Assembly: GCF_001427785.1 (NCBI RefSeq)
Contig: NZ_LMHM01000017.1
Coordinates: forward strand, 407,727 to 471,726
Length of the DNA stretch: 64,000 bases
From: Lysobacter sp. Root690
Lineage (GTDB): Bacteria > Pseudomonadota > Gammaproteobacteria > Xanthomonadales > Xanthomonadaceae
Direction: 5' to 3'
Part shown: piece by piece, positions 1-64,000 of the stretch
Layout of the letters: each line of letters opens with the position of its first letter
Numbering within the stretch: the first letter of the stretch is position 1
Translations under genes and position numbers: made by a program
The notes under the pieces: model-generated
Database searches by the model: none
What the model saw: only the letters and a program-made list of their open reading frames with translations
Told to the model about the DNA's origin: nothing

Positions 1-2
1 GT

Positions 3-689
3 CGATTGCTGCAGCGCGGCCGCCGCCTGTTCCTGCTCAATCCGCCCGCCGCCCCGGCCACCGACACCGACGCGGTCGAGAAAGCCAACCTGCGCGCGAT
101 CCTCGCCGCGATCGAAGGCTCGGACCTGGAGAAGATCGTCGCCGAATCCACCTACGGCGCGCAGGACCGCGACCGTAGCGGCGACCTCGGCATCCTGTAC
201 GACATGGAGCAGGCCCTGCGCGCGCAGCCAACTCCTTTCAGCGTCATTCGCGCCGCGTACTACATGAGCAATTGGGACGCCTCGCTGCACAGCGCGCGCG
301 AACACGGCAAGGTGCTCAGCTTCTATCCGGCCGACTTCAGCCTGCCGATGGTGGCGCCGCGCGATTTGGGCCGCGTCGCGGCCGATCTGATCACCGAGCC
401 GGTCGCGAACACCGGCATGCATCACGTCGAAGGCCCGCGGGCGTATTCGCCCGCCGACGTGGCCGACGCGTTCGCGCAAGCGCTGGGTCGCGAGGTCGAA
501 GTCGAGGTGGTGCCGCGCGCGCAATGGGTGGCCGCCTATCAAAAGCTCGGATTTTCCGAGGCGGCGGCGAAGTCGTATGCCGATATGACCGCGGTTACGC
601 TGGATAAAAGTTACCGGCCCGCGCACGACCCAGTACGCGGACAGGTCAGTTTGCAGGCCTATGTCCAGGGATTGGTCGATCGCTTCTGA
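3..689 (+). CDS. NmrA-like NAD(P)-binding protein, 5' end outside window
   Basis: About 228 residues are visible and the frame is open to the left edge, so the N-terminus with the dinucleotide-binding glycine motif is missing. The visible part matches the NmrA/atypical short-chain dehydrogenase family: a segment ending LFLLNPP, a helix with KANLRAILAA, then the IVAESTYGAQ strand, the FSVIRAAYYMSNW segment and a C-terminal HHVEGPRAYSPADVADAFAQ region typical of substrate-domain ends. Members act as NAD(P)H-dependent quinone reductases or redox sensors; which one applies here cannot be decided. The gene converges on the leftward cluster that ends at 814, with no clear terminator in the 124-bp gap. 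Confidence 0.75.
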   Translation, partial: RLLQRGRRLFLLNPPAAPATDTDAVEKANLRAILAAIEGSDLEKIVAESTYGAQDRDRSGDLGILYDMEQALRAQPTPFSVIRAAYYMSNWDASLHSAREHGKVLSFYPADFSLPMVAPRDLGRVAADLITEPVANTGMHHVEGPRAYSPADVADAFAQALGREVEVEVVPRAQWVAAYQKLGFSEAAAKSYADMTAVTLDKSYRPAHDPVRGQVSLQAYVQGLVDRF

Positions 690-813
690 TAGAGGCCGTC
701 GCTCGGGCGATGGTTTGAGGCATCGTCCACGCGCGCTTTTGTCGTTGCCCGATCGATTAGGCAGAGCATCGTCGACCCGTCGGATGAAGCCTTGGGCGTA
801 CGCGCAATCGGCT

Positions 814-1815
814 CTATTTCCGCAGATCGTCGCGATACCCCGGCGCCAGCAGGCTTACCGATTCCAGTCGATTGTCCAGGGTGTCGAAATTGATCCAGAG
901 CAGTTGATCCGGCGAATACCAGCGGGCCACGCCCCAGGTGTGGCTTTCTTGCCACTGATCGGCCTTGCGTCCGATCTTCTCCTGCAACACCGCGGGCGAA
1001 TCGTCGAAACCCAGGCCTGACGGCAACCCGCCCAGCCATGGGCGTGAGTCGCCGAGACGATCGCGCACCATGTCCAGACCGACGAATGCAGGGGTGCCGT
1101 CGTCGGCGCGGTGGCGCGGGTCGAAGTACAACTCGAAGCCGAATTCGCATTTACGGTTCACCGCCTCGTGCTCGACCGCGGCGACGAGGCCGTCGGGATC
1201 GAAGTCGCGGAAGGCGCGGCGAAACTCTTCGCTGTGCGCCGACCGTCCGAACAAGTCGCGGATCTGCTCGGGCGAGGGATAATCCGCCGCGACGAAAGGC
1301 GCATCGCTGGCCGGCATCGCGATGCCAAGACTGATGTCGTAGAGACCAGCTTGCTCGGCTTGACCGAGGTCGCCGGGCTGATAAGTGACGCGTAATCGAT
1401 AGTCGGCCAACCACCACGCATCGCGCTTGTAGGCGTGCAGCACATCGCCATGACCCTGCGCGACCAGCCTGTCCCGTGCCTGCGCCCGCGTATCGTTCCA
1501 GTCCAAGCCGAACGGCATTTCGCCGTCGTAGGGCTTGATCCGCCCCGGAATGCCCGAGGTGACCGAGATATTGGTGAACACCAGTTCGTCGCTTTTGCCG
1601 TGCAGGTTCTCCGGCAGGTTTTCCCAGTAATTACGCTCGGTGAACGACAGCAGCATCCCCAGCGATTTGATCTGCAGCACGGCTTCGTACGGACTGCGAG
1701 GCGGATCGCCGAGCATCGGACGTCGCTTGACGCCCAGTTCGCGCAGCATGGCTTCCACGCCGTCGTCGGTGGCGAGCGAACCGAAGTGCTCGGCATAACG
1801 CTGAATTCGCAACAT
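814..1815 (-). CDS. Unrecognised protein made of a duplicated ~150-residue module; possible immunity protein
   Basis: This 333-residue protein has no signal peptide or membrane segment and matches no family I can name. Its two halves look like copies of one module. Each half has a leading helix, a block of beta-strand character, then a motif of the form L/MP-x-GL-x-F/W-D followed by a helix and a W/Y-rich hairpin: MPFGLDWND near residue 101 and LPSGLGFDD near residue 262. The next gene upstream (1849-2325) encodes a single copy containing LPYGLHFDM. It is the last gene of the vgrG island, just downstream of a nuclease-like effector candidate. That position and the acidic, compact character fit an immunity protein, which is inference only. 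The ATG has a poor ribosome binding site. Confidence 0.8.
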   Translation of the reverse strand: MLRIQRYAEHFGSLATDDGVEAMLRELGVKRRPMLGDPPRSPYEAVLQIKSLGMLLSFTERNYWENLPENLHGKSDELVFTNISVTSGIPGRIKPYDGEMPFGLDWNDTRAQARDRLVAQGHGDVLHAYKRDAWWLADYRLRVTYQPGDLGQAEQAGLYDISLGIAMPASDAPFVAADYPSPEQIRDLFGRSAHSEEFRRAFRDFDPDGLVAAVEHEAVNRKCEFGFELYFDPRHRADDGTPAFVGLDMVRDRLGDSRPWLGGLPSGLGFDDSPAVLQEKIGRKADQWQESHTWGVARWYSPDQLLWINFDTLDNRLESVSLLAPGYRDDLRK

Positions 1816-1848
1816 GGTGAGGCGGTCCGTCCTGGAAAGTCGGCGGTG

Positions 1849-2325
1849 TTACATCACGGGCGCTTGCAGACCGACCGATTTGATCGCACCGCTCTTGGGC
1901 TCGTAGTTGACGAGCACGCGGTGCCCGTCTTTCTGCCACGTCTCCACGTATGGATCGCTGGAGTCCGGCGCGCCGAGCAATTGCGCCAGCTGTTGTTTGC
2001 TCATGTCGAAGTGCAGGCCGTAGGGCAGCGGCCCCGGATAGGCCTCGGCACCGGCGACAGCCGAGCGCAGGAACACCTGCACCAGCACCCAGGGGCCTTC
2101 GCCGATGTCGTGATAGGCGATCTCGCGCCGCCTGCCTTCGTCTTGGTACTCGAGCTGCAGCGCACGGCTCTTGTCTTCGTAGACCCGGCCGCCGACCTCG
2201 TCGAGCGGATCGGGTTGCAGGTCCGCCTCGGCAAGGCCGAGCGTTTCCAGCAAACGCGCGCCTTCGGCGCTGGTGTGGGGTTTGTCCAGCGCGGCGATGA
2301 ACTCGGTCGGAGCGGGGGTGGCCAT
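1849..2325 (-). CDS. Unrecognised single-module protein related to the 814-1815 product; possible immunity protein
   Basis: The 158-residue product starts at the ATG at 2325, preceded by GAGGG nine bases upstream; a TTG at 2346 would add seven residues but has no better site. The layout is an N-terminal helix (about residues 10-30), a beta-rich middle, then LPYGLHFDM near residue 106 and a C-terminal beta-hairpin ending near residue 156. The same order occurs twice in the neighbouring 333-residue protein. No signal peptide is present. It lies 18 bp after the stop of the effector candidate at 2343-3458 and is probably co-transcribed. Small cytoplasmic proteins immediately downstream of T6SS effectors are often cognate immunity proteins; that role is inferred from position and not shown by sequence. 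Confidence 0.8.
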   Translation of the reverse strand: MATPAPTEFIAALDKPHTSAEGARLLETLGLAEADLQPDPLDEVGGRVYEDKSRALQLEYQDEGRRREIAYHDIGEGPWVLVQVFLRSAVAGAEAYPGPLPYGLHFDMSKQQLAQLLGAPDSSDPYVETWQKDGHRVLVNYEPKSGAIKSVGLQAPVM

Positions 2326-2342
2326 GCAATTGCCCTCGGGTG

Positions 2343-3458
2343 TCAAAGAATCCCTTTCCAGGGATTGGTGGTGTTCTTTCCTTTCTTGAAATCGTCCAGC
2401 ACCTTGCTCAGGAATTTATCGTACTGCGCATTGGTGATTTTTCCGATTTCGCCGGTCGCCTTCTGCAGGGCGGCGAGGCATTTGTGATGTTTATCGCTGC
2501 GGCGCATGGTCTCGCGGTGCTGGCGTCCTTCCTCGCGTGCCATTTTCTGCAGATCGCTCGCGCCGTGCTTGTTGTTGGGATTGCTGTTGGTCAGTCCGTC
2601 GCCGTGAATTTCCTTGGGAACGCTGACGGTGAACGCGTGGCGTCCTATCCGCTCCCCGAGCGCCTTCTTCTGCTCCACGCCCAGATCGATACCTTGCCGG
2701 CGCGCCAGCCGCATTGCCTGCTCGAGCAGAGCGGCCTGGGGCGGGATGTGGTCGCGCTCCATGCCCACGCTTTCGGCGTCGAACTTTTGCAGCTTGCCGT
2801 AGGAGCCCTTCTGCCCACATTTGAGCGCTTTCTTGCCTGCGATCTTGCCGCCGGTGGTGGCGGGCGGGGGATCGTCGGGAGTCTTCGGTGGGCCGTCGGG
2901 CGCATGCGCGGTGGGTGCATCGTCGAGGTGCTTGGCCGCGGCGTGCTCGAGGGCTTCGCCGCCTTCGCGCGCCATCTTCTTCGCGCCGCCGCCGAGCAGT
3001 CGCTTTGGGTTGAGATTGGCCAGCAACGCGCCGCCGCGCTCGGCGGCGGAATTCATCGTGAACGGCGAGGACACCGACATCGATGCCGCATTTACTGCGA
3101 CGTTGTTGCGCGCCTGCTCGGCCAGTTGGCTGGCGGCCTGCTGGTCGGCCGGATTGCTCGCCCACATCGCCGCTTCGTCCATCTGCGTCGACAGGCCCGC
3201 GGCGGTAGAGGCCGCCAGCAGATTCCAGCCGTCGGTGGGCGTGTTGCCGATGTCCTTGGCCGCACCGATCACGCCGCCGACGGGATCGTTCAACGCGGCC
3301 TTGGAATCCTGGCCTTGCTGGCTCAACCAGTCGCCGAGCTTGCCCCAGAATCCCTTTTCCTGCGCAACCTCGGGTTGTACCGGCGGATTGGCCTGCAAGG
3401 CCGGCTTGTTGGTCCGGCCGACCTGGCCGACCGCCTTGCCTAGGGTATTACCGGTCAT
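2343..3458 (-). CDS. Candidate T6SS effector with C-terminal His-rich nuclease-like domain
   Basis: The protein is 371 residues. The N-terminal 150 residues are Ala/Gly-rich with weakly hydrophobic helices and no cleavable signal. A Pro/Asp-rich linker (about 180-205) precedes a basic C-terminal domain. That domain opens with KCGQKGSYGKLQ (213-224), then ERDHIPP (234-240), and has later histidines H285 and H298 plus an HH pair near 324. A D-H pair followed by spaced His/Asn residues resembles HNH or other His-Me finger nuclease toxins, but I cannot name the exact family. Position downstream of vgrG, DUF2169 and PAAR genes and upstream of two possible immunity genes supports a polymorphic toxin. 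GAGGAG seven bases before the ATG is a strong ribosome site and lies inside the small upstream ORF. Confidence 0.75.
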   Translation of the reverse strand: MTGNTLGKAVGQVGRTNKPALQANPPVQPEVAQEKGFWGKLGDWLSQQGQDSKAALNDPVGGVIGAAKDIGNTPTDGWNLLAASTAAGLSTQMDEAAMWASNPADQQAASQLAEQARNNVAVNAASMSVSSPFTMNSAAERGGALLANLNPKRLLGGGAKKMAREGGEALEHAAAKHLDDAPTAHAPDGPPKTPDDPPPATTGGKIAGKKALKCGQKGSYGKLQKFDAESVGMERDHIPPQAALLEQAMRLARRQGIDLGVEQKKALGERIGRHAFTVSVPKEIHGDGLTNSNPNNKHGASDLQKMAREEGRQHRETMRRSDKHHKCLAALQKATGEIGKITNAQYDKFLSKVLDDFKKGKNTTNPWKGIL

Positions 3459-3537
3459 CGCCGTTCTCCTCGACCGGCAACAGCCGGTCGAGCGGGCGCG
3501 AACGATTGCGACCTGCGATGCGTGGCTCGACGCTCAT
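3448..3537 (-). CDS. 29-codon ORF overlapping the effector start, possible coupling leader
   Basis: Starting at the ATG at 3537, this frame encodes 29 residues beginning MSVEPRIAGR and ending ENGDDR, and stops with TAA inside the next gene, overlapping its first 11 bases. It is preceded by AAGGAGAG at ideal spacing, one of the strongest ribosome binding sites in the cluster. The effector's own ribosome site (GAGGAG) is inside this ORF. That arrangement is typical of translational coupling. The peptide is basic with no hydrophobic stretch, so it is not a toxin-like transmembrane peptide. It could be a short real protein or simply a leader; no homology is known to me. Confidence 0.45.
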   Translation of the reverse strand: MSVEPRIAGRNRSRPLDRLLPVEENGDDR

Positions 3538-3576
3538 CCAACTCTCCTTGTATGGCTCGCGTGGCGCATCCTGATA

Positions 3577-4098
3577 TCAGCGTTGTGGTGCGGCCTGCAC
3601 GCGTTCGTCGGCGACGGAATGCACTTTCCAGCTTTCGTCGACCTTGGCGAAGGTGATCACGACCATGCGCATGACCGCGGTGCGTGGCGGATGACGCACC
3701 AGCGCGACCGAATCGTGGCGCAGTTCGAAGATCCATTGCCCGAATCGGCTCGCCTCGCCGAAGCGCCACAGGTTGGATTGGCGTAACTCGGCGGCGAAGG
3801 ATTGATGCGTCTGGTCGAGTTCCAGCGCCGATACCGCCAGGCTGCGCAGCAGTTCGAGCTCGGACTCGTCCAGCACCAAGCGTTTGCCGGCGATGTCGAA
3901 GGTCGCGGATTTATCGTCGTTCATCTGAGCGGGAACCTGTGTCGATGACGGGGTGGGGCCTGCGGCAATCGGCGTACCGCAGGCCAACAGCGTGGCGCAG
4001 CACACCAGCATGGCCCCGATAGCGTCGGGTCTGTGCCTGCGAGGCAGCGGGCCGAGAGCTTTGACGGCGATGAGGTCGGACGTGTCCATCATGGGCAT
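3577..4098 (-). CDS. Small predicted lipoprotein of the vgrG island
   Basis: The product is 173 residues. Residues about 28-40 form a hydrophobic stretch ending LLAC at C40, a plausible lipobox, though the preceding 27-residue n-region is long for a lipoprotein signal. The mature part is mixed alpha/beta, with a helix around ELELLRSLAVSALELDQ and a C-terminal strand pattern around AVMRMVVITFAKVDESWKVH. I recognise no domain. The start overlaps the end of the PAAR-metallopeptidase gene by 10 bases. A periplasmic lipoprotein directly downstream of a T6SS peptidase effector could be its immunity protein, which would have to sit in the periplasm; this is inferred from location. Confidence 0.75.
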   Translation of the reverse strand: MPMMDTSDLIAVKALGPLPRRHRPDAIGAMLVCCATLLACGTPIAAGPTPSSTQVPAQMNDDKSATFDIAGKRLVLDESELELLRSLAVSALELDQTHQSFAAELRQSNLWRFGEASRFGQWIFELRHDSVALVRHPPRTAVMRMVVITFAKVDESWKVHSVADERVQAAPQR

Positions 4099-5057
4099 TT
4101 CCAGTCGGAGGTTTTCACGGTTCGCTGGCCTTTGACGTCTGGCGGTCCCGGCACGACGTCACCTTTTTGCGGCGCCCGGATCGTGCCGTCGGTCAACTTG
4201 ACCTTGCCCGCGTCGGCGCCGCTGGCGATGATTTCTTCAATGCCCAGGGGATACTCGGCGGTGACGAAATCCGAGATCGCCTTGGTGTTCGGGATCGTCT
4301 TGCCGCTGGCATCGGTGGTGCGCAGTTTGGGTCTGCCCTGGAAACCCTTGTCGATCGCCCATTGCTCTGTACGGGTATAAGCGTCGATTTCCGCGTCGTT
4401 CCACGACATGCCGCGTTGCTGTTGGTGGGTGAGCTCGTGGTAGAAGGTCTGCGCAGCTCCTTCGCAACTGTCGCCGTCGAGCACGCCGATTTCCTTGGCC
4501 GCGCTGCTGGAGCTGCCGCCGGCATGGAAGGGCTTGCTGCGCCACGCTTTTCCGTCGAACTCCTGGTCCATGAAGGTGATCGATTTCGACGACTTCAATG
4601 TGGTCTTGGCCAGCAGATCGATCTTGTCTTTGTCCTGCGGGCAGAAGATCCGGATGATGCATTCCTTGGTCCAGGGGCCCTTGCTCGACGGACTGCCCTT
4701 GTGCCGGCCGTTCATCCAGAAGACGTCGTCGTGGCGAATGATCCTCCGGCCTTCGAAGCGGACCGTGGAACTGCGGGTCTTGGGCCAGCAATCGGCTTCC
4801 ACCGTGCCGCTCTTGATGCCGTTGGCGCGACCGGGCGCGTCGCCGATGGTCTTGGGGGTCTTGCTGGCGTCGAACAGGACCACGTAGTGCGAATTCACCC
4901 GCACGGTGCTGGTCGGCTGCACGGTCTGCTGCAGTTTGGCGATCACCGGATACGGCACTGGCGGCACCGAGCTGCCCATCGGCGTCTTGCACACGTCAGG
5001 CGCCAGGCTGACTACTTTCCAGCCCGATTGCTTGCGCGCGGTGTAATCCTTGGCCAT
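4089..5057 (-). CDS. PAAR-like (DUF4150) protein fused to HELTH zinc metallopeptidase, T6SS effector
   Basis: The 322-residue product starts at the ATG at 5057, preceded by AGGAGA; open frame continues upstream but lies over the DUF2169 gene. Residues 1-130 match the DUF4150 PAAR-like domain, including DVCKTPMGSSVPPVPYPVIA (21-40), which caps the VgrG spike tip. The C-terminal region carries HELTH at 207-211 followed by AEIDAY (222-227), fitting a gluzincin: two zinc-binding histidines, the catalytic glutamate E208 and a likely third ligand E223. Known spike-fused effectors of this kind are injected into neighbouring cells. The substrate is not evident; peptidoglycan peptide or host protein cleavage are both possible. 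It follows DUF2169 and precedes the lipoprotein gene. Confidence 0.88.
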   Translation of the reverse strand: MAKDYTARKQSGWKVVSLAPDVCKTPMGSSVPPVPYPVIAKLQQTVQPTSTVRVNSHYVVLFDASKTPKTIGDAPGRANGIKSGTVEADCWPKTRSSTVRFEGRRIIRHDDVFWMNGRHKGSPSSKGPWTKECIIRIFCPQDKDKIDLLAKTTLKSSKSITFMDQEFDGKAWRSKPFHAGGSSSSAAKEIGVLDGDSCEGAAQTFYHELTHQQQRGMSWNDAEIDAYTRTEQWAIDKGFQGRPKLRTTDASGKTIPNTKAISDFVTAEYPLGIEEIIASGADAGKVKLTDGTIRAPQKGDVVPGPPDVKGQRTVKTSDWKCP

Positions 5058-5068
5058 GGTCGGTTCTC

Positions 5069-6439
5069 CTAGCTCGATTCCGCGACCGGCGCGCCGACTT
5101 CGGGGCCTGCCCGCAACAGCGGCGCGGCCGGGTCGGTTTCGAAACGCGCCTCGGCGACGCGGATCTGCGCATCGCGCGGCAGGGTCAGGCGGTGGGTCAA
5201 CTGCAGTGTCATCTCGTCGGTGTCGACGATCAGCGTGTCGGTCTTGAGCATCAGGGGCAGTAACGCGCCGCTGACCAGGCGCAGCAACACGAAGGCCCGG
5301 TGCCCTGGCAGATCGACCGTCAGGCCGCCGCGCGGGGTCAGCTCGGCCGGCGTCAGTTGCCACAGCTCGATCCGTGAGTCGGCCGGCAGGAACGCGATCT
5401 GCTGATCCGGCGGCGCGCAATTCCAGTAACCGTAATCGATGTCGAGCGGAACCCCGGGCCAGCGTGTTTCGAGCCAATGGTCGTCGTAGGTGCCGGCCAG
5501 CGCCAGACGCGGCGCCCAGGCGCGGCCCACGACGCCGAAACCGGCCGGCGCGCTGCCGCATTCCCGGGCGACCTTCGCCATCGCTGGCGCGGGCAGGTCG
5601 CCCTTGGGCAACTTGACCGAGATCAGTTGCCGCGTCGGCGCGTCGAGCGTTTCGATCTGCGGCGCCGGCATGCGCTTGATCTTGCCGTCTCCCGCGGCCA
5701 ACGCGGCCTGGAGGTAGCGGCCGTCCATCCAGCCCTTGCCCAACGGATTGCTGAAGCAGACCTCATTGAGTGCGTGGCGCGGCGCGGTCGAACCCTCCAC
5801 GTACTTGGGATTGCGCACCACGCTGCGCCCGCCGAATGCGTACTCCCAACGCAGTGGAACGCGATCGACCGGCGTGGGCGGGGTGAGCCGCCAGCCGGTA
5901 AACAGCCCGCGGCGGCGGAATTCGCGGGGGCCGGTCACGCGCAGCGTCTTATCGAGCAGGACGTGTTGGGTCGGCGCGTCCGCCCGTTGCTGTTCTGCCA
6001 GTTCGAGTGCCTGTCGCCACTGCGCCTGCTGCTGCGCGGTCAATGCCATGCCCGGACTCAGCGGACGCGGCCGCTCGACCGCGATGTCCAGCGGCGGCAG
6101 CGGCGCGCTTACCCGGATGCGCGCATCCCAGTGGCGCGCGAACAGCCCGCCGGGCGCGTGCGCATGGCCGTTGACGATCACGTCGCAGCGCGGTTTGTAC
6201 GGAGCCAGATCACTTTCCTGGCGCGTGCTGGATTCGCCGGGTTCGCCATAGAACGTATCGGCGGTGACGAGTTCAAGGGCATCGCGATCCATGACTTGCG
6301 CGTTGAAACGTCCCGGCTCGCCGTCCACCGGCAGTAAACGATAGCCGACCTTCATCGCGACGACGCGGTTCTCATGGTCGTCGGGCGCCAGTGCGCCATA
6401 GCAAAGCACATCGAATGGAGTCAGATTGCGCAACAGCAT
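5069..6439 (-). CDS. DUF2169 family T6SS effector adaptor
   Basis: The 456-residue product matches the DUF2169 family through its opening (LTPFDVLCYGALAPDD), the VVAMKVGYRLL strand, the PYKPRCDVIVNGHAHAPGG segment and the central LRWEYAFGG followed by NPKYVEGS and NPLGKGW motifs. Proteins of this family act in the cytoplasm as adaptors that load PAAR-like-domain effectors onto VgrG. Here it lies between vgrG (11 bp) and the DUF4150-metallopeptidase gene (11 bp), the usual order for such a loading set. No signal peptide is present. Length and motifs look complete. Confidence 0.9.
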   Translation of the reverse strand: MLLRNLTPFDVLCYGALAPDDHENRVVAMKVGYRLLPVDGEPGRFNAQVMDRDALELVTADTFYGEPGESSTRQESDLAPYKPRCDVIVNGHAHAPGGLFARHWDARIRVSAPLPPLDIAVERPRPLSPGMALTAQQQAQWRQALELAEQQRADAPTQHVLLDKTLRVTGPREFRRRGLFTGWRLTPPTPVDRVPLRWEYAFGGRSVVRNPKYVEGSTAPRHALNEVCFSNPLGKGWMDGRYLQAALAAGDGKIKRMPAPQIETLDAPTRQLISVKLPKGDLPAPAMAKVARECGSAPAGFGVVGRAWAPRLALAGTYDDHWLETRWPGVPLDIDYGYWNCAPPDQQIAFLPADSRIELWQLTPAELTPRGGLTVDLPGHRAFVLLRLVSGALLPLMLKTDTLIVDTDEMTLQLTHRLTLPRDAQIRVAEARFETDPAAPLLRAGPEVGAPVAESS

Positions 6440-6449
6440 CAGTGGGATC

Positions 6450-8609
6450 TCAGTTTATGTCGACGTCCTTGCCGTTGATTTCCACCGGCCCGGATGCGGA
6501 GAAATTGAACTTCGTTCCGTTCAAGGTGACCGTGCCGTCGGATTTCATGACCAGCACCGACTTGCCGACCCGGACGGTCAGGCTGTCGCCGACGGTGATG
6601 CTGTAGTTCTTGCCGATGCGGTCAGTGCGACTCAGGCCGACCAGTGACACCAACGCCGCACCGACGTTGCGGTTGTAGGCTAGGCCGACGTTGGTCATCT
6701 TGGCCAGGCCGACGTTCTGCATGTTGGTCATGGCGATGGTTTCGCGCTTGTGGCCGCCGATATTGAGGGTTTCGTTGTCGCCGACGTCCTCTTCGCGGCT
6801 CTGGCCGATGCTGATCTTCTCGTTCTGGTCGACGCGCTCGCTGCGGTTCTGGTGGATGGTGATGGTTTCGTTCTTGTCGACCGTTTCGGTGCGCTGGCCA
6901 TGCACGGTGATGGTTTCATTGCGATCCACCGTTTCGGTGCGGTCTTGTTTGACCTGCACCGTCTCGTCGCGATCGATGGTTTTCTTGCGGTCGCGGCCGA
7001 CCCAGTGAGTCTCGTCGTTCTCGACTTCGATGTCCTGGTTCTTCTCGGCGTGGATCCATAGTTGCTCCTCGCCTTTCTTGTCCTCGAAGCGCACCGCGTT
7101 GGCGTTGTCGTAGCCGCCGCCGCCGCTGGAGCGGGTTAGGATGCCGGTCTGGGTCTTGTTGGCCGGCAGGTCCCAGGGCGGCATGTTGTCCTGGTTGAAC
7201 ACTCGGCCGGTCAGGATCGGCATGTCGGGATTGCCGCCCAGGAATTGCACCAGTACTTCCTGGCCGATGCGGGGGACGGCCATGAAACCGAAGCGCTCGC
7301 CGGCCCAGGTAGAGGCCACCCGGACCCAGCACGAGCTTTTTTCGTCATATCGGCCTTCGCGGTCGAAATGGAATTGCACGCGCACGCGGCCGAACTCGTC
7401 GCAATGGATTTCGTCGCCTTCCGGGCCGACTACCAGCGCGCTGAGAACGCCGTAGATACGAGGCTCTTCGCTGTTGAGGTTGCGTCCGGGGCGCCACGGG
7501 ATCTTCTTGCGCACCGCGGTGAGCTGGTTGGCGTAGTAGGCCGGTACGCCGCTGCTCAGATAGTTGTTGGAAGCGATGTGGTGGGTTTCGACCACGAGGA
7601 ACTGACGGTCCTCTTCGGTACCGTGGTCGTGATCGTAGTGATCGCGCAACTCGAACCAGCGGCCGGGCTGCATGCGCTTGCAATTGCCCGCGGCATCGAA
7701 GCGTCTGGCCTGCGCCTCGATTTCCTCCATCCGTCGCTTGGCCAGGCTTTCGCCTTCGCCGGCGCTCTTGAACCCGTAAGCACCGGTGTGTTCGTACACC
7801 TCCAGAGCCGGCACGTCTCCCTGCTGGTTGACGGTGTTGGTGCTGGCGGCGATCGGCTTGGGATTCTTGAAATCGAAACTGGTGACCGCGTACTGGGTCG
7901 GGGTGATCTGCCGCACGGGCGACCATTCCGCCACCGCGTCCTCGTCCTGCGAACCGCCGGAGTCGTGGAAGCGGACTCGCTGTTCGCCGTCGATCGGCTT
8001 GGCGCGGGCGGAATCGTCGCCGAGCACCAGGCTGTGGCCATCTAGACGGTGTTCGTACCAGTAGTACCAGCCGCGCGATTCCCAGCGTCGGTGCAGGTAG
8101 TTGTAATCCGACTCCTCCCATTGCATGGCCTGGGTGATCGGCGGGTCGCCGCCGCCGAGCTGGAATTTGTAATCGCGCACGGCATAGTCGTCGAAGATTT
8201 CAACGGTGCTTTCGTAGACGGACTTGTCGTGGAACAAGAAGCAGTCCTTGCGCAGCCTGGAGAATGCCAGCCACGGCCCCAGCACCATTTCGTAACGCGC
8301 CCAGCCGCCGTCGGCGCGTACTTTGCGGAACTCGAAGACGTAGCCGTTGAAGTAGCGCGGGCTGCCGTCGTCGCGCGCCAGTTCGACCGTGGCCATCTTG
8401 CCGATCAAGTCCTTGGTCGGGATGCGCGCATCGTGCGATAGCAATTGGACGACGAAGCGGAAGTCCTGCGACAAGCCCTCGGTCGCATCGAGCTGGTCGA
8501 CCAGCAACTGCGAAGAAGGTCCATCGCTGTTAGGAAACCGCAGGTACATGATGCGATTGGCTTGAGGGTCGAGCAGGGACCCGATGGTCCCCAGATTCGT
8601 ATCAGCCAT
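6450..8609 (-). CDS. vgrG: VgrG (TssI) type VI secretion spike protein
   Basis: The 719-residue product shows the full VgrG order: a gp27-like N-terminal part (LRFPNSDGPSSQLLVDQLDA, EGLSQDFRFVVQLLS), the HRRWESRGWYYWYEH segment, the gp5-like OB fold (HCDEFGRVRVQFHFDREG, SCWVRVASTWAG, RIGQEVLVQFLGGNPD), and a C-terminal beta-helix needle. The needle holds tandem repeats of about 14 residues of the ETVDRNETITVHGQR type (about residues 545-640) and ends without an extra effector domain. VgrG trimers form the puncturing tip of the T6SS tube. The start overlaps the ankyrin gene end by 8 bp. No tss structural genes lie nearby, so this is an orphan vgrG module. Confidence 0.97.
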   Translation of the reverse strand: MADTNLGTIGSLLDPQANRIMYLRFPNSDGPSSQLLVDQLDATEGLSQDFRFVVQLLSHDARIPTKDLIGKMATVELARDDGSPRYFNGYVFEFRKVRADGGWARYEMVLGPWLAFSRLRKDCFLFHDKSVYESTVEIFDDYAVRDYKFQLGGGDPPITQAMQWEESDYNYLHRRWESRGWYYWYEHRLDGHSLVLGDDSARAKPIDGEQRVRFHDSGGSQDEDAVAEWSPVRQITPTQYAVTSFDFKNPKPIAASTNTVNQQGDVPALEVYEHTGAYGFKSAGEGESLAKRRMEEIEAQARRFDAAGNCKRMQPGRWFELRDHYDHDHGTEEDRQFLVVETHHIASNNYLSSGVPAYYANQLTAVRKKIPWRPGRNLNSEEPRIYGVLSALVVGPEGDEIHCDEFGRVRVQFHFDREGRYDEKSSCWVRVASTWAGERFGFMAVPRIGQEVLVQFLGGNPDMPILTGRVFNQDNMPPWDLPANKTQTGILTRSSGGGGYDNANAVRFEDKKGEEQLWIHAEKNQDIEVENDETHWVGRDRKKTIDRDETVQVKQDRTETVDRNETITVHGQRTETVDKNETITIHQNRSERVDQNEKISIGQSREEDVGDNETLNIGGHKRETIAMTNMQNVGLAKMTNVGLAYNRNVGAALVSLVGLSRTDRIGKNYSITVGDSLTVRVGKSVLVMKSDGTVTLNGTKFNFSASGPVEINGKDVDIN

Positions 8610-9414
8610 TGCCGTTCTCCCGGGGCTGGTTTGCGGCCCGCAGTACGCGGGCGACGTCCGTGTGGTGATTCGCGACGGCGATGGCCAATGCGCTGAGGCC
8701 TTCGCAATTGAGTCGTTTGCGATCGGCGCCGCGGACGAGCAGAAATTCGACCACTTCGGCGGATGAGCCCTTGGCAGCTTGCATCAACGCGGTGTAGCCA
8801 CGATCGTCCTGATGGTCGATGCGGGCATGCCGGTCCAGCAGCGTCTGCAGCAGGGCGATCGCATGCGCGGGCGTGTGGAACGACGCCGTCGCGCGCAGCA
8901 GCGGCGTGTTTCCGCCTGCGTCGGCCAAGTTCGGATCGGCGCCGGCCGCGAGCAATGCGGCCACGATCGCCAGACGTGCGCGTTGTCGTTTTTGCAATAG
9001 CGCGACGCGGTCGTGCTCGGGCAGGAGCGGCTGTCCCGGTTCGGCCATGGACGAACTGACTGCGAGCAGCAACAGGGTTTCGCCGTGGTTGTTGCGCTCG
9101 TCGATGTCCGTCACCTTGGTCAGCAGCGTGAGCACGGTGTCCGGGTCGGATCGGAAGATGGCCGCGGCCGCTTCGCCGAACCATGGGCTGGAGGTGGTTC
9201 CGGTAGATGCCTGAGCATGCGTTAGCGCCCGGCAGACCGGTGTCGACGCGGCCGCGGGTCCGGCCGTTGATCGAGGCGTGGTCGAAGCGATCGATACGGC
9301 CGACTTGAGCGGCGCACTTCGCGGGGAGCATGCGATCAGCGCGATCAGCGCGATCAGCGCGGCGAATAAGCCAACGCGGCGGCGCGGCGAGTTAGCGCGG
9401 ATGATGGACGGCAT
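8602..9414 (-). CDS. Ankyrin-repeat lipoprotein next to vgrG
   Basis: The 270-residue product begins with a basic n-region and a hydrophobic run ending LIAC at C29, a good lipobox, so it is probably a membrane-anchored periplasmic protein. Residues about 105-262 hold four ankyrin-type repeats (NNHGETLLLLAV, AGGNTPLLRAT, RGYTALMQAA, EGLSALAIAV) with the usual G-x-T/S-x-L/A-L cores. The signal peptide is encoded by three copies of a 9-bp repeat (9334-9360) giving ALIALIALI. Ankyrin lipoproteins are frequent T6SS neighbours and some are immunity proteins; the partner is not clear here. It overlaps the gene on either side and is in the same transcription unit. Confidence 0.85.
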   Translation of the reverse strand: MPSIIRANSPRRRVGLFAALIALIALIACSPRSAPLKSAVSIASTTPRSTAGPAAASTPVCRALTHAQASTGTTSSPWFGEAAAAIFRSDPDTVLTLLTKVTDIDERNNHGETLLLLAVSSSMAEPGQPLLPEHDRVALLQKRQRARLAIVAALLAAGADPNLADAGGNTPLLRATASFHTPAHAIALLQTLLDRHARIDHQDDRGYTALMQAAKGSSAEVVEFLLVRGADRKRLNCEGLSALAIAVANHHTDVARVLRAANQPRENGNG

Positions 9415-10183
9415 ACGCGCCCCCCTTGCCCGGGTTCAGCCGCATGACGTCGCGTTCCTGCACGTAACGCAGTTTGCCGCGGATATTGATCAGGCCTTTG
9501 GGCGTGGCGGTGACCCACTTGCCACCGAGCCTGACCTGGGTGCTCGACCCGCTGGTCGCACCGTAGGTGTCGAGTTGGAAGTAATCGGCGAACGCCTGGG
9601 CGATGCTGGGTTTGACCGGATTGGATTCGTGCAGCGCGCGCCAGTAATAGGGGGCGTCGGCAGTGGATCTCAAATCGGTGATCCGGACACCGTTGCGATC
9701 GGTGTCGCTGTAGATCCAGTTCGGCACGGCGGCGTTGCAACCCCATATCTTGACGATCGCGCCGGGCGCGAACAGGCTGCGGATGCGCTCGCGGTAGTGC
9801 GTATACGGGCTACGGATGAGGTCGTCGGTGAAGATCATGCCGGCCTCGGTCTGCAGGGTGGTCAGGTACGACGAGCGGCCGCGCATGGCGACGCGCAGTC
9901 GATCCTGATACAGCGCCGGATCCGAGTAGCCCAGTGCCAGTCCGGAGCCAAAGGCGTGCGAATAGATATGCAGCGCCTTGAGTTTGTAGCCCAGGCGAGA
10001 ACCGAACAGCAGGGCGAAGAACGCGTCCCGGCGTTCGGCCGAATGCAGGGAAATGCGCTTGGGGTCGATCGCCGACAGCTCGGTGCTGGCCAGATCGTCG
10101 GCGAAAGCACGGAAACTACCGAGGTCGCCCCCGCGGCCGTACACCACCATGGCACCTTCAGCGGACATGCGCGTCTCCGCCAT
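9392..10183 (-). CDS. Candidate DUF4347/caspase-clan-like protein, first gene of the vgrG island
   Basis: The product is 263 residues with no signal peptide. Two motifs stand out: HIYSHAFGSGLAL (72-84) and VKIWGCNAA (144-152). A strand-His-Gly motif followed by a strand-GC motif is the signature of the DUF4347 and CHAT/C80 caspase-hemoglobinase fold, giving H76 and C149 as candidate catalytic residues. The rest (YGRGGDLGSFRAFADDLAS near the start) fits an alpha/beta sandwich. I infer a cysteine-peptidase-like effector or processing enzyme; loss of activity cannot be excluded. It is the promoter-proximal gene of the leftward island. An alternative ATG five codons in (10168) is equally plausible. 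Confidence 0.7.
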   Translation of the reverse strand: MAETRMSAEGAMVVYGRGGDLGSFRAFADDLASTELSAIDPKRISLHSAERRDAFFALLFGSRLGYKLKALHIYSHAFGSGLALGYSDPALYQDRLRVAMRGRSSYLTTLQTEAGMIFTDDLIRSPYTHYRERIRSLFAPGAIVKIWGCNAAVPNWIYSDTDRNGVRITDLRSTADAPYYWRALHESNPVKPSIAQAFADYFQLDTYGATSGSSTQVRLGGKWVTATPKGLINIRGKLRYVQERDVMRLNPGKGGAYAVHHPR

Positions 10184-10625
10184 CGAGCATCGTCGTATCG
10201 GGACGATGGGCGCATATCGGACAGGCTTCCAACGCGGCTGTTGGCGTGCAGTCCTTATGCGGCCGTTGCGGGCCGCGAGATAATCCCTTTGTCATTAATC
10301 GCATCCATACGACATTAATAAGGAACTGCAGGCGGACGCTGCGAGTACCGAGCGGGCCGTAAACCGTTTATAGCAGAAACATATTGGGGTTCAGCGCTTC
10401 AATGTGCCAATTGATGCGCTGCGTGTCACAAGCCTAGAGTGCTGTGGAGATTCCGTTCAGCTGAAAATACTGAATGGGCCGGTCTTTGAATGTCCACTTG
10501 CGGTCTGGTTGCGACGAGATTCGAATTTAAAGGGCGACAGGATCGGACAAAGTCCTCGCGCCGCCTGAGATTCCACGGCACTTTGCGATGAAAACAGCGG
10601 CTGCGTCCCAACGAGACAGCCGCCG
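10184..10625. other. Divergent intergenic region between vgrG island and rightward cluster
   Basis: No convincing gene lies here. The part near 10285-10320 is AT-rich and contains CATTAAT twice (10293-10299 and 10313-10319), spaced 20 bp, about 110 bp upstream of the leftward start codon. It is the natural place for the island promoter and a regulator site. A 7-bp inverted repeat (GCGGCTG/CAGCCGC, about 10598-10624) lies before the small rightward ORF. Confidence 0.5.
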
Positions 10626-10940
10626 ATGGGAGAAGTCAATCTAATCGCGGTGGACGATCGGTGCTGTAAGAAAAGTCCGAGTTTCCTGAAGGTCGTTTTC
10701 GCGTCGACCATCGTGGATGGCGGTCGATATGCGATCCGCTCGACAGGGAGCGGCCGCGCCCGTGCGCGTTCGTTCGGCCAACCCAGCGACGGACGCTCGA
10801 CTTCCAACGAAGCCATCGCATTGCCCGATGGCGGCACCCTGCTGCTGAGTACGGCGGTGTTCGCCGATCGCGACGCATCCGATCCGGTGCTCGCGGCAGC
10901 GCAGGCATGGCTGGTCGAAGGCAAGTCGCAAGCGCGCTGA
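10626..10940 (+). CDS. Small hypothetical protein, doubtful
   Basis: The frame encodes 104 residues starting MGEVNLIAVDD. Codon use is mixed in the first half and G/C-rich at third positions in the second half, where the sequence around AIALPDGGTLLLST and ASDPVLAAAQAWL looks protein-like. There is no Shine-Dalgarno sequence, and the start sits just after a short inverted repeat. I recognise no family. It lies between the divergent T6SS island and the seven-gene cluster and could be a separate transcription unit or a non-coding spacer. Confidence 0.35.
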   Translation: MGEVNLIAVDDRCCKKSPSFLKVVFASTIVDGGRYAIRSTGSGRARARSFGQPSDGRSTSNEAIALPDGGTLLLSTAVFADRDASDPVLAAAQAWLVEGKSQAR

Positions 10941-11248
10941 TTCGGTATTGATCCTGCCTTGATCCCGCACTGATCCGCGGCCGAACCCGCCGTCCAAGGC
11001 GGGGCGATCGGCGCTGAAAGCGAATCGGCCCTTGCGCCGAACACTCGTGCCCGTGGCTCCGCCCCGGCGCTCGCCGCGGCCCGGCGAGCAAAAACGTTTC
11101 ATTCCTGAAATGTCCTGCCCGGCGTTGCACGCTCGTTTACTCGGGGGTGATCGGCGCGGACAGCGCATCGATCCACATCAAGGACCGGACCGGGCGCTGC
11201 TGCGTTCGGCCGAACAGCGCGCCGCGCTGAACTTTCAAGGAGAAACGC

Positions 11249-13735
11249 ATGCCGCTGGGTCGACTGCTCAATATCAACCAGGTCCTCGCCGGCATCCGTC
11301 CGGCGCCGGCCGCGCAGCCGATCAAGCTGCCCGGCGGGATCGTGGTGCCGGCGCCGGTCGCGCCGGCCGTGGTGGTCGCCCCGCCGGCCGCCCCGCCGCC
11401 CGCCGCTGCGCCGCCTGTCGCCGCGCCCGCGCCGGCCGTGCGCGTGGCGCCGCCGTTCATTCCCGGCGCGGTGCGGGTCAATCCGGCGATCCTGCGCGCG
11501 CAGCCGGCGATCGTCGCGCAACTGGAAGGCCGCACCCTGCGCCCGCGCTTGAACGACCTGCGCCCGGACCTGTTTCCGATCAAGAGCGGCGGCGGCTTCG
11601 GTCGCGGTGAATCGCAGCACCCGATCAGCCCCACCCAGACTCCGGACGATCGTTGCCTGTATGAAAGTCCGAACAACCCGCAGCAACGTTATTGGCTGCC
11701 GCGCTATCGCCTGCGCAACGCCAACGGCCGCTACGAAGTCACCGTCGCCGAAGGCCAGAACGGCCTGTGGGCGGTGAGCCTGGGCCTGGAAACCTATCCC
11801 GCGCCGGAGATCGCCGATGCCGCGCGCACCGCGCAGATGCTCGAAGTCACGCGCGGCGCATCGGTGACCTACCGCGTGCCCGGCACCGCGATCGAACAAC
11901 GCCTGCCGGCCGGCGAAGTGCAGAAGGACGCGACCGGTTGCGTGGTGATGCTGCAGCTGAGCCTGGCCGATCGCGACGGCCTGCTGCGCGCGTTCATGAG
12001 CAACGACGCGCAATGCAAGCTGGTGCTGTCGCGCGGCTTCACCGTCGCGGTGCCGTTGCCGGCGGGCACCGCGCCCGACGTGCCCAAGCGTCAGCTGATG
12101 ATGGTCAAGGGTCAGATGCAGCTGGCGCGCGCGCCGCTGGAAAGCGCGCAGTTGATGTCGCGCGCGGCGGTGGTCGATGCGAGCATGGTGGCGAAGCCGG
12201 CGGTGACGCTCGATCCAGGCATCACCGCCAAGATGTCGGCCTCGCTTGAGCCGATGCGCATCGCACCGATGCGCGCGGTCGGGGTCAAGCCACCGGTGTC
12301 GCGCATTCCGATCTCGACGATCAAGGCGCGCCGTTTCGACGGCACCCCGATCATCGTCCAGCCCGAGCCGATGCCCGACGACGTGCCGCCGCCGCCCGCG
12401 CCGGAAACGCGTTACGAAATCTCCAACCAGGTGCAGGACTGGGCGGTCGCGTTGTTCTTCGAACCGCAGCTGCATCCGTATCTGTACCCGGCCGGCAGCG
12501 CCAACGGGCCGCAGGCCAGCCGCTGGGTCGTGCATGCGCTGCGCTATCCGGCCGGCAGCGGTCGCAGCCATGCGTATTTCCAGGACTTGAACGATCCGGC
12601 GCGGATCTTTTACCTGCCCGACGCGTTCAAGCTGGCGCGTCGCAGCGAAGCGCCGCATGCACCCTCGCTGGTGTTCCAGGTCGATCAGGGCGACAACGCC
12701 GAGCAGGTGATGGTCGACCTGACCTGCGAAGTGCGTCCGGTCACCGACGGCGAGCGCCTGCTCGCCGCGCGCCGCGACCTCGCCGACAAAGTGCCGGCGA
12801 GCGCGGCCAATCCCAATCGCGAATTCGAACTGCGCCTGCTGCGCGCCAAGTCGAGCCTGCAGATGGCGGTGCTGCGCAACGGCGCGGTGCGTTCGGAAAC
12901 CGTGGCCGCGACGATCGACTGGGACAACGGCTTCACCGTCAACGAGCGCTTCGAGTTCAAGGATTTCCAGGACGTGTTCGGCGTGTTGATGGCCGCGTCC
13001 AATTCCAACCTGCTGCAGGGCAGCGTGGTGGTGACCACCGGCATCAACGAGAACGTGATGGTGCCGGTCAAGCTCAACTTCGCCGACATGGAGGGCGAGT
13101 TGTTCCAGTCGATCGAAACGCCCGATCCTCAGACCGGCGCGGTCGCGGTCAAGCTGCTCAACGCGACCGAGAGCAAGCTGCGCATCACCCAGCTGCCGAC
13201 CTGGATCACCCGCGGCGAAGGATTGGTGGTCGGCCGAATCGAAGGCCTGGACCTGAGCCAGCCGGTCGAGGTCGAACCCGAACAAAGCCTGCAATTCACC
13301 GTGCAGCCCACCGATATCTTGAGCGGCAGCGCGCCGGCCGATGCGATCTTCAACACCGCTTCGGTGCGCAGCGTCCCCGACGGCGAGGCGATCCTCAAAT
13401 ACACCCTGGACGACACGATCGATCAGGAAACCTTCCGCGCCGTCACCGTAATGACCGCGCCGGAAGTGCTGGAGAACATCGCCACTGGTTCGTCCGGCGG
13501 TCCGATCCTCAACATCATCGTCGAGTTCCGCGGCAACCGCCGGGTGGTGCTGGGCGAGAACAACCAGAGCGTCGATATCGAAGTGCCGGTGCCGCTGATG
13601 GACATCCTGTTGCGCAAGGACAGCGAAGGCTTCTACGAATACCGCCAGACGGTGGTGTACAAGTCCGGCCAGAAAGCGCCGACGACGCCGTGGCGCCGCG
13701 ACGATGCGGGCGTGTTGTTCGTGACCGCGGTCTGA
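11249..13735 (+). CDS. Unrecognised 828-aa protein, first large gene of the unknown cluster
   Basis: A good AAGGAG ribosome site precedes the ATG. Residues about 25-75 form a Pro/Ala/Val-rich linker (repeated APP/AAP), the rest is mostly beta-strand-like with few hydrophobic runs, and no signal peptide or transmembrane segment is visible. Near residues 230-265 it has the motif shared by other products of the cluster: a VVMLQLSLADRDGLLRAF-type strand and helix, then a strand ending in VAVP. The C-terminal ~80 residues (PILNIIVEFRGNRRVVLG, then YRQTVVYKSGQ) resemble the beta-sandwich repeats of the three downstream paralogs. The stop is 3 bp before the next start, so the genes are co-translated. 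I cannot assign a function. Confidence 0.85.
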   Translation: MPLGRLLNINQVLAGIRPAPAAQPIKLPGGIVVPAPVAPAVVVAPPAAPPPAAAPPVAAPAPAVRVAPPFIPGAVRVNPAILRAQPAIVAQLEGRTLRPRLNDLRPDLFPIKSGGGFGRGESQHPISPTQTPDDRCLYESPNNPQQRYWLPRYRLRNANGRYEVTVAEGQNGLWAVSLGLETYPAPEIADAARTAQMLEVTRGASVTYRVPGTAIEQRLPAGEVQKDATGCVVMLQLSLADRDGLLRAFMSNDAQCKLVLSRGFTVAVPLPAGTAPDVPKRQLMMVKGQMQLARAPLESAQLMSRAAVVDASMVAKPAVTLDPGITAKMSASLEPMRIAPMRAVGVKPPVSRIPISTIKARRFDGTPIIVQPEPMPDDVPPPPAPETRYEISNQVQDWAVALFFEPQLHPYLYPAGSANGPQASRWVVHALRYPAGSGRSHAYFQDLNDPARIFYLPDAFKLARRSEAPHAPSLVFQVDQGDNAEQVMVDLTCEVRPVTDGERLLAARRDLADKVPASAANPNREFELRLLRAKSSLQMAVLRNGAVRSETVAATIDWDNGFTVNERFEFKDFQDVFGVLMAASNSNLLQGSVVVTTGINENVMVPVKLNFADMEGELFQSIETPDPQTGAVAVKLLNATESKLRITQLPTWITRGEGLVVGRIEGLDLSQPVEVEPEQSLQFTVQPTDILSGSAPADAIFNTASVRSVPDGEAILKYTLDDTIDQETFRAVTVMTAPEVLENIATGSSGGPILNIIVEFRGNRRVVLGENNQSVDIEVPVPLMDILLRKDSEGFYEYRQTVVYKSGQKAPTTPWRRDDAGVLFVTAV

Positions 13736-13738
13736 GCC

Positions 13739-15553
13739 ATGTCCTTTTCCGGTCATCCCGATTGGCGCGCGCCGATGCAGATCGGCGAACGTATCGCCTA
13801 CGCCGCTTACGATCGGCCCGGCGCGTTCGCGCTGCCGCCGACCCAGTTGTCGGCGCAGACGCTCGACGAAACCCCACCGCTGCGCCTGGACATCTTCCAG
13901 CAGGACCGCGGCAGCGCCGGACTGGAGCGTTATTCGATTCTGTCGTTGGCGTTCGCCGCGCAGTTCGGCCTCGACGCCGCGCGTCAGGCCGCGTTCGACG
14001 CCGCGCAGAACGTGCGCCTGTCGCCGCTGCCGGTCGAAGGCGGCTGGCTGCGTTTGAACGCGGTGCAGGCGCTGGACTTGCCGGCATCGCTCGGCGAATT
14101 GCTGCCGCTGGACGCGGCGAGCCTGGGCTCGATGGGCCTGGCGCTGCGCATGGACAGCGCGGCGACCGATCTGTTCGTCGCCGCCCTTCAACGAGGCTTG
14201 CTCGCGGTCAGCGCGCAAGCCTGGCTGCGGGTGCGCGGCGTCGCCGATCGCCTGCCGCTGACGATGAGCTTCGATCCGGCCGCGCTGTTGGTGGCGATCA
14301 AGTCGCTCGGCAGCGGCGCGACCACGATCGATCACGCGTTGCTGCGGCAACGGCTGATCGACGCGCCGCAGACCCTGGGCCTCGGCCTGGCGGCGAGCTC
14401 CGGCGACATCCTCAAGCAACCGCTGGCCGACGCGGTGCTCGATCGCATCGTCGCGCGCTTCGCCACGCCGCAGCCGTCCGCGGCCGATGCGCCGACCGGT
14501 GTGCGCCTGGTGTTCGACGAAGCGTCGATGCGCGGCGGCACGGTGCAATGGAATCTCGTCGAGCCGCTGCTGACGCCGCGTTTGTTCGTGATCGAGGCCG
14601 ATCCGCTCGGTCCGCTGCGCAGCCTGCCCGGCGGCGAACTGCACGACAGCGTGGTGCGCCGTCACGACGTGCGCGCGCTGGCCAGCGGCTGGCGCACGGT
14701 GACGGTGCGGCCGAACCTGCCGCAGCGGCGCATCGGCGTGGTCTCGACCCAGGTCGAACTGCAACTGCCGGCCAAGCCGCCGGCGCGAATGTTCACGATC
14801 AAGACCAGCACGCCGTTGGCCGCGTCGGATCGTCCGATCACGGTCGATCTGCGCCTGAGCCCCAAGGAAGCGCTGAGCTATCAATGGCAGACCACCGCGG
14901 TCGTGCTCAGCGACGGCCGCGCCGAATCGATCAAGGGCCCGGTACGTAAATCCGAGCGCGAGCATCTGCTGATCGACGCCGAGGATTTCGGCCTGCGTTT
15001 CGTGCCGATCGAAGCCGAGCCGGCGTTTCTGGCCCAGGCCGACGTCGAGGTCGAATGTGTGGGCACGCGCAAGGGCCGGGCGTGGTCGGTGCGCGGCATG
15101 CTCGACGACGTGTCGCCGAGCCTGGCGTTCGCGATCCCGGCCGATGTCCAGGATGCGCAACTGCGCGCCAGCGCGCGTTCGCGCCAGGACGGCCGCAGCT
15201 GCGCGATGGCGCCGATCGACGCCGACAGCCTGCGCCTGGACGCTTTCAGTTTCGAAGGCGCCGGTTCGCGCGAACTCGAAGCGGTCTGCGAATTCGACGA
15301 CGCCGCAACGCAGGTTCTGATCGAAATCGCGCCGGAAGACGGCACCGAGCAGCCGGCACGACGCCGTCTGCTGAAATTCACCCGCAACACCCCACGCGCG
15401 CATTGGACCTGGCTTGCGCTGTCGCCGTTCCGCTCCGGCTATCGCTGGCGCTGGACCGCGCAGTCGCCCTGGTCGGACGTGCTGCAACCCGATACGCCGC
15501 TGCGACTGCACAGCAGCGACGCCTCAAGGACGAACAACGGAGCAGGGACATGA
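13739..15553 (+). CDS. Unrecognised 604-aa protein of the unknown cluster
   Basis: This gene starts 3 bp after the previous stop, and its own stop overlaps the next start as ATGA, so three genes form a tight unit. The product has no signal peptide or transmembrane helix. Around residues 130-180 it carries the motif shared across the cluster, here GSMGLALRMDSAATDLFVAA followed by a strand and RLP. The C-terminal half is strand-rich and alternates hydrophobic and charged residues, suggesting stacked beta-sandwich domains. The protein ends in a WTWLALSPFRSGYRWRWT segment and a polar tail. No catalytic motif is apparent and I recognise no family. Confidence 0.85.
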   Translation: MSFSGHPDWRAPMQIGERIAYAAYDRPGAFALPPTQLSAQTLDETPPLRLDIFQQDRGSAGLERYSILSLAFAAQFGLDAARQAAFDAAQNVRLSPLPVEGGWLRLNAVQALDLPASLGELLPLDAASLGSMGLALRMDSAATDLFVAALQRGLLAVSAQAWLRVRGVADRLPLTMSFDPAALLVAIKSLGSGATTIDHALLRQRLIDAPQTLGLGLAASSGDILKQPLADAVLDRIVARFATPQPSAADAPTGVRLVFDEASMRGGTVQWNLVEPLLTPRLFVIEADPLGPLRSLPGGELHDSVVRRHDVRALASGWRTVTVRPNLPQRRIGVVSTQVELQLPAKPPARMFTIKTSTPLAASDRPITVDLRLSPKEALSYQWQTTAVVLSDGRAESIKGPVRKSEREHLLIDAEDFGLRFVPIEAEPAFLAQADVEVECVGTRKGRAWSVRGMLDDVSPSLAFAIPADVQDAQLRASARSRQDGRSCAMAPIDADSLRLDAFSFEGAGSRELEAVCEFDDAATQVLIEIAPEDGTEQPARRRLLKFTRNTPRAHWTWLALSPFRSGYRWRWTAQSPWSDVLQPDTPLRLHSSDASRTNNGAGT

Positions 15554-16248
15554 GCTCGAGCGAAAACACCACCGCCGACAGCGGCGACAGCTACGAAAAC
15601 CTGCGCGGCGTGCTGGTCGCGCCGGGCGACCAGGCGACGACCTGGTATTACCGCGCCGCCGCGCCGGCGCTGGCGACCGACGCCAACGGCCGCGTCCAGT
15701 TCAACATGATCAATGCCGGGCCGATGACGATGTTCGCCTGCACCGGCATGTGGGGCGTGGCGACCGCGACCTTGGACGCGGTGCGCGCCGATCTGGCCGC
15801 GCGCGCCGGCGTGGCGGTGGCGCAGTTGAATCTGTTGCCGGCGCCGGTCGAAGTCGGCGAAGTCAGCCTGATGCTCGGCGACGGCCAGGGCGCGTATGTG
15901 CAACTGGGCAAGACCCGTTCGTCGGGCGCGCCGCCGTACCACGCCGCGTTCAACATCATGCTCGACGCCGATCAGGCCGGGCGCGTGCGCAAGGCCTTGA
16001 GCGGTGAGCGCGGCTGGCTGGAGTTGCGTTACGCGATCACCGCCGCCGCGCCGACCCGGCATACCGCGAGTACGACGACAACCGACGCGATCGATGTCGA
16101 CGTGTCCTTGCGCGCCGACGGCGAGCAGGCCGATGCGGGCTTGAGTCTGCGCAGCCAGGTCAGCAGCTATGCCGAACGCGGCCAGCAGCAACAGCAAACA
16201 CAACACGTATCGGCGGATGCCGCGGACTGGGGATTGCCCAAGCCATGA
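15550..16248 (+). CDS. Unrecognised 232-aa protein of the unknown cluster, minimal form of the shared module
   Basis: The ATG overlaps the preceding TGA. The product looks like a stand-alone copy of the N-terminal module of the three downstream paralogs: an aromatic motif TTWYYRAAAPAL (about residues 30-41; the paralogs have WYYMP or FWYLP), a strand-helix block around MFACTGMWGVATATLDAV, a VSLMLGDGQGAYVQL hairpin, then AAFNIMLDADQAGRVRKAL and a strand ending in AAP. The last 60 residues are polar and Gln-rich (QQQQQTQ) and probably disordered. There is no signal peptide. It could be an accessory or assembly subunit for the larger paralogs; this is inference from shared architecture. Confidence 0.8.
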   Translation: MSSSENTTADSGDSYENLRGVLVAPGDQATTWYYRAAAPALATDANGRVQFNMINAGPMTMFACTGMWGVATATLDAVRADLAARAGVAVAQLNLLPAPVEVGEVSLMLGDGQGAYVQLGKTRSSGAPPYHAAFNIMLDADQAGRVRKALSGERGWLELRYAITAAAPTRHTASTTTTDAIDVDVSLRADGEQADAGLSLRSQVSSYAERGQQQQQTQHVSADAADWGLPKP

Positions 16249-16649
16249 ACATCCGATCTTGATCGTGTCGCGACCGGTTGTGAGCTGAGCGAACGCCGCC
16301 ACCGGCCGCGCTGCGAATCGTAAAGGCGCGATCTTGCGCCAGCGGCGTTTGCCGCGCGATGCAACGCAAACGCCCGCGACCGGTGAATCGGTCGCGACGC
16401 TAGCCGTCTCTTCGGCAACGACGATGTGGGTCTCTACCAGGCCCGCAGCGGGCGAGTATTGCCTTGTGGTTTTGTTGGAAAACAGCTGAAAAATAGCACT
16501 TTTAACGTGTCCGGTACGAAGCGGTGGTGGCGTTCTAAAGATTCGAACCGCACAACGTTCGCCCGCGGAACATCGTCGCTGTAAGCGCGCAAGCCAAGGC
16601 GCGACGGAATCAAACGAACTCAGGATTTATCAGGATAAGGAGCAAGTCC
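16249..16649. other. 400-bp gap inside the unknown cluster, possible internal promoter
   Basis: No gene fits here. The left half is G/C-rich with several short inverted repeats (for example CGCGACCGGT/ACCGGT and GCGGCGTTTGCCGC-like sequence between about 16268 and 16395). The stretch 16480-16550 is locally AT-rich, ending near a good AAGGAG site for the next gene. I infer a promoter for the second half of the cluster; no clear -35/-10 pair can be asserted. Confidence 0.4.
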
Positions 16650-18803
16650 ATGCTTAAGATCGACAACGTTGACACCATCCTCGACCACGTGGTTTACGGC
16701 GACGATGCCAACGACTTCACCTACTACATCATGCCGAACACGCCGAATTTCGCGCGCATGGCCAGCGGCGGCCTGGCGCTGCGCTTCGTCGAGTACGGCC
16801 AGATCCGCGAGGATGGCGGCAAGAAGTTCGGCGGCTTCATCGCCTTCGACACCGAACTGGCCGTCGCCGCCGACGTGCAGACCAAGATCACCGCCGAACT
16901 GCAGAAGAAGCTGGCCGAGAAGTACAAAGGCAAGAACGCGCCCAAGGTCGCGATCGCGCCGGTGACCTGGACCGACGGCACCGTCGAGCTGCTGCTGACC
17001 GAGGGCGGCGCGCTGGTCGAGAAGATCCGCGGCGCCGGCAAGCCGTCGATCTACGGCAAGAACGTCGCCTCGTTCATGGTCGAGCTGACCGAACTGGGCA
17101 CGGCGATCTTCAAGGAAACCCTGAGCACCGGTTCGGCCTCGGCGGTGCAGGTCGTCTACAAGATGAACTGCTACATGCGTCTGCCGGAAATGAAGGCCTG
17201 GGGTACCTGGAACGCCTCGGAGTTCTACAGCTTCTTCCAGGACATCAACACCGAAGACAACGTCTGGCGCGAAGACAGCTACACCGAGGTCATCAGCTCC
17301 AGCCGCTGGAAGAACGACATCACCAAGACCCACTTCGAGTTCGTGCAGGCGCCCAACCTCAGCGCCGAGGACAACGCCAAGCTCGAGGCCGACATCCGCG
17401 CGATCATCAACAAGCAGCTCGAAGCGGCGGTGCAGCGCAACTTGCTCAAGGAAATCGCCGACGTCGATCCGAACACCAAGGATCTGCGCGAAGAGCAGGA
17501 TATCGAGGACATCCGCCGCACCATCAACAAGAGCCAGATCGCCAACGTGCGGGTGGAGTGGAGCGAGGCCAAGGCGGTCATCGTCAACCGCAACCCGCAG
17601 GGCATGCTGCCGACGATCACTTCGCTGACCGACGACAAGAAGAAGCCGCTGAAGTGGGAGGACTACTACTCCAAGATCAACCTGGACGAGTTCCTCAAGA
17701 CCGTGCAGGTGGTGATGCGGGTCAACGCCGACTTCGCCAACCTGCCGATCCACAGCGTCGAGGTCAAGATCCGCTATCCGTACGGGCCGAACAAGAAGGT
17801 CCAGGAGTTCGTCTTCACCAAGCCCGACGACGTGGCCAAGTTCGAAGCCTTCGTGTTCGAGGGCAAGCGCGACTTCACCTATCAGGTCACGGTCAATTAC
17901 AAGGGCGCGACGTTCAAGCAGGTGTCGGAGGAGATCAAGACCGACGACACCAACCTGACGATCAATGTCGACGATCTCGGCGTACTGGCGCTGGACATCG
18001 GCCCGGGCGACATCGATTTCGCCCAGGTGCCGCGCACCCAGATCACCGTGCGCTACAAGCACGGCAAGCAGCCGGTCGAAGCCAAGTTCAACATGACCGC
18101 GGCCACGCCGAACTTCGCCCTGCGCAAGATCATCGGCACGCCGCGCACCGAAGACATCGACCTGGAGTTCCTGTACACGCTGGCCGACGGCCGCCAGGTC
18201 AAGAAGCTGGCCAAGCAGCAGGCCAAGGAACTGTACGTCGACGATCCGTTCTCGGCGTCCAAGACGGTCAGCTTCCGCGCCGCCGGCGATCTGTCCGCCG
18301 AGATCGCGTCGATCACGGTCGAGGCGAGCTACACCGACACCGCCAACAAGTACAACCAGAAGACCATCGTGACGCTGTCCAGCGACATGACCTCGTTCGA
18401 CTGGACCTTCCCGGTGGTCGACGAAACCCTGGGCGAGGTGAAGTACGCGGTCACCACCTTGTTCGCCGACGGCACCAGCAAGGAAGAGAACGAGAAGGTC
18501 GCGACCCGCTCGACCATCATGGTCGGCAAGAAGCTCGACGCGCTGGAAGTGGCGGTGGTGCCGGACCTGCTGAACTGGGACGAGCTGAAGATGGTCAGCG
18601 TGGCGCTGTCGCACGGCACCAAGCGCATCGATCTGCGCTTCAAGCCCGGCGACGAGGAAAAGAGCTGGAAGCTGCCGCTCACCGACGGCGAAGAGCCCGA
18701 GTACAAGGCCACCATCACCTACTTCCTCACCGACGGCAAGCGCAAGGTCGTGGGCCCGGAAACCAAGACGGATCTGTCGCTGTTCCTGGAACTTCCGGCT
18801 TGA
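16650..18803 (+). CDS. Paralog 1 of the unknown cluster (717 aa), modular beta-repeat protein
   Basis: AAGGAG precedes the ATG. Residues 1-210 form the N-terminal module shared with the genes at 18915 and 21418: FTYYIMP (23-29), GGFIAFDTEL (61-70), IYGKNVASFMVELTELG (134-150) and a VQVVYKMN strand (167-173). A helical charged region follows (about 215-300). A second shared module has NPQG near residue 314 and an I-x-LD-EFL motif. Four beta-sandwich-like repeats of about 85 residues occupy the C-terminal part, marked by VEVKIRYPYG, ITVRYKHG, ITVEASYTD and VSVALSHG. No signal peptide or transmembrane segment is seen. Lys/Asp/Glu content is high, suggesting a soluble protein. Function is unknown. 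Confidence 0.88.
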   Translation: MLKIDNVDTILDHVVYGDDANDFTYYIMPNTPNFARMASGGLALRFVEYGQIREDGGKKFGGFIAFDTELAVAADVQTKITAELQKKLAEKYKGKNAPKVAIAPVTWTDGTVELLLTEGGALVEKIRGAGKPSIYGKNVASFMVELTELGTAIFKETLSTGSASAVQVVYKMNCYMRLPEMKAWGTWNASEFYSFFQDINTEDNVWREDSYTEVISSSRWKNDITKTHFEFVQAPNLSAEDNAKLEADIRAIINKQLEAAVQRNLLKEIADVDPNTKDLREEQDIEDIRRTINKSQIANVRVEWSEAKAVIVNRNPQGMLPTITSLTDDKKKPLKWEDYYSKINLDEFLKTVQVVMRVNADFANLPIHSVEVKIRYPYGPNKKVQEFVFTKPDDVAKFEAFVFEGKRDFTYQVTVNYKGATFKQVSEEIKTDDTNLTINVDDLGVLALDIGPGDIDFAQVPRTQITVRYKHGKQPVEAKFNMTAATPNFALRKIIGTPRTEDIDLEFLYTLADGRQVKKLAKQQAKELYVDDPFSASKTVSFRAAGDLSAEIASITVEASYTDTANKYNQKTIVTLSSDMTSFDWTFPVVDETLGEVKYAVTTLFADGTSKEENEKVATRSTIMVGKKLDALEVAVVPDLLNWDELKMVSVALSHGTKRIDLRFKPGDEEKSWKLPLTDGEEPEYKATITYFLTDGKRKVVGPETKTDLSLFLELPA

Positions 18804-18846
18804 TTCTGCCGACCTGATTCAAGCAGCACGACCTCAGCCGCAAGCG

Positions 18847-18873
18847 CGGCGGGCCCGGTCATCGGGCCCGCCG
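18847..18873 (+). other. Perfect 11-bp hairpin between paralog genes
   Basis: CGGCGGGCCCG (18847-18857) pairs perfectly with CGGGCCCGCCG (18863-18873) around a five-base loop. There is no T tract after it, so it is not a standard intrinsic terminator. It lies 44 bp after one paralog and 42 bp before the next, where it could block 3' exonuclease or partly attenuate transcription. Confidence 0.6.
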
Positions 18874-18914
18874 TCGCCAACACTTATCACGCTTGACTCG
18901 GAAGGAGTCCGATC

Positions 18915-21194
18915 ATGCTTCTCCTCGACAGCCGCACTCGCGAGATCAACGGCATCTCGGTCTTCCCCGACCATGCCGATCCCGAGCAGTGGTATTACAT
19001 GCCGCTCAATCCGCACCTGACCACGGTGCGCGACAAGACCCTCGGCGTGGATGTGCCCCAGTTCCTGCTGATCGGTTTCCGCGGCGACGCGGGCACCGGC
19101 GGCTTTCTTAATTTCGACTGCAACCTCGGCGCCACGCAGAGCCAGATCGACGATCTGGCCCGCGAGATCGCCAACTCCGAAAACCTGCGCAACAAGCCGC
19201 GGATCGCGCCGGTGCCGCTGGAAGACGGCGGCGTCAAGCTGATGATGCTCGGCAAGGCCACCGGCGATGTCGCTCCGACCGCCGGCCCGGGCCCGCAGTT
19301 CGTGCTCAAGATCGACCAGTCGGCCAAGCCGGCGCTTTACGGCGCCAACCAGGCTTCGTTCTCGGTGCGTCTGGATCAGGACGGCTACACCGTGATGGAG
19401 CAGTGCCTGGAAGGCGAGATCCTGCCGGTGGCGGTGATCTATTCGCTGGATTTCCTCGGCCTGCGCCCGGCCTACAACATCAGTCTGAAGATCGATTGGG
19501 ACCGTGTGCAAAAGCACATGGACGAAAGTTTCTCCGGCGGCAACATGTTCTTCTCCACCGAGATCGGCAGGGCGGTCGACGAGCTGGTCGAAAGCCGCGC
19601 GATCGTGCTGGAGGCCGACACCTTCGTCGCCGAAAGCGAGGACACCAAGGGCATTATCGACCGCCGCGACGCCGCCCTGGCGCAGGTGCGCAACATGATC
19701 ACCGATGCGTTCTTCCAGGCCAGCCTGCCGCCGTGGACGCCGGAGAAGAAGTCCGATTTCGAACGCGGCCTGGATGCGCTGGGCAAGTTCGCCAGCCAGT
19801 CCTCGGCGATGGCCGCCGGCGGTCCGATCGGCGCGCTGATGCCGAGCTTCAGCTACAAGCGCATGGACTACACGCGCATCGACAAGAAGAAGCTCAACGT
19901 CAATTTCTCCGAGCGCGTCGCGGTCAAGCGTTCGATCTATCCGCAGGGCCACCTGGCGGCGCTGTTCAAGACCATCCGCGAAGGCAACGTGCCGCGCGAC
20001 CGCCTGGTCAAGCAGATCAGCCTGGACAACGATTTCTTCAAGAAGCGCCGGGTCAAGGTGATTTCGCGCGCCGACCTGGCCGCCGACGACATCGGCAGCC
20101 TCAACGTGCGGGTGCGCTACGGCGACAAGGCGCAGAACGCGCTGCTCGGCGCCAGTCAGGGCGATGCGAGTTTCGAATGGCTGAGCCAGCTCGACCGCGG
20201 CCAGATGAAGCGCGAGGTGCAGGTCGAGTACGAGGTCAACTTCAAGGGCGTGGACGCGGCCGAGCGGCCGACCAAGCTTAAGTCGAAGGTGCAGACCTAC
20301 GACGTGGAAAACGTCGAGATCATCCCGCGCGACCTGTACACGATCAACACCGTGCCGGTGTTCGCCGAGAACTTCCCGTGGGAACGCTACAGCTCGGTCG
20401 ATGTGTTCCTGCGTTATCGCGACCCGGCCAACAAGATCAATCAGAACGATCTGGTGCGGCTGACCAAGGAGTCGCAGTCGGGCGCATGGAAGATGTTCAT
20501 GCTCGACCAGAGCAAGACCGCCTATGAAGTGCGCATCGTCTTCCATGGCATCAGCGGTGGCGACACGGTGCGCGACTGGACCACGCTGGACGAGCCGCAG
20601 GTGTCGATCCGCAACCCGTTCCAGACCCGACGGGTGGTGCAGGTGGTGCCGAACTTCAACTGGAACGAGGTGCAGGAAGCCTTCGTCGATCTGCGCTACG
20701 TCGACAAGACCAACGGCGTGCAGGAAGAAATGCAGATGTCGTTCCAGGAAGGCGCGGCCGCTCAGACCTTCGCCGTGGACATGCGCAATCCCGAGATCAA
20801 GGGCGTGTTCTACAGCGTCAGCATCCTGTACAAGGACGGGCGCGACATCGAGGAGATTCCCGAGTCGGTGACGAACGGCAATCGCATCATGTTGAAGGCC
20901 GGCATGAAGGGACGGCGCATCGTCACGGTCAAGCCGCCCGCGGATTTCGCCAAGCGCAAGATGCGCAAGGCCAAGGTCTCGCTGCGCTTCGAGGACTTCG
21001 CCGGCGGCCTGTCGTTCGCCGAGGATTTCGAGTTCACCGACGGCCAGGCCTCGGGCGAGTTCGAATACGACTACCTCGACCCGGCGCGCATGCGCTACGA
21101 GTACAAGGCCAGCTATCTGCTCGAGAACGGCACCAACAAGGCCGGTAATTGGGTGGCCAGCGATGCGACCGATCTGGTGTTGAAGATGGCCTGA
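18915..21194 (+). CDS. Paralog 2 of the unknown cluster (759 aa), modular beta-repeat protein
   Basis: A GAAGGAG site precedes the ATG. The N-terminal module has PDHADPEQWYYMPLNP (18-33), GGFLNFDCNL (62-71), a VKLMMLG strand, ALYGANQASFSVRLDQDG (140-157) and VAVIYSLDFLGLRP (172-185). A helical, charged segment with VESRAIVLEADTF follows. The second module carries YPQGHL near residue 340 and ISLDNDFFKK near 368-377. The C-terminus has four beta repeats, each opening with an RY/RF-type strand: VRVRYGDK, VDVFLRYRD, AFVDLRYVD and VSLRFEDF. There is no export signal or catalytic motif. It clearly shares ancestry with the flanking paralogs; its role, structural or otherwise, is unknown. Confidence 0.88.
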   Translation: MLLLDSRTREINGISVFPDHADPEQWYYMPLNPHLTTVRDKTLGVDVPQFLLIGFRGDAGTGGFLNFDCNLGATQSQIDDLAREIANSENLRNKPRIAPVPLEDGGVKLMMLGKATGDVAPTAGPGPQFVLKIDQSAKPALYGANQASFSVRLDQDGYTVMEQCLEGEILPVAVIYSLDFLGLRPAYNISLKIDWDRVQKHMDESFSGGNMFFSTEIGRAVDELVESRAIVLEADTFVAESEDTKGIIDRRDAALAQVRNMITDAFFQASLPPWTPEKKSDFERGLDALGKFASQSSAMAAGGPIGALMPSFSYKRMDYTRIDKKKLNVNFSERVAVKRSIYPQGHLAALFKTIREGNVPRDRLVKQISLDNDFFKKRRVKVISRADLAADDIGSLNVRVRYGDKAQNALLGASQGDASFEWLSQLDRGQMKREVQVEYEVNFKGVDAAERPTKLKSKVQTYDVENVEIIPRDLYTINTVPVFAENFPWERYSSVDVFLRYRDPANKINQNDLVRLTKESQSGAWKMFMLDQSKTAYEVRIVFHGISGGDTVRDWTTLDEPQVSIRNPFQTRRVVQVVPNFNWNEVQEAFVDLRYVDKTNGVQEEMQMSFQEGAAAQTFAVDMRNPEIKGVFYSVSILYKDGRDIEEIPESVTNGNRIMLKAGMKGRRIVTVKPPADFAKRKMRKAKVSLRFEDFAGGLSFAEDFEFTDGQASGEFEYDYLDPARMRYEYKASYLLENGTNKAGNWVASDATDLVLKMA

Positions 21195-21232
21195 CGCGCG
21201 CTGCAACAGCCGGTCTGGCGACGCTCTCGGTC

Positions 21233-21319
21233 CGTCATCCCCGCGAAGGCGGGGATCCAGAGACTTCAGAGTCATGTCGCGATGGAGCCCTGGATCCCCG
21301 CCTTCGCGGGGATGACGGG
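21233..21319. repeat. REP-like perfect 29-bp inverted repeat, family A
   Basis: The arms 21233-21261 and 21291-21319 are perfect inverted copies beginning CCGTCATCCCCGCGAAGG, separated by 29 bp. This CGTCATCCCCGCGAAGGCGGGG unit is a well-known intergenic palindrome type in Xanthomonadales genomes. It lies in the 223-bp gap between paralogs 2 and 3 and would form a very stable RNA hairpin within the operon transcript. Confidence 0.85.
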
Positions 21320-21417
21320 ACGGAAAGGACGGCAGCGGCGGCGTTACGCATACAAGGAAATGTTTCCCTCGCGCGGTGCTCTGCACGTCGGGAGTTCACG
21401 ATCTACAGGAGTTCGTC

Positions 21418-24400
21418 ATGCTCAGTCTCGAAAAGCCGCTTTCCATCGACGGCATCACCGTGTTCCGCGACCACGCCGACAAGGGCCAGTTCTGGTACCT
21501 GCCCGGCCCGGTCACGCTGGCCACGCGTCAGCCCGATGGGCGCAAGGAATTCAGTTTCCTCAAGTACCGCGTCGCCGATGCCACCGCAGCCGACAAGGGC
21601 GGCGGCTTCGTGATGTTCGTGACCACCTTGCAGCTGTCGTCGTCGATGGAGTCGAAGATCATCGGCCGGCTCAACGCCGAACCGGGCGTGCAGTTGCCGG
21701 TGCGGCTGACCTGCGCCACGTTCGAGGAAGGTTCGGTGCAGTGCATCGCCTTGAACGCGCAGGGCGGTGGCGGCACCTCGGCGCAACCGGCCGCGCCGGG
21801 CACGTTCAACGCGGTCGAACACATTCTCGGCGCGACCGTGCCGTCGATGGACGCGGCCAATCGCGCCGCTTTCAGCCTGAGCCTGTCGTCGGAAGGCGCG
21901 ACGATTCTCGAATCCGCGCTCAGCGACGGCATGACCCCGATCGGGGTGATCTACAACTTCAAGTACCTGGCGATGCGGCCGGCGTTGAAGGTCACCATCA
22001 CCGCCGACTTCGAACGCATCTACAACCATTTCAGCGTCAGCCTGGAAGGGCAGTACGCGTGGTTCAAGGCCGGCATCGACGCGGCGTTCGAATCGCTGGT
22101 GCAGAACGGCGTGATCGATATTCAGGTCGAGGCGTTCACCGACGGCGACGACAAGCGCGACCAGGAAAAGTGGGCGCTGGATTTCTTCAAGAACGATCTG
22201 CTGACCAAGTGGTTCGAACCGACCCTGGTGCCGGGAAAGCTGGCGACCGATGCGGCCCATGCCGGAACCGGTACGGGCACAGGCACCGGAACCAATCCGG
22301 GCGGCACGGGCGGTACCGGTGGCGGCACGGGCGGCGGCACTGGTGGAACCGGTGGCGGCACGGGCGGTACGGGTGGCACGGGTGGAACCGGTGGAACCGG
22401 TGGCGGCACGGGCGGCACGGGTGGTGGCACCGGCGGAACCGGTGGCGGTACAGGTGGTACGGGTGGCGGCACCGGTGGAACCGGTGGCAGTACGGGCGGT
22501 ACGGGCGGCAGCACCGGTGGAACCGGCGGTAGCACGGGCGGCACGGGCGGAAGCACCGGCGGAACCGGTGGCGGCACGGGCGGCACGGGCGGAAGCACCG
22601 GTGGAACCGGCGGCAGCACGGGCGGCACGGGTGGAAGCACCGGCGGAACCGCGCCCGGCGGCTTCAGCGGTACCAGCGGCGCCAGCGGCGGCGGCGCGAC
22701 TGGTGGCAGCAGCACCGGCACGGGCGGCACCACCGGCGGCACCGGCACCACCACGCCGCCAGCCCCGCAGATCCAACCGGCCGCGCTGACGGTCGAATCG
22801 CAATCGCCGACGCCGCTGCCCGCGGGTCAGGCGGTCACGCATACGCCGGCCGCGAACGGCCTGGCCGAAACCATCACCGTGACCGGTGCCGGCGCGGTGG
22901 TGAAGGTCGACGGACAGACCGTCGCCGCCGACGCGCAGGGCCGGGTCAACCTCACCGTCAATCCGGCTTCGGAAAAACTCATCGAAGTCGAATGGCCGGC
23001 GGCGACCCAGGAACAGACCTTCGGCCTGTTCTTCGATTTCGACAAACCCGCCGCGAGCGGCTGGATGATCAATCCGCCGTCGACGCAATACCGCGCCTAT
23101 GTCGAGAACACCACCACCGATCCGCGCTATCGCGACGCCTCGGGCACCTTGCGCATCGAAGGCGACGGCAACTGGACCGGCACCGAACGTGGCGCCGATC
23201 GTCTGGCCGCGTGGGTGCGCAGCCTGCCGGCGCCGCGCAACGTGCGGCTGGAAGCGTACGCGAGCCACGAGCATGCCAACAACGCCACCGAAGCGCAGCG
23301 CGTGACTTACAACCGCGCGCTGTCGCAGCGTCGTCTCGACGTCGCCGCGGCGGTGGTGCGCCGCGCCGGCGGCAACTTCACCGTCACCCCGGCCAACGCG
23401 CACGGCGACGTTCCGGCGAGCAGCCGGCCCGGCACGCATTCGACCATGGGCGGCGATCCCGACAATCGCGTCGTCCACGTGATCGGCCAAGTCGCCGGCG
23501 CCACGCCGAGTCGTTGGCGCGGCCGTCTGCGTCGTCCCGCGTCGGTCACGCCGACTCCGACTCCGACGCCTACGCCTACACCCACGCCGACGCCTACACC
23601 GACTCCCACTCCGACCCCGACGCCCACACCAACTCCGACTCCGACTCTGCCCACACCGCCGACCGCGGTCAGCCTGTCGCTCAAGCTCAAGTTCGTGCAT
23701 CAGGAAGAGCGCAAGAAATTGACCCTGCGCTACAACCGCGCCGAGGCCACGCGCCGCACTTACGCGCCGCAGGGTTTCTTCGGCCTGATGCTCGGCGATC
23801 TGCGCGACAAGTCGAAGTACTTCAAGGAAATCGATCTCGACGATCCGTTCTTCCGTCAGTTCGCGGTCGAGGCGAGCATGCCGATCGCGTTCGAACCGAT
23901 CGATCTGAAGTCGGCGCAGGTCGCGCTGGACTACGGCGACAAGAAGAAGCCGCGCGATCACAAGCACGCCGACTTCGTGTTCACGCCCGGCGAAACCGGA
24001 GTCAAGCGCTTCGAAGCGTTCATGAACGAGACCCGCGACATCGGTTACGACGCCGCGTTCCAATACCACTTCGATCCGCAGTCCGACTGGGCCGCCGACC
24101 GCAGCTCGTACACGATCCCGGCGGCCAAGACCGAAGACCGCACCTTGTTCGTCAACCCCTACGAGCACGTCGAGTTCCGTCAGATCACCGCGACCCCGGG
24201 CGACATCGATTGGGAAGTGGTCGAATCGATCGACGTGAAGTTGCAGGCGCGTGGCTACACCACGCCCGAGCCCAAGACCACGTTGACCCTGACCAAGACC
24301 TCCGGCCCGAAGACCTGGCGTCTGCGCGGCGCCAAGCCGGCTCCGGCCGATCGCGGCGTGACCTATCAGGTCATTCAACGGCGCAAGGGCGTGAGCCAGG

Positions 24401-24735
24401 CCGATCCGGCGTCGCCGCCGGTGGAAGTCGATGTGCCCGAGTTGATCGTGCACGACAGCTTCGAGGATGCGCTGCAGCTCGAGTTCATCCCGGTGTTCGA
24501 TCCGGCCATGGTCAAGCGCGTCTACATCGACGTGAAGTACGAAGACGGCGCCTATAAGCGCAACGAACGCATCGAGATGGCCGGCAGCCAGGCCGACCCG
24601 GTCAAGCTGCGCATCGCTTTGAAGAACGCGGACAAGCGCAAGTTCCGTCGCCGCTTCACCTTCGTCGGCATGCAGGGCCAGTTCGATCAGCGCGCCTGGG
24701 TCGACGAAACCGAAGAACTGATCGCGGTGCAGTGA
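21418..24735 (+). CDS. Paralog 3 of the unknown cluster (1105 aa) with inserted Gly-rich/OmpA-like/Thr-Pro block
   Basis: The start at 21418 has AGGAG at good spacing. Residues 1-280 match paralogs 1 and 2: DGITVFRDHADKGQFWYLPG (11-30), GGGFVMFVTTLQL (61-73), NRAAFSLSLSSEGATILESA (148-167) and IGVIYNFKYLAMRP (175-188). Residues about 283-446 are GGTGGS-type repeats. A small beta domain follows (about 450-560). Residues 576-695 resemble an OmpA-like domain: a strand VRLEAYASHEH, then YNRALSQRRLDVAAAVVRRAG and a terminal VHVIGQV strand. Residues 711-743 are Thr-Pro repeats. The paralog pattern then resumes (APQGFF near 783, IDLDDPFF near 807, then beta repeats). No signal peptide is present, which is odd for an OmpA-like protein. 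Confidence 0.88.
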   Translation: MLSLEKPLSIDGITVFRDHADKGQFWYLPGPVTLATRQPDGRKEFSFLKYRVADATAADKGGGFVMFVTTLQLSSSMESKIIGRLNAEPGVQLPVRLTCATFEEGSVQCIALNAQGGGGTSAQPAAPGTFNAVEHILGATVPSMDAANRAAFSLSLSSEGATILESALSDGMTPIGVIYNFKYLAMRPALKVTITADFERIYNHFSVSLEGQYAWFKAGIDAAFESLVQNGVIDIQVEAFTDGDDKRDQEKWALDFFKNDLLTKWFEPTLVPGKLATDAAHAGTGTGTGTGTNPGGTGGTGGGTGGGTGGTGGGTGGTGGTGGTGGTGGGTGGTGGGTGGTGGGTGGTGGGTGGTGGSTGGTGGSTGGTGGSTGGTGGSTGGTGGGTGGTGGSTGGTGGSTGGTGGSTGGTAPGGFSGTSGASGGGATGGSSTGTGGTTGGTGTTTPPAPQIQPAALTVESQSPTPLPAGQAVTHTPAANGLAETITVTGAGAVVKVDGQTVAADAQGRVNLTVNPASEKLIEVEWPAATQEQTFGLFFDFDKPAASGWMINPPSTQYRAYVENTTTDPRYRDASGTLRIEGDGNWTGTERGADRLAAWVRSLPAPRNVRLEAYASHEHANNATEAQRVTYNRALSQRRLDVAAAVVRRAGGNFTVTPANAHGDVPASSRPGTHSTMGGDPDNRVVHVIGQVAGATPSRWRGRLRRPASVTPTPTPTPTPTPTPTPTPTPTPTPTPTPTPTPTLPTPPTAVSLSLKLKFVHQEERKKLTLRYNRAEATRRTYAPQGFFGLMLGDLRDKSKYFKEIDLDDPFFRQFAVEASMPIAFEPIDLKSAQVALDYGDKKKPRDHKHADFVFTPGETGVKRFEAFMNETRDIGYDAAFQYHFDPQSDWAADRSSYTIPAAKTEDRTLFVNPYEHVEFRQITATPGDIDWEVVESIDVKLQARGYTTPEPKTTLTLTKTSGPKTWRLRGAKPAPADRGVTYQVIQRRKGVSQADPASPPVEVDVPELIVHDSFEDALQLEFIPVFDPAMVKRVYIDVKYEDGAYKRNERIEMAGSQADPVKLRIALKNADKRKFRRRFTFVGMQGQFDQRAWVDETEELIAVQ
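22264..22755 (+). repeat. In-frame Gly-Gly-Thr/Ser coding repeat
   Basis: About 490 bp of imperfect 9- to 18-bp units (GGCGGCACGGGCGGTACC-like, GGTGGAACC, GGCAGCACG) encode a GGTGGS linker inside paralog 3. Synonymous variation between units shows the tract is selected at protein level and is not a CRISPR array. Such tracts can change length by slippage. Confidence 0.85.
23548..23646 (+). repeat. In-frame Thr-Pro coding repeat
   Basis: Thirty-three codons alternate Thr and Pro (ACG/ACT/ACC/ACA with CCG/CCC/CCT), giving a rigid extended linker between the OmpA-like domain and the second shared module of paralog 3. Synonymous codon variation limits exact repeat length. Confidence 0.85.
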
Positions 24736-24736
24736 C

Positions 24737-25678
24737 ATGAAGAACGCCGCTTACGTGATGCCGTTCGAAGTCACCGGGGCGTTGCCCGCGCCGGTCGCCG
24801 CGACCTTGCGGCGGCTGCGCGCGGTGCTGCCGGCGCAGGCCGATGCGGCGCAGGCGATGTTGGAACGCGTGCTCGCGCCGTTGGCCAAGTCGATCTGGCC
24901 GGAAATGGCCTGGCGTTTCAGCAGCCTGACCAACACCGGCGTGCCGGTGGAGTTCGCCTGGACCACGCGCGAAGCCGCGGTGCGCTGGACCGCCGAAGTC
25001 GCCGCGCCGGAAACCGACGACGGCGAACGATTGGCGATCGCCGCGCGCGCATTGGACTGGCCGCTCGATTCGTCGCCGGCCGATCTGGCGATGTGGTTCG
25101 CGCATCAGCGCGATTGCCGCTTGAAATTCGGCGCCTGGGCGTCGGCGCGTCACGGCGACGGCACCGCGACCAAGTTGTACGCGGATCTGCCGTCGGGCCG
25201 CCTGCCGGCGGCGTGGCAAGGCCGTCACCCGGTGCTCAATTCGACCTTGTTGTTCTGGCGCATGGCCGGGGTCAATCCCGATGGCAGTGTCGAGTTCTAT
25301 GCGCGCGCTCACGACCTCGATCTGAGTGGGCTGGCGTCGCTGGCACAGACGGTGCTCGGCGATGCGACGCCGATGATGAGCCAGTTGGCGGCGTTGATGC
25401 CGGGCAGCGATCTGCCGCGGCCGTCGGGCCTGAGTCTGGCCCTGTCGGCGAACGGCGAACCGCGGGCGCTGACCTGGTTCACCTTCGCCAAGGCGATCTA
25501 CCGCGACGATGCGCAGGTCGCCTCGGTATTGCGCGGCTTAGGCAGCGACGTGTCGGCGCGGGTGTACGAAGCGTTGTCGTCCGGTCCGGACGACGGCCGC
25601 TGGCGTCACGGCATGATCGGCGTGGGCGGCGATATCGCCGGCAAGGCCTGGGTGCAGTGCGGGGTGCGGCCGACTTGA
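24737..25678 (+). CDS. Unrecognised 313-aa protein closing the unknown cluster; five-fold helix-strand-strand pattern
   Basis: The ATG begins one base after the stop of paralog 3, so the two are coupled. The sequence reads as five successive units of one amphipathic helix followed by a beta hairpin: hairpins around VEFAWTTREAAVRWTAEV, RLKFGAWASA...TATKLYADL, LLFWRMAGV...GSVEFYARA, GLSLALSANGEPRALTWFTF and HGMIGVGGD...KAWVQCGV. An (alpha-beta-beta) x 5 order is what ABBA/PT-barrel aromatic prenyltransferases show. This comparison rests on predicted secondary structure only; I see no conserved prenyl-diphosphate site I can name. There is no signal peptide. The gene is followed after about 100 bp by a strong terminator. 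Confidence 0.82.
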   Translation: MKNAAYVMPFEVTGALPAPVAATLRRLRAVLPAQADAAQAMLERVLAPLAKSIWPEMAWRFSSLTNTGVPVEFAWTTREAAVRWTAEVAAPETDDGERLAIAARALDWPLDSSPADLAMWFAHQRDCRLKFGAWASARHGDGTATKLYADLPSGRLPAAWQGRHPVLNSTLLFWRMAGVNPDGSVEFYARAHDLDLSGLASLAQTVLGDATPMMSQLAALMPGSDLPRPSGLSLALSANGEPRALTWFTFAKAIYRDDAQVASVLRGLGSDVSARVYEALSSGPDDGRWRHGMIGVGGDIAGKAWVQCGVRPT

Positions 25679-25774
25679 GTTTGCGAGGCGATGCGATGCG
25701 CCCGGCGGGCATCGCGATGTGGTATCGATGAAAGCGCAAAAGTCCGGCGAAACCTGCAAACGACCATAAAGACG

Positions 25775-25801
25775 AAAGGCCCGGCGCAATGCCGGGCCTT
25801 T
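25775..25801. terminator. Bidirectional intrinsic terminator between the unknown cluster and btuB
   Basis: AAAGGCCCGGC and GCCGGGCCTTT form an 11-bp stem around GCAAT, flanked by A-rich and T-rich ends on both strands. It separates two convergent units, the rightward cluster ending at 25678 and the leftward btuB ending at 25869. Confidence 0.9.
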
Positions 25802-25868
25802 GTCGTCGCAACGTTACAGCGATGTAGAACATCGCATCGATCGGTACGAAACCGACCGATGCGACGCC

Positions 25869-27761
25869 TCAGTTCTTCGGCGCGTAACGCAGGGTCACGA
25901 ACCACTCGCGGCCGGGCTGGTTGTAGTACGACACGGTCTCGTATTCGCGATCGAACACATTGGCCACGCGTGCCTGCAGGCTCAGCGCATCGCTGATCGC
26001 GTACTCGGCGCGCAGGTCGAAGGTGCCGTAACCACCGACGCGGGCGCTGTTGCCGACATCGTCGTAACGCGAGCCGTAACCGACCGCGGTCGCGCCGATG
26101 CGGAACTTGCCGAACGCGCGATCCAGGTCGATGCGGCCGCTGCGCTTGGCGCGGCGCGGCAGGTCGTTGCCGCGGTAGAAGCCGACCCGGTTCTCGGTGT
26201 CGAGGAAGCTCGCGCTCGCCGCCAGGGTCCATTCGGCGAAGGTGGTGTCGATGCCGATCTCGGCGCCGCGCATGCGCGCGCGTTCGATGTTGTTGGGCAG
26301 GTTGATCGCCGAGTCGAAGGTGATCAGCTGATCGACGCGGGTATCGAAGCCATCGATGCGCGCGTTGAAGTTGTCGCCGCGGTAGGCCAGGCCCAGCTCC
26401 CAGGTCTTGGATTCTTCCGGCTTGAGATTGGCGTTGCCGAAGAACGGGTAGTACAGCTCGTTGAAGGTCGGCGCCTTGAACGCGGTGCCGTAGCCCACGG
26501 TCACGCGCCAGCGCTCGGCGAAGCTCAGGCCCCACGCGGCGCCGCCGGTGGTGTGGCCGCCGAACTGCTCGTTGTCGTCGCGGCGCACGCTGGCTTCGAA
26601 CGACTGGTTGCCGAAGCGGCCCTGGTACTGGACGAAACCGGCCTTGTTGTCGCGTTCGAGTTCGTCGTACACGGTGTTGCTGTCGACCCGGTCGCGCAGC
26701 CAATCGAAGCCCGCGGTCAGCGTATTGCCTTCGAAGAGATTGAAATCGGCCTGCAAGGTCGCGCTGTCGCGATCGGTGTTGAAGAAGCCGATGCGCTGAC
26801 TCGGAGAAACGCTGTTGGGAAAGGCGTGGGGGCCTTTGAGATCGTAATTCTGCGAGCCGTCGACATTGCGGCCCGCGCTGAGCTGCACATGCACCGTATC
26901 CGACGGACGCCAGTCGAGCTTGCCGCCGATCACCTGCTGCACGGTCTCGGAATAATTGCCGAAGTCGCCGTCGTAGGCGTTCTCGCCTTCCGCGCGCAGC
27001 GCCTGGCCTTCGATGCTCCACTGATCGCTGATCTCGATGCCGCCGCGCAGCGACAGCGAATGGCTCTCGTAGCCGTCGCGGTCGGGTTCGTCGGTGAAGC
27101 AGCCGGCGAACACCGGGAAGCCGGCGCCGCGGCAGGCGTTGATGCCCTGGGTCTTGCGGAAGCTGTAGTCGGCGCCGAACCAGCCGCGGCCGCTGCGTCC
27201 GCCGAAGCCGGTGCCGAATTCGATGGTGCCGTTGCTGCCGCCGCCGACGTGCATGCGCGGGGCGAAGCCCTGCTGCTCGCGGCGGGTGAACACCTGGATC
27301 ACGCCGCCGATGGCGTCGGCGCCGTACAGGCTCGAACGCGGGCCGCGCACGATTTCGATCCGGTCGATCAGTTCCAGCGGCAGGTCCTGCAGCGAGGCCA
27401 GGCCCGAGGTCGGCGAACCGATGCGGATGCCGTCGACCAGCACCAGCACGTGGTCGGACTCGCTGCCGCGCAGGAACAGCGTGGTCAGCTTGCCGGCGCC
27501 GCCCTGGTTGGCGAGGGTGATGCCGGCGCGGCCGCGCAGCAGATCGTTCAGATCGCGCGCCTGGCTACGCTGGATGTCGGTGCGATCGAGCACTTCGACC
27601 GGGGTCAGCAGGTCGTTGACGCTGACCGCGGTGCGGTTGGCGGTGACGACGACTTCGTCCAGATCGGTGGCCTCGCCGGCGGGCGCCGCGGCCGCGACGG
27701 TCGGCAGCGCCAGGGCGATGGCGAAGGAAAGATTCAGGGCACGCAGACTTGCAACCGGCAT
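25869..27761 (-). CDS. btuB: BtuB-type TonB-dependent vitamin B12 receptor
   Basis: The 630-residue product has a signal peptide (hydrophobic core FAIALALPTVAAAA), a TonB box region (DLDEVVVTAN), a plug domain (VNDLLTPVEVLDRTDI, LRGRAGITLANQGGAGK, LFLRGSESDHVLVLVDGIR, IEIVRGPRSSLYGADAIGGV) and a 22-strand-size barrel ending in an aromatic-rich YNQPGREWFVTLRYAPKN. The barrel imports cobalamin across the outer membrane using TonB energy. Plug motifs match BtuB better than siderophore receptors, and a cobalamin riboswitch directly upstream makes the substrate assignment strong. The gene is monocistronic, with a terminator just past its stop. Confidence 0.95.
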   Translation of the reverse strand: MPVASLRALNLSFAIALALPTVAAAAPAGEATDLDEVVVTANRTAVSVNDLLTPVEVLDRTDIQRSQARDLNDLLRGRAGITLANQGGAGKLTTLFLRGSESDHVLVLVDGIRIGSPTSGLASLQDLPLELIDRIEIVRGPRSSLYGADAIGGVIQVFTRREQQGFAPRMHVGGGSNGTIEFGTGFGGRSGRGWFGADYSFRKTQGINACRGAGFPVFAGCFTDEPDRDGYESHSLSLRGGIEISDQWSIEGQALRAEGENAYDGDFGNYSETVQQVIGGKLDWRPSDTVHVQLSAGRNVDGSQNYDLKGPHAFPNSVSPSQRIGFFNTDRDSATLQADFNLFEGNTLTAGFDWLRDRVDSNTVYDELERDNKAGFVQYQGRFGNQSFEASVRRDDNEQFGGHTTGGAAWGLSFAERWRVTVGYGTAFKAPTFNELYYPFFGNANLKPEESKTWELGLAYRGDNFNARIDGFDTRVDQLITFDSAINLPNNIERARMRGAEIGIDTTFAEWTLAASASFLDTENRVGFYRGNDLPRRAKRSGRIDLDRAFGKFRIGATAVGYGSRYDDVGNSARVGGYGTFDLRAEYAISDALSLQARVANVFDREYETVSYYNQPGREWFVTLRYAPKN

Positions 27762-27907
27762 GGGGGAGCTCCAGCGCGCGCGCCGTGGCGCACGCGATTA
27801 CGACAACGGAATGGGCGGTTGCGCGGGAAGGCGAGCGGGCAGCGGAAGGCGCACGAAGTGCAACAGCCGCCGCGATGCCCTCCGCATCGCAACCTGTAGC
27901 ACCCCAA

Positions 27908-28115
27908 GGCCGGTCTCCGGACTCGCCAGCGGGCCGACGCGGGGTCGGTTCCGGTCGCGGCGCCTTCCCGTGCCTTGCACAGTGGCGGATGCCGCGATCT
28001 GACTGGCTTACCGTTGCGGGGGCAGTGCCGGAATGGCGCCGGCTCGTCCGATCGGAGGAGGGCGTGTCACCGGCTTCCCGTTTCAACCCCGGCGGCGCAA
28101 GCCGTGGGGTCACCT
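27908..28115 (-). promoter_or_regulatory. Cobalamin riboswitch controlling btuB
   Basis: Read on the minus strand, the region contains in order GAAACGGGAAGCCGGTG, CACTGCCCCCGCAACGGTA, GCCACTGTGC, CGGGAAGGCG and GTCCGGAGACCGGCC. These are the conserved B12-box elements of the AdoCbl riboswitch class. It lies about 145 bp upstream of the btuB start codon. By analogy, cobalamin binding represses btuB. Confidence 0.96.
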
Positions 28116-28163
28116 TGAAGCGGTGCGCAGTCTACGCGATGCGGGGGGCAAAGTCCGGGCGGG

Positions 28164-28340
28164 CCCTCACCCCAACCCCTCTCCCGCAGGCGGGAGAGGG
28201 GCTTAAGGCGGCGTGGGGATTGAAAGTGCTCTCTGCCGAGCAGTCCGAAGCTGCCTGGCCGCGAGCCGGGCCAACCGCAAGCTCAATGATGTTCCCTTCT
28301 CCCGCCTTGCGGGAGAAGGTGCCCGAAGGGCGGATGAGGG
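28164..28340. repeat. Palindromic intergenic repeat, family B
   Basis: The element has outer arms CCCTCACCCC and GATGAGGG, with internal palindromes CCTCTCCCGCAGGCGGGAGAGG and TTCTCCCGCCTTGCGGGAGAA. It lies between the btuB riboswitch and the TfoX-C gene. A related copy is at about 48150-48235. No gene is present. Confidence 0.75.
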
Positions 28341-28413
28341 CGCTTGCGCTGGCGATTACGACGACGGTCGCTGACCGACGCCTCACACCTCAAGCCAACC
28401 GAACCGGCCGACC

Positions 28414-28848
28414 TCAGTCGTGGCGTTCTTCGCCGTCCTGATCGCCCTGCCGCTCATTGCCGTCGGACGCGTCGTCGTCGTCATGCGCCGCCGGACCGCC
28501 ATCGTAAGCCGAAGCTTCCTCGTGCCGTTCCTCGGCATGCATGGTCGTGTGCACCGGCGCGGCGGCCGGCTTGTTGCGCGGCGCCGGCAGCAGCGCGGTC
28601 GCCGCTTCGGCGGCCAGGATCAGCTCCTGGCGGCGTTCGTCGCTGATCTCCTGCCAATGGCAGTCGAGCAGCGCGCCTTCGATCGCGTAAAGCAGGTTCA
28701 AGGTCGGCTTGAAGCCGGCGCGCTTGACCCGCATGAACGCCTCGACCGTGCCGATCGCAGCAATATCTTCATGCGTGCGCAGACCCACTTGGCGCAGCCA
28801 AGCTGCACTTTTGGGCCCGATATTGCGCATCTTGGGTGCCGCGGTCAT
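28414..28848 (-). CDS. TfoX C-terminal domain protein
   Basis: The 144-residue product opens with the TfoX C-terminal domain (residues about 5-75): MRNIGPKSAAWLRQVGLRTH, then a helix ending AFMRVKRAG and NLLYAIEGALLDCHWQEIS, a helix-hairpin-helix-like fold. The full competence regulator TfoX/Sxy has an N-terminal domain that is absent here. The rest is an acidic, disordered tail (DDDDASDGNERQGDQDG). Such stand-alone domains are common, with no defined function; a DNA-binding or protein-binding role is inferred from the fold. Its ATG overlaps the stop of the upstream fRMsr gene. Confidence 0.85.
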   Translation of the reverse strand: MTAAPKMRNIGPKSAAWLRQVGLRTHEDIAAIGTVEAFMRVKRAGFKPTLNLLYAIEGALLDCHWQEISDERRQELILAAEAATALLPAPRNKPAAAPVHTTMHAEERHEEASAYDGGPAAHDDDDASDGNERQGDQDGEERHD

Positions 28849-29327
28849 GCCACAGACTCCAGGTAGACCTGCGCCAGGGCTTCCAGGCCCGCCTGGTCGT
28901 CGGCATCGAAGCGGTTCGGCACCGGGCTGTCGAGATCGAACACGCCGATCAGCCGCTCACCCTTGAACAACGGCACCACCACCTCCGAACGCGAGGCCGC
29001 GTCGCAGGCGATATGGCCGGGGAAGTCGTGGACGTCGGCGACGCGCTGGGTCTGGCGGCTCGACGCGGCCGCGCCGCACACGCCCTTGTCGAGCGGAATA
29101 CGCACGCAGGCCGGCAGGCCCTGGAACGGTCCGACCACCAATTCGGTGCCATCGTAGAAATAGAAGCCGACCCAATTGAGCTGCGGTAGCGCCTGATTGA
29201 CCAGCGCCGACAGGTTGGCGGCATTGGCGACCCGGTCGCGCTCGCCGTCGAGCAGGCCGCGTGCCTGATCGAGCAACTGGGCGTACTGCTCGGGCTTTCC
29301 GCCCGAAAGTGTGGAGGCTGTAAACAT
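28845..29327 (-). CDS. msrC: Free methionine-(R)-sulfoxide reductase (GAF domain)
   Basis: The 160-residue GAF protein has the three catalytic cysteines at C74, C84 and C108, with the same 10- and 24-residue spacing as Cys84, Cys94 and Cys118 of E. coli MsrC. The surrounding motifs NWVGFYFYDG, LVVGPFQGLPAC and RSEVVVPLF are typical. It reduces free Met-R-sulfoxide in the cytoplasm using thioredoxin. The stop overlaps the start of the TfoX-C gene (ATGA), so the two are co-expressed. Confidence 0.95.
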   Translation of the reverse strand: MFTASTLSGGKPEQYAQLLDQARGLLDGERDRVANAANLSALVNQALPQLNWVGFYFYDGTELVVGPFQGLPACVRIPLDKGVCGAAASSRQTQRVADVHDFPGHIACDAASRSEVVVPLFKGERLIGVFDLDSPVPNRFDADDQAGLEALAQVYLESVA

Positions 29328-29494
29328 TCAGGGAGTGTAACAGCGGGGCCTGCCGCGACTACCATGGCCGGCTGGCATCGCCGGAAAGCGCGAGATGAGT
29401 CACATCCATGGTGACTTGAGCGCCCACGCCGCCTGCGTCTTGTCCGCCTTGCCGCATCGCTTTATCCAGCCTCCAGGACCCCGCGCCTCCCCGC

Positions 29495-30199
29495 ATGACC
29501 GAATCTCTCAGCCTTCCGCGCGGCCCGATTCCCAAGGGCGTGTTCGTCACCGGCACCGACACCGGCATCGGCAAGTCGCTGGCCAGTGCCACGCTGCTGC
29601 ACTGCCTGCGCTCGCTCGGGGCGCGCGCGGTCGGCATGAAACCGGTCGCCAGCGGCTGCGACGCCACCGCGGACGGCTGGCGCAACGAGGACGCCCTGTT
29701 GCTGCAGGCGGCCAGTGCGCCGACCCCGCGCTACGACGACGTCAATCCCTATGCGCTGCCGCAACCGCTGGCCCCGGAGATCGCCGCCGCGCAGGCCGGT
29801 GTCGAGATCGCGCTCGCGCCGATCCAGCAGGCCTACGCGCGACTGTCGGCGCAGGCCGATACGGTCGTGGTCGAAGGCGTCGGCGGCTGGGCCGCGCCGA
29901 TCAGCGCCGAGCTCGATCAGATCGACCTGGTGCGCGCGCTGGATCTGCCGGTGGTGCTGGTGGTCGGCGTGCGACTGGGGGCGATCAACCACGCCCGCTT
30001 GAGCGCGTGCGCGATCCAGGCCGACGGCGCGCGGCTGGTCGGCTGGATCGCCAACGGCATCGACCCGCACATGGCGAGCGCCGAGGAAAACTTCCAGATC
30101 CTGTGCCGTCGCCTGCCGGTGCCGTGCTGGGGCCGGCTGCCGTATTCGCCGTCGCCCGATCCGGCCGCGATGGCGGGGCTGTTGACGCCGGTGTTCTGA
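29495..30199 (+). CDS. bioD: Dethiobiotin synthetase BioD
   Basis: The 234-residue product carries the P-loop GTDTGIGKS (20-28), the MKPVASGC substrate motif, VVEGVGGWAAPIS and the VVLVVGVRLGAINHA segment. It catalyses ATP-dependent ring closure of 7,8-diaminopelargonate with CO2 to dethiobiotin. The other bio genes are not in the window, so it is transcribed alone. Length and motifs are complete. Confidence 0.96.
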   Translation: MTESLSLPRGPIPKGVFVTGTDTGIGKSLASATLLHCLRSLGARAVGMKPVASGCDATADGWRNEDALLLQAASAPTPRYDDVNPYALPQPLAPEIAAAQAGVEIALAPIQQAYARLSAQADTVVVEGVGGWAAPISAELDQIDLVRALDLPVVLVVGVRLGAINHARLSACAIQADGARLVGWIANGIDPHMASAEENFQILCRRLPVPCWGRLPYSPSPDPAAMAGLLTPVF

Positions 30200-30432
30200 A
30201 AACGCGGTATCCGCGATGCGGGCGGAGCGAGATTGCGTGCTGCGACGATGGGCTGTGGTGGCGTGCGGTCCGTTCGAAAACTACTTGGTTCGCGCTTCGA
30301 CCCGGGATCTTTCGGCGATAGCCGCGCCGCGGTTTCCATGCGTCGGCGAAGCACGGCAGCGAAGCGGTCAAGCTGAGCGACCGCGATCAGGCAATCGCCA
30401 TCGCCCCAACCGCAAGACCACTTTCGCGCACA

Positions 30433-30466
30433 CAACAAAAAACCCGACAGCCTGCGCTGCCGGGTT
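30433..30466 (-). terminator. Intrinsic terminator of the phasin gene
   Basis: On the minus strand AACCCGGCAGC and GCTGTCGGGTT form an 11-bp stem with one G-U pair and a four-base loop, followed by TTTTGTTG. It lies 42 bp after the phasin stop codon. Confidence 0.9.
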
Positions 30467-30507
30467 CTTGTATCCGCATTACCAGCCGGAGAGAGAGACG
30501 GTTGCGA

Positions 30508-30912
30508 TTACTTCGCAGCGGTCGCCTTGGTCGCGGCCTTGGTGGCCTTCTCGACGTTGGCCTGGGTGGCCTTGGCGGCGGTTTCGATCTGCGACTTGGC
30601 CAGCTCGGCGATGGCTTCGTTGGCCTTGATGGTGCGGCCGAACGCTTCCTGACCGGTGCTGACAGCGCGCTCGACGTTTTCGCGAGCGATCTGCACGCCC
30701 TTCGGCCACAGGGTCTTGAAGGCTTCCGGATCGCGCGCTTCGGCGGCTTCACCGAAGAACGCAAAGGTCGCGTTGACGCGCTCTTCGATCGCGGCGATCT
30801 GCAGACCGAACACGGCGCCGGCGTTGTCGAGGGCCAGGCGGTTGACCTGAGCGGCCGTGTCCGCGAACTGGCGCGTAGCGGCGGCGAACTGTTCGTTGAA
30901 TTGCTGGTACAT
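30508..30912 (-). CDS. Phasin family protein
   Basis: The 134-residue protein is almost entirely amphipathic helix, with YQQFNEQFAAATRQFADTA, a central FGLQIAAIEERVNATFAFFG and an Ala/Lys-rich tail (KATKAATKATAAK) like histone- or PhaF-type tails. This matches the Phasin_2 family of proteins coating polyhydroxyalkanoate granules; some phasin-like proteins have other or stress roles. No PHA synthase is in the window. A strong terminator follows, and two TGC-N3-GCA sites lie upstream. Confidence 0.92.
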   Translation of the reverse strand: MYQQFNEQFAAATRQFADTAAQVNRLALDNAGAVFGLQIAAIEERVNATFAFFGEAAEARDPEAFKTLWPKGVQIARENVERAVSTGQEAFGRTIKANEAIAELAKSQIETAAKATQANVEKATKAATKATAAK

Positions 30913-30957
30913 GGCTGAGCTCCTGAGTAAGGGTCCAGACGAAGAACGACTGGATTG

Positions 30958-30993
30958 TGCGGTGCAGCATAGATCCGGCTTTGTTGCGATGCA
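30958..30993 (-). promoter_or_regulatory. Two TGC-N3-GCA palindromes upstream of the phasin gene
   Basis: TGCGGTGCA (30958-30966) and TGCGATGCA (30985-30993) start 27 bp apart, 46-81 bp upstream of the phasin ATG. TGC/GCA palindromes are the type of site bound by PhaR, the repressor of phasin genes in other bacteria. A PhaR function here is inference. Confidence 0.4.
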
Positions 30994-30995
30994 AC

Positions 30996-31419
30996 ATCGG
31001 CCCGACGAGCGGTCGCCAACCGTTCAGAAAGTCCGCCTATTCAGCTAGTTAGCGGCGAGGCAGCTGTTCAGGCAAAGCGGCGCGCAACGGTGAAATCGGG
31101 GCCGGATGCGCCGGTTGGGCGCGCGTCGGTCGGCGCTCTCGGGTTCGATCGGCCGACCGCGGCACCGTGCATGGGCCGGGTTACAGCCGGACTATTCGCG
31201 GCGCTGCTCATGGCTGCCGAAACGCGGAATTGCGCGCGCGGTCCAGGAACGCGTCGTTGCGTTCCGGCGCAGCAGTCGCGGGTGGGCGAGGTTGGATTGG
31301 CGCGGGGCGAGCGGTTGCCGTCAGGTCAGAGCCGACGCGCAGACGAAACAGCGATACGTTCGCGACCGCGCTGATCGGCGCGTCGTCGAACCAATCAGCT
31401 CGGGACCCGGGCCGCAGCC
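30996..31419. other. Intergenic stretch with no supported gene
   Basis: The sequence is G/C-rich without a ribosome site or a frame with consistent codon bias. Short open frames on the plus strand have no recognisable protein features. It separates the phasin promoter from the 3' end of queD. Confidence 0.5.
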
Positions 31420-31782
31420 TCAGCCGCGGTAACGACAACCCGCGGTGCAGGTCTCGTGCACGACGATTTCGCTCAGCAGCGGCAGCACCGGCTTGAGCTG
31501 ATCCCAGACCCACACCGCCAGACGCTCGCTGGTCGGGTTTTCCAGGCCTTCGATGTCGTTGAGGTAATGATGATCGAGACGGTCGTAGATCGGCTGGAAC
31601 GCCTTTTTGACGTCGGCGTAGTCCATCACCCAGCCGGTGTGCTCGCCCAGTTCACCGCGCAGATGCACCTCGATCCGGAACGAGTGGCCGTGCAGGCGCG
31701 CGCACTTGTGGCCTTCGGGAACGTTCGGCAGCCGGTGCGCGGCTTCGAGGGTGAAGACCTTGAAGATGTCGACGGCAGTCAT
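31420..31782 (-). CDS. queD: 6-carboxytetrahydropterin synthase QueD
   Basis: The 120-residue product starts at the ATG at 31782, as family length demands; upstream in-frame sequence overlaps the tRNA terminator. Zinc ligands H16, H31 and H33 are in EAAHRL and LHGHSF, C27 is the catalytic cysteine in HKCARLHGH, and DHHYLND with a C-terminal HETCTAGC (E110) completes the site. It converts 7,8-dihydroneopterin triphosphate to 6-carboxytetrahydropterin for queuosine synthesis. Confidence 0.95.
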
Positions 31783-31855
31783 GGCGGTAACCGGTGGCGG
31801 TGCGGACGCGGCGCGGCGTCGGTGAGTGGGGCGGCAGGCGCGTCCGGCGCCGGAA

Positions 31856-31884
31856 ACGAAAAGGCCCGCAGCGCGGGCGGGCCT
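31856..31884 (-). terminator. Intrinsic terminator after tRNA-Met
   Basis: On the minus strand AGGCCCGC and GCGGGCCT pair around CCGCGCT and are followed by TTTCGTTTCC. It lies 24 bp after the tRNA and separates it from queD. Confidence 0.85.
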
Positions 31885-31907
31885 GGGTCTTGCTGCGCGG
31901 GTATCCA

Positions 31908-31984
31908 TGGTGGCTATGGGTGGACTCGAACCACCGACCCCAGCATTATGAGTGCTGTGCTCTAACCGGCTGAGCTACATAGCC
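31908..31984 (-). tRNA. tRNA-Met (CAT), elongator
   Basis: The 77-nt minus-strand sequence begins GGCTATGTAGCTCAG and ends with an encoded CCA. The acceptor stem GGCTATG/CATAGCC pairs perfectly, the T arm is GGTGGTTCGAGTCCACC, and the anticodon loop CTCATAA sits on the stem CAGCA/TGCTG. It closely resembles the E. coli elongator tRNA-Met, which also starts with a paired G1; initiators have an unpaired first base. Confidence 0.96.
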
Positions 31985-32109
31985 ATGGGGAACCGCGAAT
32001 TCTTCATGCCGGACGCGCGCTTGTCAATCGTCTGAGCGCGGCTTTGCCCGACTTGTCGTCTGCGCCACCCCGTGGCAGAGTCGGTCTCAGTGAATTTGGA
32101 GTCCGCATC

Positions 32110-32727
32110 GTGATCGATCCGGACGGCTATAGGCCTAATGTCGGCATCGTGCTCATGCACTCGGACGGCCGCTTGTTTTGGGCCCGGCGAGTGCATCGCG
32201 ATGGCTGGCAGTTCCCGCAAGGCGGGATGAACACCGACGAGACGCCGCTCGAGGCGATGTACCGCGAGCTGCACGAGGAAACCGGCCTGCTCCCGCAGCA
32301 CGTCGAAGTCCTCGGCTCGACCCCGGGTTGGCTGCGTTATCGCCTGCCGCGGCGGGCGGTGCGCCGCAACGACCGGCTCGTCTGCATCGGCCAGAAACAG
32401 GTCTGGTTCCTGCTGCGCCTGACCGGCGAGGAGTCCGACTTGCGCCTGGACCTGACCGACAAGCCCGAGTTCGATCACTGGCGCTGGGTCGACTTCTGGT
32501 ATCCGGTGGAGCACGTGGTCATGTTCAAGCGCGGCGTCTATGCCAGCGCCTTGCGCCACCTGGCGCCGTTCGCGCGCCAGCTCGCCGGTCCCCAGGCGGT
32601 CCCCGTGCCCAGCCCGGAAGCGCGCCTGCGCGAGGCGCAGATGGGCGGCTGCGGTCATCCGCCGCGCGCGCGTGCGTTCGGTGGCGGCAATCCGGCTCGT
32701 GGCAGCGGGTCCGATTCCGGCGGCTGA
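32110..32727 (+). CDS. rppH: RNA pyrophosphohydrolase RppH
   Basis: Starting at the GTG at 32110, the product of 205 residues begins with the canonical [14 protein letters not shown] of RppH. The Nudix box spans residues 38-60 ([12 protein letters not shown] then REL-EETGL), and later [11 protein letters not shown] is conserved. RppH removes pyrophosphate from 5'-triphosphorylated mRNA to trigger decay. The C-terminus has a family-untypical Gly/Arg/Pro-rich tail of about 45 residues. It is transcribed divergently from tRNA-Met. Confidence 0.95.
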
Positions 32728-32775
32728 GCCGGTCGGGCCAGTCCGGGCGGGTGATTGTGGGCTTGTTGGTCGCGG

Positions 32776-32794
32776 TTAATTGACAATCATTCGC
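32776..32794. promoter_or_regulatory. Possible Fur box upstream of bfd
   Basis: TTAATTGACAATCATTCGC agrees with the 19-bp Fur consensus GATAATGATAATCATTATC at 12 positions by my alignment, including the GA-AATCATT core. It is 56 bp before the bfd GTG in an AT-rich island of otherwise G/C-rich DNA. Iron control of bfd is well established in other bacteria. Confidence 0.5.
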
Positions 32795-32849
32795 ATCCGT
32801 GGCGGAATGGCGCTGCAGCCAGTTGGCTGCATGACCGAAGACCTGCGCC

Positions 32850-33053
32850 GTGTACGTCTGCATCTGCAACGGAGTCACCGACCGCGATATTCGCCAGGCC
32901 GCCGAAGCCGGTTGCCGCAGCGTGCCCGAGCTGACCATGCGCACCGGTGCCGGCGCCAATTGCGGCAGCTGCCTGGAACTGGCCAGCTCGCTGCTGGAGC
33001 AGGCGCGCAACGTGCGCGAGCTGCCGTTGAACGTGCTGCAACAGGCCGCCTGA
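32850..33053 (+). CDS. bfd: Bacterioferritin-associated ferredoxin Bfd
   Basis: The 67-residue product starts at GTG and carries the BFD-like [2Fe-2S] ligands C4, C6, C38 and C41 in YVCICNGVTD and GANCGSCLE. Bfd delivers electrons to bacterioferritin to reduce and release stored iron. The bacterioferritin gene follows in the same direction after 281 bp, and a possible Fur box lies upstream. Confidence 0.95.
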   Translation: MYVCICNGVTDRDIRQAAEAGCRSVPELTMRTGAGANCGSCLELASSLLEQARNVRELPLNVLQQAA

Positions 33054-33334
33054 GCCGTCGCAGCGTTGTGTGATTCGGGCTGGGCCCGACTTCGAATGTC
33101 CCTCTGATCTTCGCCGCGGCGGTCACGCTGCGGCTTGGCCTTGTCCGTGCGGGTCGACTCGACGCGCGACCGCGTCATCGATGCCGCTTACACAACGCCG
33201 CGCGCCGGTTGCGAGCGGCGCCATGGCGGCCCGAACGACACTGATTCTCGGCTCCCGTTGCGCACGATTCGCGTTTCGTCATGGCTCGGGCGAAACCGTT
33301 AGAGTGCCGCCCATTGCAACGTCGGAGCACGGCC

Positions 33335-33805
33335 ATGAAAGGCGACCCCAAGGTCATCGAATTCCTCAACAAGGCGCTCTTCAATGAGCTGACCGCGATC
33401 AACCAGTACTTCCTGCACGCCAAGATGCTGAAGAACTGGGGCCTGAAGGAACTGGCCGAGCACGAGTACCACGAGTCGATCGACGAGATGAAGCACGCCG
33501 ACAAGTTGTCGGACCGCATCTTGTTCCTCGACGGCCTGCCGAACTTCCAGGCACTGGGCAAGCTGCGCATCGGCGAAAACCCGCGTGAGCTGCTGGCCTG
33601 CGACCTGGCGCTGGAGCTCGAGGCGATCCCGCTGCTGCGCGAAGCGATCAAGTACTGCGAAACCGTCAGCGATTACGTCAGCCGCAAGCTGTTCGCCGAC
33701 ATCCTCGATTCCGAAGAAGAGCATGTCGACTGGATCGAAACCCAGTTGGCGTTGATCGAGCGTCTGGGCGAGCAGAACTATCTGCTGACCAAGATCGAGG
33801 AGTGA
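33335..33805 (+). CDS. bfr: Bacterioferritin Bfr
   Basis: The 156-residue product starts at the ATG at 33335 with GGAG upstream. Diiron ferroxidase ligands E18, E51, H54, E94, E127 and H130 and the heme-axial methionine M52 are all in place ([39 protein letters not shown]). It forms the 24-subunit heme-containing iron-storage shell. It pairs functionally with bfd just upstream; a strong terminator follows. Confidence 0.97.
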
Positions 33806-33974
33806 GTTTGGAGGAGTGAGGAACGCGTTGGGCTTGAGGGTTCCACTGCTTCCGGGGATTTCGGTTCTAGCCAGCCAGCGACGTAGATGACGTAGCCAGC
33901 CAGCCAAGATCGTGATTTGCCGAGCGCGAGTCAGGTCTCGTTTTTTGCTTCCGCACTTGCTGTCAAAAAACATC

Positions 33975-34010
33975 AAAAAAGCCGCAGGCGATGAGCTTGC
34001 GGCTTTTTTT
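33975..34010. terminator. Strong intrinsic terminator downstream of bfr
   Basis: AAAAAAGCCGCA and TGCGGCTTTTTTT pair across GGCGATGAGCT, with T and A tracts on both sides. It ends the bfr unit about 170 bp after the stop and could act in both directions. Confidence 0.92.
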
Positions 34011-34062
34011 GTTGCTGCGATAAGCGTGGGTGCTTGAGGATTCGTCGATGATCTGAGCGAAC

Positions 34063-34176
34063 AGCGTGGGGGCTGAAGCCTTTCCCACAAAAGACCTCGC
34101 CGCAACGAAGAACCTTTGTCGCAACGAAGATTAGTGCTTGAAGTCTTTCGTGGGAGGAGGCTTCAGCCCCGACGCG
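34063..34176. repeat. Palindromic intergenic repeat, family C, copy 1
   Basis: AGCGTGGGGGCTGAAGCC followed by TTTCCCACAAAAGA (34063-34094) is an imperfect inverted copy of TCTTTCGTGGGAGGAGG followed by CTTCAGCCCCGACGCG (34144-34176). A second element with the same arms is at 38501-38619. Confidence 0.75.
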
Positions 34177-34283
34177 TTCCTTTCAGCTCGCAGCGCGACA
34201 GCGTCCGGCCGCCGCGATCAGCCAACGAGTCGCCGCTTCTCGCTCCTACTCACGTCTCACTCCTGCGCACTCACTTCCCACTC

Positions 34284-34874
34284 TCACCCCGAAGCCGCGG
34301 CCCCCACCTTCGGCCTGCGCCGGAACAACTTGCGCCACAGCCACCACAGCGCCGTCGCGATCACCACGCTGATCAGCACCGCGACGCCGAGCACCACCCA
34401 CGGGTAAGCGAACACCAGCGACAGGCCGCCGAGCACGGCGACGTCTTCGGTTACCGAGGCGGTCCAGTTGCTGACCGGTTCGGGCGAGGTGTTGAGCACG
34501 GCGCGCGAGCCGGACTTCAGCAGGTGACTCGTAAGCGCCACGCCGGCGCCGGTGGCGAGCGCGCCGGCACCGAGTTGGCCGTCGGGCGACATCGCCGCGG
34601 CCGCGAGAAAGGCACCCACCGGCACCCGCAACAACGTATGCAGAAGATCCCAGCCCGAGTCCACGCCGGGGATCTTGTCGGCGAAGAATTCGCCCACGGT
34701 CAGCAGGCCGCACACGCCGAGTACCCACGGCGACTGGGTCGCCTGCAGCGCGGTCGGCAGTTCCAGCCAGCCCAGCGCGCCGGCGATGCCGACCCCGAAC
34801 ACGGTCAGATAGACCCGGACCCCCGACAGCCAGGCGAGAACTACGCCAACTGCGAACAGGTGCGCATCGGACAT
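34284..34874 (-). CDS. DUF4126 family membrane protein
   Basis: The 196-residue product starts at the ATG at 34874. It has about five hydrophobic segments (LFAVGVVLAWLSGVRVYLTVFGVG, WVLGVCGLLTVGEFFADKIPG, a GAFLAAAAM segment, LGGLSLVFAYPWVVLG, VLISVVIATALWW) and the DUF4126 pattern VEFFADKxPGVDSxWD with TSHLLKSGSRAVLNTSPEPVSN. It is an inner-membrane protein of unknown function. It is divergent from the DUF6776 gene at 34945. Confidence 0.9.
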   Translation of the reverse strand: MSDAHLFAVGVVLAWLSGVRVYLTVFGVGIAGALGWLELPTALQATQSPWVLGVCGLLTVGEFFADKIPGVDSGWDLLHTLLRVPVGAFLAAAAMSPDGQLGAGALATGAGVALTSHLLKSGSRAVLNTSPEPVSNWTASVTEDVAVLGGLSLVFAYPWVVLGVAVLISVVIATALWWLWRKLFRRRPKVGAAASG

Positions 34875-34944
34875 CGTGGCTTTCCCGTTAAGATTTAGGG
34901 TTGAGTATAGGTAAAGCCGGCGGTGTGAGCCGTCGCTGTCGAGT

Positions 34945-35679
34945 ATGGCCAAAACCCCGCCGCCGCGTTTCGTCATCGTCCAGCAGCAGCCGGACAAGCG
35001 CCCTTATATCTGGACCGCCGTCGGCGTGGCGTGGGCGTTGTCGTTGATCGTGGCGTGGCTGTGGTCGCAGTCGCTGGCCGCGCCCAGGCTGCCCACGTTG
35101 ACCGCCGAACTGGAAACCACCAAGCGCGAGTTGCGCGACCGCCAGAATCAGCTCGACCGGCTGGCCCAGCGCGAAGCCACCTTGCAGCGCTCCGACCAGA
35201 TCAGCCGCGCCGCCAACAAGCAGGTGCAGGGCTCGCTGGCCCAGCGCGAGGAGGAAATCTCCGACCTGCGCGCCGATGTCGCCTTCTACGAACGCCTGGT
35301 CGGCGCGACCGCGCCGGCCAAGGGGCTCAACGTGCACTCGGTCGAGTTCAAGCCCGAAACCGGCGGCACCTGGCATTACCAGATCGTCCTGACCCAGAAT
35401 CTCAACCGCGGAGCGGTCAGCAGCGGGGGGCTGCAGTTCCAGGTCGAAGGCGTGCGCGGCGGCAAGCTGGCCGCGATCGGCTGGGACGAGTTGCACCAGA
35501 AGTCCAAGGCGCCCGCCCAGGACTATTCCTTCCGCTACTTCCAGCAGGTCGACGGCAGCGTGATGCTGCCGGCCGGGTTCACTCCGCAACGCGTACGCAT
35601 CTCGCTGCGCGGGGAGAACGCCTCGATCGATCAGCACTTCGCCTGGAAGAGCGGCGTCACCGTAAACGGGGAAACTTAA
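34945..35679 (+). CDS. Membrane-anchored coiled-coil protein (DUF6776 type), copy 1
   Basis: The 244-residue product has one N-terminal transmembrane helix (about residues 21-44, IWTAVGVAWALSLIVAWLW), then a coiled coil of about 70 residues (ETTKRELRDRQNQLDRLAQRE), a signature EEEISDLRADVAFYERLVGA and a periplasmic beta-rich domain (WHYQIVLTQNLNRGAVSSGG, YSFRYFQQVDG). I assign it to the DUF6776 family by these features; function is unknown. The next gene is a bactofilin 5 bp downstream, and a paralog follows that. Confidence 0.85.
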   Translation: MAKTPPPRFVIVQQQPDKRPYIWTAVGVAWALSLIVAWLWSQSLAAPRLPTLTAELETTKRELRDRQNQLDRLAQREATLQRSDQISRAANKQVQGSLAQREEEISDLRADVAFYERLVGATAPAKGLNVHSVEFKPETGGTWHYQIVLTQNLNRGAVSSGGLQFQVEGVRGGKLAAIGWDELHQKSKAPAQDYSFRYFQQVDGSVMLPAGFTPQRVRISLRGENASIDQHFAWKSGVTVNGET

Positions 35680-35684
35680 AGACC

Positions 35685-36110
35685 ATGTTCAAGACCAACA
35701 GCAAACCGACCCAACTGCGCGAAGGCCAGGTCGACACCATGATCGGCCCGCAGGTGGTGATCCGCGGCGACCTGCACTTCAGCGGCGGGCTGTATATCGA
35801 AGGCCGCATCGTCGGCAAGCTGCTGGCCCTGGACGGTCAACCGGCCAGCCTGACCCTGGCCGAGAACGGCAGCATCGAGGGCGAGGTGCGCGCGCCGGTG
35901 GTGATCATCAACGGCGAACTGACCGGTGATGTGTATTCCAGCGAGCGGGTGGAACTCGCGGCCAAGGCGCGGGTCCAGGGTAATGTGCATTACCGGGTGG
36001 TCGAGATGACGGCCGGTTCCCAGCTCACAGGCCGTCTGATTCATGCAGAGTCCGCCGCTGCGTTGCCGGCGCCTGAAGCCCTGATTACCGCCGACGCCCT
36101 GATGGATTGA
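35685..36110 (+). CDS. Bactofilin family cytoskeletal protein
   Basis: The 141-residue product has the bactofilin beta-helix core: IGPQVVIRGDLHFSGGLYIEG, GKLLAL, GSIEGEVRAPVVIINGELTGDV, ERVELAAKARVQGNVHY and QLTGRLIH, with flexible ends. Bactofilins self-assemble into nucleotide-free filaments that scaffold cell-wall enzymes or polar structures. It is sandwiched between two paralogous membrane coiled-coil proteins, which suggests those anchor the filament to the membrane. Confidence 0.95.
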   Translation: MFKTNSKPTQLREGQVDTMIGPQVVIRGDLHFSGGLYIEGRIVGKLLALDGQPASLTLAENGSIEGEVRAPVVIINGELTGDVYSSERVELAAKARVQGNVHYRVVEMTAGSQLTGRLIHAESAAALPAPEALITADALMD

Positions 36111-36141
36111 GGGCGAACGCCCCAGCCCCCAGACGGTGCGG

Positions 36142-36960
36142 ATGAGCGAAGAATCTTCCCAATCCGCGCCGACTTCCGCCGCACCGGTGACCTCCGGCCC
36201 GGCGGCGCCCTCGGAACAGCCCGCATCGGCCGGCGATGGCCGCCACCCGTGGCGGGTTCCGGCCGCCGTGCTGCTGACGGCGGCCCTGACCTTCGGCGCC
36301 TGGGGCCTGTGGCGCGGCCTCACCCAGCCCGAACAAGCCCCGCCGCCGCCGATCGCGGACGGCGCCGCGCTGAGCCCGCGGCAGTTGCAGGCCGAACTCG
36401 AGCAACTGCGCCAGCGGGTGACCACCCTGGGCCGCTCCGACGCGATCAGCCGCCAGGCCAACCGCGACCTGCAAAGCGCGCTGGCCGAACGCGACGAGGA
36501 AATCGCCGGCCTGCGCGCCGACGTGGCCTTCTACGAGCGCCTGGTCGGCGCCACCGGCCAGCGTCGCGGCCTGACCGTCCACGCGTTGAAGATGCAGCCG
36601 CAGGACGGCGCGCCCTCGGCCTGGCACTTCACCACCACCCTGACCCAGAACCTCAACCGCGGCGCGGTCAGCGCCGGCCGGCTGACCCTGGCCCTGGAAG
36701 GCACCCGCGCCGGCAAACTCGAAAAACTGGCCTGGGCCGACCTGCGCCAGCAGCCGGCCGCGCCCGGCACGGCGTATTCGTTCAAGTACTTCGAGCAGAT
36801 CGAAGGCGACGTGTTCGTGCCGCAGGGCCTGACCCCGGTGCGGGTCACGGTGCGGCTGACCCCGCAATCCGGGCCGGCGGTCGAGCAATCCTTCAGCTGG
36901 GCCGACGCGACCCGCGACACCGCGGCCGCCGCCACGGGCGCCGGCAACCCCGGCAGCTGA
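36142..36960 (+). CDS. Membrane-anchored coiled-coil protein (DUF6776 type), copy 2
   Basis: The 272-residue product (ATG at 36142; an in-frame GTG lies two codons earlier) starts with a Ser/Pro/Ala-rich cytoplasmic stretch, a transmembrane helix (AAVLLTAALTFGAWGLW), a coiled coil (LQAELEQLRQRVTTLGRSD) and the same signature as copy 1 (ERDEEIAGLRADVAFYERLVGA, TTLTQNLNRGAVSAG, YSFKYFEQIEGDVF). The two copies diverge most before the coiled coil. Both are adjacent to the bactofilin gene and probably in one operon with it. Confidence 0.85.
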   Translation: MSEESSQSAPTSAAPVTSGPAAPSEQPASAGDGRHPWRVPAAVLLTAALTFGAWGLWRGLTQPEQAPPPPIADGAALSPRQLQAELEQLRQRVTTLGRSDAISRQANRDLQSALAERDEEIAGLRADVAFYERLVGATGQRRGLTVHALKMQPQDGAPSAWHFTTTLTQNLNRGAVSAGRLTLALEGTRAGKLEKLAWADLRQQPAAPGTAYSFKYFEQIEGDVFVPQGLTPVRVTVRLTPQSGPAVEQSFSWADATRDTAAAATGAGNPGS

Positions 36961-37017
36961 TCGCTGTGTTCGCCTGGCGCGCTTGAATGCGAGGGCCGCG
37001 GCCCTCATCCTTTCGGC

Positions 37018-37392
37018 ATGGAAATCACCACTCTCACCGCGGCGCCTGGCTACCAGTCGCTGGATCGGCCGTTGCAGTTCAGTTCCTCGGCCGCCGGCAA
37101 GGTGCGCGAGTTGATCGCCGAAGAGGGCAACGACGCGCTCAAGCTGCGGGTCTATATCCAGGGCGGCGGCTGCTCGGGCTTCCAGTACGGGTTCGAATTC
37201 GACGAACAGCAGGGCGAGGACGATCTGGCCGTGCAGACCGACGGGGTGACCTTGCTGGTCGATCCGCTCAGCCTGCAGTACCTGATGGGCGCGGAAGTCG
37301 ACTACACCGAGAGCCTGCACGGTTCGCAATTCGTGATCCGCAATCCGAACGCGAAGACCACCTGCGGCTGCGGCTCCTCGTTCGGCGTGTGA
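37018..37392 (+). CDS. erpA: Iron-sulfur cluster insertion protein ErpA
   Basis: The 124-residue A-type carrier has cluster-binding C52, C116 and C118 in [13 protein letters not shown] and TTCGCGSSF. The [18 protein letters not shown] segment is typical of ErpA. It delivers Fe-S clusters to apo-proteins, including isoprenoid synthesis enzymes. Its stop overlaps the GTG of nudC. Confidence 0.95.
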
Positions 37393-38363
37393 GTACGGCC
37401 CCAGCCTTCGCCTTCGTCGAAGCCGATTCGGCCTGGCGCGCGGCGCTGGACCGCGCCGATCATCTGCGCGATCAACCCGAGGCCTTGGCGGCGTTGTGGC
37501 CGCGGGCGCGGGTGATCGTGCTCGATGGCTCCGGTCAGGCTTATGCCGACGACGACGACAACTTGCTCGCACCCTTGGGCCATGAGCTGACCGATGGCCC
37601 GGGCGGTACCGGCGCCTCGATTTTTCTGGGACTGGCGGCGGACGGGCAGGCGTGGTTCGCGATCGAATCGGATCTGGTCGCGTTCCAGGCGCCGCGGCGG
37701 GTCGATCTGCGCCGCGCCGCCGCGCATTGGCCGTTGCTCGACGCCAGCGTGTTCGCCCAGGCCCGCGCCCTGCAGCACTGGCGCAGCCGGCATCGCTACT
37801 GCGGTGTGTGCGGCGGCGAAATCGCCTTCGCCCGCGCCGGCTGGACCGGCCGTTGCGGCCAATGCGGCACCGAACATTACCCGCGTACCGACCCGGCGGT
37901 GATCGTCGCGGTCAGCGACGGCGAGCGTCTGTTGCTCGGTCGCCAGGCCGGTTGGCCGGCGCAGCGTTATTCGGTGATCGCCGGCTTCGTCGAGCCCGGC
38001 GAATCGCTGGAGCAGACCGTGGCCCGCGAGGTGCTGGAAGAAACCGGCGTGCGCGTGCGCAGTTGCCAATACCTGGGCTCGCAGCCGTGGCCGTTCCCGA
38101 GCGCATTGATGCTCGGTTTCGCCGCCCTGGCCGAACCCGATGCGCCGCAGGTCAGCGACGAACTGGAAGAAGCGCGCTGGTTCACGCTCGAAGAGATCCG
38201 CGCCGCCGCGGCACGTGGCGAACGCAAGGCGGCCGCGCCGTCGGCCGAGGCCGCTGCTGCCGCGGGCGACGACGACGGCCCGCTGCTGTCGCCCAGCATC
38301 TCGATTTCGCGCTGGCTGATCGAGCATTGGCGCGTGGCCGCCGAGGCGCGCGCGGGGCGTTGA
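37389..38363 (+). CDS. nudC: NAD(+) diphosphatase / RNA de-NADding enzyme NudC
   Basis: The GTG start overlaps the erpA stop (GTGA). The 324-residue product has the zinc ribbon YCGVCGGE and [12 protein letters not shown] (about 137-160), the Nudix box [20 protein letters not shown] (about 198-217) and the NudC-specific [14 protein letters not shown] motif. NudC hydrolyses NADH/NAD and removes NAD caps from RNA. Translational coupling to erpA is clear; any functional link is not. Confidence 0.95.
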
Positions 38364-38500
38364 AGTACGCGAGGGTGGCGAGGACGACGAGATCGAGTCC
38401 GATGCTGCTGCGTACGGTGCTGAGCTCGTTGTGTTTCGTGATCGGTCGATCTGGTTAATTCCAACCTTTCCGATTCCAGGCTTTCTGCGTTAGCCCGGGA

Positions 38501-38619
38501 TCTTTTGTGGGCGGGGCTTCAGCCCCGACGCTGTTCGATCCGGTGTCGGTGTTCGCTGCGGATGGGTTTGTCGCGGTCTGAGCGGAAAGCGTCGGGGCTG
38601 GAGCCCGTCCCACAAAAGA
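38501..38619. repeat. Palindromic intergenic repeat, family C, copy 2
   Basis: TCTTTTGTGGGCGGGGCTTC then AGCCCCGACGCT (38501-38532) is a near-perfect inverted copy of 38588-38619, with three mismatches over 32 bp. It fills most of the ~500-bp nudC-ampE gap, in which I see no gene. Confidence 0.8.
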
Positions 38620-38861
38620 CCTCGTAACAACGTGGGCAAACCTCAAAAGCAGGGCCGCCACAGGCCAGGCCTCGCGTGGGGCTTCGCAGCAAGCCGAACT
38701 CACAGCAAGCGGGCTCCACCGCAAGTCGTACCGCACCGCAACGCCGCGGCTTGGTTTCTCGTCGAGTCGCCATGGGCCCGCGACCGCGCCTGCACGCGGT
38801 CGCGCTAGAATCGCGAGAGTTTGATGCTTGCCTTCTTCGCCTCGCCAGGAGCGTCGCCCCG

Positions 38862-39788
38862 ATGTCCGTCACGCTGATCGCCGCCGTCGTCGCACTCGTG
38901 CTCGGCCATCTCGCGCAGTCGCTGGCCGCGTCGGTGCGTCACTACGGCTGGTACAGCGACTGGCTGCGCTGGATCGACAGCCGCTTTCCCGAAGGCAGCT
39001 TCTGGCGCGGCCGCTGGGGCCTGCTGATCGCGCTGGTGCCGCCGCTGCTCGCGGTCGGCTTGTTCCAGCTGGCGCTGGACGAACCCCTGATCGGGCTCGG
39101 CGGACTGGTGTTCGGCATCTTCATCCTGTTCTACGCCTGGGGTCCGCGCGACCTGGATCTCGATGTCGAGGCGCTAGCCTCGGCGCGCGATCCCGCCTCG
39201 CGGCGTGAGGCCGCGACCAAGCTGTGGCCCGAAGGCGCCACGCCGCTGCTCGACGGCGGCTCGCTGGTCGAAGCCGTGTTCCGCAGTGCGCTGCGGCGCT
39301 GGTTCGGTGTGCTGTTCTGGTTTCTGCTGCTCGGGCCGATCGGCGCGCTCGGCTATCGCCTGGTCGCGCTGGCCGCCGAAGGCGAGGCCTCGCGCCACCT
39401 GCCCGGCGAGACCCGGGCCGGCGCGCACACGCTGCTGGCCCTGCTGGACTGGCCGGTCGCGCAGCTGCTGACCCTGGCGCTGGCCCTGGTCGGCAATTTC
39501 GACACCGTGCTCGGCGCCTGGCGCGAGGCCGGCGGCACCCGCTTCAACCTCGACAACCGCTTCCTCGGCGCGGTCGGGCGCGCCAGCGTCAAGTGCGAGC
39601 TGGCCGAAGAAGCCGCCGACTACAACGACGAATCCGGGGTCGCCGCGCCGGCCCTGTCCGGCCCGGGCACTACCCTGGTCGCGGCCGAAGTGCCGGAACT
39701 GCGCGATGCGATGAGCCTGGTCTGGCGCAGCCTGCTGGTGTGGCTGGCGGTGCTGGCGTTGTTCGTGATCGCCGGCTTCGTCGCCTGA
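38862..39788 (+). CDS. ampE: AmpE-like regulatory membrane protein
   Basis: The 308-residue product starts at the ATG at 38862. It has four or more transmembrane segments (near LIAAVVALVLGHLAQSL, GLLIALVPPLLAVGLFQLAL, FGVLFWFLLLGPIGALGYRLV, LLVWLAVLALFVIAGF) and AmpE landmarks RWGLLIALVPP, LFYAWGPRDLDLDVE and the FRSALRRWFGVLFWF stretch. AmpE belongs to the CobD/CbiB-like superfamily and influences beta-lactamase induction in enterobacteria. No ampD lies beside it in the window, so linkage is lost or outside. Confidence 0.88.
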   Translation: MSVTLIAAVVALVLGHLAQSLAASVRHYGWYSDWLRWIDSRFPEGSFWRGRWGLLIALVPPLLAVGLFQLALDEPLIGLGGLVFGIFILFYAWGPRDLDLDVEALASARDPASRREAATKLWPEGATPLLDGGSLVEAVFRSALRRWFGVLFWFLLLGPIGALGYRLVALAAEGEASRHLPGETRAGAHTLLALLDWPVAQLLTLALALVGNFDTVLGAWREAGGTRFNLDNRFLGAVGRASVKCELAEEAADYNDESGVAAPALSGPGTTLVAAEVPELRDAMSLVWRSLLVWLAVLALFVIAGFVA

Positions 39789-40343
39789 CCCGCCGCGGCG
39801 CCCGCGCCGTGTTCGCGACCCCGTTCGCGACCCCGAACTGAGACCGCCTGAGCGGAAACCCAACGCCGCCGCATGGATGGGGTAGGGAGGCGGCGCGCGA
39901 CCTGCGTTTGTAGGGACAGGTTTCGCGCAATCCGCGAGCCGCGCGACTCCGTCCGTCCCCGGCCACCCCGGCGTCGAACGGTTGTCCTGTCGCAGGGGGT
40001 TGGACAGGGCCCGCGCGCCGCGGATATGCCGGAACCGGTTCGCACGCTCGCGCGTGCGTTCGCGTCACAGCAGCCAGAAAGCGGCAATCGCGACGAAGAA
40101 GCGCCGGTTACGCATGCACGGGAGTCCAGCGGTCAAGAACTGAGCCCCGTGCATCGCGTAAGCGGTCGCCTCGCGTCCATGCGCCATCACGCTTGCGGAG
40201 GATTCGATTTGGGCAATCGCTTCACGTCTGTGATCCATGCCAGTTTTGCGCCGGCAATCGCCGCGCATGACGGCCTTGGCTTCGTTCAATCCCCGGCGCC
40301 GGCTGGGCTAGTATCGAAGCAGGTAACCGCAACGTGGGCGAAA
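39789..40343. other. Intergenic region upstream of the ECF sigma gene
   Basis: I see no supported gene on either strand. The frame of the sigma factor stays open through much of it, but the encoded sequence before position 40344 has no sigma-factor features. It probably holds the promoter of the sigma/anti-sigma operon. Confidence 0.45.
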
Positions 40344-40922
40344 GTGGACGTAGGCCAGGAAACTTCAGCGGCGAATCAGCCCGCGGCGACGCGCGAGGGC
40401 GACGATCATTTCGTCGTGTTCCTGCGCGATCACCGCGAGCCGTTGATCGCGTTTCTGCGCAAGTCCGCGGCCTCGCACGAGGACGCGCAGGACATCGCGC
40501 AGGAAACGATGATGCGCATGCTGCGTTATCGCGATCAGCCGGCCGATGCCCTGAAGATCCTGATGTACCGCATCGCGATCAACGCGCTCAACGATCGCGG
40601 CCGGCGCCAGAAGACCCGCCACGCGCCCGAACACGTGAGTCTGGATGAGGACTATCACGCGTTGCCGTCGCACGAACCGGCGCACGATCAACGCGTGGCC
40701 ACCGAGCAGGAATTGGCGCTGGTGCGCGCGGCGATCATGCAATTGCCCACGCGCAGCCGACAGATTTATTTGCTCAATCGCATCAATGGAATGAGTTACA
40801 CGCAAATCGCTCGCCACTGCGGTATTTCTGTAAAGGCAGTGGAGAAGAATATCGGCCGGGCGCTCGCGCTGTTGCGCGTGCGTATGAAGGAAAGCGGCTA
40901 CGAGAGCTTGCAAGAACCATGA
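40344..40922 (+). CDS. ECF-family RNA polymerase sigma factor (FecI-like)
   Basis: From the GTG at 40344 the product is 192 residues; the true start is uncertain because the frame is open upstream. Region 2 is HREPLIAFLRKSA followed by EDAQDIAQETMMRMLRYRD, and region 4 is ELALVRAAIMQLPTRSRQIY with MSYTQIARHCGISVKAVEKNI. The region 4 helix-turn-helix ends in the RALALLR pattern of FecI-type factors. It is coupled by ATGA overlap to a FecR-type anti-sigma gene and followed by an STN-domain receptor, which together make a cell-surface signalling unit. Confidence 0.92.
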   Translation: MDVGQETSAANQPAATREGDDHFVVFLRDHREPLIAFLRKSAASHEDAQDIAQETMMRMLRYRDQPADALKILMYRIAINALNDRGRRQKTRHAPEHVSLDEDYHALPSHEPAHDQRVATEQELALVRAAIMQLPTRSRQIYLLNRINGMSYTQIARHCGISVKAVEKNIGRALALLRVRMKESGYESLQEP

Positions 40923-41926
40923 AGACCACACTGCTCACATCCACGGCCGATCATTCCGCCGACTCCGACGACGACCGCGCGAGCGCGTGGGTCGCGCTGC
41001 TGGATTCGCCCGAATGCACGTCGCACGATCGCGCCGAGTTCGATCGCTGGCTCGACGAATCGCCGCAGCACGTCCTCGCCTATGTCGAGGCCGAGCGCGC
41101 GCATCAGGCGGCCGCGCAACTGAAGAACGACGAACTGCTGCAGGCGGCCGCGCGCATCGCTTGGCGCGCGACCGGTCGCGACAACTCACGCTCGCGCTGG
41201 TGGGTGCCGACCACGCTGGTCGCCTCGCTGCTGGTCGCGACCGTGGTCGGGGTCAACTGGCTGCGCGCGCCGGGCGAACCCACCGTCCAGCACTACGCCA
41301 CCGCGATCGGCGAGCAGCGTTCGCTGCGTCTGGCCGATGGCACCCAGGTCATGCTCGATACCGACTCGGCGATCGTCGCGCGCTTCGGCGACGACCGTCG
41401 CGAGATCGAACTCGATCGCGGCCGGGTCCAGTTCCAGGTCGCCGCCGACGCGGCGCGTCCGTTCTCGGTCAAGGCCGGCGACGGCGTGATCCGCGACATC
41501 GGCACCACCTTCCAGGTCAGCAAGCACGCCGACTCGATCAACGTCGGCCTGATCGAAGGTTCGGTGATCGTGTCCAGCGGCGTGGCCCAGGTCGGCAGCA
41601 CGCTCAACCCCGGCCAGCAGATCAGCTACGACCGCAGCGGGCGCATGACCCCGGCCGAGCCGCTCGATCTCAACGTCGCCCAGGCCTGGCCGACCGGCGA
41701 CTTGGTGTTCAAGAACAGCCGCCTGGACACCCTGCTCACCGAGATGAACCGTTACTCGTCGACCAAGCTGTTGCTGGCCGAACCGGCGCTGGGCGAGATC
41801 ACCATCAGCGGCGTGTTTCACATCGGCGATCAGGCGTCCTTGCTCAAGGCGCTCGAACAGGGTTGGTCGTTGCGCGCCGAGCAGGGCCAGGGCGGCGAAA
41901 TCGTGCTCCATCGCAAGTCGGGCTGA
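40919..41926 (+). CDS. FecR-like anti-sigma regulator
   Basis: The 335-residue product has an N-terminal DUF4880-like helix bundle (ASAWVALLDSPECTSHDRAEF, RWLDESPQHVLAYVEAER), one transmembrane segment (about 93-115, RWWVPTTLVASLLVATVVGV) and the periplasmic FecR domain (YATAIGEQRSLRLADGTQVM, DRGRVQFQVA, FSVKAGDGVIRDIGTTFQVS, GQQISYD), followed by a C-terminal STN-like part (SRLDTLLTEMNRYSSTKLLL). It holds the sigma factor until the outer-membrane receptor signals. Both neighbours fit this role. Confidence 0.94.
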   Translation: MKTTLLTSTADHSADSDDDRASAWVALLDSPECTSHDRAEFDRWLDESPQHVLAYVEAERAHQAAAQLKNDELLQAAARIAWRATGRDNSRSRWWVPTTLVASLLVATVVGVNWLRAPGEPTVQHYATAIGEQRSLRLADGTQVMLDTDSAIVARFGDDRREIELDRGRVQFQVAADAARPFSVKAGDGVIRDIGTTFQVSKHADSINVGLIEGSVIVSSGVAQVGSTLNPGQQISYDRSGRMTPAEPLDLNVAQAWPTGDLVFKNSRLDTLLTEMNRYSSTKLLLAEPALGEITISGVFHIGDQASLLKALEQGWSLRAEQGQGGEIVLHRKSG

Positions 41927-42020
41927 GTCCCCTGGCCGCCACGGCGATGCTATGGTTGGATCGCGCCTGCACACAGGGGGCGTATGGGTTCAGCAGTAGC
42001 CTGATCGATGCGGTTGGTGG

Positions 42021-44873
42021 ATGGCCAAGATTTCCTATGCGTTCATCGTTTCCGTCGCGCTGACGTTCGCGTCCGAAGCCGGGGCCTTCCCGGCCGCTGC
42101 GGACGATTTTCCAGCCGATGGCTACAACATTCCGGCCGGCGCGCTCGATGACGCGCTGAACGAATTCGCGCGTCGGCATCACCTGCAGATCTCCTATTCC
42201 CCGGCCCTGGTGGCGCGTCGGCGCAGCCGCGGCCTGCGCGGCGCCGGCTCGGTCCGCGAGGGCCTGGCCCGCCTGCTGGAGGGCACCGGCCTCACCGCGG
42301 TAGCCGTAAAGCCCAATGTTTACTTGCTACAGGCGTCGCCGCGCCCGGCCCGGCCGGTGCCCGCGCCGGTGCCGGCGGCCAAGCCGATGGCCACCGCCAA
42401 GCCGCCGGTACCGACCGAATTGGACACGGTTCATGTGACCGGAACGCGCATCGGCCGCGCCGATTTCGAAAGCTCGCTGCCGCTGACCCTGATCACCAAC
42501 GAACAGATTCGCGCCAGCGGTCACCAGACCCTGTTCGACCTGCTGCGGCTGATGCCGGGCATGACCGGCCACCATCCGCGCAACGTCGCCACCGAGGGCG
42601 GCGCGACCCAGGTGCCGTCCGCGGCCGCGGCCTCGGCCAGTCTGTATTCGCTGGGACCGCGCGCGACCTTGTTCCTGGTCGACGGCCGGCGCATGGCCAA
42701 CTACGGCCTGGTTTCCACCGACATGGGCGCGCTGACCGATCTCAACGGCATTCCGCTGAGCATGGTCGACCATATCGAAATCGCCCACGGCGGCGCCTCG
42801 GCGATCTACGGCGCCGACGCCATGGCCGGCGTGGTCAACATCATCCTCAAGAAGGATTACCGCGGCGCCGAAGTCGGCGGCAGCTTCGGCGTGTCGCAGC
42901 GCGGCGACGCCGAGCAGACGCGCGCCTACGCCAGCTTCGGCGAACGCACGCCCGGCGACGGCAGCATCTTCGTCAGCGTCGATCACTACACCCGCAACCC
43001 GCTGCTCGGCAGCCAGCGCCGTTGGAGCACGCTCGACCAGCGCTTCGACGGCCAGCGCGACCTGCGCGTGCCGTCGGGCTTCACCTTCGGCAACTTCGTC
43101 GTGGCGCCGGCGCCCGGTTGCGAGGGCGACGAAGCGGTCGCGGACAGCGCCGCCTGCACCCTCGACATTCCGCGTTACGTGAGCCTGCAGCCGGGCATCA
43201 CCAGCAACGCGTTCTACACCCACTTCCGCCAGCCGCTCGGCGACAACGCCGAGTTCTACGCCGACCTGCGCGCGACCCGGGTCAGCCTGGAGATGCAGAA
43301 CGCGCCGTTTTACGCCTCGGTGCAGCTGCCCGAAGGGCATCCGGATTCGTTCAAGCCGTTTCCGGCGCTGCGCCTGAATTACTGGTTTTCCGAATTGGGC
43401 CCGGTGCGCAACCGCAGCGTCACCACCACCCGCGACTACACCGCCGGCATCAAGGGCTATCGCGGCAAGTGGGAGTGGGACGTCAGCCTGTCGCGCCGGC
43501 GCAACAAGGTGGTCAACCGCATCGACGGATTGATCGACGAGTCGGCGCTGTTCGGCACCCAGGGCGATGCCGAGGTCACCACCTTCCGTTTCAGCAAGGC
43601 CGAGGAAAACCCGACCGAGGTGCTCGAGGCGATCTCGCCGCGCACCACCATGGGCGGCGAAGTGGTGCTCGACACCGTCTCGGGCAGCATCGAGGGGCCG
43701 CTGTTCGCGTTGCCCGCGGGCGACGTCAAGGTCGCCGCCGGCTTCGAGGCGCGGCACGAACGCGTGCGCAACCGGCCCGACGACGCCTTCATCAAGGGCA
43801 AGATCGCATTGGCCCAGGAAGCCGACTCGCGCGACGCCAGCCGCAACACCTCGGCGATCTACGCCGAGTTCAACGCGCCGCTGCACGAGAAGCTGTGGGT
43901 CAACGCGGCCTGGCGCGTGGACCGCGATGCCGGTTACGGCAATCAGATCTCGCCGATGTTCGGCGTGCGCTGGCAGCCGTTGCGTTCGCTGGCCTTGCGC
44001 GGTTCCTTCGGCGAGGGCTACCGCGCGCCGACCCTGGCCGAGCTGCGCCGTCCGCTGGTGGTCGACAACCAGGCGTTCGTGCGCTCCGACGCCACCACCC
44101 AGCCCTGCCTCAACGATTACGGCGATTACTGTCAGGTCGTGCAGCGCGCGGTGATCAATCCCGACTTGCGTCCGGAAACCTCGACCAGTCGCAGTCTGGG
44201 CCTGATCTGGACGCCGAACGAAGACTTCACCGCCACCGTCAATCGCTACCGCATCCGCCGCAACAACGAGATCCTGGCGATCGACGCCGCGTCGCGGCCC
44301 GACCTGTTTCCGAAGGCCTTGATCCGCGACGCCGACGGCTATCTGGACACGGTCGAGACCTACCTCGACAACGTCGGCAGCACCGAAGTGCGCGGCTGGG
44401 AAATCGATGCCGAGTACCGTCACCAGACCCAGCGCTGGGGCAACCTGTCGTTCCGCATCAACGGCCACTACATGGATCACCTGCTGCGCCGGTTGCATCC
44501 GAAGGAACGCGAGTACGACTTCTCCGGCTACGGCACGCCCAACAACACCGTGCTGGGCAGCGTGCGCTGGAGCTATCGCGACTGGATCGCCACGCTCAAC
44601 CTTCGCTACATGGGTCACGCCACGGTCGGCATCCAGCCGGGCCAGGACTGCGTGCTGCTGGACGAGCCCGCGCGCTGCCGCACGCCGAGCGCGACCCTGG
44701 TCGGGTTCGATGTCGCCTACGGCGGTTTCGACAAGTGGCTGATCGGTTTGAACGTCAGCAATCTCAACGATCGCCGGCCGGTCAATTACGATTACAGCTT
44801 CGGCGGCTACAGCATCGTCGACGACGATCCGGTCGGCCGCTATTACCTGGTCAGCGCGGTGTACCGCTTCTGA
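42021..44873 (+). CDS. STN-domain TonB-dependent receptor of the ECF/FecR unit
   Basis: The 950-residue product has a signal peptide, then an STN signalling domain (about 30-95: YNIPAGALDDALNEFARRHH, GLRGAGSVREGLARLLEGTG), a Pro/Ala linker, a TonB box region (ELDTVHVTGTR), the plug (SGHQTLFDLLRLMPGMTGHH, IEIAHGGASAIYGADAMAGV) and a long barrel ending in YYLVSAVYRF. The STN domain and gene context show it is a transducer receptor. The ligand is not evident; the plug resembles large carbohydrate- or siderophore-type receptors of Xanthomonadales, so iron is not certain. Confidence 0.94.
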   Translation: MAKISYAFIVSVALTFASEAGAFPAAADDFPADGYNIPAGALDDALNEFARRHHLQISYSPALVARRRSRGLRGAGSVREGLARLLEGTGLTAVAVKPNVYLLQASPRPARPVPAPVPAAKPMATAKPPVPTELDTVHVTGTRIGRADFESSLPLTLITNEQIRASGHQTLFDLLRLMPGMTGHHPRNVATEGGATQVPSAAAASASLYSLGPRATLFLVDGRRMANYGLVSTDMGALTDLNGIPLSMVDHIEIAHGGASAIYGADAMAGVVNIILKKDYRGAEVGGSFGVSQRGDAEQTRAYASFGERTPGDGSIFVSVDHYTRNPLLGSQRRWSTLDQRFDGQRDLRVPSGFTFGNFVVAPAPGCEGDEAVADSAACTLDIPRYVSLQPGITSNAFYTHFRQPLGDNAEFYADLRATRVSLEMQNAPFYASVQLPEGHPDSFKPFPALRLNYWFSELGPVRNRSVTTTRDYTAGIKGYRGKWEWDVSLSRRRNKVVNRIDGLIDESALFGTQGDAEVTTFRFSKAEENPTEVLEAISPRTTMGGEVVLDTVSGSIEGPLFALPAGDVKVAAGFEARHERVRNRPDDAFIKGKIALAQEADSRDASRNTSAIYAEFNAPLHEKLWVNAAWRVDRDAGYGNQISPMFGVRWQPLRSLALRGSFGEGYRAPTLAELRRPLVVDNQAFVRSDATTQPCLNDYGDYCQVVQRAVINPDLRPETSTSRSLGLIWTPNEDFTATVNRYRIRRNNEILAIDAASRPDLFPKALIRDADGYLDTVETYLDNVGSTEVRGWEIDAEYRHQTQRWGNLSFRINGHYMDHLLRRLHPKEREYDFSGYGTPNNTVLGSVRWSYRDWIATLNLRYMGHATVGIQPGQDCVLLDEPARCRTPSATLVGFDVAYGGFDKWLIGLNVSNLNDRRPVNYDYSFGGYSIVDDDPVGRYYLVSAVYRF

Positions 44874-44928
44874 GATCAGGGAGTGGCCGCAATCGGCCTG
44901 CAATGGGCCGACGGCAGCCGTCAGGCGC

Positions 44929-45354
44929 TCAGCCCGGCGCGAGCCACGAGAACGGCGGCCACGGCAGATTGCGCAGCACCCAGAACGCGCCGAGCGCGAT
45001 CAGCCACAGCTTGCCGTCGACCATCGTGGCGACCGCGCGTCGCGGCAGCGGCAGCCGATAGCCCAGGCCGTGCAGCACGATCAGCGGCAAGGTCAGCATC
45101 GCTACCGGCAGCAATGCATTCATCGCCAGCATCTGGGCGAGATCGCCATGCACCAGCGCGTGCAGCGCGCGGGTCATGCCGCAACCCGGGCAGTACAGCC
45201 CGGTGAAGCTGTGGAACACGCACGCCGGCAGCGGACTGCCGGCGGCGTTGGGATCGAAACGGCGCAGCACCCACACGCCGGCCGCCGTCGCCGCGAGCGC
45301 GGCGGTTGCGGTCGCCGCGAGGGCGAGATGGCGCGGGTGGGCGCTGTGCTGCAC
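44929..45354 (-). CDS. DUF2752 family membrane protein
   Basis: The product of 141 residues, from a GTG start at 45354, has the family core FHSFTGLYCPGCGMTRALHAL with the CPxCGxTR motif, and two or three hydrophobic segments (LALAATATAALAATAAGVWV, LLPVAMLTLPLIVLHGLGY, LIALGAFWVLRNLPWPPF). It is an inner-membrane protein of unknown role. The CD225 gene lies 23 bp upstream; these two families are frequent neighbours. Confidence 0.88.
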   Translation of the reverse strand: MQHSAHPRHLALAATATAALAATAAGVWVLRRFDPNAAGSPLPACVFHSFTGLYCPGCGMTRALHALVHGDLAQMLAMNALLPVAMLTLPLIVLHGLGYRLPLPRRAVATMVDGKLWLIALGAFWVLRNLPWPPFSWLAPG

Positions 45355-45377
45355 GTTGCGGGTCCCGATGCGGGCGC

Positions 45378-45713
45378 TTAGCGCGACTGCGCCTGCTGCA
45401 ACTGCTGCAGGAAGTCTTCCGACATGAAGGACATGCCGTTGACGAAGAACGACGCGATGTTCAGCAGCAGGCTGACCGCGACCAGGGCGGTGCCGACCCA
45501 GCACCAGATCTTCGCGTTCTCCGAAGCCTTGCGCGCGCCGGCATCGTCGCCGGCATTGAACTTGGTGTTGACCTGATTGCCGAACACGATCGCGACGATA
45601 CCCGGCGCGGCGCCGATCAGGCAGCAGAAACAGGCGCCCAGCACGGTGATGGTGATCGACCAGGCCAGGTAGGTGGGATACGGCGCGGCCGCGGTGGTGA
45701 CGGGCTGATTCAT
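45378..45713 (-). CDS. CD225/dispanin family membrane protein
   Basis: Starting at the ATG at 45713 behind AAGGA, the 111-residue protein has two transmembrane helices flanking the CD225 loop: YLAWSITITVLGACFCCLIG, GIVAIVFGNQVNTKFNAGD, and KIWCWVGTALVAVSLLLNI. The cysteine pair before a conserved Pro/Gly bend is typical. Bacterial members are uncharacterised. Transcribed with DUF2752. Confidence 0.9.
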   Translation of the reverse strand: MNQPVTTAAAPYPTYLAWSITITVLGACFCCLIGAAPGIVAIVFGNQVNTKFNAGDDAGARKASENAKIWCWVGTALVAVSLLLNIASFFVNGMSFMSEDFLQQLQQAQSR

Positions 45714-45918
45714 GGTGTCCTTCCCCAAGACAAACGTCGGTCGCCGACGCGGCGACCGTTCGCGGGCATCCTAGCAGCGCGTCGCGACAACGGCACGTCG
45801 CCGCGACGGCCCAGGGCATGCCGATCGCGGCCGATTACGCCCGGCCGCGCCGATTGTGGGGACCCGCGGCGATCGGCGACGGTTCGCGGCGTCGCCGGCA
45901 CGGCGCCTCGCGCGGCGA

Positions 45919-47817
45919 TCAGGCCCGATCGCCGCGCAGCGCGCGGACCTGCGCTTCCAGCGATTGCGCGGTGATGCCGGCGGCGTCCTGCGGCGGATCG
46001 GCGACGACCTCGATCGCGGCGCGGAACCGGCGCGGCACCCGCATGCGATCCAGCCAGCCACCCTCGGCGCGATTGCTGCGGCGGCTCCACATGCTGGCCC
46101 ACATGCCGCGCAGCGCCATCGGGATCACCGGCACCGGATTTTTCTCCAGCACCCGCTCGACCCCGGACTTGAACGGCGCGATCTCGCCGTTCTTGGTCAA
46201 TGCGCCCTCGGGGAAGATGCCGACCAACTGGCCGTCGGCGAGCGCGGCCTCGATTTCCTCGAACGCGCGCCGCATTACCTCGGGGTCCTCCTTGGCCCCG
46301 GCGATCGGGATCGCCTTGGCGGTGCGGAAGATCCAGCTCATCACCGGGATGTTGAAGATCTTGTAATACATCACGAAGCGCACCGGCCGCGGGATGCTCG
46401 CGCTTAGGATCAGCGCGTCCATGTAGCTGACGTGATTGCACACCACCAGCGCCGCGCCTTCGTCGGGGATCTTCTCGACCCCGGCCACGCGCAACCGGTA
46501 CAGGGTGCGCACCAGCACCCAGCTCAGGAAGCGCATCAGGAACTCGGGCACGATCGTGAAGATGTAGATCGCGACCAGCGCGTTGGCGATCGCCAATGCC
46601 AGGAACACCTGCGGGATGGTCCAGTGCAGGAAGCGCTGCACGACCACGCCGAGCACCGCCGCCGACACGATGAACGCCGCGTTCTGGATGTTCATGCCGG
46701 CAATCACGCGGGACAGCTCGTTCTTCGGCGAGCGGTTCTGGATCAGCGCGAACAGCGGCACCACGAAGAAACCGGCGAACAGGCCGATCCCGACCAGATC
46801 GATCATGATCCGCCACGAACCGGCGCCGCGCACGAACGCGGCCACGTCCAGCCCGGTCGCGGTGGCCGCGCCGGTGCGGGCGAAATACAGGTCGATCATG
46901 AAGGCGCTGATGCCGAACGCGCCCAGCGGCACCAGACCGATTTCGACCGTGCGCGCCGACAGGCGTTCGCACAGCATCGAGCCCACGCCGGTGCCGATCG
47001 AGAACAAGGCCAGAGCGAAGATGTAGAGGGTCGGATCGCCGCCGAGATTAGTCAGCGCATAACCCGGCAACTGCGAGGTCAGCACCGTGCCGACAAACCA
47101 GAACCACGACACGCCCAGCACCGAATTGCGCACCGCCGGCTGACGGCGGGTCATGCGCATGATCTTCACCGACTCGGGAATCGGGTTCCACTGGATCTTC
47201 AGGTCCGGCTCGCCGGCGTCGGCGCGAGGGATCATCCGGCTGACCAGATTGCCGGTCACCGCCAACACGATGATCGCGGTCGCCGCGACCACCGGCCCGT
47301 GAGTGCCGGCGAGGGTAAAGATCAGGCCGCCGAAGATCATGCCGGTGAGGATCGCGATCGAGGTGCCCATCTCGACCAGGCCGTTGCCGCCAGTGAGTTC
47401 CTCGGGCTTGAGCACCGACGGCAGGATCGAATACTTGACCGGCCCGAACAGGGTCGACTGCAGGCCGGTGCCGAACAGCGCGATCAGCAGGATCGTCATG
47501 TTCTGGGTGACGAAGCCGACCGCGGCCAGCGACATGATCGCGATCTCCATCGAGGTCGTGATCCGGATCAGCTTGTGCTTTTCCAGCTTCTCGGCGATCT
47601 GCCCGGCGGTGGCCGAGAACAGGAAGTACGGCAGGATGAACAAGGCCGGCGCGAGGTTGGTGTAGAGCGTGCGCTGCGCGTCGTCGACGCCAAGGTAGAA
47701 CAGCAGGCCGATGATCGCCTGCCGGTAGACGTTGTCGTTGAAGGCGCCGAAGGCCTGGGTCAGGAAAAACGGCAGGAACCGCCGTTGGGTGAGCAACGCG
47801 AACTGGTTGTGCGCCAT
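45919..47817 (-). CDS. Lysophospholipid transporter-acyltransferase fusion (MFS + PlsC)
   Basis: The 632-residue product begins with a 12-helix major facilitator domain (FLPFFLTQAFGAFNDNVYRQA, as in LplT) and continues into a PlsC acyltransferase domain from about residue 440. The acyltransferase motifs are NHVSYMDAL (about 458-466), with H-x4-D, and FPEGAL near 534. LplT flips lysophospholipids inward and the acyltransferase re-acylates them, so the fusion is a one-chain repair enzyme like the Aas/LplT pair, here without an acyl-ACP synthetase domain. The gene is transcribed alone. Confidence 0.93.
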   Translation of the reverse strand: MAHNQFALLTQRRFLPFFLTQAFGAFNDNVYRQAIIGLLFYLGVDDAQRTLYTNLAPALFILPYFLFSATAGQIAEKLEKHKLIRITTSMEIAIMSLAAVGFVTQNMTILLIALFGTGLQSTLFGPVKYSILPSVLKPEELTGGNGLVEMGTSIAILTGMIFGGLIFTLAGTHGPVVAATAIIVLAVTGNLVSRMIPRADAGEPDLKIQWNPIPESVKIMRMTRRQPAVRNSVLGVSWFWFVGTVLTSQLPGYALTNLGGDPTLYIFALALFSIGTGVGSMLCERLSARTVEIGLVPLGAFGISAFMIDLYFARTGAATATGLDVAAFVRGAGSWRIMIDLVGIGLFAGFFVVPLFALIQNRSPKNELSRVIAGMNIQNAAFIVSAAVLGVVVQRFLHWTIPQVFLALAIANALVAIYIFTIVPEFLMRFLSWVLVRTLYRLRVAGVEKIPDEGAALVVCNHVSYMDALILSASIPRPVRFVMYYKIFNIPVMSWIFRTAKAIPIAGAKEDPEVMRRAFEEIEAALADGQLVGIFPEGALTKNGEIAPFKSGVERVLEKNPVPVIPMALRGMWASMWSRRSNRAEGGWLDRMRVPRRFRAAIEVVADPPQDAAGITAQSLEAQVRALRGDRA

Positions 47818-48040
47818 GCCGTCCTGCTTGTGGATTCGTGTCCGCGCGTGGATGCGCGGCTCGGGCGAAGGATTCGCGTGGGGAGCCTAACAAAAGCCGA
47901 CTGGCCGGGTGTAGCGGCATCAGCGAGGTAGCGCAAAAGTAGCCCCGGCAATGCACGCCCCTAGACCACCCGCTCCCGCCCAGCCCCCGAACCCGTCCAC
48001 CGCCGCCACCCGCCTTTGCTTTTTTGTCTTTGCCTTTGCT

Positions 48041-48235
48041 TTTCCCCCCTTTGCAAAAGGGGGGGGGCAGGGGGGATTCGCTTTTGCCCTTAGCCTTTAC
48101 CGCACCTCACCCGCCATGACGCATCGCCGCCGATGCGCTACGCGCGAGAAGCGCTCTCAAGCCCCTCTCCCGCGAGCGGCGACCGCAGGGAGTGCAAAGC
48201 CGAGAGGGGGCGGGATGAGGACACGCTCCCGCGCC
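48041..48235. repeat. Poly-C/G palindrome (48041-48077) and family B repeat copy (about 48150-48235)
   Basis: The first part pairs CCCCCCTTTGCAAAAGGGGG across TTTGCAAA with a long G run. The second part has AAGCCCCTCTCCCGCGAGCG and CGAGAGGGGGCGGGATGAGG, similar to the element at 28164-28340. The 420-bp gap between the two leftward genes contains no gene. Confidence 0.65.
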
Positions 48236-48240
48236 AACCC

Positions 48241-48855
48241 TCAACGCACCGCCGCATCCTTCCAATCCGCCCCATGCGGCCCATCCGCGGCCTTCTCCCG
48301 CGCCACCCGGCTCCACTCCGGCTCCTCGCGCCAGCGCCGCGTGCTGCGCTGGAAGAACTGGCTGTTGGGCACCTGCAGCACCGTGTCCTCGCCGCTGGCG
48401 TGGCTTTCCTGCAGCGTGGTGAAGATGAAATTGATATCGACCACCCGCCCGCGCAGCCCCGGCTTATCGCCGCCTTCCAGCACCTCGATGTAGTCGTACA
48501 GCCGGAACGGCCGCGTGGTCAGAATCAACAACGCGCAGAAGATATTCGACAGCACGCTCCACGCCGCGAAGAACGCCACCGCGCCGACCGCCACGAACCC
48601 GGTCAGCGTCGTCCACACCACCGATCCCTCAATCCCCAACCGATTGAGCAACAACAGCAACGCCGCGATATAGATCAGCGTGTTCAACACCCGCCGAACC
48701 CCGATCGCGAACGCCGGCGCCAGGTCGTACTGGTTCGACAACCGCCGCAGCAGATGCCGCAGCAGCGTGGTCAGCAGCCATGCCCCGGCCAGAATGGCCA
48801 GCGCTTCGCCGAGTTTCGCGGCGATGTAGGCGGCCTGGGCGATGGTGGGGGACAT
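48241..48855 (-). CDS. MscS-family mechanosensitive channel, short form
   Basis: The 204-residue product has three hydrophobic helices (LGEALAILAGAWLLTTLLRHL, LNTLIYIAALLLLLNRLG, TGFVAVGAVAFFAAWSVLSN) and an MscS pore-lining and beta-domain segment (LSNIFCALLILTTRPFRLYDY, LRGRVVDINFIFTTLQ, VLQVPNSQFFQRS). It lacks most of the C-terminal vestibule of E. coli MscS (286 residues). Such short members are common; whether it gates on membrane tension is unproven. Confidence 0.88.
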   Translation of the reverse strand: MSPTIAQAAYIAAKLGEALAILAGAWLLTTLLRHLLRRLSNQYDLAPAFAIGVRRVLNTLIYIAALLLLLNRLGIEGSVVWTTLTGFVAVGAVAFFAAWSVLSNIFCALLILTTRPFRLYDYIEVLEGGDKPGLRGRVVDINFIFTTLQESHASGEDTVLQVPNSQFFQRSTRRWREEPEWSRVAREKAADGPHGADWKDAAVR

Positions 48856-49108
48856 GGTCGGTTCGGCCTCTGGCAGCGGATATGGCCGAGCAGTGTACGA
48901 AGGCGGTGGTTAGCGCGCCGTGCCTGACCGGGCGACAGCCTGACGATGCGTCTACACTCGATGCGCGCGTCGTGTCGCCAAGGGGCCGACGGCCGACCCG
49001 GCGCTTGAACGCTTAATTGACCCGGCGACCTGGTGGCAGCGTCGTACGGATGGGGGTTCACCGTTTTCCTGAGGTCTGCGGCGTCACGACCCGAGCGGCG
49101 CCGGAGGG

Positions 49109-49480
49109 CTATCGGTCGACGCGTTGATAGGCATCCAGGATCGCGTCTCTGAATTCCGCAGGCAGGGCGTCATAGTCCTGGGCGCGGTCCGCCAGTTTCT
49201 GGTCCAGGTCGGTATGCGTATCGAACCCCGAAGCCACCGCGCGCAGCACCAACAAACTGCAGGCGGTGAACTCTCGTTCGTGTCCCGGTATCAATGACTG
49301 CGCGCACAACTCGATCACCTCGTAGGGATGCCAATGCTGACCCCGCGTCAGGACGCCGTGTTGTACGTCGATAAGCTGTTTCAACGCGTCGCGATGCCGC
49401 TCGACGTCGGTGCCGTAGTCGCTTTCGGCAATGAACGTGAGTTCGGCGTGTTTGAGCGATTTTAAGAGGTCGTCGAGCAT
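49109..49480 (-). CDS. Hypothetical 123-aa protein
   Basis: The soluble, acidic, helix-rich product starts MLDDLLKSLKHAELTFIAES and has EVIELCAQSLIPGHEREFTA and ALPAEFRDAILDAYQRVD. No signal peptide or motif is seen. Its size and composition resemble small immunity-type proteins, but no toxin gene lies beside it. The next gene upstream on the same strand is the frameshifted HEAT-like gene, so both may be remnants of a toxin-immunity locus; that is speculation. Confidence 0.7.
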   Translation of the reverse strand: MLDDLLKSLKHAELTFIAESDYGTDVERHRDALKQLIDVQHGVLTRGQHWHPYEVIELCAQSLIPGHEREFTACSLLVLRAVASGFDTHTDLDQKLADRAQDYDALPAEFRDAILDAYQRVDR

Positions 49481-49712
49481 GGTTTCGAACGCTTGTGTCT
49501 AAGTCCAACCGGTTGGTGGCGCTGCATCGGATCAAAGGAAAACTCAGAGCTGGTTTGCCGTTACGAAGCCATGTTGAGTGAACGCTTCTCGAGTCCGCAG
49601 ACATTAATCGATGCAACCCTCATTCAAGCCGAGGCGTTTGCGTCGGTTGATGGCGGGCCGGGTACGCAGCGGCGGGCGGATGGTCCGCGTGCCGGCCGCA
49701 GCGCGCGGGCCT

Positions 49713-50073
49713 TTACGACTCATAGCCCGGCACCCGAACGTCCAGGTAGTGCAACAGATCGCCGGCCGCGTCGTCCGCGTGGCCTCGGACATATGCGCTC
49801 TCGTCCTGCAGCGCAGCGGCTATCAGGGGAACGACGGTTGCCGCGTCGATGCGGCGGCAAGTACGGGCGAGATGGCCGAATCCCAGGATGGCGTTGCCCC
49901 CTGACATTGAAATGCGGATGCGATGCCAATGAGATGCAGATCGCCTGGGACCACTCGAAGTCCGGCGGGTCCATGCTGATCACGATGGGCACGTACAAAA
50001 GTTCATCGGGTACACCGCGCGCAATCACGGCCGCGACGTCCTGTTCCGTCCATCCGTCTTGAAAGGGGCCCAT
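49713..50073 (-). pseudogene. HEAT-repeat-like gene with a frameshift at a C5/G5 run
   Basis: From the ATG at 50073 the first frame gives MGPFQDGWTEQDVAAVIARG through ASHPHFNVRG and then degenerates. The next frame continues the same protein sensibly as NAILGFGHLARTCRRIDA, TVVPLIAAALQDE and ends at 49713. The join coincides with a run of five C (49897-49901); four would restore one frame of about 120 residues. The rebuilt protein resembles small HEAT-like repeat proteins. It may be a true frameshift, a sequencing error, or slippage. Confidence 0.65.
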
Positions 50074-50279
50074 TGTTCGATCGCGTCCGAATGCGGGGCC
50101 AAGAGGCCGTTTTGTCCCAGGTGATTGCGAGCATTCTGGCATGGGTCGATCCGGCGTTCGACATTGTCGGCGTCGAGTGAAGATTCGGCTTTTATTCCAT
50201 GCTTTCTGCGCGGCGAATTTCAGGTCCAGCCAGCTTTCCTTCGATACCCTGGGTCCAACCTTGCGAAGTGGAGGTCTTT

Positions 50280-50561
50280 ATGTCCGCCGATACCAAGACG
50301 CCGTTGGACCATGTCAACGCGACGCTGAATCAGCTGAAGGAAATGCGACATTACTCCAAGAACTATGTGGAGCAGCTGACCGCGCAGTGGCTGCTGTTCG
50401 ACGGGGAACTGTCGAAGTTGAAGCAGGCCGAGCGGATCGAGGAATTGATGACGCGGCAGGGCGAGTTGTACGACGCGCTGGAGGCGGAGATCGCGGAGCT
50501 GGAGGAAGTCGCGGTTTCGCTGCAGCCGGCGGCCGAGGATGCGGCGGGGACTGTGCATTAG
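50280..50561 (+). CDS. Small coiled-coil hypothetical protein
   Basis: The 93-residue product starts at an ATG with GGAGG at good spacing. The sequence is nearly all helix with heptad-like spacing (LDHVNATLNQLKEMRHY, LFDGELSKLKQAERIEEL, YDALEAEIAELEEVAVSLQ) and is strongly acidic. No family is recognised. It stands alone between the frameshifted gene and the flavin monooxygenase. Confidence 0.75.
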   Translation: MSADTKTPLDHVNATLNQLKEMRHYSKNYVEQLTAQWLLFDGELSKLKQAERIEELMTRQGELYDALEAEIAELEEVAVSLQPAAEDAAGTVH

Positions 50562-51116
50562 CCCTGTGGCTTGCTCGCCTCAGTGACGAAGCCATTCCTT
50601 TAAATCGAGACCACGACGGCCGGACGAGCGCGAGCTTTTCCGGCCGTCTTGATTTGGGCCAGACGGGCGTGTTTCTGTTGAGAGCCGGCTTCTGTGGTCG
50701 CCAGTGCGCTCTAACGCATCGGCCAGGACCGCCGCCGCGCAAGCCGCCATGGGCGGCATTCGTAAGGTTTGGAAGTTCGCCCCGATCGAGTGAGCCGCCG
50801 ATTGCGGCGCTGTACGGCTGGACGGAAGCCTGTTCATCGTGCTGAGCGAACCGAGATGAAAAACATCGGTGTCTGCCCCTACCAACATCTTACTCCCCCG
50901 GGGGCTTGCGGCAAGCCCCGGCGCGTGGTGCTCAATCGCCGACCTGACTTGGCCAGTGGATCGGGAGAGTGCGATGAGCAGGTTGTCGTCGAAGGGTGAG
51001 GCGCGCGGTTGGGTTGAGGATGCGACGGCGGGGCTTCCGAAGCGGTCGCGGGCGGTCGATGCCGCGGTTTGCGAGGTTCGGGCGGCACACGCCGCGCTGT
51101 TGATGGGAGCGTGTCG
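50562..51116. other. Intergenic region with no supported gene
   Basis: Short open frames on both strands have no ribosome site, consistent codon bias or known motif. A 14-bp palindromic patch CCCGGGGGCTTGCGGCAAGCCCCGG occurs near 50897-50921. It probably holds the promoter of the monooxygenase gene. Confidence 0.4.
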
Positions 51117-52619
51117 ATGAACGTGCATGCGGTGGTGATCGTGGGCGGTGGTCCGACCGGGTTGATGCTGGCGGGTGAGTTGGCGCTCGCGGGTGTGGAC
51201 GTCGCGGTGGTCGAGCGGCGCGCCAATCAGGAACTGGCGGGTTCGCGCGCGGGCGGGCTGCATGCGCGCACGCTGGAGATGTTCGATCAGCGCGGCATCG
51301 TCGATCGATTCCTGGCGGAAGGGCAAAAGGCGCAGGTCGCGGGGTTCGCCGGGGTCAAGCTGGACATCAGCGCGTTTCCGACCCGGCACAATTACGGGCT
51401 CGGGCTGTGGCAGAACCATATCGAACGCATTCTCGCCGGCTGGGTCGGCGAGTTACCGGTGACGTTCTATCGCGAACGCGAGGTGCTGGGGTTCGCGCAA
51501 GACGATAGTGGGGTCGACATCGTCATGTCCGACGGCAAGTCGTTGCGTTCGCAGTACATGATCGGCTGCGACGGCGGACGCAGCCGCGTTCGCAAGATCG
51601 CCGGTATCGATTTTCCCGGGTGGGATCCGACGATCAGCAGCCTGATCGCCGAAGTCGAGATGACCCGGACGCCGGAGCTGGGCGTGCATCGCACCGACCT
51701 GGGCGTGCATGCGTTCGGGCGGACCGAGTACGAGATCCGCGACGGGCAGGTGATCTACAAGGACGAGGGGCCGATCAAGGTGATGGTCACCGAGGCGAGC
51801 GTCGCGACGACGAACGATGAGCCCACCTTGGACGATCTCAGCCGGGCGTTGATCGCGGCCTGCGGCACCGACTACGGCGCGCACAGTCCCATCTGGATTT
51901 CGCGTTTCACTGATGTGAGCCGGCAGGCGGCGACGTACCGCAATGGGCGCGTGCTGTTGGCCGGCGATGCCGCGCATGTGCATGCGCCCGACGGTGGGCA
52001 CGGTTTGCAGACCGGCGTGCAGGACGCGATGAATCTAGGCTGGAAGTTGGCCCAGGTGATCAAGGGAATATCGCCGGACAGTCTGCTCGACAGCTACCAC
52101 GCCGAGCGTCATCCGGTCGCGGCGCGCGTGCTGCGCAATACGATGGCCTCGACCGCGTTGCGCCCGGCCGATGCGCGCACGACGGCGTTGCGCGACACGG
52201 TGGCCGAGCTGCTCGGCATGGATGAGCCGTACCAGCGATTCGCCGCGATGATGACGGGGTTGGATATTCGCTACGACTTCGGCGAGGGCCATCCCTTGCT
52301 TGGGCGGCGCATGCCGGATCTCGATCTGGTGACCGCCGAGGGGCCGTTGCGCGTCTACCGCTTGCTGCATGGTGCGCGGCCGGTGCTGATCAACTTCGGC
52401 GAAGTCGGTGGCTTCGATAGTTCGGCTTGGGCCGATCGGGTGCAGGCGATCGATGCCGGGTACGCGGGGGGGTGGGAGTTGCCCGCGCTTGGCGTGGTCG
52501 CGGCGCCTGTGGCTGTGTTGATTCGGCCGGATGGGTATGTGGCCTGGGTGGGTGAGGGAAGTTGGCAGGGGTTGGCGGATGCGTTGACTGTCTGGTTCGG
52601 GTCGCCCGCGGCGGTGTAA
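51117..52619 (+). CDS. Class A FAD-dependent aromatic monooxygenase (Rox/PgaE-like)
   Basis: The 500-residue product starts at the ATG at 51117. It has the FAD-binding GGGPTGLMLAGEL motif with VAVVERR (about 9-38), the DG motif GCDGGRSRVRK (about 153), the GD motif GDAAHVHAPDGGHGLQTG (about 282) and a C-terminal thioredoxin-like domain (about 385-500: RPVLINFGEVGG, AVLIRPDGYVAWVGEG). This is the domain order of rifampicin monooxygenase and polyketide hydroxylases (PgaE, RebC type). It hydroxylates an aromatic substrate with NAD(P)H and O2; whether it inactivates an antibiotic or tailors one cannot be told. No biosynthetic cluster surrounds it. Confidence 0.92.
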   Translation: MNVHAVVIVGGGPTGLMLAGELALAGVDVAVVERRANQELAGSRAGGLHARTLEMFDQRGIVDRFLAEGQKAQVAGFAGVKLDISAFPTRHNYGLGLWQNHIERILAGWVGELPVTFYREREVLGFAQDDSGVDIVMSDGKSLRSQYMIGCDGGRSRVRKIAGIDFPGWDPTISSLIAEVEMTRTPELGVHRTDLGVHAFGRTEYEIRDGQVIYKDEGPIKVMVTEASVATTNDEPTLDDLSRALIAACGTDYGAHSPIWISRFTDVSRQAATYRNGRVLLAGDAAHVHAPDGGHGLQTGVQDAMNLGWKLAQVIKGISPDSLLDSYHAERHPVAARVLRNTMASTALRPADARTTALRDTVAELLGMDEPYQRFAAMMTGLDIRYDFGEGHPLLGRRMPDLDLVTAEGPLRVYRLLHGARPVLINFGEVGGFDSSAWADRVQAIDAGYAGGWELPALGVVAAPVAVLIRPDGYVAWVGEGSWQGLADALTVWFGSPAAV

Positions 52620-52650
52620 GGCGGCGAGTCGTCGCGGATGACGATACCGA

Positions 52651-52760
52651 CTGTAGGAGCGGCGTCCGGCTGGATTTCCTTCGGTCACGAGCCGCGACCA
52701 CGACACCACAGATACGACGTAGGCACGATGTCGCGGTCGCGGCTTGCGCCGCTCCTACAG
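52651..52760. repeat. Palindromic intergenic repeat, family D, copy 1
   Basis: CTGTAGGAGCGGCG (52651-52664) and TCGCGGCTTGCGCCGCTCCTACAG-type sequence ending at 52760 form the outer arms; GAGCCGCGACCACGACA pairs with TGTCGCGGTCGCGGCT inside. Copy 2 is at 54286-54409. Confidence 0.8.
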
Positions 52761-52771
52761 GGGGAAACGAA

Positions 52772-52808
52772 ACGGCCGGGAGAGCGGGTGCTCTTCCGGC
52801 CGTTTTTT
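52772..52808. terminator. Intrinsic terminator between the monooxygenase gene and purD
   Basis: ACGGCCGG and CCGGCCGT with GAGAGC/GCTCTTC inside give a long stem around GGGT, followed by TTTTTT on the plus strand. Convergent placement between 52619 and 52826 suggests use by both units. Confidence 0.9.
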
Positions 52809-52825
52809 GTCGCGATGGATGGAAC

Positions 52826-54127
52826 TCAGGACTTCGCGGCTTGTTGCTCGCGTTCGATCGCGCGCCAGCCGATGTCGTTGCGATGGAATTCGCCGTCCCA
52901 GCCGATCTTCGCCAATGCGGCGTAGGCTCCGCGCTGCGCCTGGGCGACGTCGTCGCCGAGCGCGCACACGCACAGCACGCGACCGCCGGCGGTCAGCACT
53001 TCGCCGTTCGCGCCGAGCTTGGTGCCGGCCTGGAAGACTTTCGCGTGCGCGGGCTGCGCCGCGTCCAGGCCGTGGATGACGTCGCCGGCCTTCGGCGTGT
53101 CCGGATAGTTCGCCGCGGCCATCACCACGCCGAGCGAGGGACGCGGGTTCCACTGCGCTTGGGTCGTGTCGAGCTTGCCGTCGAGCGCGGCTTCGACCAG
53201 ATCGAGCAGGTCCGAATCCAGACGCAGCATCACCGGCTGGGTTTCCGGGTCGCCGAAGCGCACGTTGAATTCGATGACTTTCGGCGCGCCGTGCGCGTCG
53301 ATCATCAGGCCGGCGTAGAGGAAGCCGGTGAACGGGACGCCGTCGGCGATCATGCCGTCGACGGTCGGCATCACCACTTCGCGCATCACGCGCGCATGCA
53401 CGTCGGGCGTCACCACCGGCGCGGGCGAGTACGCGCCCATGCCGCCGGTATTGGGACCGGTGTCGCCGTCGAACACGCGCTTGTGGTCCTGCGAGGTCGC
53501 CATCGGCAGCGCGTGCTTGCCGTCGACCATCGAGATGAAGCTGGCTTCTTCGCCGTCGAGGAATTCCTCGATCACCACGCGCGCGCCGGCGGCGCCGAAG
53601 GCGTTGCCCGAAAGCATGTCGGTGACCGCGGCTTCGGCTTCTTCCAGGGTCATCGCCACGATCACGCCCTTGCCGGCGGCGAGGCCATCGGCCTTGACCA
53701 CGATCGGCGCGCCTTTCTCACGAACGTAAGCCAGTGCGGCGTCGACGTCGGTGTGCACGGCGTAGTACGCGGTTGGGATGCCATGGCGGGCGAGAAAATC
53801 CTTGGCGTAGGCCTTGCTGCCTTCGAGCTGGGCGGCGGCGGCGGTCGGTCCGAAGATTCGTAGGCCGGCGGCGCGGAAGCGGTCGACCACGCCGGCCACG
53901 AGCGGCGCTTCGGGGCCGACGACGGTCAGCGCGACGTTTTCGTCGGCGACCAGTTTGAGCAGGCCGTCGATGTCGGTGGCGGCCACGGCGACATTGCGGC
54001 AGCGTCCTTCGTGCGCGGTGCCGGCGTTGCCGGGCGCGACCAGCACTTCGTCGATGCGCGGCGACTGGGCGAGCTTCCAGGCCAGCGCGTGTTCGCGTCC
54101 GCCGGAACCGATGACGAGGACTTTCAT
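52826..54127 (-). CDS. purD: Phosphoribosylamine-glycine ligase PurD
   Basis: The 433-residue product has the PurD start MKVLVIGSGGREHALAWKL, the PRATG-type GPEAPLVAGVVD, the ATP-grasp segments (GIPTAYYAVHTDVDAALAYV, PIVVKADGLAAGKGVIVA), GEEASFISMVDG, the DHKRVFDGDTGPNTGGMGAY signature and the EFNVRFGDPETQPVMLRLDSDLL motif. It forms GAR in purine synthesis. purH lies further upstream on the same strand, separated by an unknown gene. Confidence 0.97.
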   Translation of the reverse strand: MKVLVIGSGGREHALAWKLAQSPRIDEVLVAPGNAGTAHEGRCRNVAVAATDIDGLLKLVADENVALTVVGPEAPLVAGVVDRFRAAGLRIFGPTAAAAQLEGSKAYAKDFLARHGIPTAYYAVHTDVDAALAYVREKGAPIVVKADGLAAGKGVIVAMTLEEAEAAVTDMLSGNAFGAAGARVVIEEFLDGEEASFISMVDGKHALPMATSQDHKRVFDGDTGPNTGGMGAYSPAPVVTPDVHARVMREVVMPTVDGMIADGVPFTGFLYAGLMIDAHGAPKVIEFNVRFGDPETQPVMLRLDSDLLDLVEAALDGKLDTTQAQWNPRPSLGVVMAAANYPDTPKAGDVIHGLDAAQPAHAKVFQAGTKLGANGEVLTAGGRVLCVCALGDDVAQAQRGAYAALAKIGWDGEFHRNDIGWRAIEREQQAAKS

Positions 54128-54285
54128 GGATGCTCCTGGCCACGACGGGCCGCGATGGCGTGGGGTACGCGGATTCGGGATTTTACGCGAGTGAGGGGCG
54201 GGGTTGAGCGTTGCCGGGTGATTCGTTGCCGGTGAATGTCGGATGTGGATTGCGAGCGAGGTCTCGGGGATGCGACGTGGGTGAG

Positions 54286-54409
54286 GTGTCGTGGGTCGCC
54301 GCTTGCGCCGCTCCTACAGTCGGACCTCGCGATCAACATCGCTATCGTTTAGAGCGCATCGTCGTGGCCGGAGCCCCTGTATGAGCGGCGCAAGCCGCGA
54401 CCGCGACAC
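54286..54409. repeat. Palindromic intergenic repeat, family D, copy 2
   Basis: GTGTCGTGGGTCGCCGCTTG then CGCCGCTCCTACAG (54286-54319) is an imperfect inverted copy of CTGTATGAGCGGCGCAAGCC then GCGACCGCGACAC (54377-54409). The arms are shared with 52651-52760. Confidence 0.8.
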
Positions 54410-54451
54410 TTCGCGCGCGACGCGACCACGATGCCTCGACCACCACCCGGA

Positions 54452-55231
54452 TTACTGGATCGCAGACCCCGACGCAATCACTCCATCCTTGCGCATCCGC
54501 GCGATCGCCAGATCCGCCAGGCTGTCCCACAACGGCGGCGGCAGCCGGTTCTTGCGCAGGTGCCACAGCAAGGCGATGGATTGCGAGCGGCCTTCGCGCC
54601 AGGTGAGCGTCGCGCGCCACGAGGGTTGCAGGGTTTTCGGGTCCAGCAGTTCGACCCGGTAATGCTGCTCGCTGACGGTGCGGCCGTCGTACTGCAGGTC
54701 CTGCAACGCGACCCGCAGCACCGGCGCGTTGAATTCGCGCAGGCGGTGCATGGTTTGCGTCTGGTACTGCGCGGCGGCGTTGCGGTCGGCGGCGCGGGTG
54801 GTCTGGCCGAAGCGTTCTTCGTCGCTGCGCGCGGCGTATTCGCGGGTGTTGTAGCCCAGTTGGTCGAAGCGCTTGGCCAGCGCGCGCGCGACCTGCACGG
54901 TGTAGTCGCGGCGCAGGCCCGCGCCGATTTCCAGCGACACGTCGGGTTCGACCAGCAGCACCGCGAGCGACGAGCCGTCGATGCGGTAGTCGCCGAGCGT
55001 TTCGCTGTCGACCGCCTGCCGGCGCGTGTACTGCCACGCGCCCCAGATCGCCATCACCACCAGCAACACCGCGAGCACGGTGAGCTTGCGCGCGATCGAA
55101 CGGCCGAGATGGCGGCCCAACGACGGCCGGCCGCTCAGGCCTGTCGCCACATCAAGCTCGGCCTTGGGCCCGGAGGTACTTGGCTTGGACGCGCCGGGCT
55201 TGGACGAGTCGGAATCAGAAGGATCGGACAT
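54452..55231 (-). CDS. Unrecognised membrane-anchored protein between purH and purD
   Basis: The 259-residue product has a disordered Ser/Pro-rich N-terminus (about 45 residues), one transmembrane helix (LTVLAVLLVVMAIWGAWQY, about 49-68) and a periplasmic domain with AVLLVEPDVSLEIGAGLRRD, a helix VQVARALAKRFDQLGYNTRE, and strands ending RVELLDPKTLQPSWRATLTW. The pattern suggests a small alpha/beta domain like those of lipoprotein-type stress or assembly factors, but no family is recognised. It is 58 bp downstream of purH and 320 bp upstream of purD, so it is probably co-transcribed with purH. Confidence 0.8.
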   Translation of the reverse strand: MSDPSDSDSSKPGASKPSTSGPKAELDVATGLSGRPSLGRHLGRSIARKLTVLAVLLVVMAIWGAWQYTRRQAVDSETLGDYRIDGSSLAVLLVEPDVSLEIGAGLRRDYTVQVARALAKRFDQLGYNTREYAARSDEERFGQTTRAADRNAAAQYQTQTMHRLREFNAPVLRVALQDLQYDGRTVSEQHYRVELLDPKTLQPSWRATLTWREGRSQSIALLWHLRKNRLPPPLWDSLADLAIARMRKDGVIASGSAIQ

Positions 55232-55289
55232 AAGCGATCAAGCGCCACCGCGAGCGCCGAAGCGATCGCGGCCACGCAAACCCTCGACG

Positions 55290-56876
55290 TCAATGACGGA
55301 AATGACGCACGCCGGTGAACACCATCGCCAGCCCGTGTTCGTCGGCGGCGGCGATGACTTCGTTGTCGCGCATCGAGCCGCCCGGCTGGATCACCGCCTT
55401 GATGCCGGCCGCGGCCGCGGCGTCGATGCCGTCGCGGAACGGGAAGAACGCATCCGAGGCCATCACCGAACCGGGCACGACCAGACCGGCTTCCTCGGCC
55501 TTGAGCGCGGCGATCTTGGCGCTGACCACGCGGCTCATCTGGCCGGCGCCGATGCCGATGCTGCGGTGATCGCGCGCATAGACGATGGCGTTGGACTTGA
55601 CGAACTTGGCGATGCGCCAGGCGAACAGCAGATCGCTGAGCTGCGCGTCGGTCGGGGCGAGCTTGCTGACCACTTTCAACTCATCGCGGCCGACTTCGCG
55701 CAGATCCGCGCTCTGCACCAGCAGGCCCGAGCCGATGCGCTTGATGTCCTGCGCATTGCGGCCCTCGCCGTGCGCGATGCGCAGCACGCGCACGTTGGCC
55801 TTCTTCTTGGCGTAGTCGATCGCCGCGTCGTCGTAATCCGGCGCGATCAGCACTTCGACGAACTGACGGTCGAGGATGACCTTGGCGGTGGCCGCGTCGA
55901 GCCTGGTGTTGAAGGCGATGATGCCGCCGAACGCCGAGGTCGGGTCGGTCGCATACGCCAACTCGTAGGCGTCGCCGCAGGCCACGCCTTGCGCCACGCC
56001 GCAGGGGTTGGCGTGCTTGACGATCACGCAGGCGGGGTTTTCGAACTGGCGCACGCATTCCCAAGCCGCGTCGGCATCGGCGAGGTTGTTGTAGCTCAGC
56101 TCCTTGCCCTGCAACTGGGTGAAGGTGGACAGGGTGCCGGGCAGCGGGTTGACGTCGCGGTAGAACGCGCCGAGCTGGTGCGGGTTTTCGCCGTAGCGCA
56201 GATCCATGACCTTGACGAAGCTGGCGTTGTGCTGGGCCGGGAACGCCTGCGCACTGCCGTCCTCGGCGATCGCCGAGAGGTGATTGCTGATCGCCGCGTC
56301 GTACTGGGCGACGCGGTTGAACGCGGCCACCGACAGGGCGAAGCGAGTCTTACCGCTGAGCGCGCCGTCGTTGCCGTTCAATTCCTCGATCAAGCCGGCG
56401 TACTGGGCCGGATCGGTCGCGACCGCGACCCGGGCGAAGTTCTTCGCCGCCGAGCGCAGCATCGCCGGGCCGCCGATGTCGATGTTCTCGATGATGTCGT
56501 CGAAGCTGCTGGCCGGATCGGCCGCGACTTTCTCGAACGGGTACAGGTTCAGCACCAGCAGGTCGATCGCGGCGATGCCGTGCTGGGCCATGACCGCGTC
56601 GTCGGTGCCGGCGCGGCCGAGCAGGCCGCCGTGGACCAGCGGATGCAGGGTCTTGACCCGGCCGTCCATCATTTCCGGGAAGCCGGTGACCTCGGACACG
56701 TCGCGCACGGCCAGGCCGGCGTCGCGGATGGCCTTGGCGGTGCCGCCGGTGGACAGCAGTTCGACCCCGCGCGCGGCCAGGGCCTGGGCGAGTTCGATGA
56801 GGCCGGTCTTGTCGGACACGGACAGCAGGGCGCGGCGGATGTGAACCGGCGTGCCGGTCGAGCGATCGGAGGTCAT
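55290..56876 (-). CDS. purH: Bifunctional AICAR formyltransferase / IMP cyclohydrolase PurH
   Basis: The 528-residue product begins with the IMP cyclohydrolase domain ([56 protein letters not shown]) and ends with the formyltransferase domain ([53 protein letters not shown] and the [20 protein letters not shown] motif). It performs the last two steps of IMP synthesis. Length and motifs are complete. Confidence 0.98.
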
Positions 56877-57151
56877 TCGGGGATGGGGGGCAGCGGAAGG
56901 GCGCGGGAATTATAGCGGGGGTGGGCCGCCGGGCCGGCCCGTTCAGGCCGCGATTGCGCATCTGCGGCCACTCCGGCCCGCGCCGCGCGACGCCGCCACC
57001 GCCGCGCGGCCGGTATCGGCACCGCCACGCTGATCCGGCGGGCCAGTATTTCGATACCGCGTGCATCCGCGGGCATGGGGACCGCGATCTTTGTCCGCAG
57101 CCGCTAAGCTGATCGGCGATCGCCCGCGAGGGTTTCAGGAACGCACAGGGA

Positions 57152-57796
57152 ATGGCTTCGATCTACGCTTTGAAAGGACGCTTCCAGGCGCTGCTGCGGC
57201 CGCTGGTGCAGCGTTTGTACGCGCTGGGCGTCACCGCCAATCAAGTCACCACCGCGGCGGCGGCGGTCTCGCTCGGCGTGGCCGCGCTGGTGTACTGGGG
57301 CGCGCCGGCCCGGCCGTGGCTGTTCGCGCTGCTTCCGCTGTGGATGTTCGCGCGCATGGCGATGAACGCGGTCGACGGCATGCTGGCGCGCGAGTTCGGC
57401 CAGCAATCGCGGCTGGGCGCCTACCTCAACGAATTGTGCGATGTGGTGTCCGACAGCGCCTTGTACCTGGCCTTGTTCGCGGTCGCCGGCCTGCATCCGG
57501 CGCCGTTGCTGGCGTTCGTGCTGTTGGCGGTGTTGACCGAGTATGCCGGGGTGCTCGGGCCGATGATCGGCGCGCCGCGCCGCTACGACGGGCCGATGGG
57601 CAAGAGCGACCGCGCGTTCGTGGTCGGTTTGCTGGGGACGTTGCTCGCGCTGGGCTGGATCGGCGCGCGCGCCACGGAACTGATGTTGATCGTCGCCGGT
57701 CTGCTTTGCGTGTTGACCGTGGTGCGCCGCGTGCGCGCCGGTTTGCGGCATGATGCCGCGCAGGACGCCGCAGTACCGCAACAAGGAGAAGGTTGA
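57152..57796 (+). CDS. CDP-alcohol phosphatidyltransferase homolog 1 (YnbA-like)
   Basis: The 214-residue polytopic membrane protein has the CDP-alcohol phosphatidyltransferase motif region: N72-A-V-D75-G76-x2-A79-R80-x8-G89-x3-N93-x3-D97. The canonical motif has Asp where N72 and N93 stand, so two of the metal-binding aspartates are replaced. Hydrophobic helices surround it. As in E. coli ynbA, it heads a cluster with hydrolase-methyltransferase and PAP2-phosphatase genes. It would transfer a phosphatidyl group to an alcohol; which alcohol, and activity with the altered site, are open. The stop overlaps the next start. Confidence 0.88.
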   Translation: MASIYALKGRFQALLRPLVQRLYALGVTANQVTTAAAAVSLGVAALVYWGAPARPWLFALLPLWMFARMAMNAVDGMLAREFGQQSRLGAYLNELCDVVSDSALYLALFAVAGLHPAPLLAFVLLAVLTEYAGVLGPMIGAPRRYDGPMGKSDRAFVVGLLGTLLALGWIGARATELMLIVAGLLCVLTVVRRVRAGLRHDAAQDAAVPQQGEG

Positions 57797-59556
57797 TGAG
57801 GGAAGTACAGGAACGCCAGTTCGCCAGTTTCGACGGCACCTCGCTGTTCTATCGTTATTGGCCCGCGAGCGCGCCGGTCGCCGGCCAGCCGCGCCGCGCG
57901 ATCGTGCTGCTGCATCGTGGCCACGAGCATTCCGGCCGGGTCCAGCATCTGGTCGCCGAGCTGGGCATGGAGGATGCCGACTTCTTCGCCTGGGACGCGC
58001 GCGGCAACGGCCGCTCGCCCGGCGATCGCGGCGATGCGCCCGGTTTCGATGCGCTGGTGCGTGATCTGGACCGTTTCGTCGCTCACATCGGCGCCAGCCA
58101 CGGCATCAGCGTCGAAGACACCGCGCTGATCGCGCAAAGTGTCGGCGCGGTGGTCGCCGCGACCTGGGTCCACGACTACGCGCCGCGCCTGCGCGCGCTG
58201 GTGCTCGCCTCGCCGGCGTTCAAGGTCAAGCTGTACGTGCCGCTGGCGGTGCCGGGCCTGAAGCTGATGCAGAAGTTGCGCGGCAATTTCTTCGTCAACA
58301 GCTATGTCAAGCCGCAGTGGCTGACGCACGATCCCGAACGGGTGGAAAGCTATCGCACCGATCCGTTGATCACCCGGCCGATTTCGGTGCGGGTGTTGTT
58401 GGGGTTGTATGAGGCGGCCGAACGCATCGTCGCCGACGCGCAGGCGATCACGGTGCCGACGCAGCTCTTGGTCTCGGGTTCGGATTTTGTCGTGCATCGC
58501 GGCCCGCAGGACCGGTTCTACGAGCGCCTGGGATCGAGCATCAAGGAACGCCATCTGCTGCAGGGCTTCTATCACGACACTCTGGGCGAGAAGGGCCGGA
58601 TCGCCGCGATCAACCGCATCCGCGCGTTCGTGCAGGCGCGTTTCGCCGAACCGCTGCGCCGCGCAGATCTGCTCGACGCGCATCGTCACGGCGCGAGCTT
58701 CGAGGAATCGGAAAAACTCTCGTGGCCTCCGGAACGCTGGTCGCTGGCCGACCTGCGCTGGCGTTTCACCCGCGCCGGGCTGCGCTTCGGCGGCAACTTC
58801 TCCGAAGGCATCAAGCTCGGCCTGGACACCGGTTTCGATTCGGGCAGCAGCCTGGATTATGTCTACCGCGACGAGGCGCGCGGCAAAGGGCCGCTGGGGC
58901 GCATGATCGATCGCAACTACCTCGATGCGATCGGCTGGCGCGGCATCCGCGTGCGCCGCACCCATATGCACGAGATGCTGCGCGAAGCGATGCGGCGCCT
59001 GCGCGCGGCTTCGATGCCGGTGCATGCGGTCGATATCGCCGCCGGTCATGGCCGCTATGCGCTCGAGGCGCTGGCCGGCGGCAACGAGCGCGCCGATTCG
59101 ATTCGTTTGCGCGACTACAGCGAGCTCAATGTCGACAAGGGCCGCGCCTTGATCGAAACCCTCGGTGCTGGCGCGCTCGCGCGCTTCGACCAGGGCGACG
59201 CGTTCGACCGCAACGCCCTGGCCGCGCTCGACCCGCGGCCGACCCTGGCGGTGGTCTCGGGCCTGTACGAGTTGTTTCCCGACAACGCGCTGGTGCGGCG
59301 TTCGCTCGATGGCCTGGCCGCGGCGGTGCCGCCGGGCGGTTTCATCGTCTACACCGGCCAGCCCTGGCATCCGCAACTGGAGTTCATCGCCCGCGCGCTG
59401 ACCAGCCATCGCGGCGGCGAGGCTTGGGTGATGCGCCGGCGCAGCCAGCAGGAGATGGACGATCTGGTGCGCGCGGCGGGTTTCGTCAAGATCGATCAGC
59501 GCATCGACGCCTGGGGCATCTTCACCGTATCGCTGGCGCAGCGGGTCGACGCATGA
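57796..59556 (+). CDS. Alpha/beta hydrolase-methyltransferase fusion (YnbC-like)
   Basis: The 586-residue product starts at ATG 57796 behind AAGGAG. Residues 1-290 are a monoacylglycerol-lipase-type hydrolase: LHRGHEHSGRVQHL, WDARGNGRSPGDRG, a nucleophile elbow AQSVGA with S115, an acid near 228 (LLVSGSDFVVH) and His near 258 (QGFYHDTLGE). Residues about 330-586 are a SAM methyltransferase, with VDIAAGHGRYALEALAGG as motif I (about 412) and a YTGQPWHPQLEFIARAL segment. E. coli YnbC has the same two-domain layout. It could demethylate or deacylate and methylate a lipid head group; the substrate is unknown. The TGATGA overlaps couple it to its neighbours. Confidence 0.9.
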   Translation: MREVQERQFASFDGTSLFYRYWPASAPVAGQPRRAIVLLHRGHEHSGRVQHLVAELGMEDADFFAWDARGNGRSPGDRGDAPGFDALVRDLDRFVAHIGASHGISVEDTALIAQSVGAVVAATWVHDYAPRLRALVLASPAFKVKLYVPLAVPGLKLMQKLRGNFFVNSYVKPQWLTHDPERVESYRTDPLITRPISVRVLLGLYEAAERIVADAQAITVPTQLLVSGSDFVVHRGPQDRFYERLGSSIKERHLLQGFYHDTLGEKGRIAAINRIRAFVQARFAEPLRRADLLDAHRHGASFEESEKLSWPPERWSLADLRWRFTRAGLRFGGNFSEGIKLGLDTGFDSGSSLDYVYRDEARGKGPLGRMIDRNYLDAIGWRGIRVRRTHMHEMLREAMRRLRAASMPVHAVDIAAGHGRYALEALAGGNERADSIRLRDYSELNVDKGRALIETLGAGALARFDQGDAFDRNALAALDPRPTLAVVSGLYELFPDNALVRRSLDGLAAAVPPGGFIVYTGQPWHPQLEFIARALTSHRGGEAWVMRRRSQQEMDDLVRAAGFVKIDQRIDAWGIFTVSLAQRVDA

Positions 59557-60899
59557 CCGCTGCGTCCGCGCGGCGTCCGTGGGGGCGGGCGCTGCTGTGG
59601 CTGCTGTTCCTAGGGCCGCTGTTCTTTCTGAGCTACGGCTACGCCAATTCGGTCGCGGCCGCGCGCGCGGACGTTCCCAGCATCGTGTTCGACTGGGAAC
59701 GGGCGATGCCGTTCTGGGCCTGGACGATCGTGCCGTACTGGTCGATCGACGTGTTCTACGGGATCTCGCTGTTCGTCTGCCGCGACCGGCGCGAACTCGA
59801 TACCCAGGCCTTGCGGTTGTTGAGCGCGCAGGTCGTCGCGATCTCGTGTTTCCTGCTGTTCCCGCTGCATTTCAGCTTCACCCGGCCCGAGACCGGCGGC
59901 GTGTTCGGCTGGTTGTTCGACGTGCTGCTGGGCTTCGACAAGCCGTTCAACCAGGCGCCGTCGTTGCACATCGTGCTGCTGATCGTGCTGTGGGTGCGTT
60001 TCGCCCAGCACCTGGGCGGCGCTTGGCGCTGGATGCTTCACGTTTGGTTCGCGCTGATCGGCGTGTCGGTGTTGACGACGTATCAGCATCACTTCATCGA
60101 CCTGCCGACGGGCGTGCTGGCCGGTTGGCTGTGCGTGTGGCTGTGGCCCGAACGTGTCGCCGCGCCGTGGCGGCATGCGGCGCTCGCGCGCGATCCGCAG
60201 CGTTGGAGGTTGGCGCTGATCTATCTGGCCGGCGCCGGTGCGTGTGCGTATGCCGCGATCGCGCTGGGTGGCGTGGGGCTGTGGCTGCTGTGGCCGGCGC
60301 TGTCGTTGCTGCTGGTGGCGCTGAACTACGCGTTGCTCGGCGCCGCCGGCTTCCAGAAACGCGACGACGGCCGTCTGAGCATGGCCGCGCTCTGGTTGTA
60401 TACGCCGTACCTGCTCGGCGCGTGGCTCAATTCGCGCTGGTGGACGCGCAACGCGCCGCAGCCGGTGTGGGTGATCGACGAAGTCTGGTTGGGCCGGGTG
60501 CCCGGCCGCGGCGAACGCGACGGCTATGCGCGGGTGATCGATGTCAGCGCGGAGTTGCCGTTGCGGTCGTGGCGATCGGGCGACGTTGTCCGGCCGATGT
60601 TGGATCTGGTCGCGCCGAGCGCCGAGCAGTTGCGCGCGGCCGCCATCGATATCGAATCGATGCGCGGCCACGGCGAGATCTTGGTCTGCTGCGCCCTGGG
60701 CTATTCGCGCAGCGCCGCCGCGGTCGCGGCCTGGCTGCTGCACAGCGGCCGCGTGGCCACGGTGGACGAGGCGATCGCGATCCTGCGCAAGGCGCGGCCG
60801 GCGATCGTGCTGCGCGACCGGCATCGGCGCGCGCTGGGGTTGATGACGCGCGAAGCGGCGATGGCACGCACGCAGGTTCCGGACGGACACGCCGCATGA
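59553..60899 (+). CDS. PAP2 phosphatase-dual-specificity phosphatase fusion (YnbD-like)
   Basis: The 448-residue product has an N-terminal multi-spanning PAP2 domain with KPFNQAPSLH and HHFIDLPTG (His and Asp of the acid phosphatase site, PSLH replacing PSGH). After further membrane helices it ends in a cytosolic dual-specificity phosphatase-like domain, with VCCALGYSRSAAAVAAWLL holding the C-x5-R loop. E. coli YnbD has the same fusion. Such proteins dephosphorylate phosphatidyl-type lipids, for example a phosphatidylglycerophosphate-like intermediate from the adjacent transferase. The next start overlaps by 4 bp. Confidence 0.92.
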   Translation: MTAASARRPWGRALLWLLFLGPLFFLSYGYANSVAAARADVPSIVFDWERAMPFWAWTIVPYWSIDVFYGISLFVCRDRRELDTQALRLLSAQVVAISCFLLFPLHFSFTRPETGGVFGWLFDVLLGFDKPFNQAPSLHIVLLIVLWVRFAQHLGGAWRWMLHVWFALIGVSVLTTYQHHFIDLPTGVLAGWLCVWLWPERVAAPWRHAALARDPQRWRLALIYLAGAGACAYAAIALGGVGLWLLWPALSLLLVALNYALLGAAGFQKRDDGRLSMAALWLYTPYLLGAWLNSRWWTRNAPQPVWVIDEVWLGRVPGRGERDGYARVIDVSAELPLRSWRSGDVVRPMLDLVAPSAEQLRAAAIDIESMRGHGEILVCCALGYSRSAAAVAAWLLHSGRVATVDEAIAILRKARPAIVLRDRHRRALGLMTREAAMARTQVPDGHAA

Positions 60900-61372
60900 G
60901 CGACCCGCAAACGCCGCCGCCGAGCGACAACTCCGCTGCGACCACGGCGTTCGACCTGCGCGCGATGGCCGCGCTGCTGGCGCAGGGGCGGCATCTGCGC
61001 AATGGCTCGCTGATCGTGCTGGCGGCGACGCTGCTGGGTCTGGTGTGGCCGGGTGTGGATGCCATCCCGGCGTGGCTGCTACTCAGTCTCGGCGCCGGGC
61101 TGGCGCAGTTGTATTACGCGGTGCGGGTGGATTTCGACGCGAAGTTGCTGGCCGCGCTGGCCGATCACGGCGATGGCAGCGAGGCCGGCATGCACGCTGC
61201 GCGACGTCTGGACGCGAGTCTGATCGCACTGGAACTTTTGCCGCGCGATCGCGCCGGTCGCGATTGGCCAGCGCGCTGGCGCGGCGCGCGCGGCTTGCTG
61301 CGCAATCAGGCGTTGTGCCTTTTGGCCCAATTGGCGATGCTGGTCGCGGCCTATGGGCGAGTGTGGCTATGA
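60896..61372 (+). CDS. Small membrane protein of the lipid cluster
   Basis: The 158-residue product has a disordered N-terminus, two transmembrane helices (LIVLAATLLGLVWPGVDAIP with LLLSLGAGLAQLYYAV), a soluble middle, and a C-terminal helix (LLAQLAMLVAAYGRVWL). No family is recognised. It overlaps both neighbours (ATGA), so it is an integral part of the operon. Confidence 0.82.
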   Translation: MSDPQTPPPSDNSAATTAFDLRAMAALLAQGRHLRNGSLIVLAATLLGLVWPGVDAIPAWLLLSLGAGLAQLYYAVRVDFDAKLLAALADHGDGSEAGMHAARRLDASLIALELLPRDRAGRDWPARWRGARGLLRNQALCLLAQLAMLVAAYGRVWL

Positions 61373-62901
61373 GTGAAGCGGGGATGGACGAGAATGTATG
61401 GACCGCGCCGCGGCGCGCGCTGTGGCAACGCCTGCACCAATACGAATTCGGCGGCGAACACCACGAAGCCTTTCTGACCCGCGTCGCCCACGCCTGCCAG
61501 ACCACCCGCGAGGGCGCGCAGGCGGCGCTGGAGGAATACCGGCGGTTCTGTTTCCTGGCAATTTCCGCCGGCCATCCGGTCACGCCGAGCGAGCTGATCG
61601 ATCAGGTCTGGCACGCGCACATGACCGACACCCGCGACTACTGGCAGCGCTTCTGTCCGCAGGTGCTCGAACAATCGCTGCACCACGCGCCCTCGCTCGG
61701 CGGCACGCAGGAGCAGGAGCGGCACCAGCAGCAATACCGCGAAACCTACATCAGCTACGAACGCTTCTTCGGCGATCCGCCGGCGGCGCAGTGGCCGTAT
61801 CCGGCGTTGTCGCGCGCGGCGCAGGCCGCACCCGCGGAGCCGCAATCGGGCCGGCGCACGCCGTTGCGGTTCGTCACGCCCTGGACCGCGCCGCCGCGTG
61901 GGGTCGGCAGTTGGGTGTGGATCTGGAGCGTTGCCTGTGCCGCGGTGTATGCATGGGCGGCCTCGGCATCGACACAATTCAATCCGCTGCAATGGCGCGG
62001 TTATGAATTTCTCGCGTTCTACATCGCCGCGATCGGCTGCGTGTTCACGCTCGGCGGCGCATTGGAGCGGCGCGTGCGCGGCGCCAACCGGCGCGGCAGC
62101 ATCAAGGGCGACGATCCCGTCGAACTGGGCTTCCTCGCCGCGGGCGCCGAACGCGCCGCCGATGTGGCGATCGTCGAACTGCTCGATCGCGATGCCCTGC
62201 GTCTGGATTTCGCCGGTCACGCCCGCGATGCGGCGCGCACCGGCGCGTGGCTGCGCGCGAACCTGGACGGCGGCAAGCAGGCCCTTCCCGAATCCCTGCG
62301 CGAGGCGCTGTGGATCGTGCAGCGCCGACAGAATCTCGACGACGCGCTCGGCGCGCTCAAGCAGCACTACGCCGAATTGGGCGAACAGCTGCAGCGCAAG
62401 GGCTGGTGGATGAATCCGGCGCAGGCCTTGCGTGCGCGTCTGCTCGGCACGTTGCCGATCGTCGCCCTGGTCGGACTCGGCCTGAGCAAGATTTTCATCG
62501 GCGTGGAGCGCGGCAAGCCGGTCGGTTTCCTGGTGGTGCTGACCGCGCTCGCGAGCGTGCTGGCGCTGGTCCGCTGGGCGTACGCCAAGCGGCGTTCGCG
62601 CGCCGGCGACTGGGTGCTGCACGATGCCGATCGCGACTTGTCCAAGCGTCGCGAAGCAAGCGACACCGAAGCTGGCGACACCGAAGCCGGCGCGCGGGTT
62701 GCGTTGATGGGCACGGCGGGCCTGATCGACAGCGCCCTGATCGATTACCACACCCTGCGCACGCCGGTGTCGAGCAGCAGCGATGGCAGCGGCGGCAGCA
62801 GCAGTTGCGGCAGCAGTAGCAATAGCGGCGGTAGCAGCGACAGTGGCGGCAGCAGTTGCGGATCCAGCGGCTGCGGCGGTTGCGGCGGGGGTGGCGATTG
62901 A
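61369..62901 (+). CDS. TIGR04222-type membrane protein with N-terminal GRDP-like domain
   Basis: The 510-residue product starts by overlap with the previous stop. Residues about 20-140 match the glycine-rich-domain-protein (GRDP) family: FGGEHHEAFLTRVAHACQTT, SELIDQVWHAHMTDTRDYW with the VWHAH motif, and LHHAPSLGG. Then come two transmembrane pairs (VWIWSVACAAVYAWAASAS, FLAFYIAAIGCVFTLGG; LGTLPIVALVGLGLSKIFIG, LVVLTALASVLALVRWAY) and a cytosolic segment with PVELGFLAAGAERAADVAI, as in TIGR04222 proteins. It ends in a Ser/Gly/Cys-rich tail (SSSCGSSSNSGGSS, CGGCGGGG). Role unknown. Confidence 0.85.
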   Translation: MSEAGMDENVWTAPRRALWQRLHQYEFGGEHHEAFLTRVAHACQTTREGAQAALEEYRRFCFLAISAGHPVTPSELIDQVWHAHMTDTRDYWQRFCPQVLEQSLHHAPSLGGTQEQERHQQQYRETYISYERFFGDPPAAQWPYPALSRAAQAAPAEPQSGRRTPLRFVTPWTAPPRGVGSWVWIWSVACAAVYAWAASASTQFNPLQWRGYEFLAFYIAAIGCVFTLGGALERRVRGANRRGSIKGDDPVELGFLAAGAERAADVAIVELLDRDALRLDFAGHARDAARTGAWLRANLDGGKQALPESLREALWIVQRRQNLDDALGALKQHYAELGEQLQRKGWWMNPAQALRARLLGTLPIVALVGLGLSKIFIGVERGKPVGFLVVLTALASVLALVRWAYAKRRSRAGDWVLHDADRDLSKRREASDTEAGDTEAGARVALMGTAGLIDSALIDYHTLRTPVSSSSDGSGGSSSCGSSSNSGGSSDSGGSSCGSSGCGGCGGGGD

Positions 62902-62914
62902 ACGGAGCGACAGC

Positions 62915-63613
62915 ATGAGCGATCCCCACGATCCCCGGCCGTCCGACGAGGTCGCGCCGTTGCCGACCGCAGCGGACGAACCGACGCGGCCCGACTGGCG
63001 CATACGCCTGGCCGCGAGGCTGCGTTCGCGCGGCGCCACGCCCAACGGCATTTCCCTGTTCGCGATCGGCCTGGCCGCATTGGCCGGGCTGTCGTTCTTC
63101 TTCGCCTTGCGCGATCCGCCGCTGGCCGGGGTGATGCTGCTGTTATTCGCGGCGGTTTGCCTGCAAGGGCGGATGCTGTGCAATCGCCTCGACGGCCTGC
63201 TCGCGCGTCGCGGCGGCATGGTCGGCAAGGCCGGCGAGGTCTACAGCGATGCGCCCGACCGGCTCGCCGACACGTTGATTTTTCTCGGCGTCGGTTACGG
63301 CCTGGCGCCATGGCTGAGTTGGGCCAGCGACCTGGGCTGGGCCGCATCGCTGCTGTCGGTCGGTACCGCTTACGTGCGCGTGCTCGGCCTGGCCTGCGGT
63401 TTGCGCGAACATGCCGAAGGACCGATGTCGCGGCGCATGCGCATGATCGCGATGAGTCTGGCTGCGCTGCTGTCGGCGATCGGTCTGGCCTTGGGATGGA
63501 CCCAGTGGGTCGAGGCCTTGCTCGCCGCCGCCCTGGCCGCGGTCGCGCTCGGCGCGGCCGTGACCATCGGCTTGCGCCTGCGTTCGATCGTGCGCGAATT
63601 GGAGGCCAGATGA
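62915..63613 (+). CDS. CDP-alcohol phosphatidyltransferase homolog 2
   Basis: The 232-residue product starts at ATG 62915; its first 30 residues are polar. Helices flank the motif N90-R-L-D93-G94-x2-A97-R98-x8-G107-x3-S111-x3-D115. As in homolog 1, the first and third canonical aspartates are replaced (N90, S111), a shared change in two separate genes of one operon. It overlaps the following acyltransferase gene by 4 bp. The product lipid is unknown. Confidence 0.88.
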   Translation: MSDPHDPRPSDEVAPLPTAADEPTRPDWRIRLAARLRSRGATPNGISLFAIGLAALAGLSFFFALRDPPLAGVMLLLFAAVCLQGRMLCNRLDGLLARRGGMVGKAGEVYSDAPDRLADTLIFLGVGYGLAPWLSWASDLGWAASLLSVGTAYVRVLGLACGLREHAEGPMSRRMRMIAMSLAALLSAIGLALGWTQWVEALLAAALAAVALGAAVTIGLRLRSIVRELEAR

Positions 63614-64000
63614 TTTCGAACTTGCTCGCCAGCAGCTTCAGCGGCGCGATCCGCGCGCTGACCGGCGCGCGCGCGCTGTGGCGCTGCTCGCCGTCGTCGG
63701 ATCACCGCGTGTACTACGGCAACCACGTCAGTCACGGCGATTTCGTGATGATCTGGTCGGCCTTGCCGCCGGCGTTGCGGCGCCAGGTGCGGCCGGTGGC
63801 CGGCGCCGATTACTGGCAGCGCGACGCGCTGCGTCGCTATCTCATCCGCGAAGTGTTCAACGGCGTGTTGATCGAACGCGACCCGGCCCAGCGCAAGCAG
63901 GATGCGATCGACACCTTGTGCGACGCGGTCGATGGCGGCAGTTCGCTGATCCTGTTTCCCGAGGGCACGCGCAACCAGGGCGACGAGCCGTTGCTGCCGT
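63610..64000 (+). CDS. PlsC-type 1-acylglycerol-phosphate acyltransferase, 3' end outside window
   Basis: About 130 residues are visible. Motif I is NHVSHGDFVMIWSALP (H-x4-D) and motif III is LILFPEGTRNQGDE, the signature of lysophosphatidate and related acyltransferases. There is no leading membrane helix in the visible part. It follows a CDP-alcohol phosphatidyltransferase homolog and probably acylates the cluster's lipid; a CDP-diglyceride synthase (YnbB-like) might lie beyond the edge. Confidence 0.93.
   Translation, partial: MISNLLASSFSGAIRALTGARALWRCSPSSDHRVYYGNHVSHGDFVMIWSALPPALRRQVRPVAGADYWQRDALRRYLIREVFNGVLIERDPAQRKQDAIDTLCDAVDGGSSLILFPEGTRNQGDEPLLP

What the first reader, a model, noticed from the sequence alone, without database searches (positions are those of the whole stretch)
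11249..25678. Seven-gene cluster of unrecognised, mutually related proteins: candidate undescribed system
Seven co-directional genes with overlaps or short gaps are bounded by a divergent region and a strong terminator. None matches a family I know. Three products are clear paralogs and three upstream ones share a motif with them. No signal peptides, transmembrane segments or catalytic motifs are seen in the large proteins, which points to a soluble multi-component assembly. The cluster faces an orphan T6SS vgrG island, so export by that route is possible.
Basis: partly seen in the sequence, partly recalled or inferred. Interest (0 to 1): 0.9.

Follow-up and report, generated by a model that had tools for sequence, protein, structure and literature searches.

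The report
Undescribed conserved protein-assembly operon with prenyltransferase
Seven neighbouring bacterial genes form an apparently undescribed system, found in scattered members of ten phyla, that joins a set of related large proteins to a tryptophan-prenyltransferase-like enzyme and, in many relatives, to a caspase or another protease.

Summary
The cluster is real and conserved as a unit. All seven genes (A-G) keep order and orientation in 9 of 9 same-genus loci read. Relatives of E lie in 70 loci of nine bacterial phyla and one archaeal MAG; D-E-F order holds in 59 of 59 loci with all three, A-B-D-E-F in 42 of 44 with all five. B-F share one N-terminal domain; A shares it only weakly. E (modelled) adds tandem Ig-like domains.

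New: 27 of 70 related loci hold a peptidase gene inside the block (caspase, trypsin, papain-like, subtilase), and 13 hold H, a small DxDDT terpene-cyclase-like gene, beside G. The window's cluster has neither.

My reading: a multi-subunit assembly modified by prenylation and, in many relatives, cut by a protease. The conserved system is well supported; its purpose is inferred. Interest 0.82.

The parts
11249..13735 (+). Gene A, 828 aa: Pro/Ala-rich N-terminus, then a region weakly related to the shared N-domain
   Evidence: ORF; conserved first in the block; hhalign to the E family 8e-5
13739..15553 (+). Gene B, 604 aa: divergent full-length relative of the E family
   Evidence: hhalign 6.9e-18 over 566 columns
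15550..16248 (+). Gene C, 232 aa: N-domain only
   Evidence: hhalign 1.4e-16 over 205 columns; profile A1 matches it at 1e-3 here and down to 1e-5 in the genus
16650..18803 (+). Gene D, 717 aa: paralogue of E and F
   Evidence: phmmer; D-E-F order in 59 of 59 loci with all three
18915..21194 (+). Gene E, 759 aa: N-domain, low-confidence linker (residues 269-325), row of Ig-like domains
   Evidence: AlphaFold model, pLDDT 81.5, pTM 0.44; fold searches
21418..24735 (+). Gene F, 1105 aa (a GTG start at 21376 is possible): paralogue of E with a long insert in the linker
   Evidence: phmmer; hhalign 1.3e-79; alignment of 13
22777..23508 (+). Conserved insert in F with weak OmpA-like similarity, flanked by Gly/Thr-rich and Thr/Pro repeats
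   Evidence: Alignment A10; 13 of 14 PDB matches at E up to 1 are outer-membrane or OmpA-like proteins by name, best only 0.045; Pfam OmpA in 1 of 13 members, at 0.15
24737..25678 (+). Gene G, 313 aa: divergent DMATS/ABBA aromatic prenyltransferase
25775..25801 (.). Terminator-like hairpin (11 bp) between G and the convergent TonB-receptor gene

Best explanation
The seven genes encode one conserved, probably horizontally spread system. B-F, and less surely A, are built on one N-terminal domain; in D, E and F it is followed by tandem Ig-like domains (modelled for E only) across a flexible linker that in F holds an inserted domain. I infer that they assemble into a large hetero-oligomer. G, a divergent prenyltransferase of the tryptophan type, is proposed to attach an isoprenoid to an aromatic residue, most likely Trp, of a subunit or a peptide; where H is present it would cyclise that isoprenoid. 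In many relatives a peptidase encoded inside the block (caspase, trypsin, papain-like or subtilase) is proposed to cut a subunit, most likely in a linker, and so mature or switch on the assembly. The window's version lacks peptidase and H, while its nearest relatives outside the genus have both, so it looks like a reduced form. Shown: gene content, homology, order, spread, fold of G, peptidase association. Inferred: complex formation, prenylation and its target, proteolytic gating, action at a membrane or cell surface.
For: Block conserved in order across phyla. Shared domain (weak for A). G is a DMATS-type fold with Glu72, Lys146, Tyr148 and Tyr188 in 23 of 23 members and Arg83 in 21 of 23. 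H in 13 loci, all 13 with G, with Asp-x-Asp-Asp-Thr in 10 of 10 aligned. Peptidase genes in 27 of 70 loci: caspase 14, trypsin 3, papain-like family 9, subtilase without papain part 1; caspase His and Cys motifs found in 19 and 20 of 23 caspase ORFs, two of the 23 being short pieces. Nearest relatives L051 and L052 have F-caspase-F-G-H. Published parallel for G plus H: NctPC, an ABBA-fold prenyltransferase fused to a cyclase resembling a monodomain terpene cyclase, acting on peptide Trp (PMC13290415, passages).
Against: No complex, cleavage or prenylation is shown. 43 of 70 loci, the window's cluster too, have no detected peptidase in the block, and 36 of 70 no detected G (contigs often end early, so these are not all true absences; in some Bacteroidota and Micropruina loci a second caspase stands where G would be). 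A Lys of the DMATS enzyme 6zrx is Glu in 22 of 23 G proteins, so G may be inactive or use another substrate. H's best PDB profile match is only 0.043, and 8 of its 10 matches are subtilisins at another stretch. The OmpA-like insert would suit a place outside the cytoplasm, yet no export signal is seen. The E model has pTM 0.44 and its N-domain fold is unidentified.
Confidence: 0.4

Rival explanations
1. A biosynthetic locus: G (with H in relatives) makes a prenylated or cyclised small molecule or peptide, peptidases trim a precursor, and A-F are carriers, scaffolds or self-protection proteins.
For: DMATS-type enzymes with solved structures act on Trp and related compounds (titles); G and H resemble the NctPC pair.
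Against: No precursor peptide or other biosynthetic enzyme seen in the window's gaps; A-F are the core (D, E, F in 65, 69 and 64 of 70 loci) while G is detected in 34 and H in 13.
Confidence: 0.2
2. A cell-surface or released scaffold (adhesive or envelope-spanning): Ig-like arms bind a target, F's insert anchors to the cell wall, proteases process subunits.
For: Tandem Ig-like domains; weak OmpA-like insert and Thr/Pro linkers in F; six distant homologues in two gammaproteobacterial genomes have hydrophobic signal-like N-termini, one next to a CsgG-family lipoprotein.
Against: No signal peptide or membrane segment in the window's proteins by hydropathy; OmpA-like similarity weak, best 0.045, Pfam OmpA in 1 of 13 at 0.15.
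Confidence: 0.2
3. A protease-triggered cell-death or defence system in which the peptidase cuts a subunit to release a membrane-active part, as proteases do for bacterial gasdermins (recalled comparison; listing only).
For: Patchy spread across phyla; interchangeable peptidases; flexible linker next to the N-domain; the L052 caspase matches the PADLOC caspase model at 5.5e-21.
Against: No PADLOC match for A-G; most loci lack a detected peptidase; fold of the N-domain not identified, no pore-forming family among the rows listed.
Confidence: 0.12
4. Cargo or accessory of the type VI secretion system or another contractile injector.
For: VgrG, DUF2169 and PAAR-like genes upstream; a T6SS sheath gene elsewhere in the genome; one related locus, L057, has a contractile-sheath gene downstream.
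Against: The island's genes are not found in related loci, save one weak PAAR-like match; relatives of L057's sheath and tube found in no other of the 83 loci (single-sequence search within the flanks held).
Confidence: 0.05

Closest known systems
DMATS-type aromatic prenyltransferases (IptA, S. coelicolor 5-DMATS, PriB, CymD)
   Different: About 14-17% identity in the structural alignments; one aligned Lys is Glu in 22 of 23; sits in a protein-assembly operon; activity unknown
NctPC-type prenyltransferase-cyclase pair acting on peptide tryptophan (PMC13290415, passages)
   Same: ABBA-fold prenyltransferase next to a small DxDDT terpene-cyclase-like protein (G and H)
   Different: G and H are separate genes; H is absent from the window; substrate unknown; similarity to NctPC or MstE sequences not tested
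Bacterial caspases (Peptidase_C14)
   Same: Caspase domain far above the Pfam cut-off in the two scanned, L062 and L052, His and Cys motifs in most
   Different: Encoded next to F inside this block in 14 of 70 loci; the window's cluster has none, its genome has two C14 genes on other contigs
Bacterial gasdermin operons with neighbouring proteases (recalled; listing only)
   Same: Exchangeable proteases beside a protein with a flexible linker
   Different: Several large paralogues, Ig-like arms, prenyltransferase; no gasdermin similarity seen
Complement C3/C4/C5 and alpha-2-macroglobulin
   Same: A row of Ig-like beta-sandwich domains in the E model; many listed Foldseek rows

Membership tests
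DMATS/ABBA aromatic prenyltransferase (gene G) | PT-barrel fold | tested here: met
DMATS/ABBA aromatic prenyltransferase (gene G) | Significant sequence-profile relationship | tested here: met
   Family profile to 6zrx 2.7e-7; 11 of 11 PDB sequences at E up to 1 are prenyltransferases. Pfam Trp_DMAT matches 9 of 23 members weakly, best 0.004, and not the window's own G
DMATS/ABBA aromatic prenyltransferase (gene G) | Catalytic Glu and full diphosphate-binding set (roles recalled) | tested here: inconclusive
   Glu72 and Lys146 23 of 23, Arg83 21 of 23, but Glu186 in 22 of 23 where 6zrx has Lys
DMATS/ABBA aromatic prenyltransferase (gene G) | Transfer of an isoprenoid to an aromatic acceptor | not testable with these tools
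   Needs an assay
Class II terpene cyclase (gene H, relatives only) | Asp-x-Asp-Asp-Thr(-Ala) motif | tested here: met
   Asp80, Asp82, Asp83 and Thr84 in 10 of 10 aligned
Class II terpene cyclase (gene H, relatives only) | Significant similarity to known members | tested here: inconclusive
   Best PDB match ent-copalyl diphosphate synthase 0.043, drimenol synthase 0.11; the other 8 of 10 are subtilisins at another stretch; no Pfam family in the two scanned at 0.1
Caspase (relatives only) | Peptidase_C14 domain with His-Cys dyad | tested here: met
   Pfam 68.2 and 83.8 bits against a cut-off of 21.4; motif scan found His in 19 and Cys in 20 of 23 ORFs, two of them short pieces
Papain-like peptidase (relatives only) | Gln-Cys-His-Asn in this order (roles recalled) | tested here: met
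   Gln292, Cys298, His469, Asn485 invariant in 7 of 7 aligned
Papain-like peptidase (relatives only) | Significant similarity to a known peptidase family | tested here: inconclusive
   No Pfam match; PDB profile gave only weak TetR matches
OmpA-like peptidoglycan-binding domain (insert in F) | Match over the curated Pfam cut-off | tested here: not met
   Pfam OmpA in 1 of 13 members at 0.15; PDB profile best 0.045
T6SS cargo island | Conserved linkage to vgrG | tested here: not met
   vgrG in 0 of 83 loci and 0 of 6 genomes read 13-15 kb upstream
Known anti-phage defence system | Match of A-G to PADLOC-DB models | tested here: not met
   0 of 7 proteins at E up to 0.1
Bacterial gasdermin operon | Gasdermin-fold pore domain in a subunit | tested here: inconclusive
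   The N-domain was barely tested in the fold searches

The most novel reading that the evidence does not exclude
A previously undescribed bacterial protein machine: about six subunits built on one new N-domain, the larger ones with Ig-like arms, are made membrane-seeking by attachment (and in some lineages cyclisation) of a terpenoid to a protein tryptophan, and are switched on by an exchangeable protease (caspase, trypsin, papain-like or subtilase): a rough bacterial counterpart of complement, passed between phyla.
Probability: 0.2. Interest if true: 0.95.

Novelty: categorically new. Interest (0 to 1): 0.82.

Why it matters
A block of about 14 kb, kept in order across nine bacterial phyla and seen in one archaeal MAG, has no name in the libraries searched. 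It links things that I did not find together in the papers searched: a family of large paralogous proteins, exchangeable proteases of several kinds including caspases, and a tryptophan-prenyltransferase-type enzyme, sometimes with a terpene-cyclase-like partner. If G modifies one of the large proteins, it would be an unexpected use of the DMATS-type fold; if the caspase cuts F or its neighbours, it would give bacterial caspases a new class of substrate. Both can be tested in laboratory strains.

Tried and rejected
Direct family scans of A-G gave nothing over a cut-off: Pfam (one sub-threshold MAM match in E), NCBIfam (sub-threshold matches, one of them G to a DMATS model at 0.066, which later proved right), PHROGs (best matches to F's repeat stretch), PADLOC, PDB sequences for E alone and for the E-family profile (none at E up to 1) and for the distant N-domain profile (best 0.36).

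T6SS export: rejected as a conserved feature. Phage origin: no match in 50,697 phage records; a viral-contig scan gave 40 pattern matches, none confirmed. Plasmids: 3 of 72,556 records, the best at 25% identity.

A missing H or caspase elsewhere in the window's genome: H not found (the search finds H in 7 of 20 genus genomes, so it works). Two caspase-domain genes lie on other contigs; no link to the cluster was looked for. Small precursor ORFs in the window's gaps: nothing convincing.

Not found in print, by these ten searches. Only open-access papers are held. I read passages of PMC13290415; of all other papers I saw the listing and the start of the abstract.

Dropped or replaced: profile counts for B and C drifted into the E family and were not used. 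Greedy longest-ORF calling failed in GC-rich loci and was replaced. Order was tested on start positions only, with duplicated genes allowed; L092 and L109 failed, and L092 may be an ORF-start effect. The 70 loci are fewer than 70 genomes: four are from one Cohnella faecalis draft and two from one Caulobacteraceae MAG. Broken Cohnella copies counted as loci but were not put into the structure alignments.
Full report
What is there. The window lies on contig 17 of a 6.3-Mb genome of 18 contigs, completeness 100 and contamination 0.03; by gene E its nearest named relatives are Lysobacter species (92% identity to L046). Seven + strand genes, A-G, fill 11249-25678. A-B-C and F-G are tightly packed; C-D and E-F are 401 and 223 bp apart, so there may be more than one transcript. 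Upstream, across about 1 kb, a vgrG, PAAR-like and DUF2169 island runs the other way; downstream a hairpin separates G from a convergent TonB-receptor gene. dN/dS between the window and two Lysobacter loci is 0.16-0.62 in 13 comparisons, lowest for D and E.

It is a unit. In the genus, 15 of 20 genomes have three or four matches to the shared-domain profile at one place; 0 of 16 other genomes of the family and 0 of 24 of the order have any. The five genus members without it have the smaller genomes (4.4-4.7 Mb). In 9 of 9 same-genus loci read, all seven genes are present in order and orientation. In sparse samples of the class (with protein E) and the phylum (with profile A1), 3 of 274 and 2 of 299 genomes matched, the window's own included. 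A scan of 84,980 species genomes, by two short patterns confirmed with tblastn, returned 70 loci in nine bacterial phyla and one archaeal MAG; several phyla rest on one or two MAGs. With curated profiles, D-E-F order holds in 59 of 59 loci with all three, and A-B-D-E-F in 42 of 44 with all five, by a test on start positions. Genes detected in the 70 loci: A 54, B 50, C 32, D 65, E 69, F 64, G 34, H 13; many contigs end inside the block, so these are minima. On a quick tree of E, well-supported branches force at least five changes of the label Actinomycetota and three of Pseudomonadota, and a Nitrospira MAG falls among proteobacteria. That suits horizontal transfer; mis-binned MAG contigs and paralogues are not excluded.

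What A-F are. D, E and F are paralogues. By profile comparison with the E family, F matches at 1.3e-79, B at 6.9e-18 over 566 columns, C at 1.4e-16 over 205 columns of the N-domain, and A only at 8e-5 over 95 columns. The model of E (45 sequences, mean pLDDT 81.5, pTM 0.44) shows an alpha/beta N-domain of middling confidence, a low-confidence linker at 269-325 and a row of confident beta-sandwich domains. That row matches many tandem Ig-like proteins, complement and alpha-2-macroglobulin among them, with low scores; I take it as architecture, not kinship. The N-domain fold is unidentified. F has an insert in the same linker, conserved from Lysobacter to Actinomycetota in 13 aligned, with weak OmpA-like similarity. 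Six very distant homologues in two gammaproteobacterial genomes have hydrophobic, signal-like N-termini that the window's proteins lack; one neighbours a lipoprotein with a CsgG-family match over the Pfam cut-off.

What relatives add. Inside the block, 27 of 70 loci have a peptidase-like gene. In 14 it is a caspase, next to an F gene in each; the two scanned are far above the Pfam cut-off. In 3 it is trypsin-like, each over the Pfam Trypsin cut-off. In 9 it belongs to a family with invariant Gln, Cys, His and Asn in papain order (7 aligned), fused in L104 to a subtilase domain (L105 and L107 match over the same length). L106 has a subtilase-domain protein without the papain-like part. Thirteen loci have H beside G, all 13 with G; H has an invariant Asp-x-Asp-Asp-Thr in 10 aligned, but its matches to class II terpene cyclases are weak (0.043 and 0.11) among eight chance-level subtilisin matches. 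In the genus 7 of 20 genomes have H and the window's does not. The nearest relatives outside the genus, L052 and L051, have F-caspase-F-G-H, so the window's cluster looks as if it lost an F-caspase pair and H; this is read from the tree, not reconstructed.

How it may work. An ABBA-fold prenyltransferase with a partner resembling a monodomain terpene cyclase has a published parallel, NctPC, which puts a C20 group on a tryptophan and then cyclises it (PMC13290415, passages). I propose that G modifies an aromatic residue of a cluster product, giving it affinity for membranes, and that in many relatives a peptidase cuts a flexible linker to mature or activate the assembly. Shared design and conserved order make a common complex likely but do not show it. 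The purpose (conflict, surface structure or biosynthesis) is undecided; the rivals carry 0.05-0.2 each.

What is not so. The vgrG island next door is not a lasting partner: nothing of it is found in 83 related loci, most with short upstream flanks, and in six same-genus genomes read 13-15 kb upstream only one weak PAAR-like match appears. A contractile-sheath gene lies beside one locus, L057, an archaeal MAG. No phage record matched and no viral contig was confirmed.

Verdict. I rate it categorically new because A-F and their operon match no family or system in the libraries and papers searched, while G belongs to a known superfamily. Interest 0.82.

Noticed in passing
window 4089-10183, - strand: T6SS-type island: PAAR-like, DUF2169, VgrG and ankyrin genes (Pfam) and a 263-aa gene of unknown family; a T6SS sheath gene lies on another contig of the genome (C16).
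   Followed up: partly
window about 21233-21319: Inverted repeat between E and F, seen by eye in the sequence; looks like a repeated palindromic element.
   Followed up: no
G000 C2:167530-168141 and C13:823993-824568: Two caspase-domain genes elsewhere in the window's genome.
   Followed up: no
L057 18904-23073: Archaeal MAG: a contractile sheath gene (Pfam) and tube-like and other injector-like genes (by eye) downstream of the block.
   Followed up: partly
L101 17803-19556: Mariprofundaceae: a Nal1-type trypsin-like protease gene and an Amidase_3 gene directly downstream of the block.
   Followed up: partly
L011 1394-2692: CsgG-family lipoprotein gene beside signal-bearing distant homologues of D-F.
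   Followed up: no
L079 and L084: Sphaerisporangium: a second, divergently oriented set of A- and D-like genes beside the main block.
   Followed up: no
L097, L098, L099, L110: Cohnella faecalis draft: several fragmented copies of the block, some head to head; broken genes or assembly faults.
   Followed up: no
L066 18655-23184: Caldilineaceae: four further A-like ORFs downstream of H.
   Followed up: no
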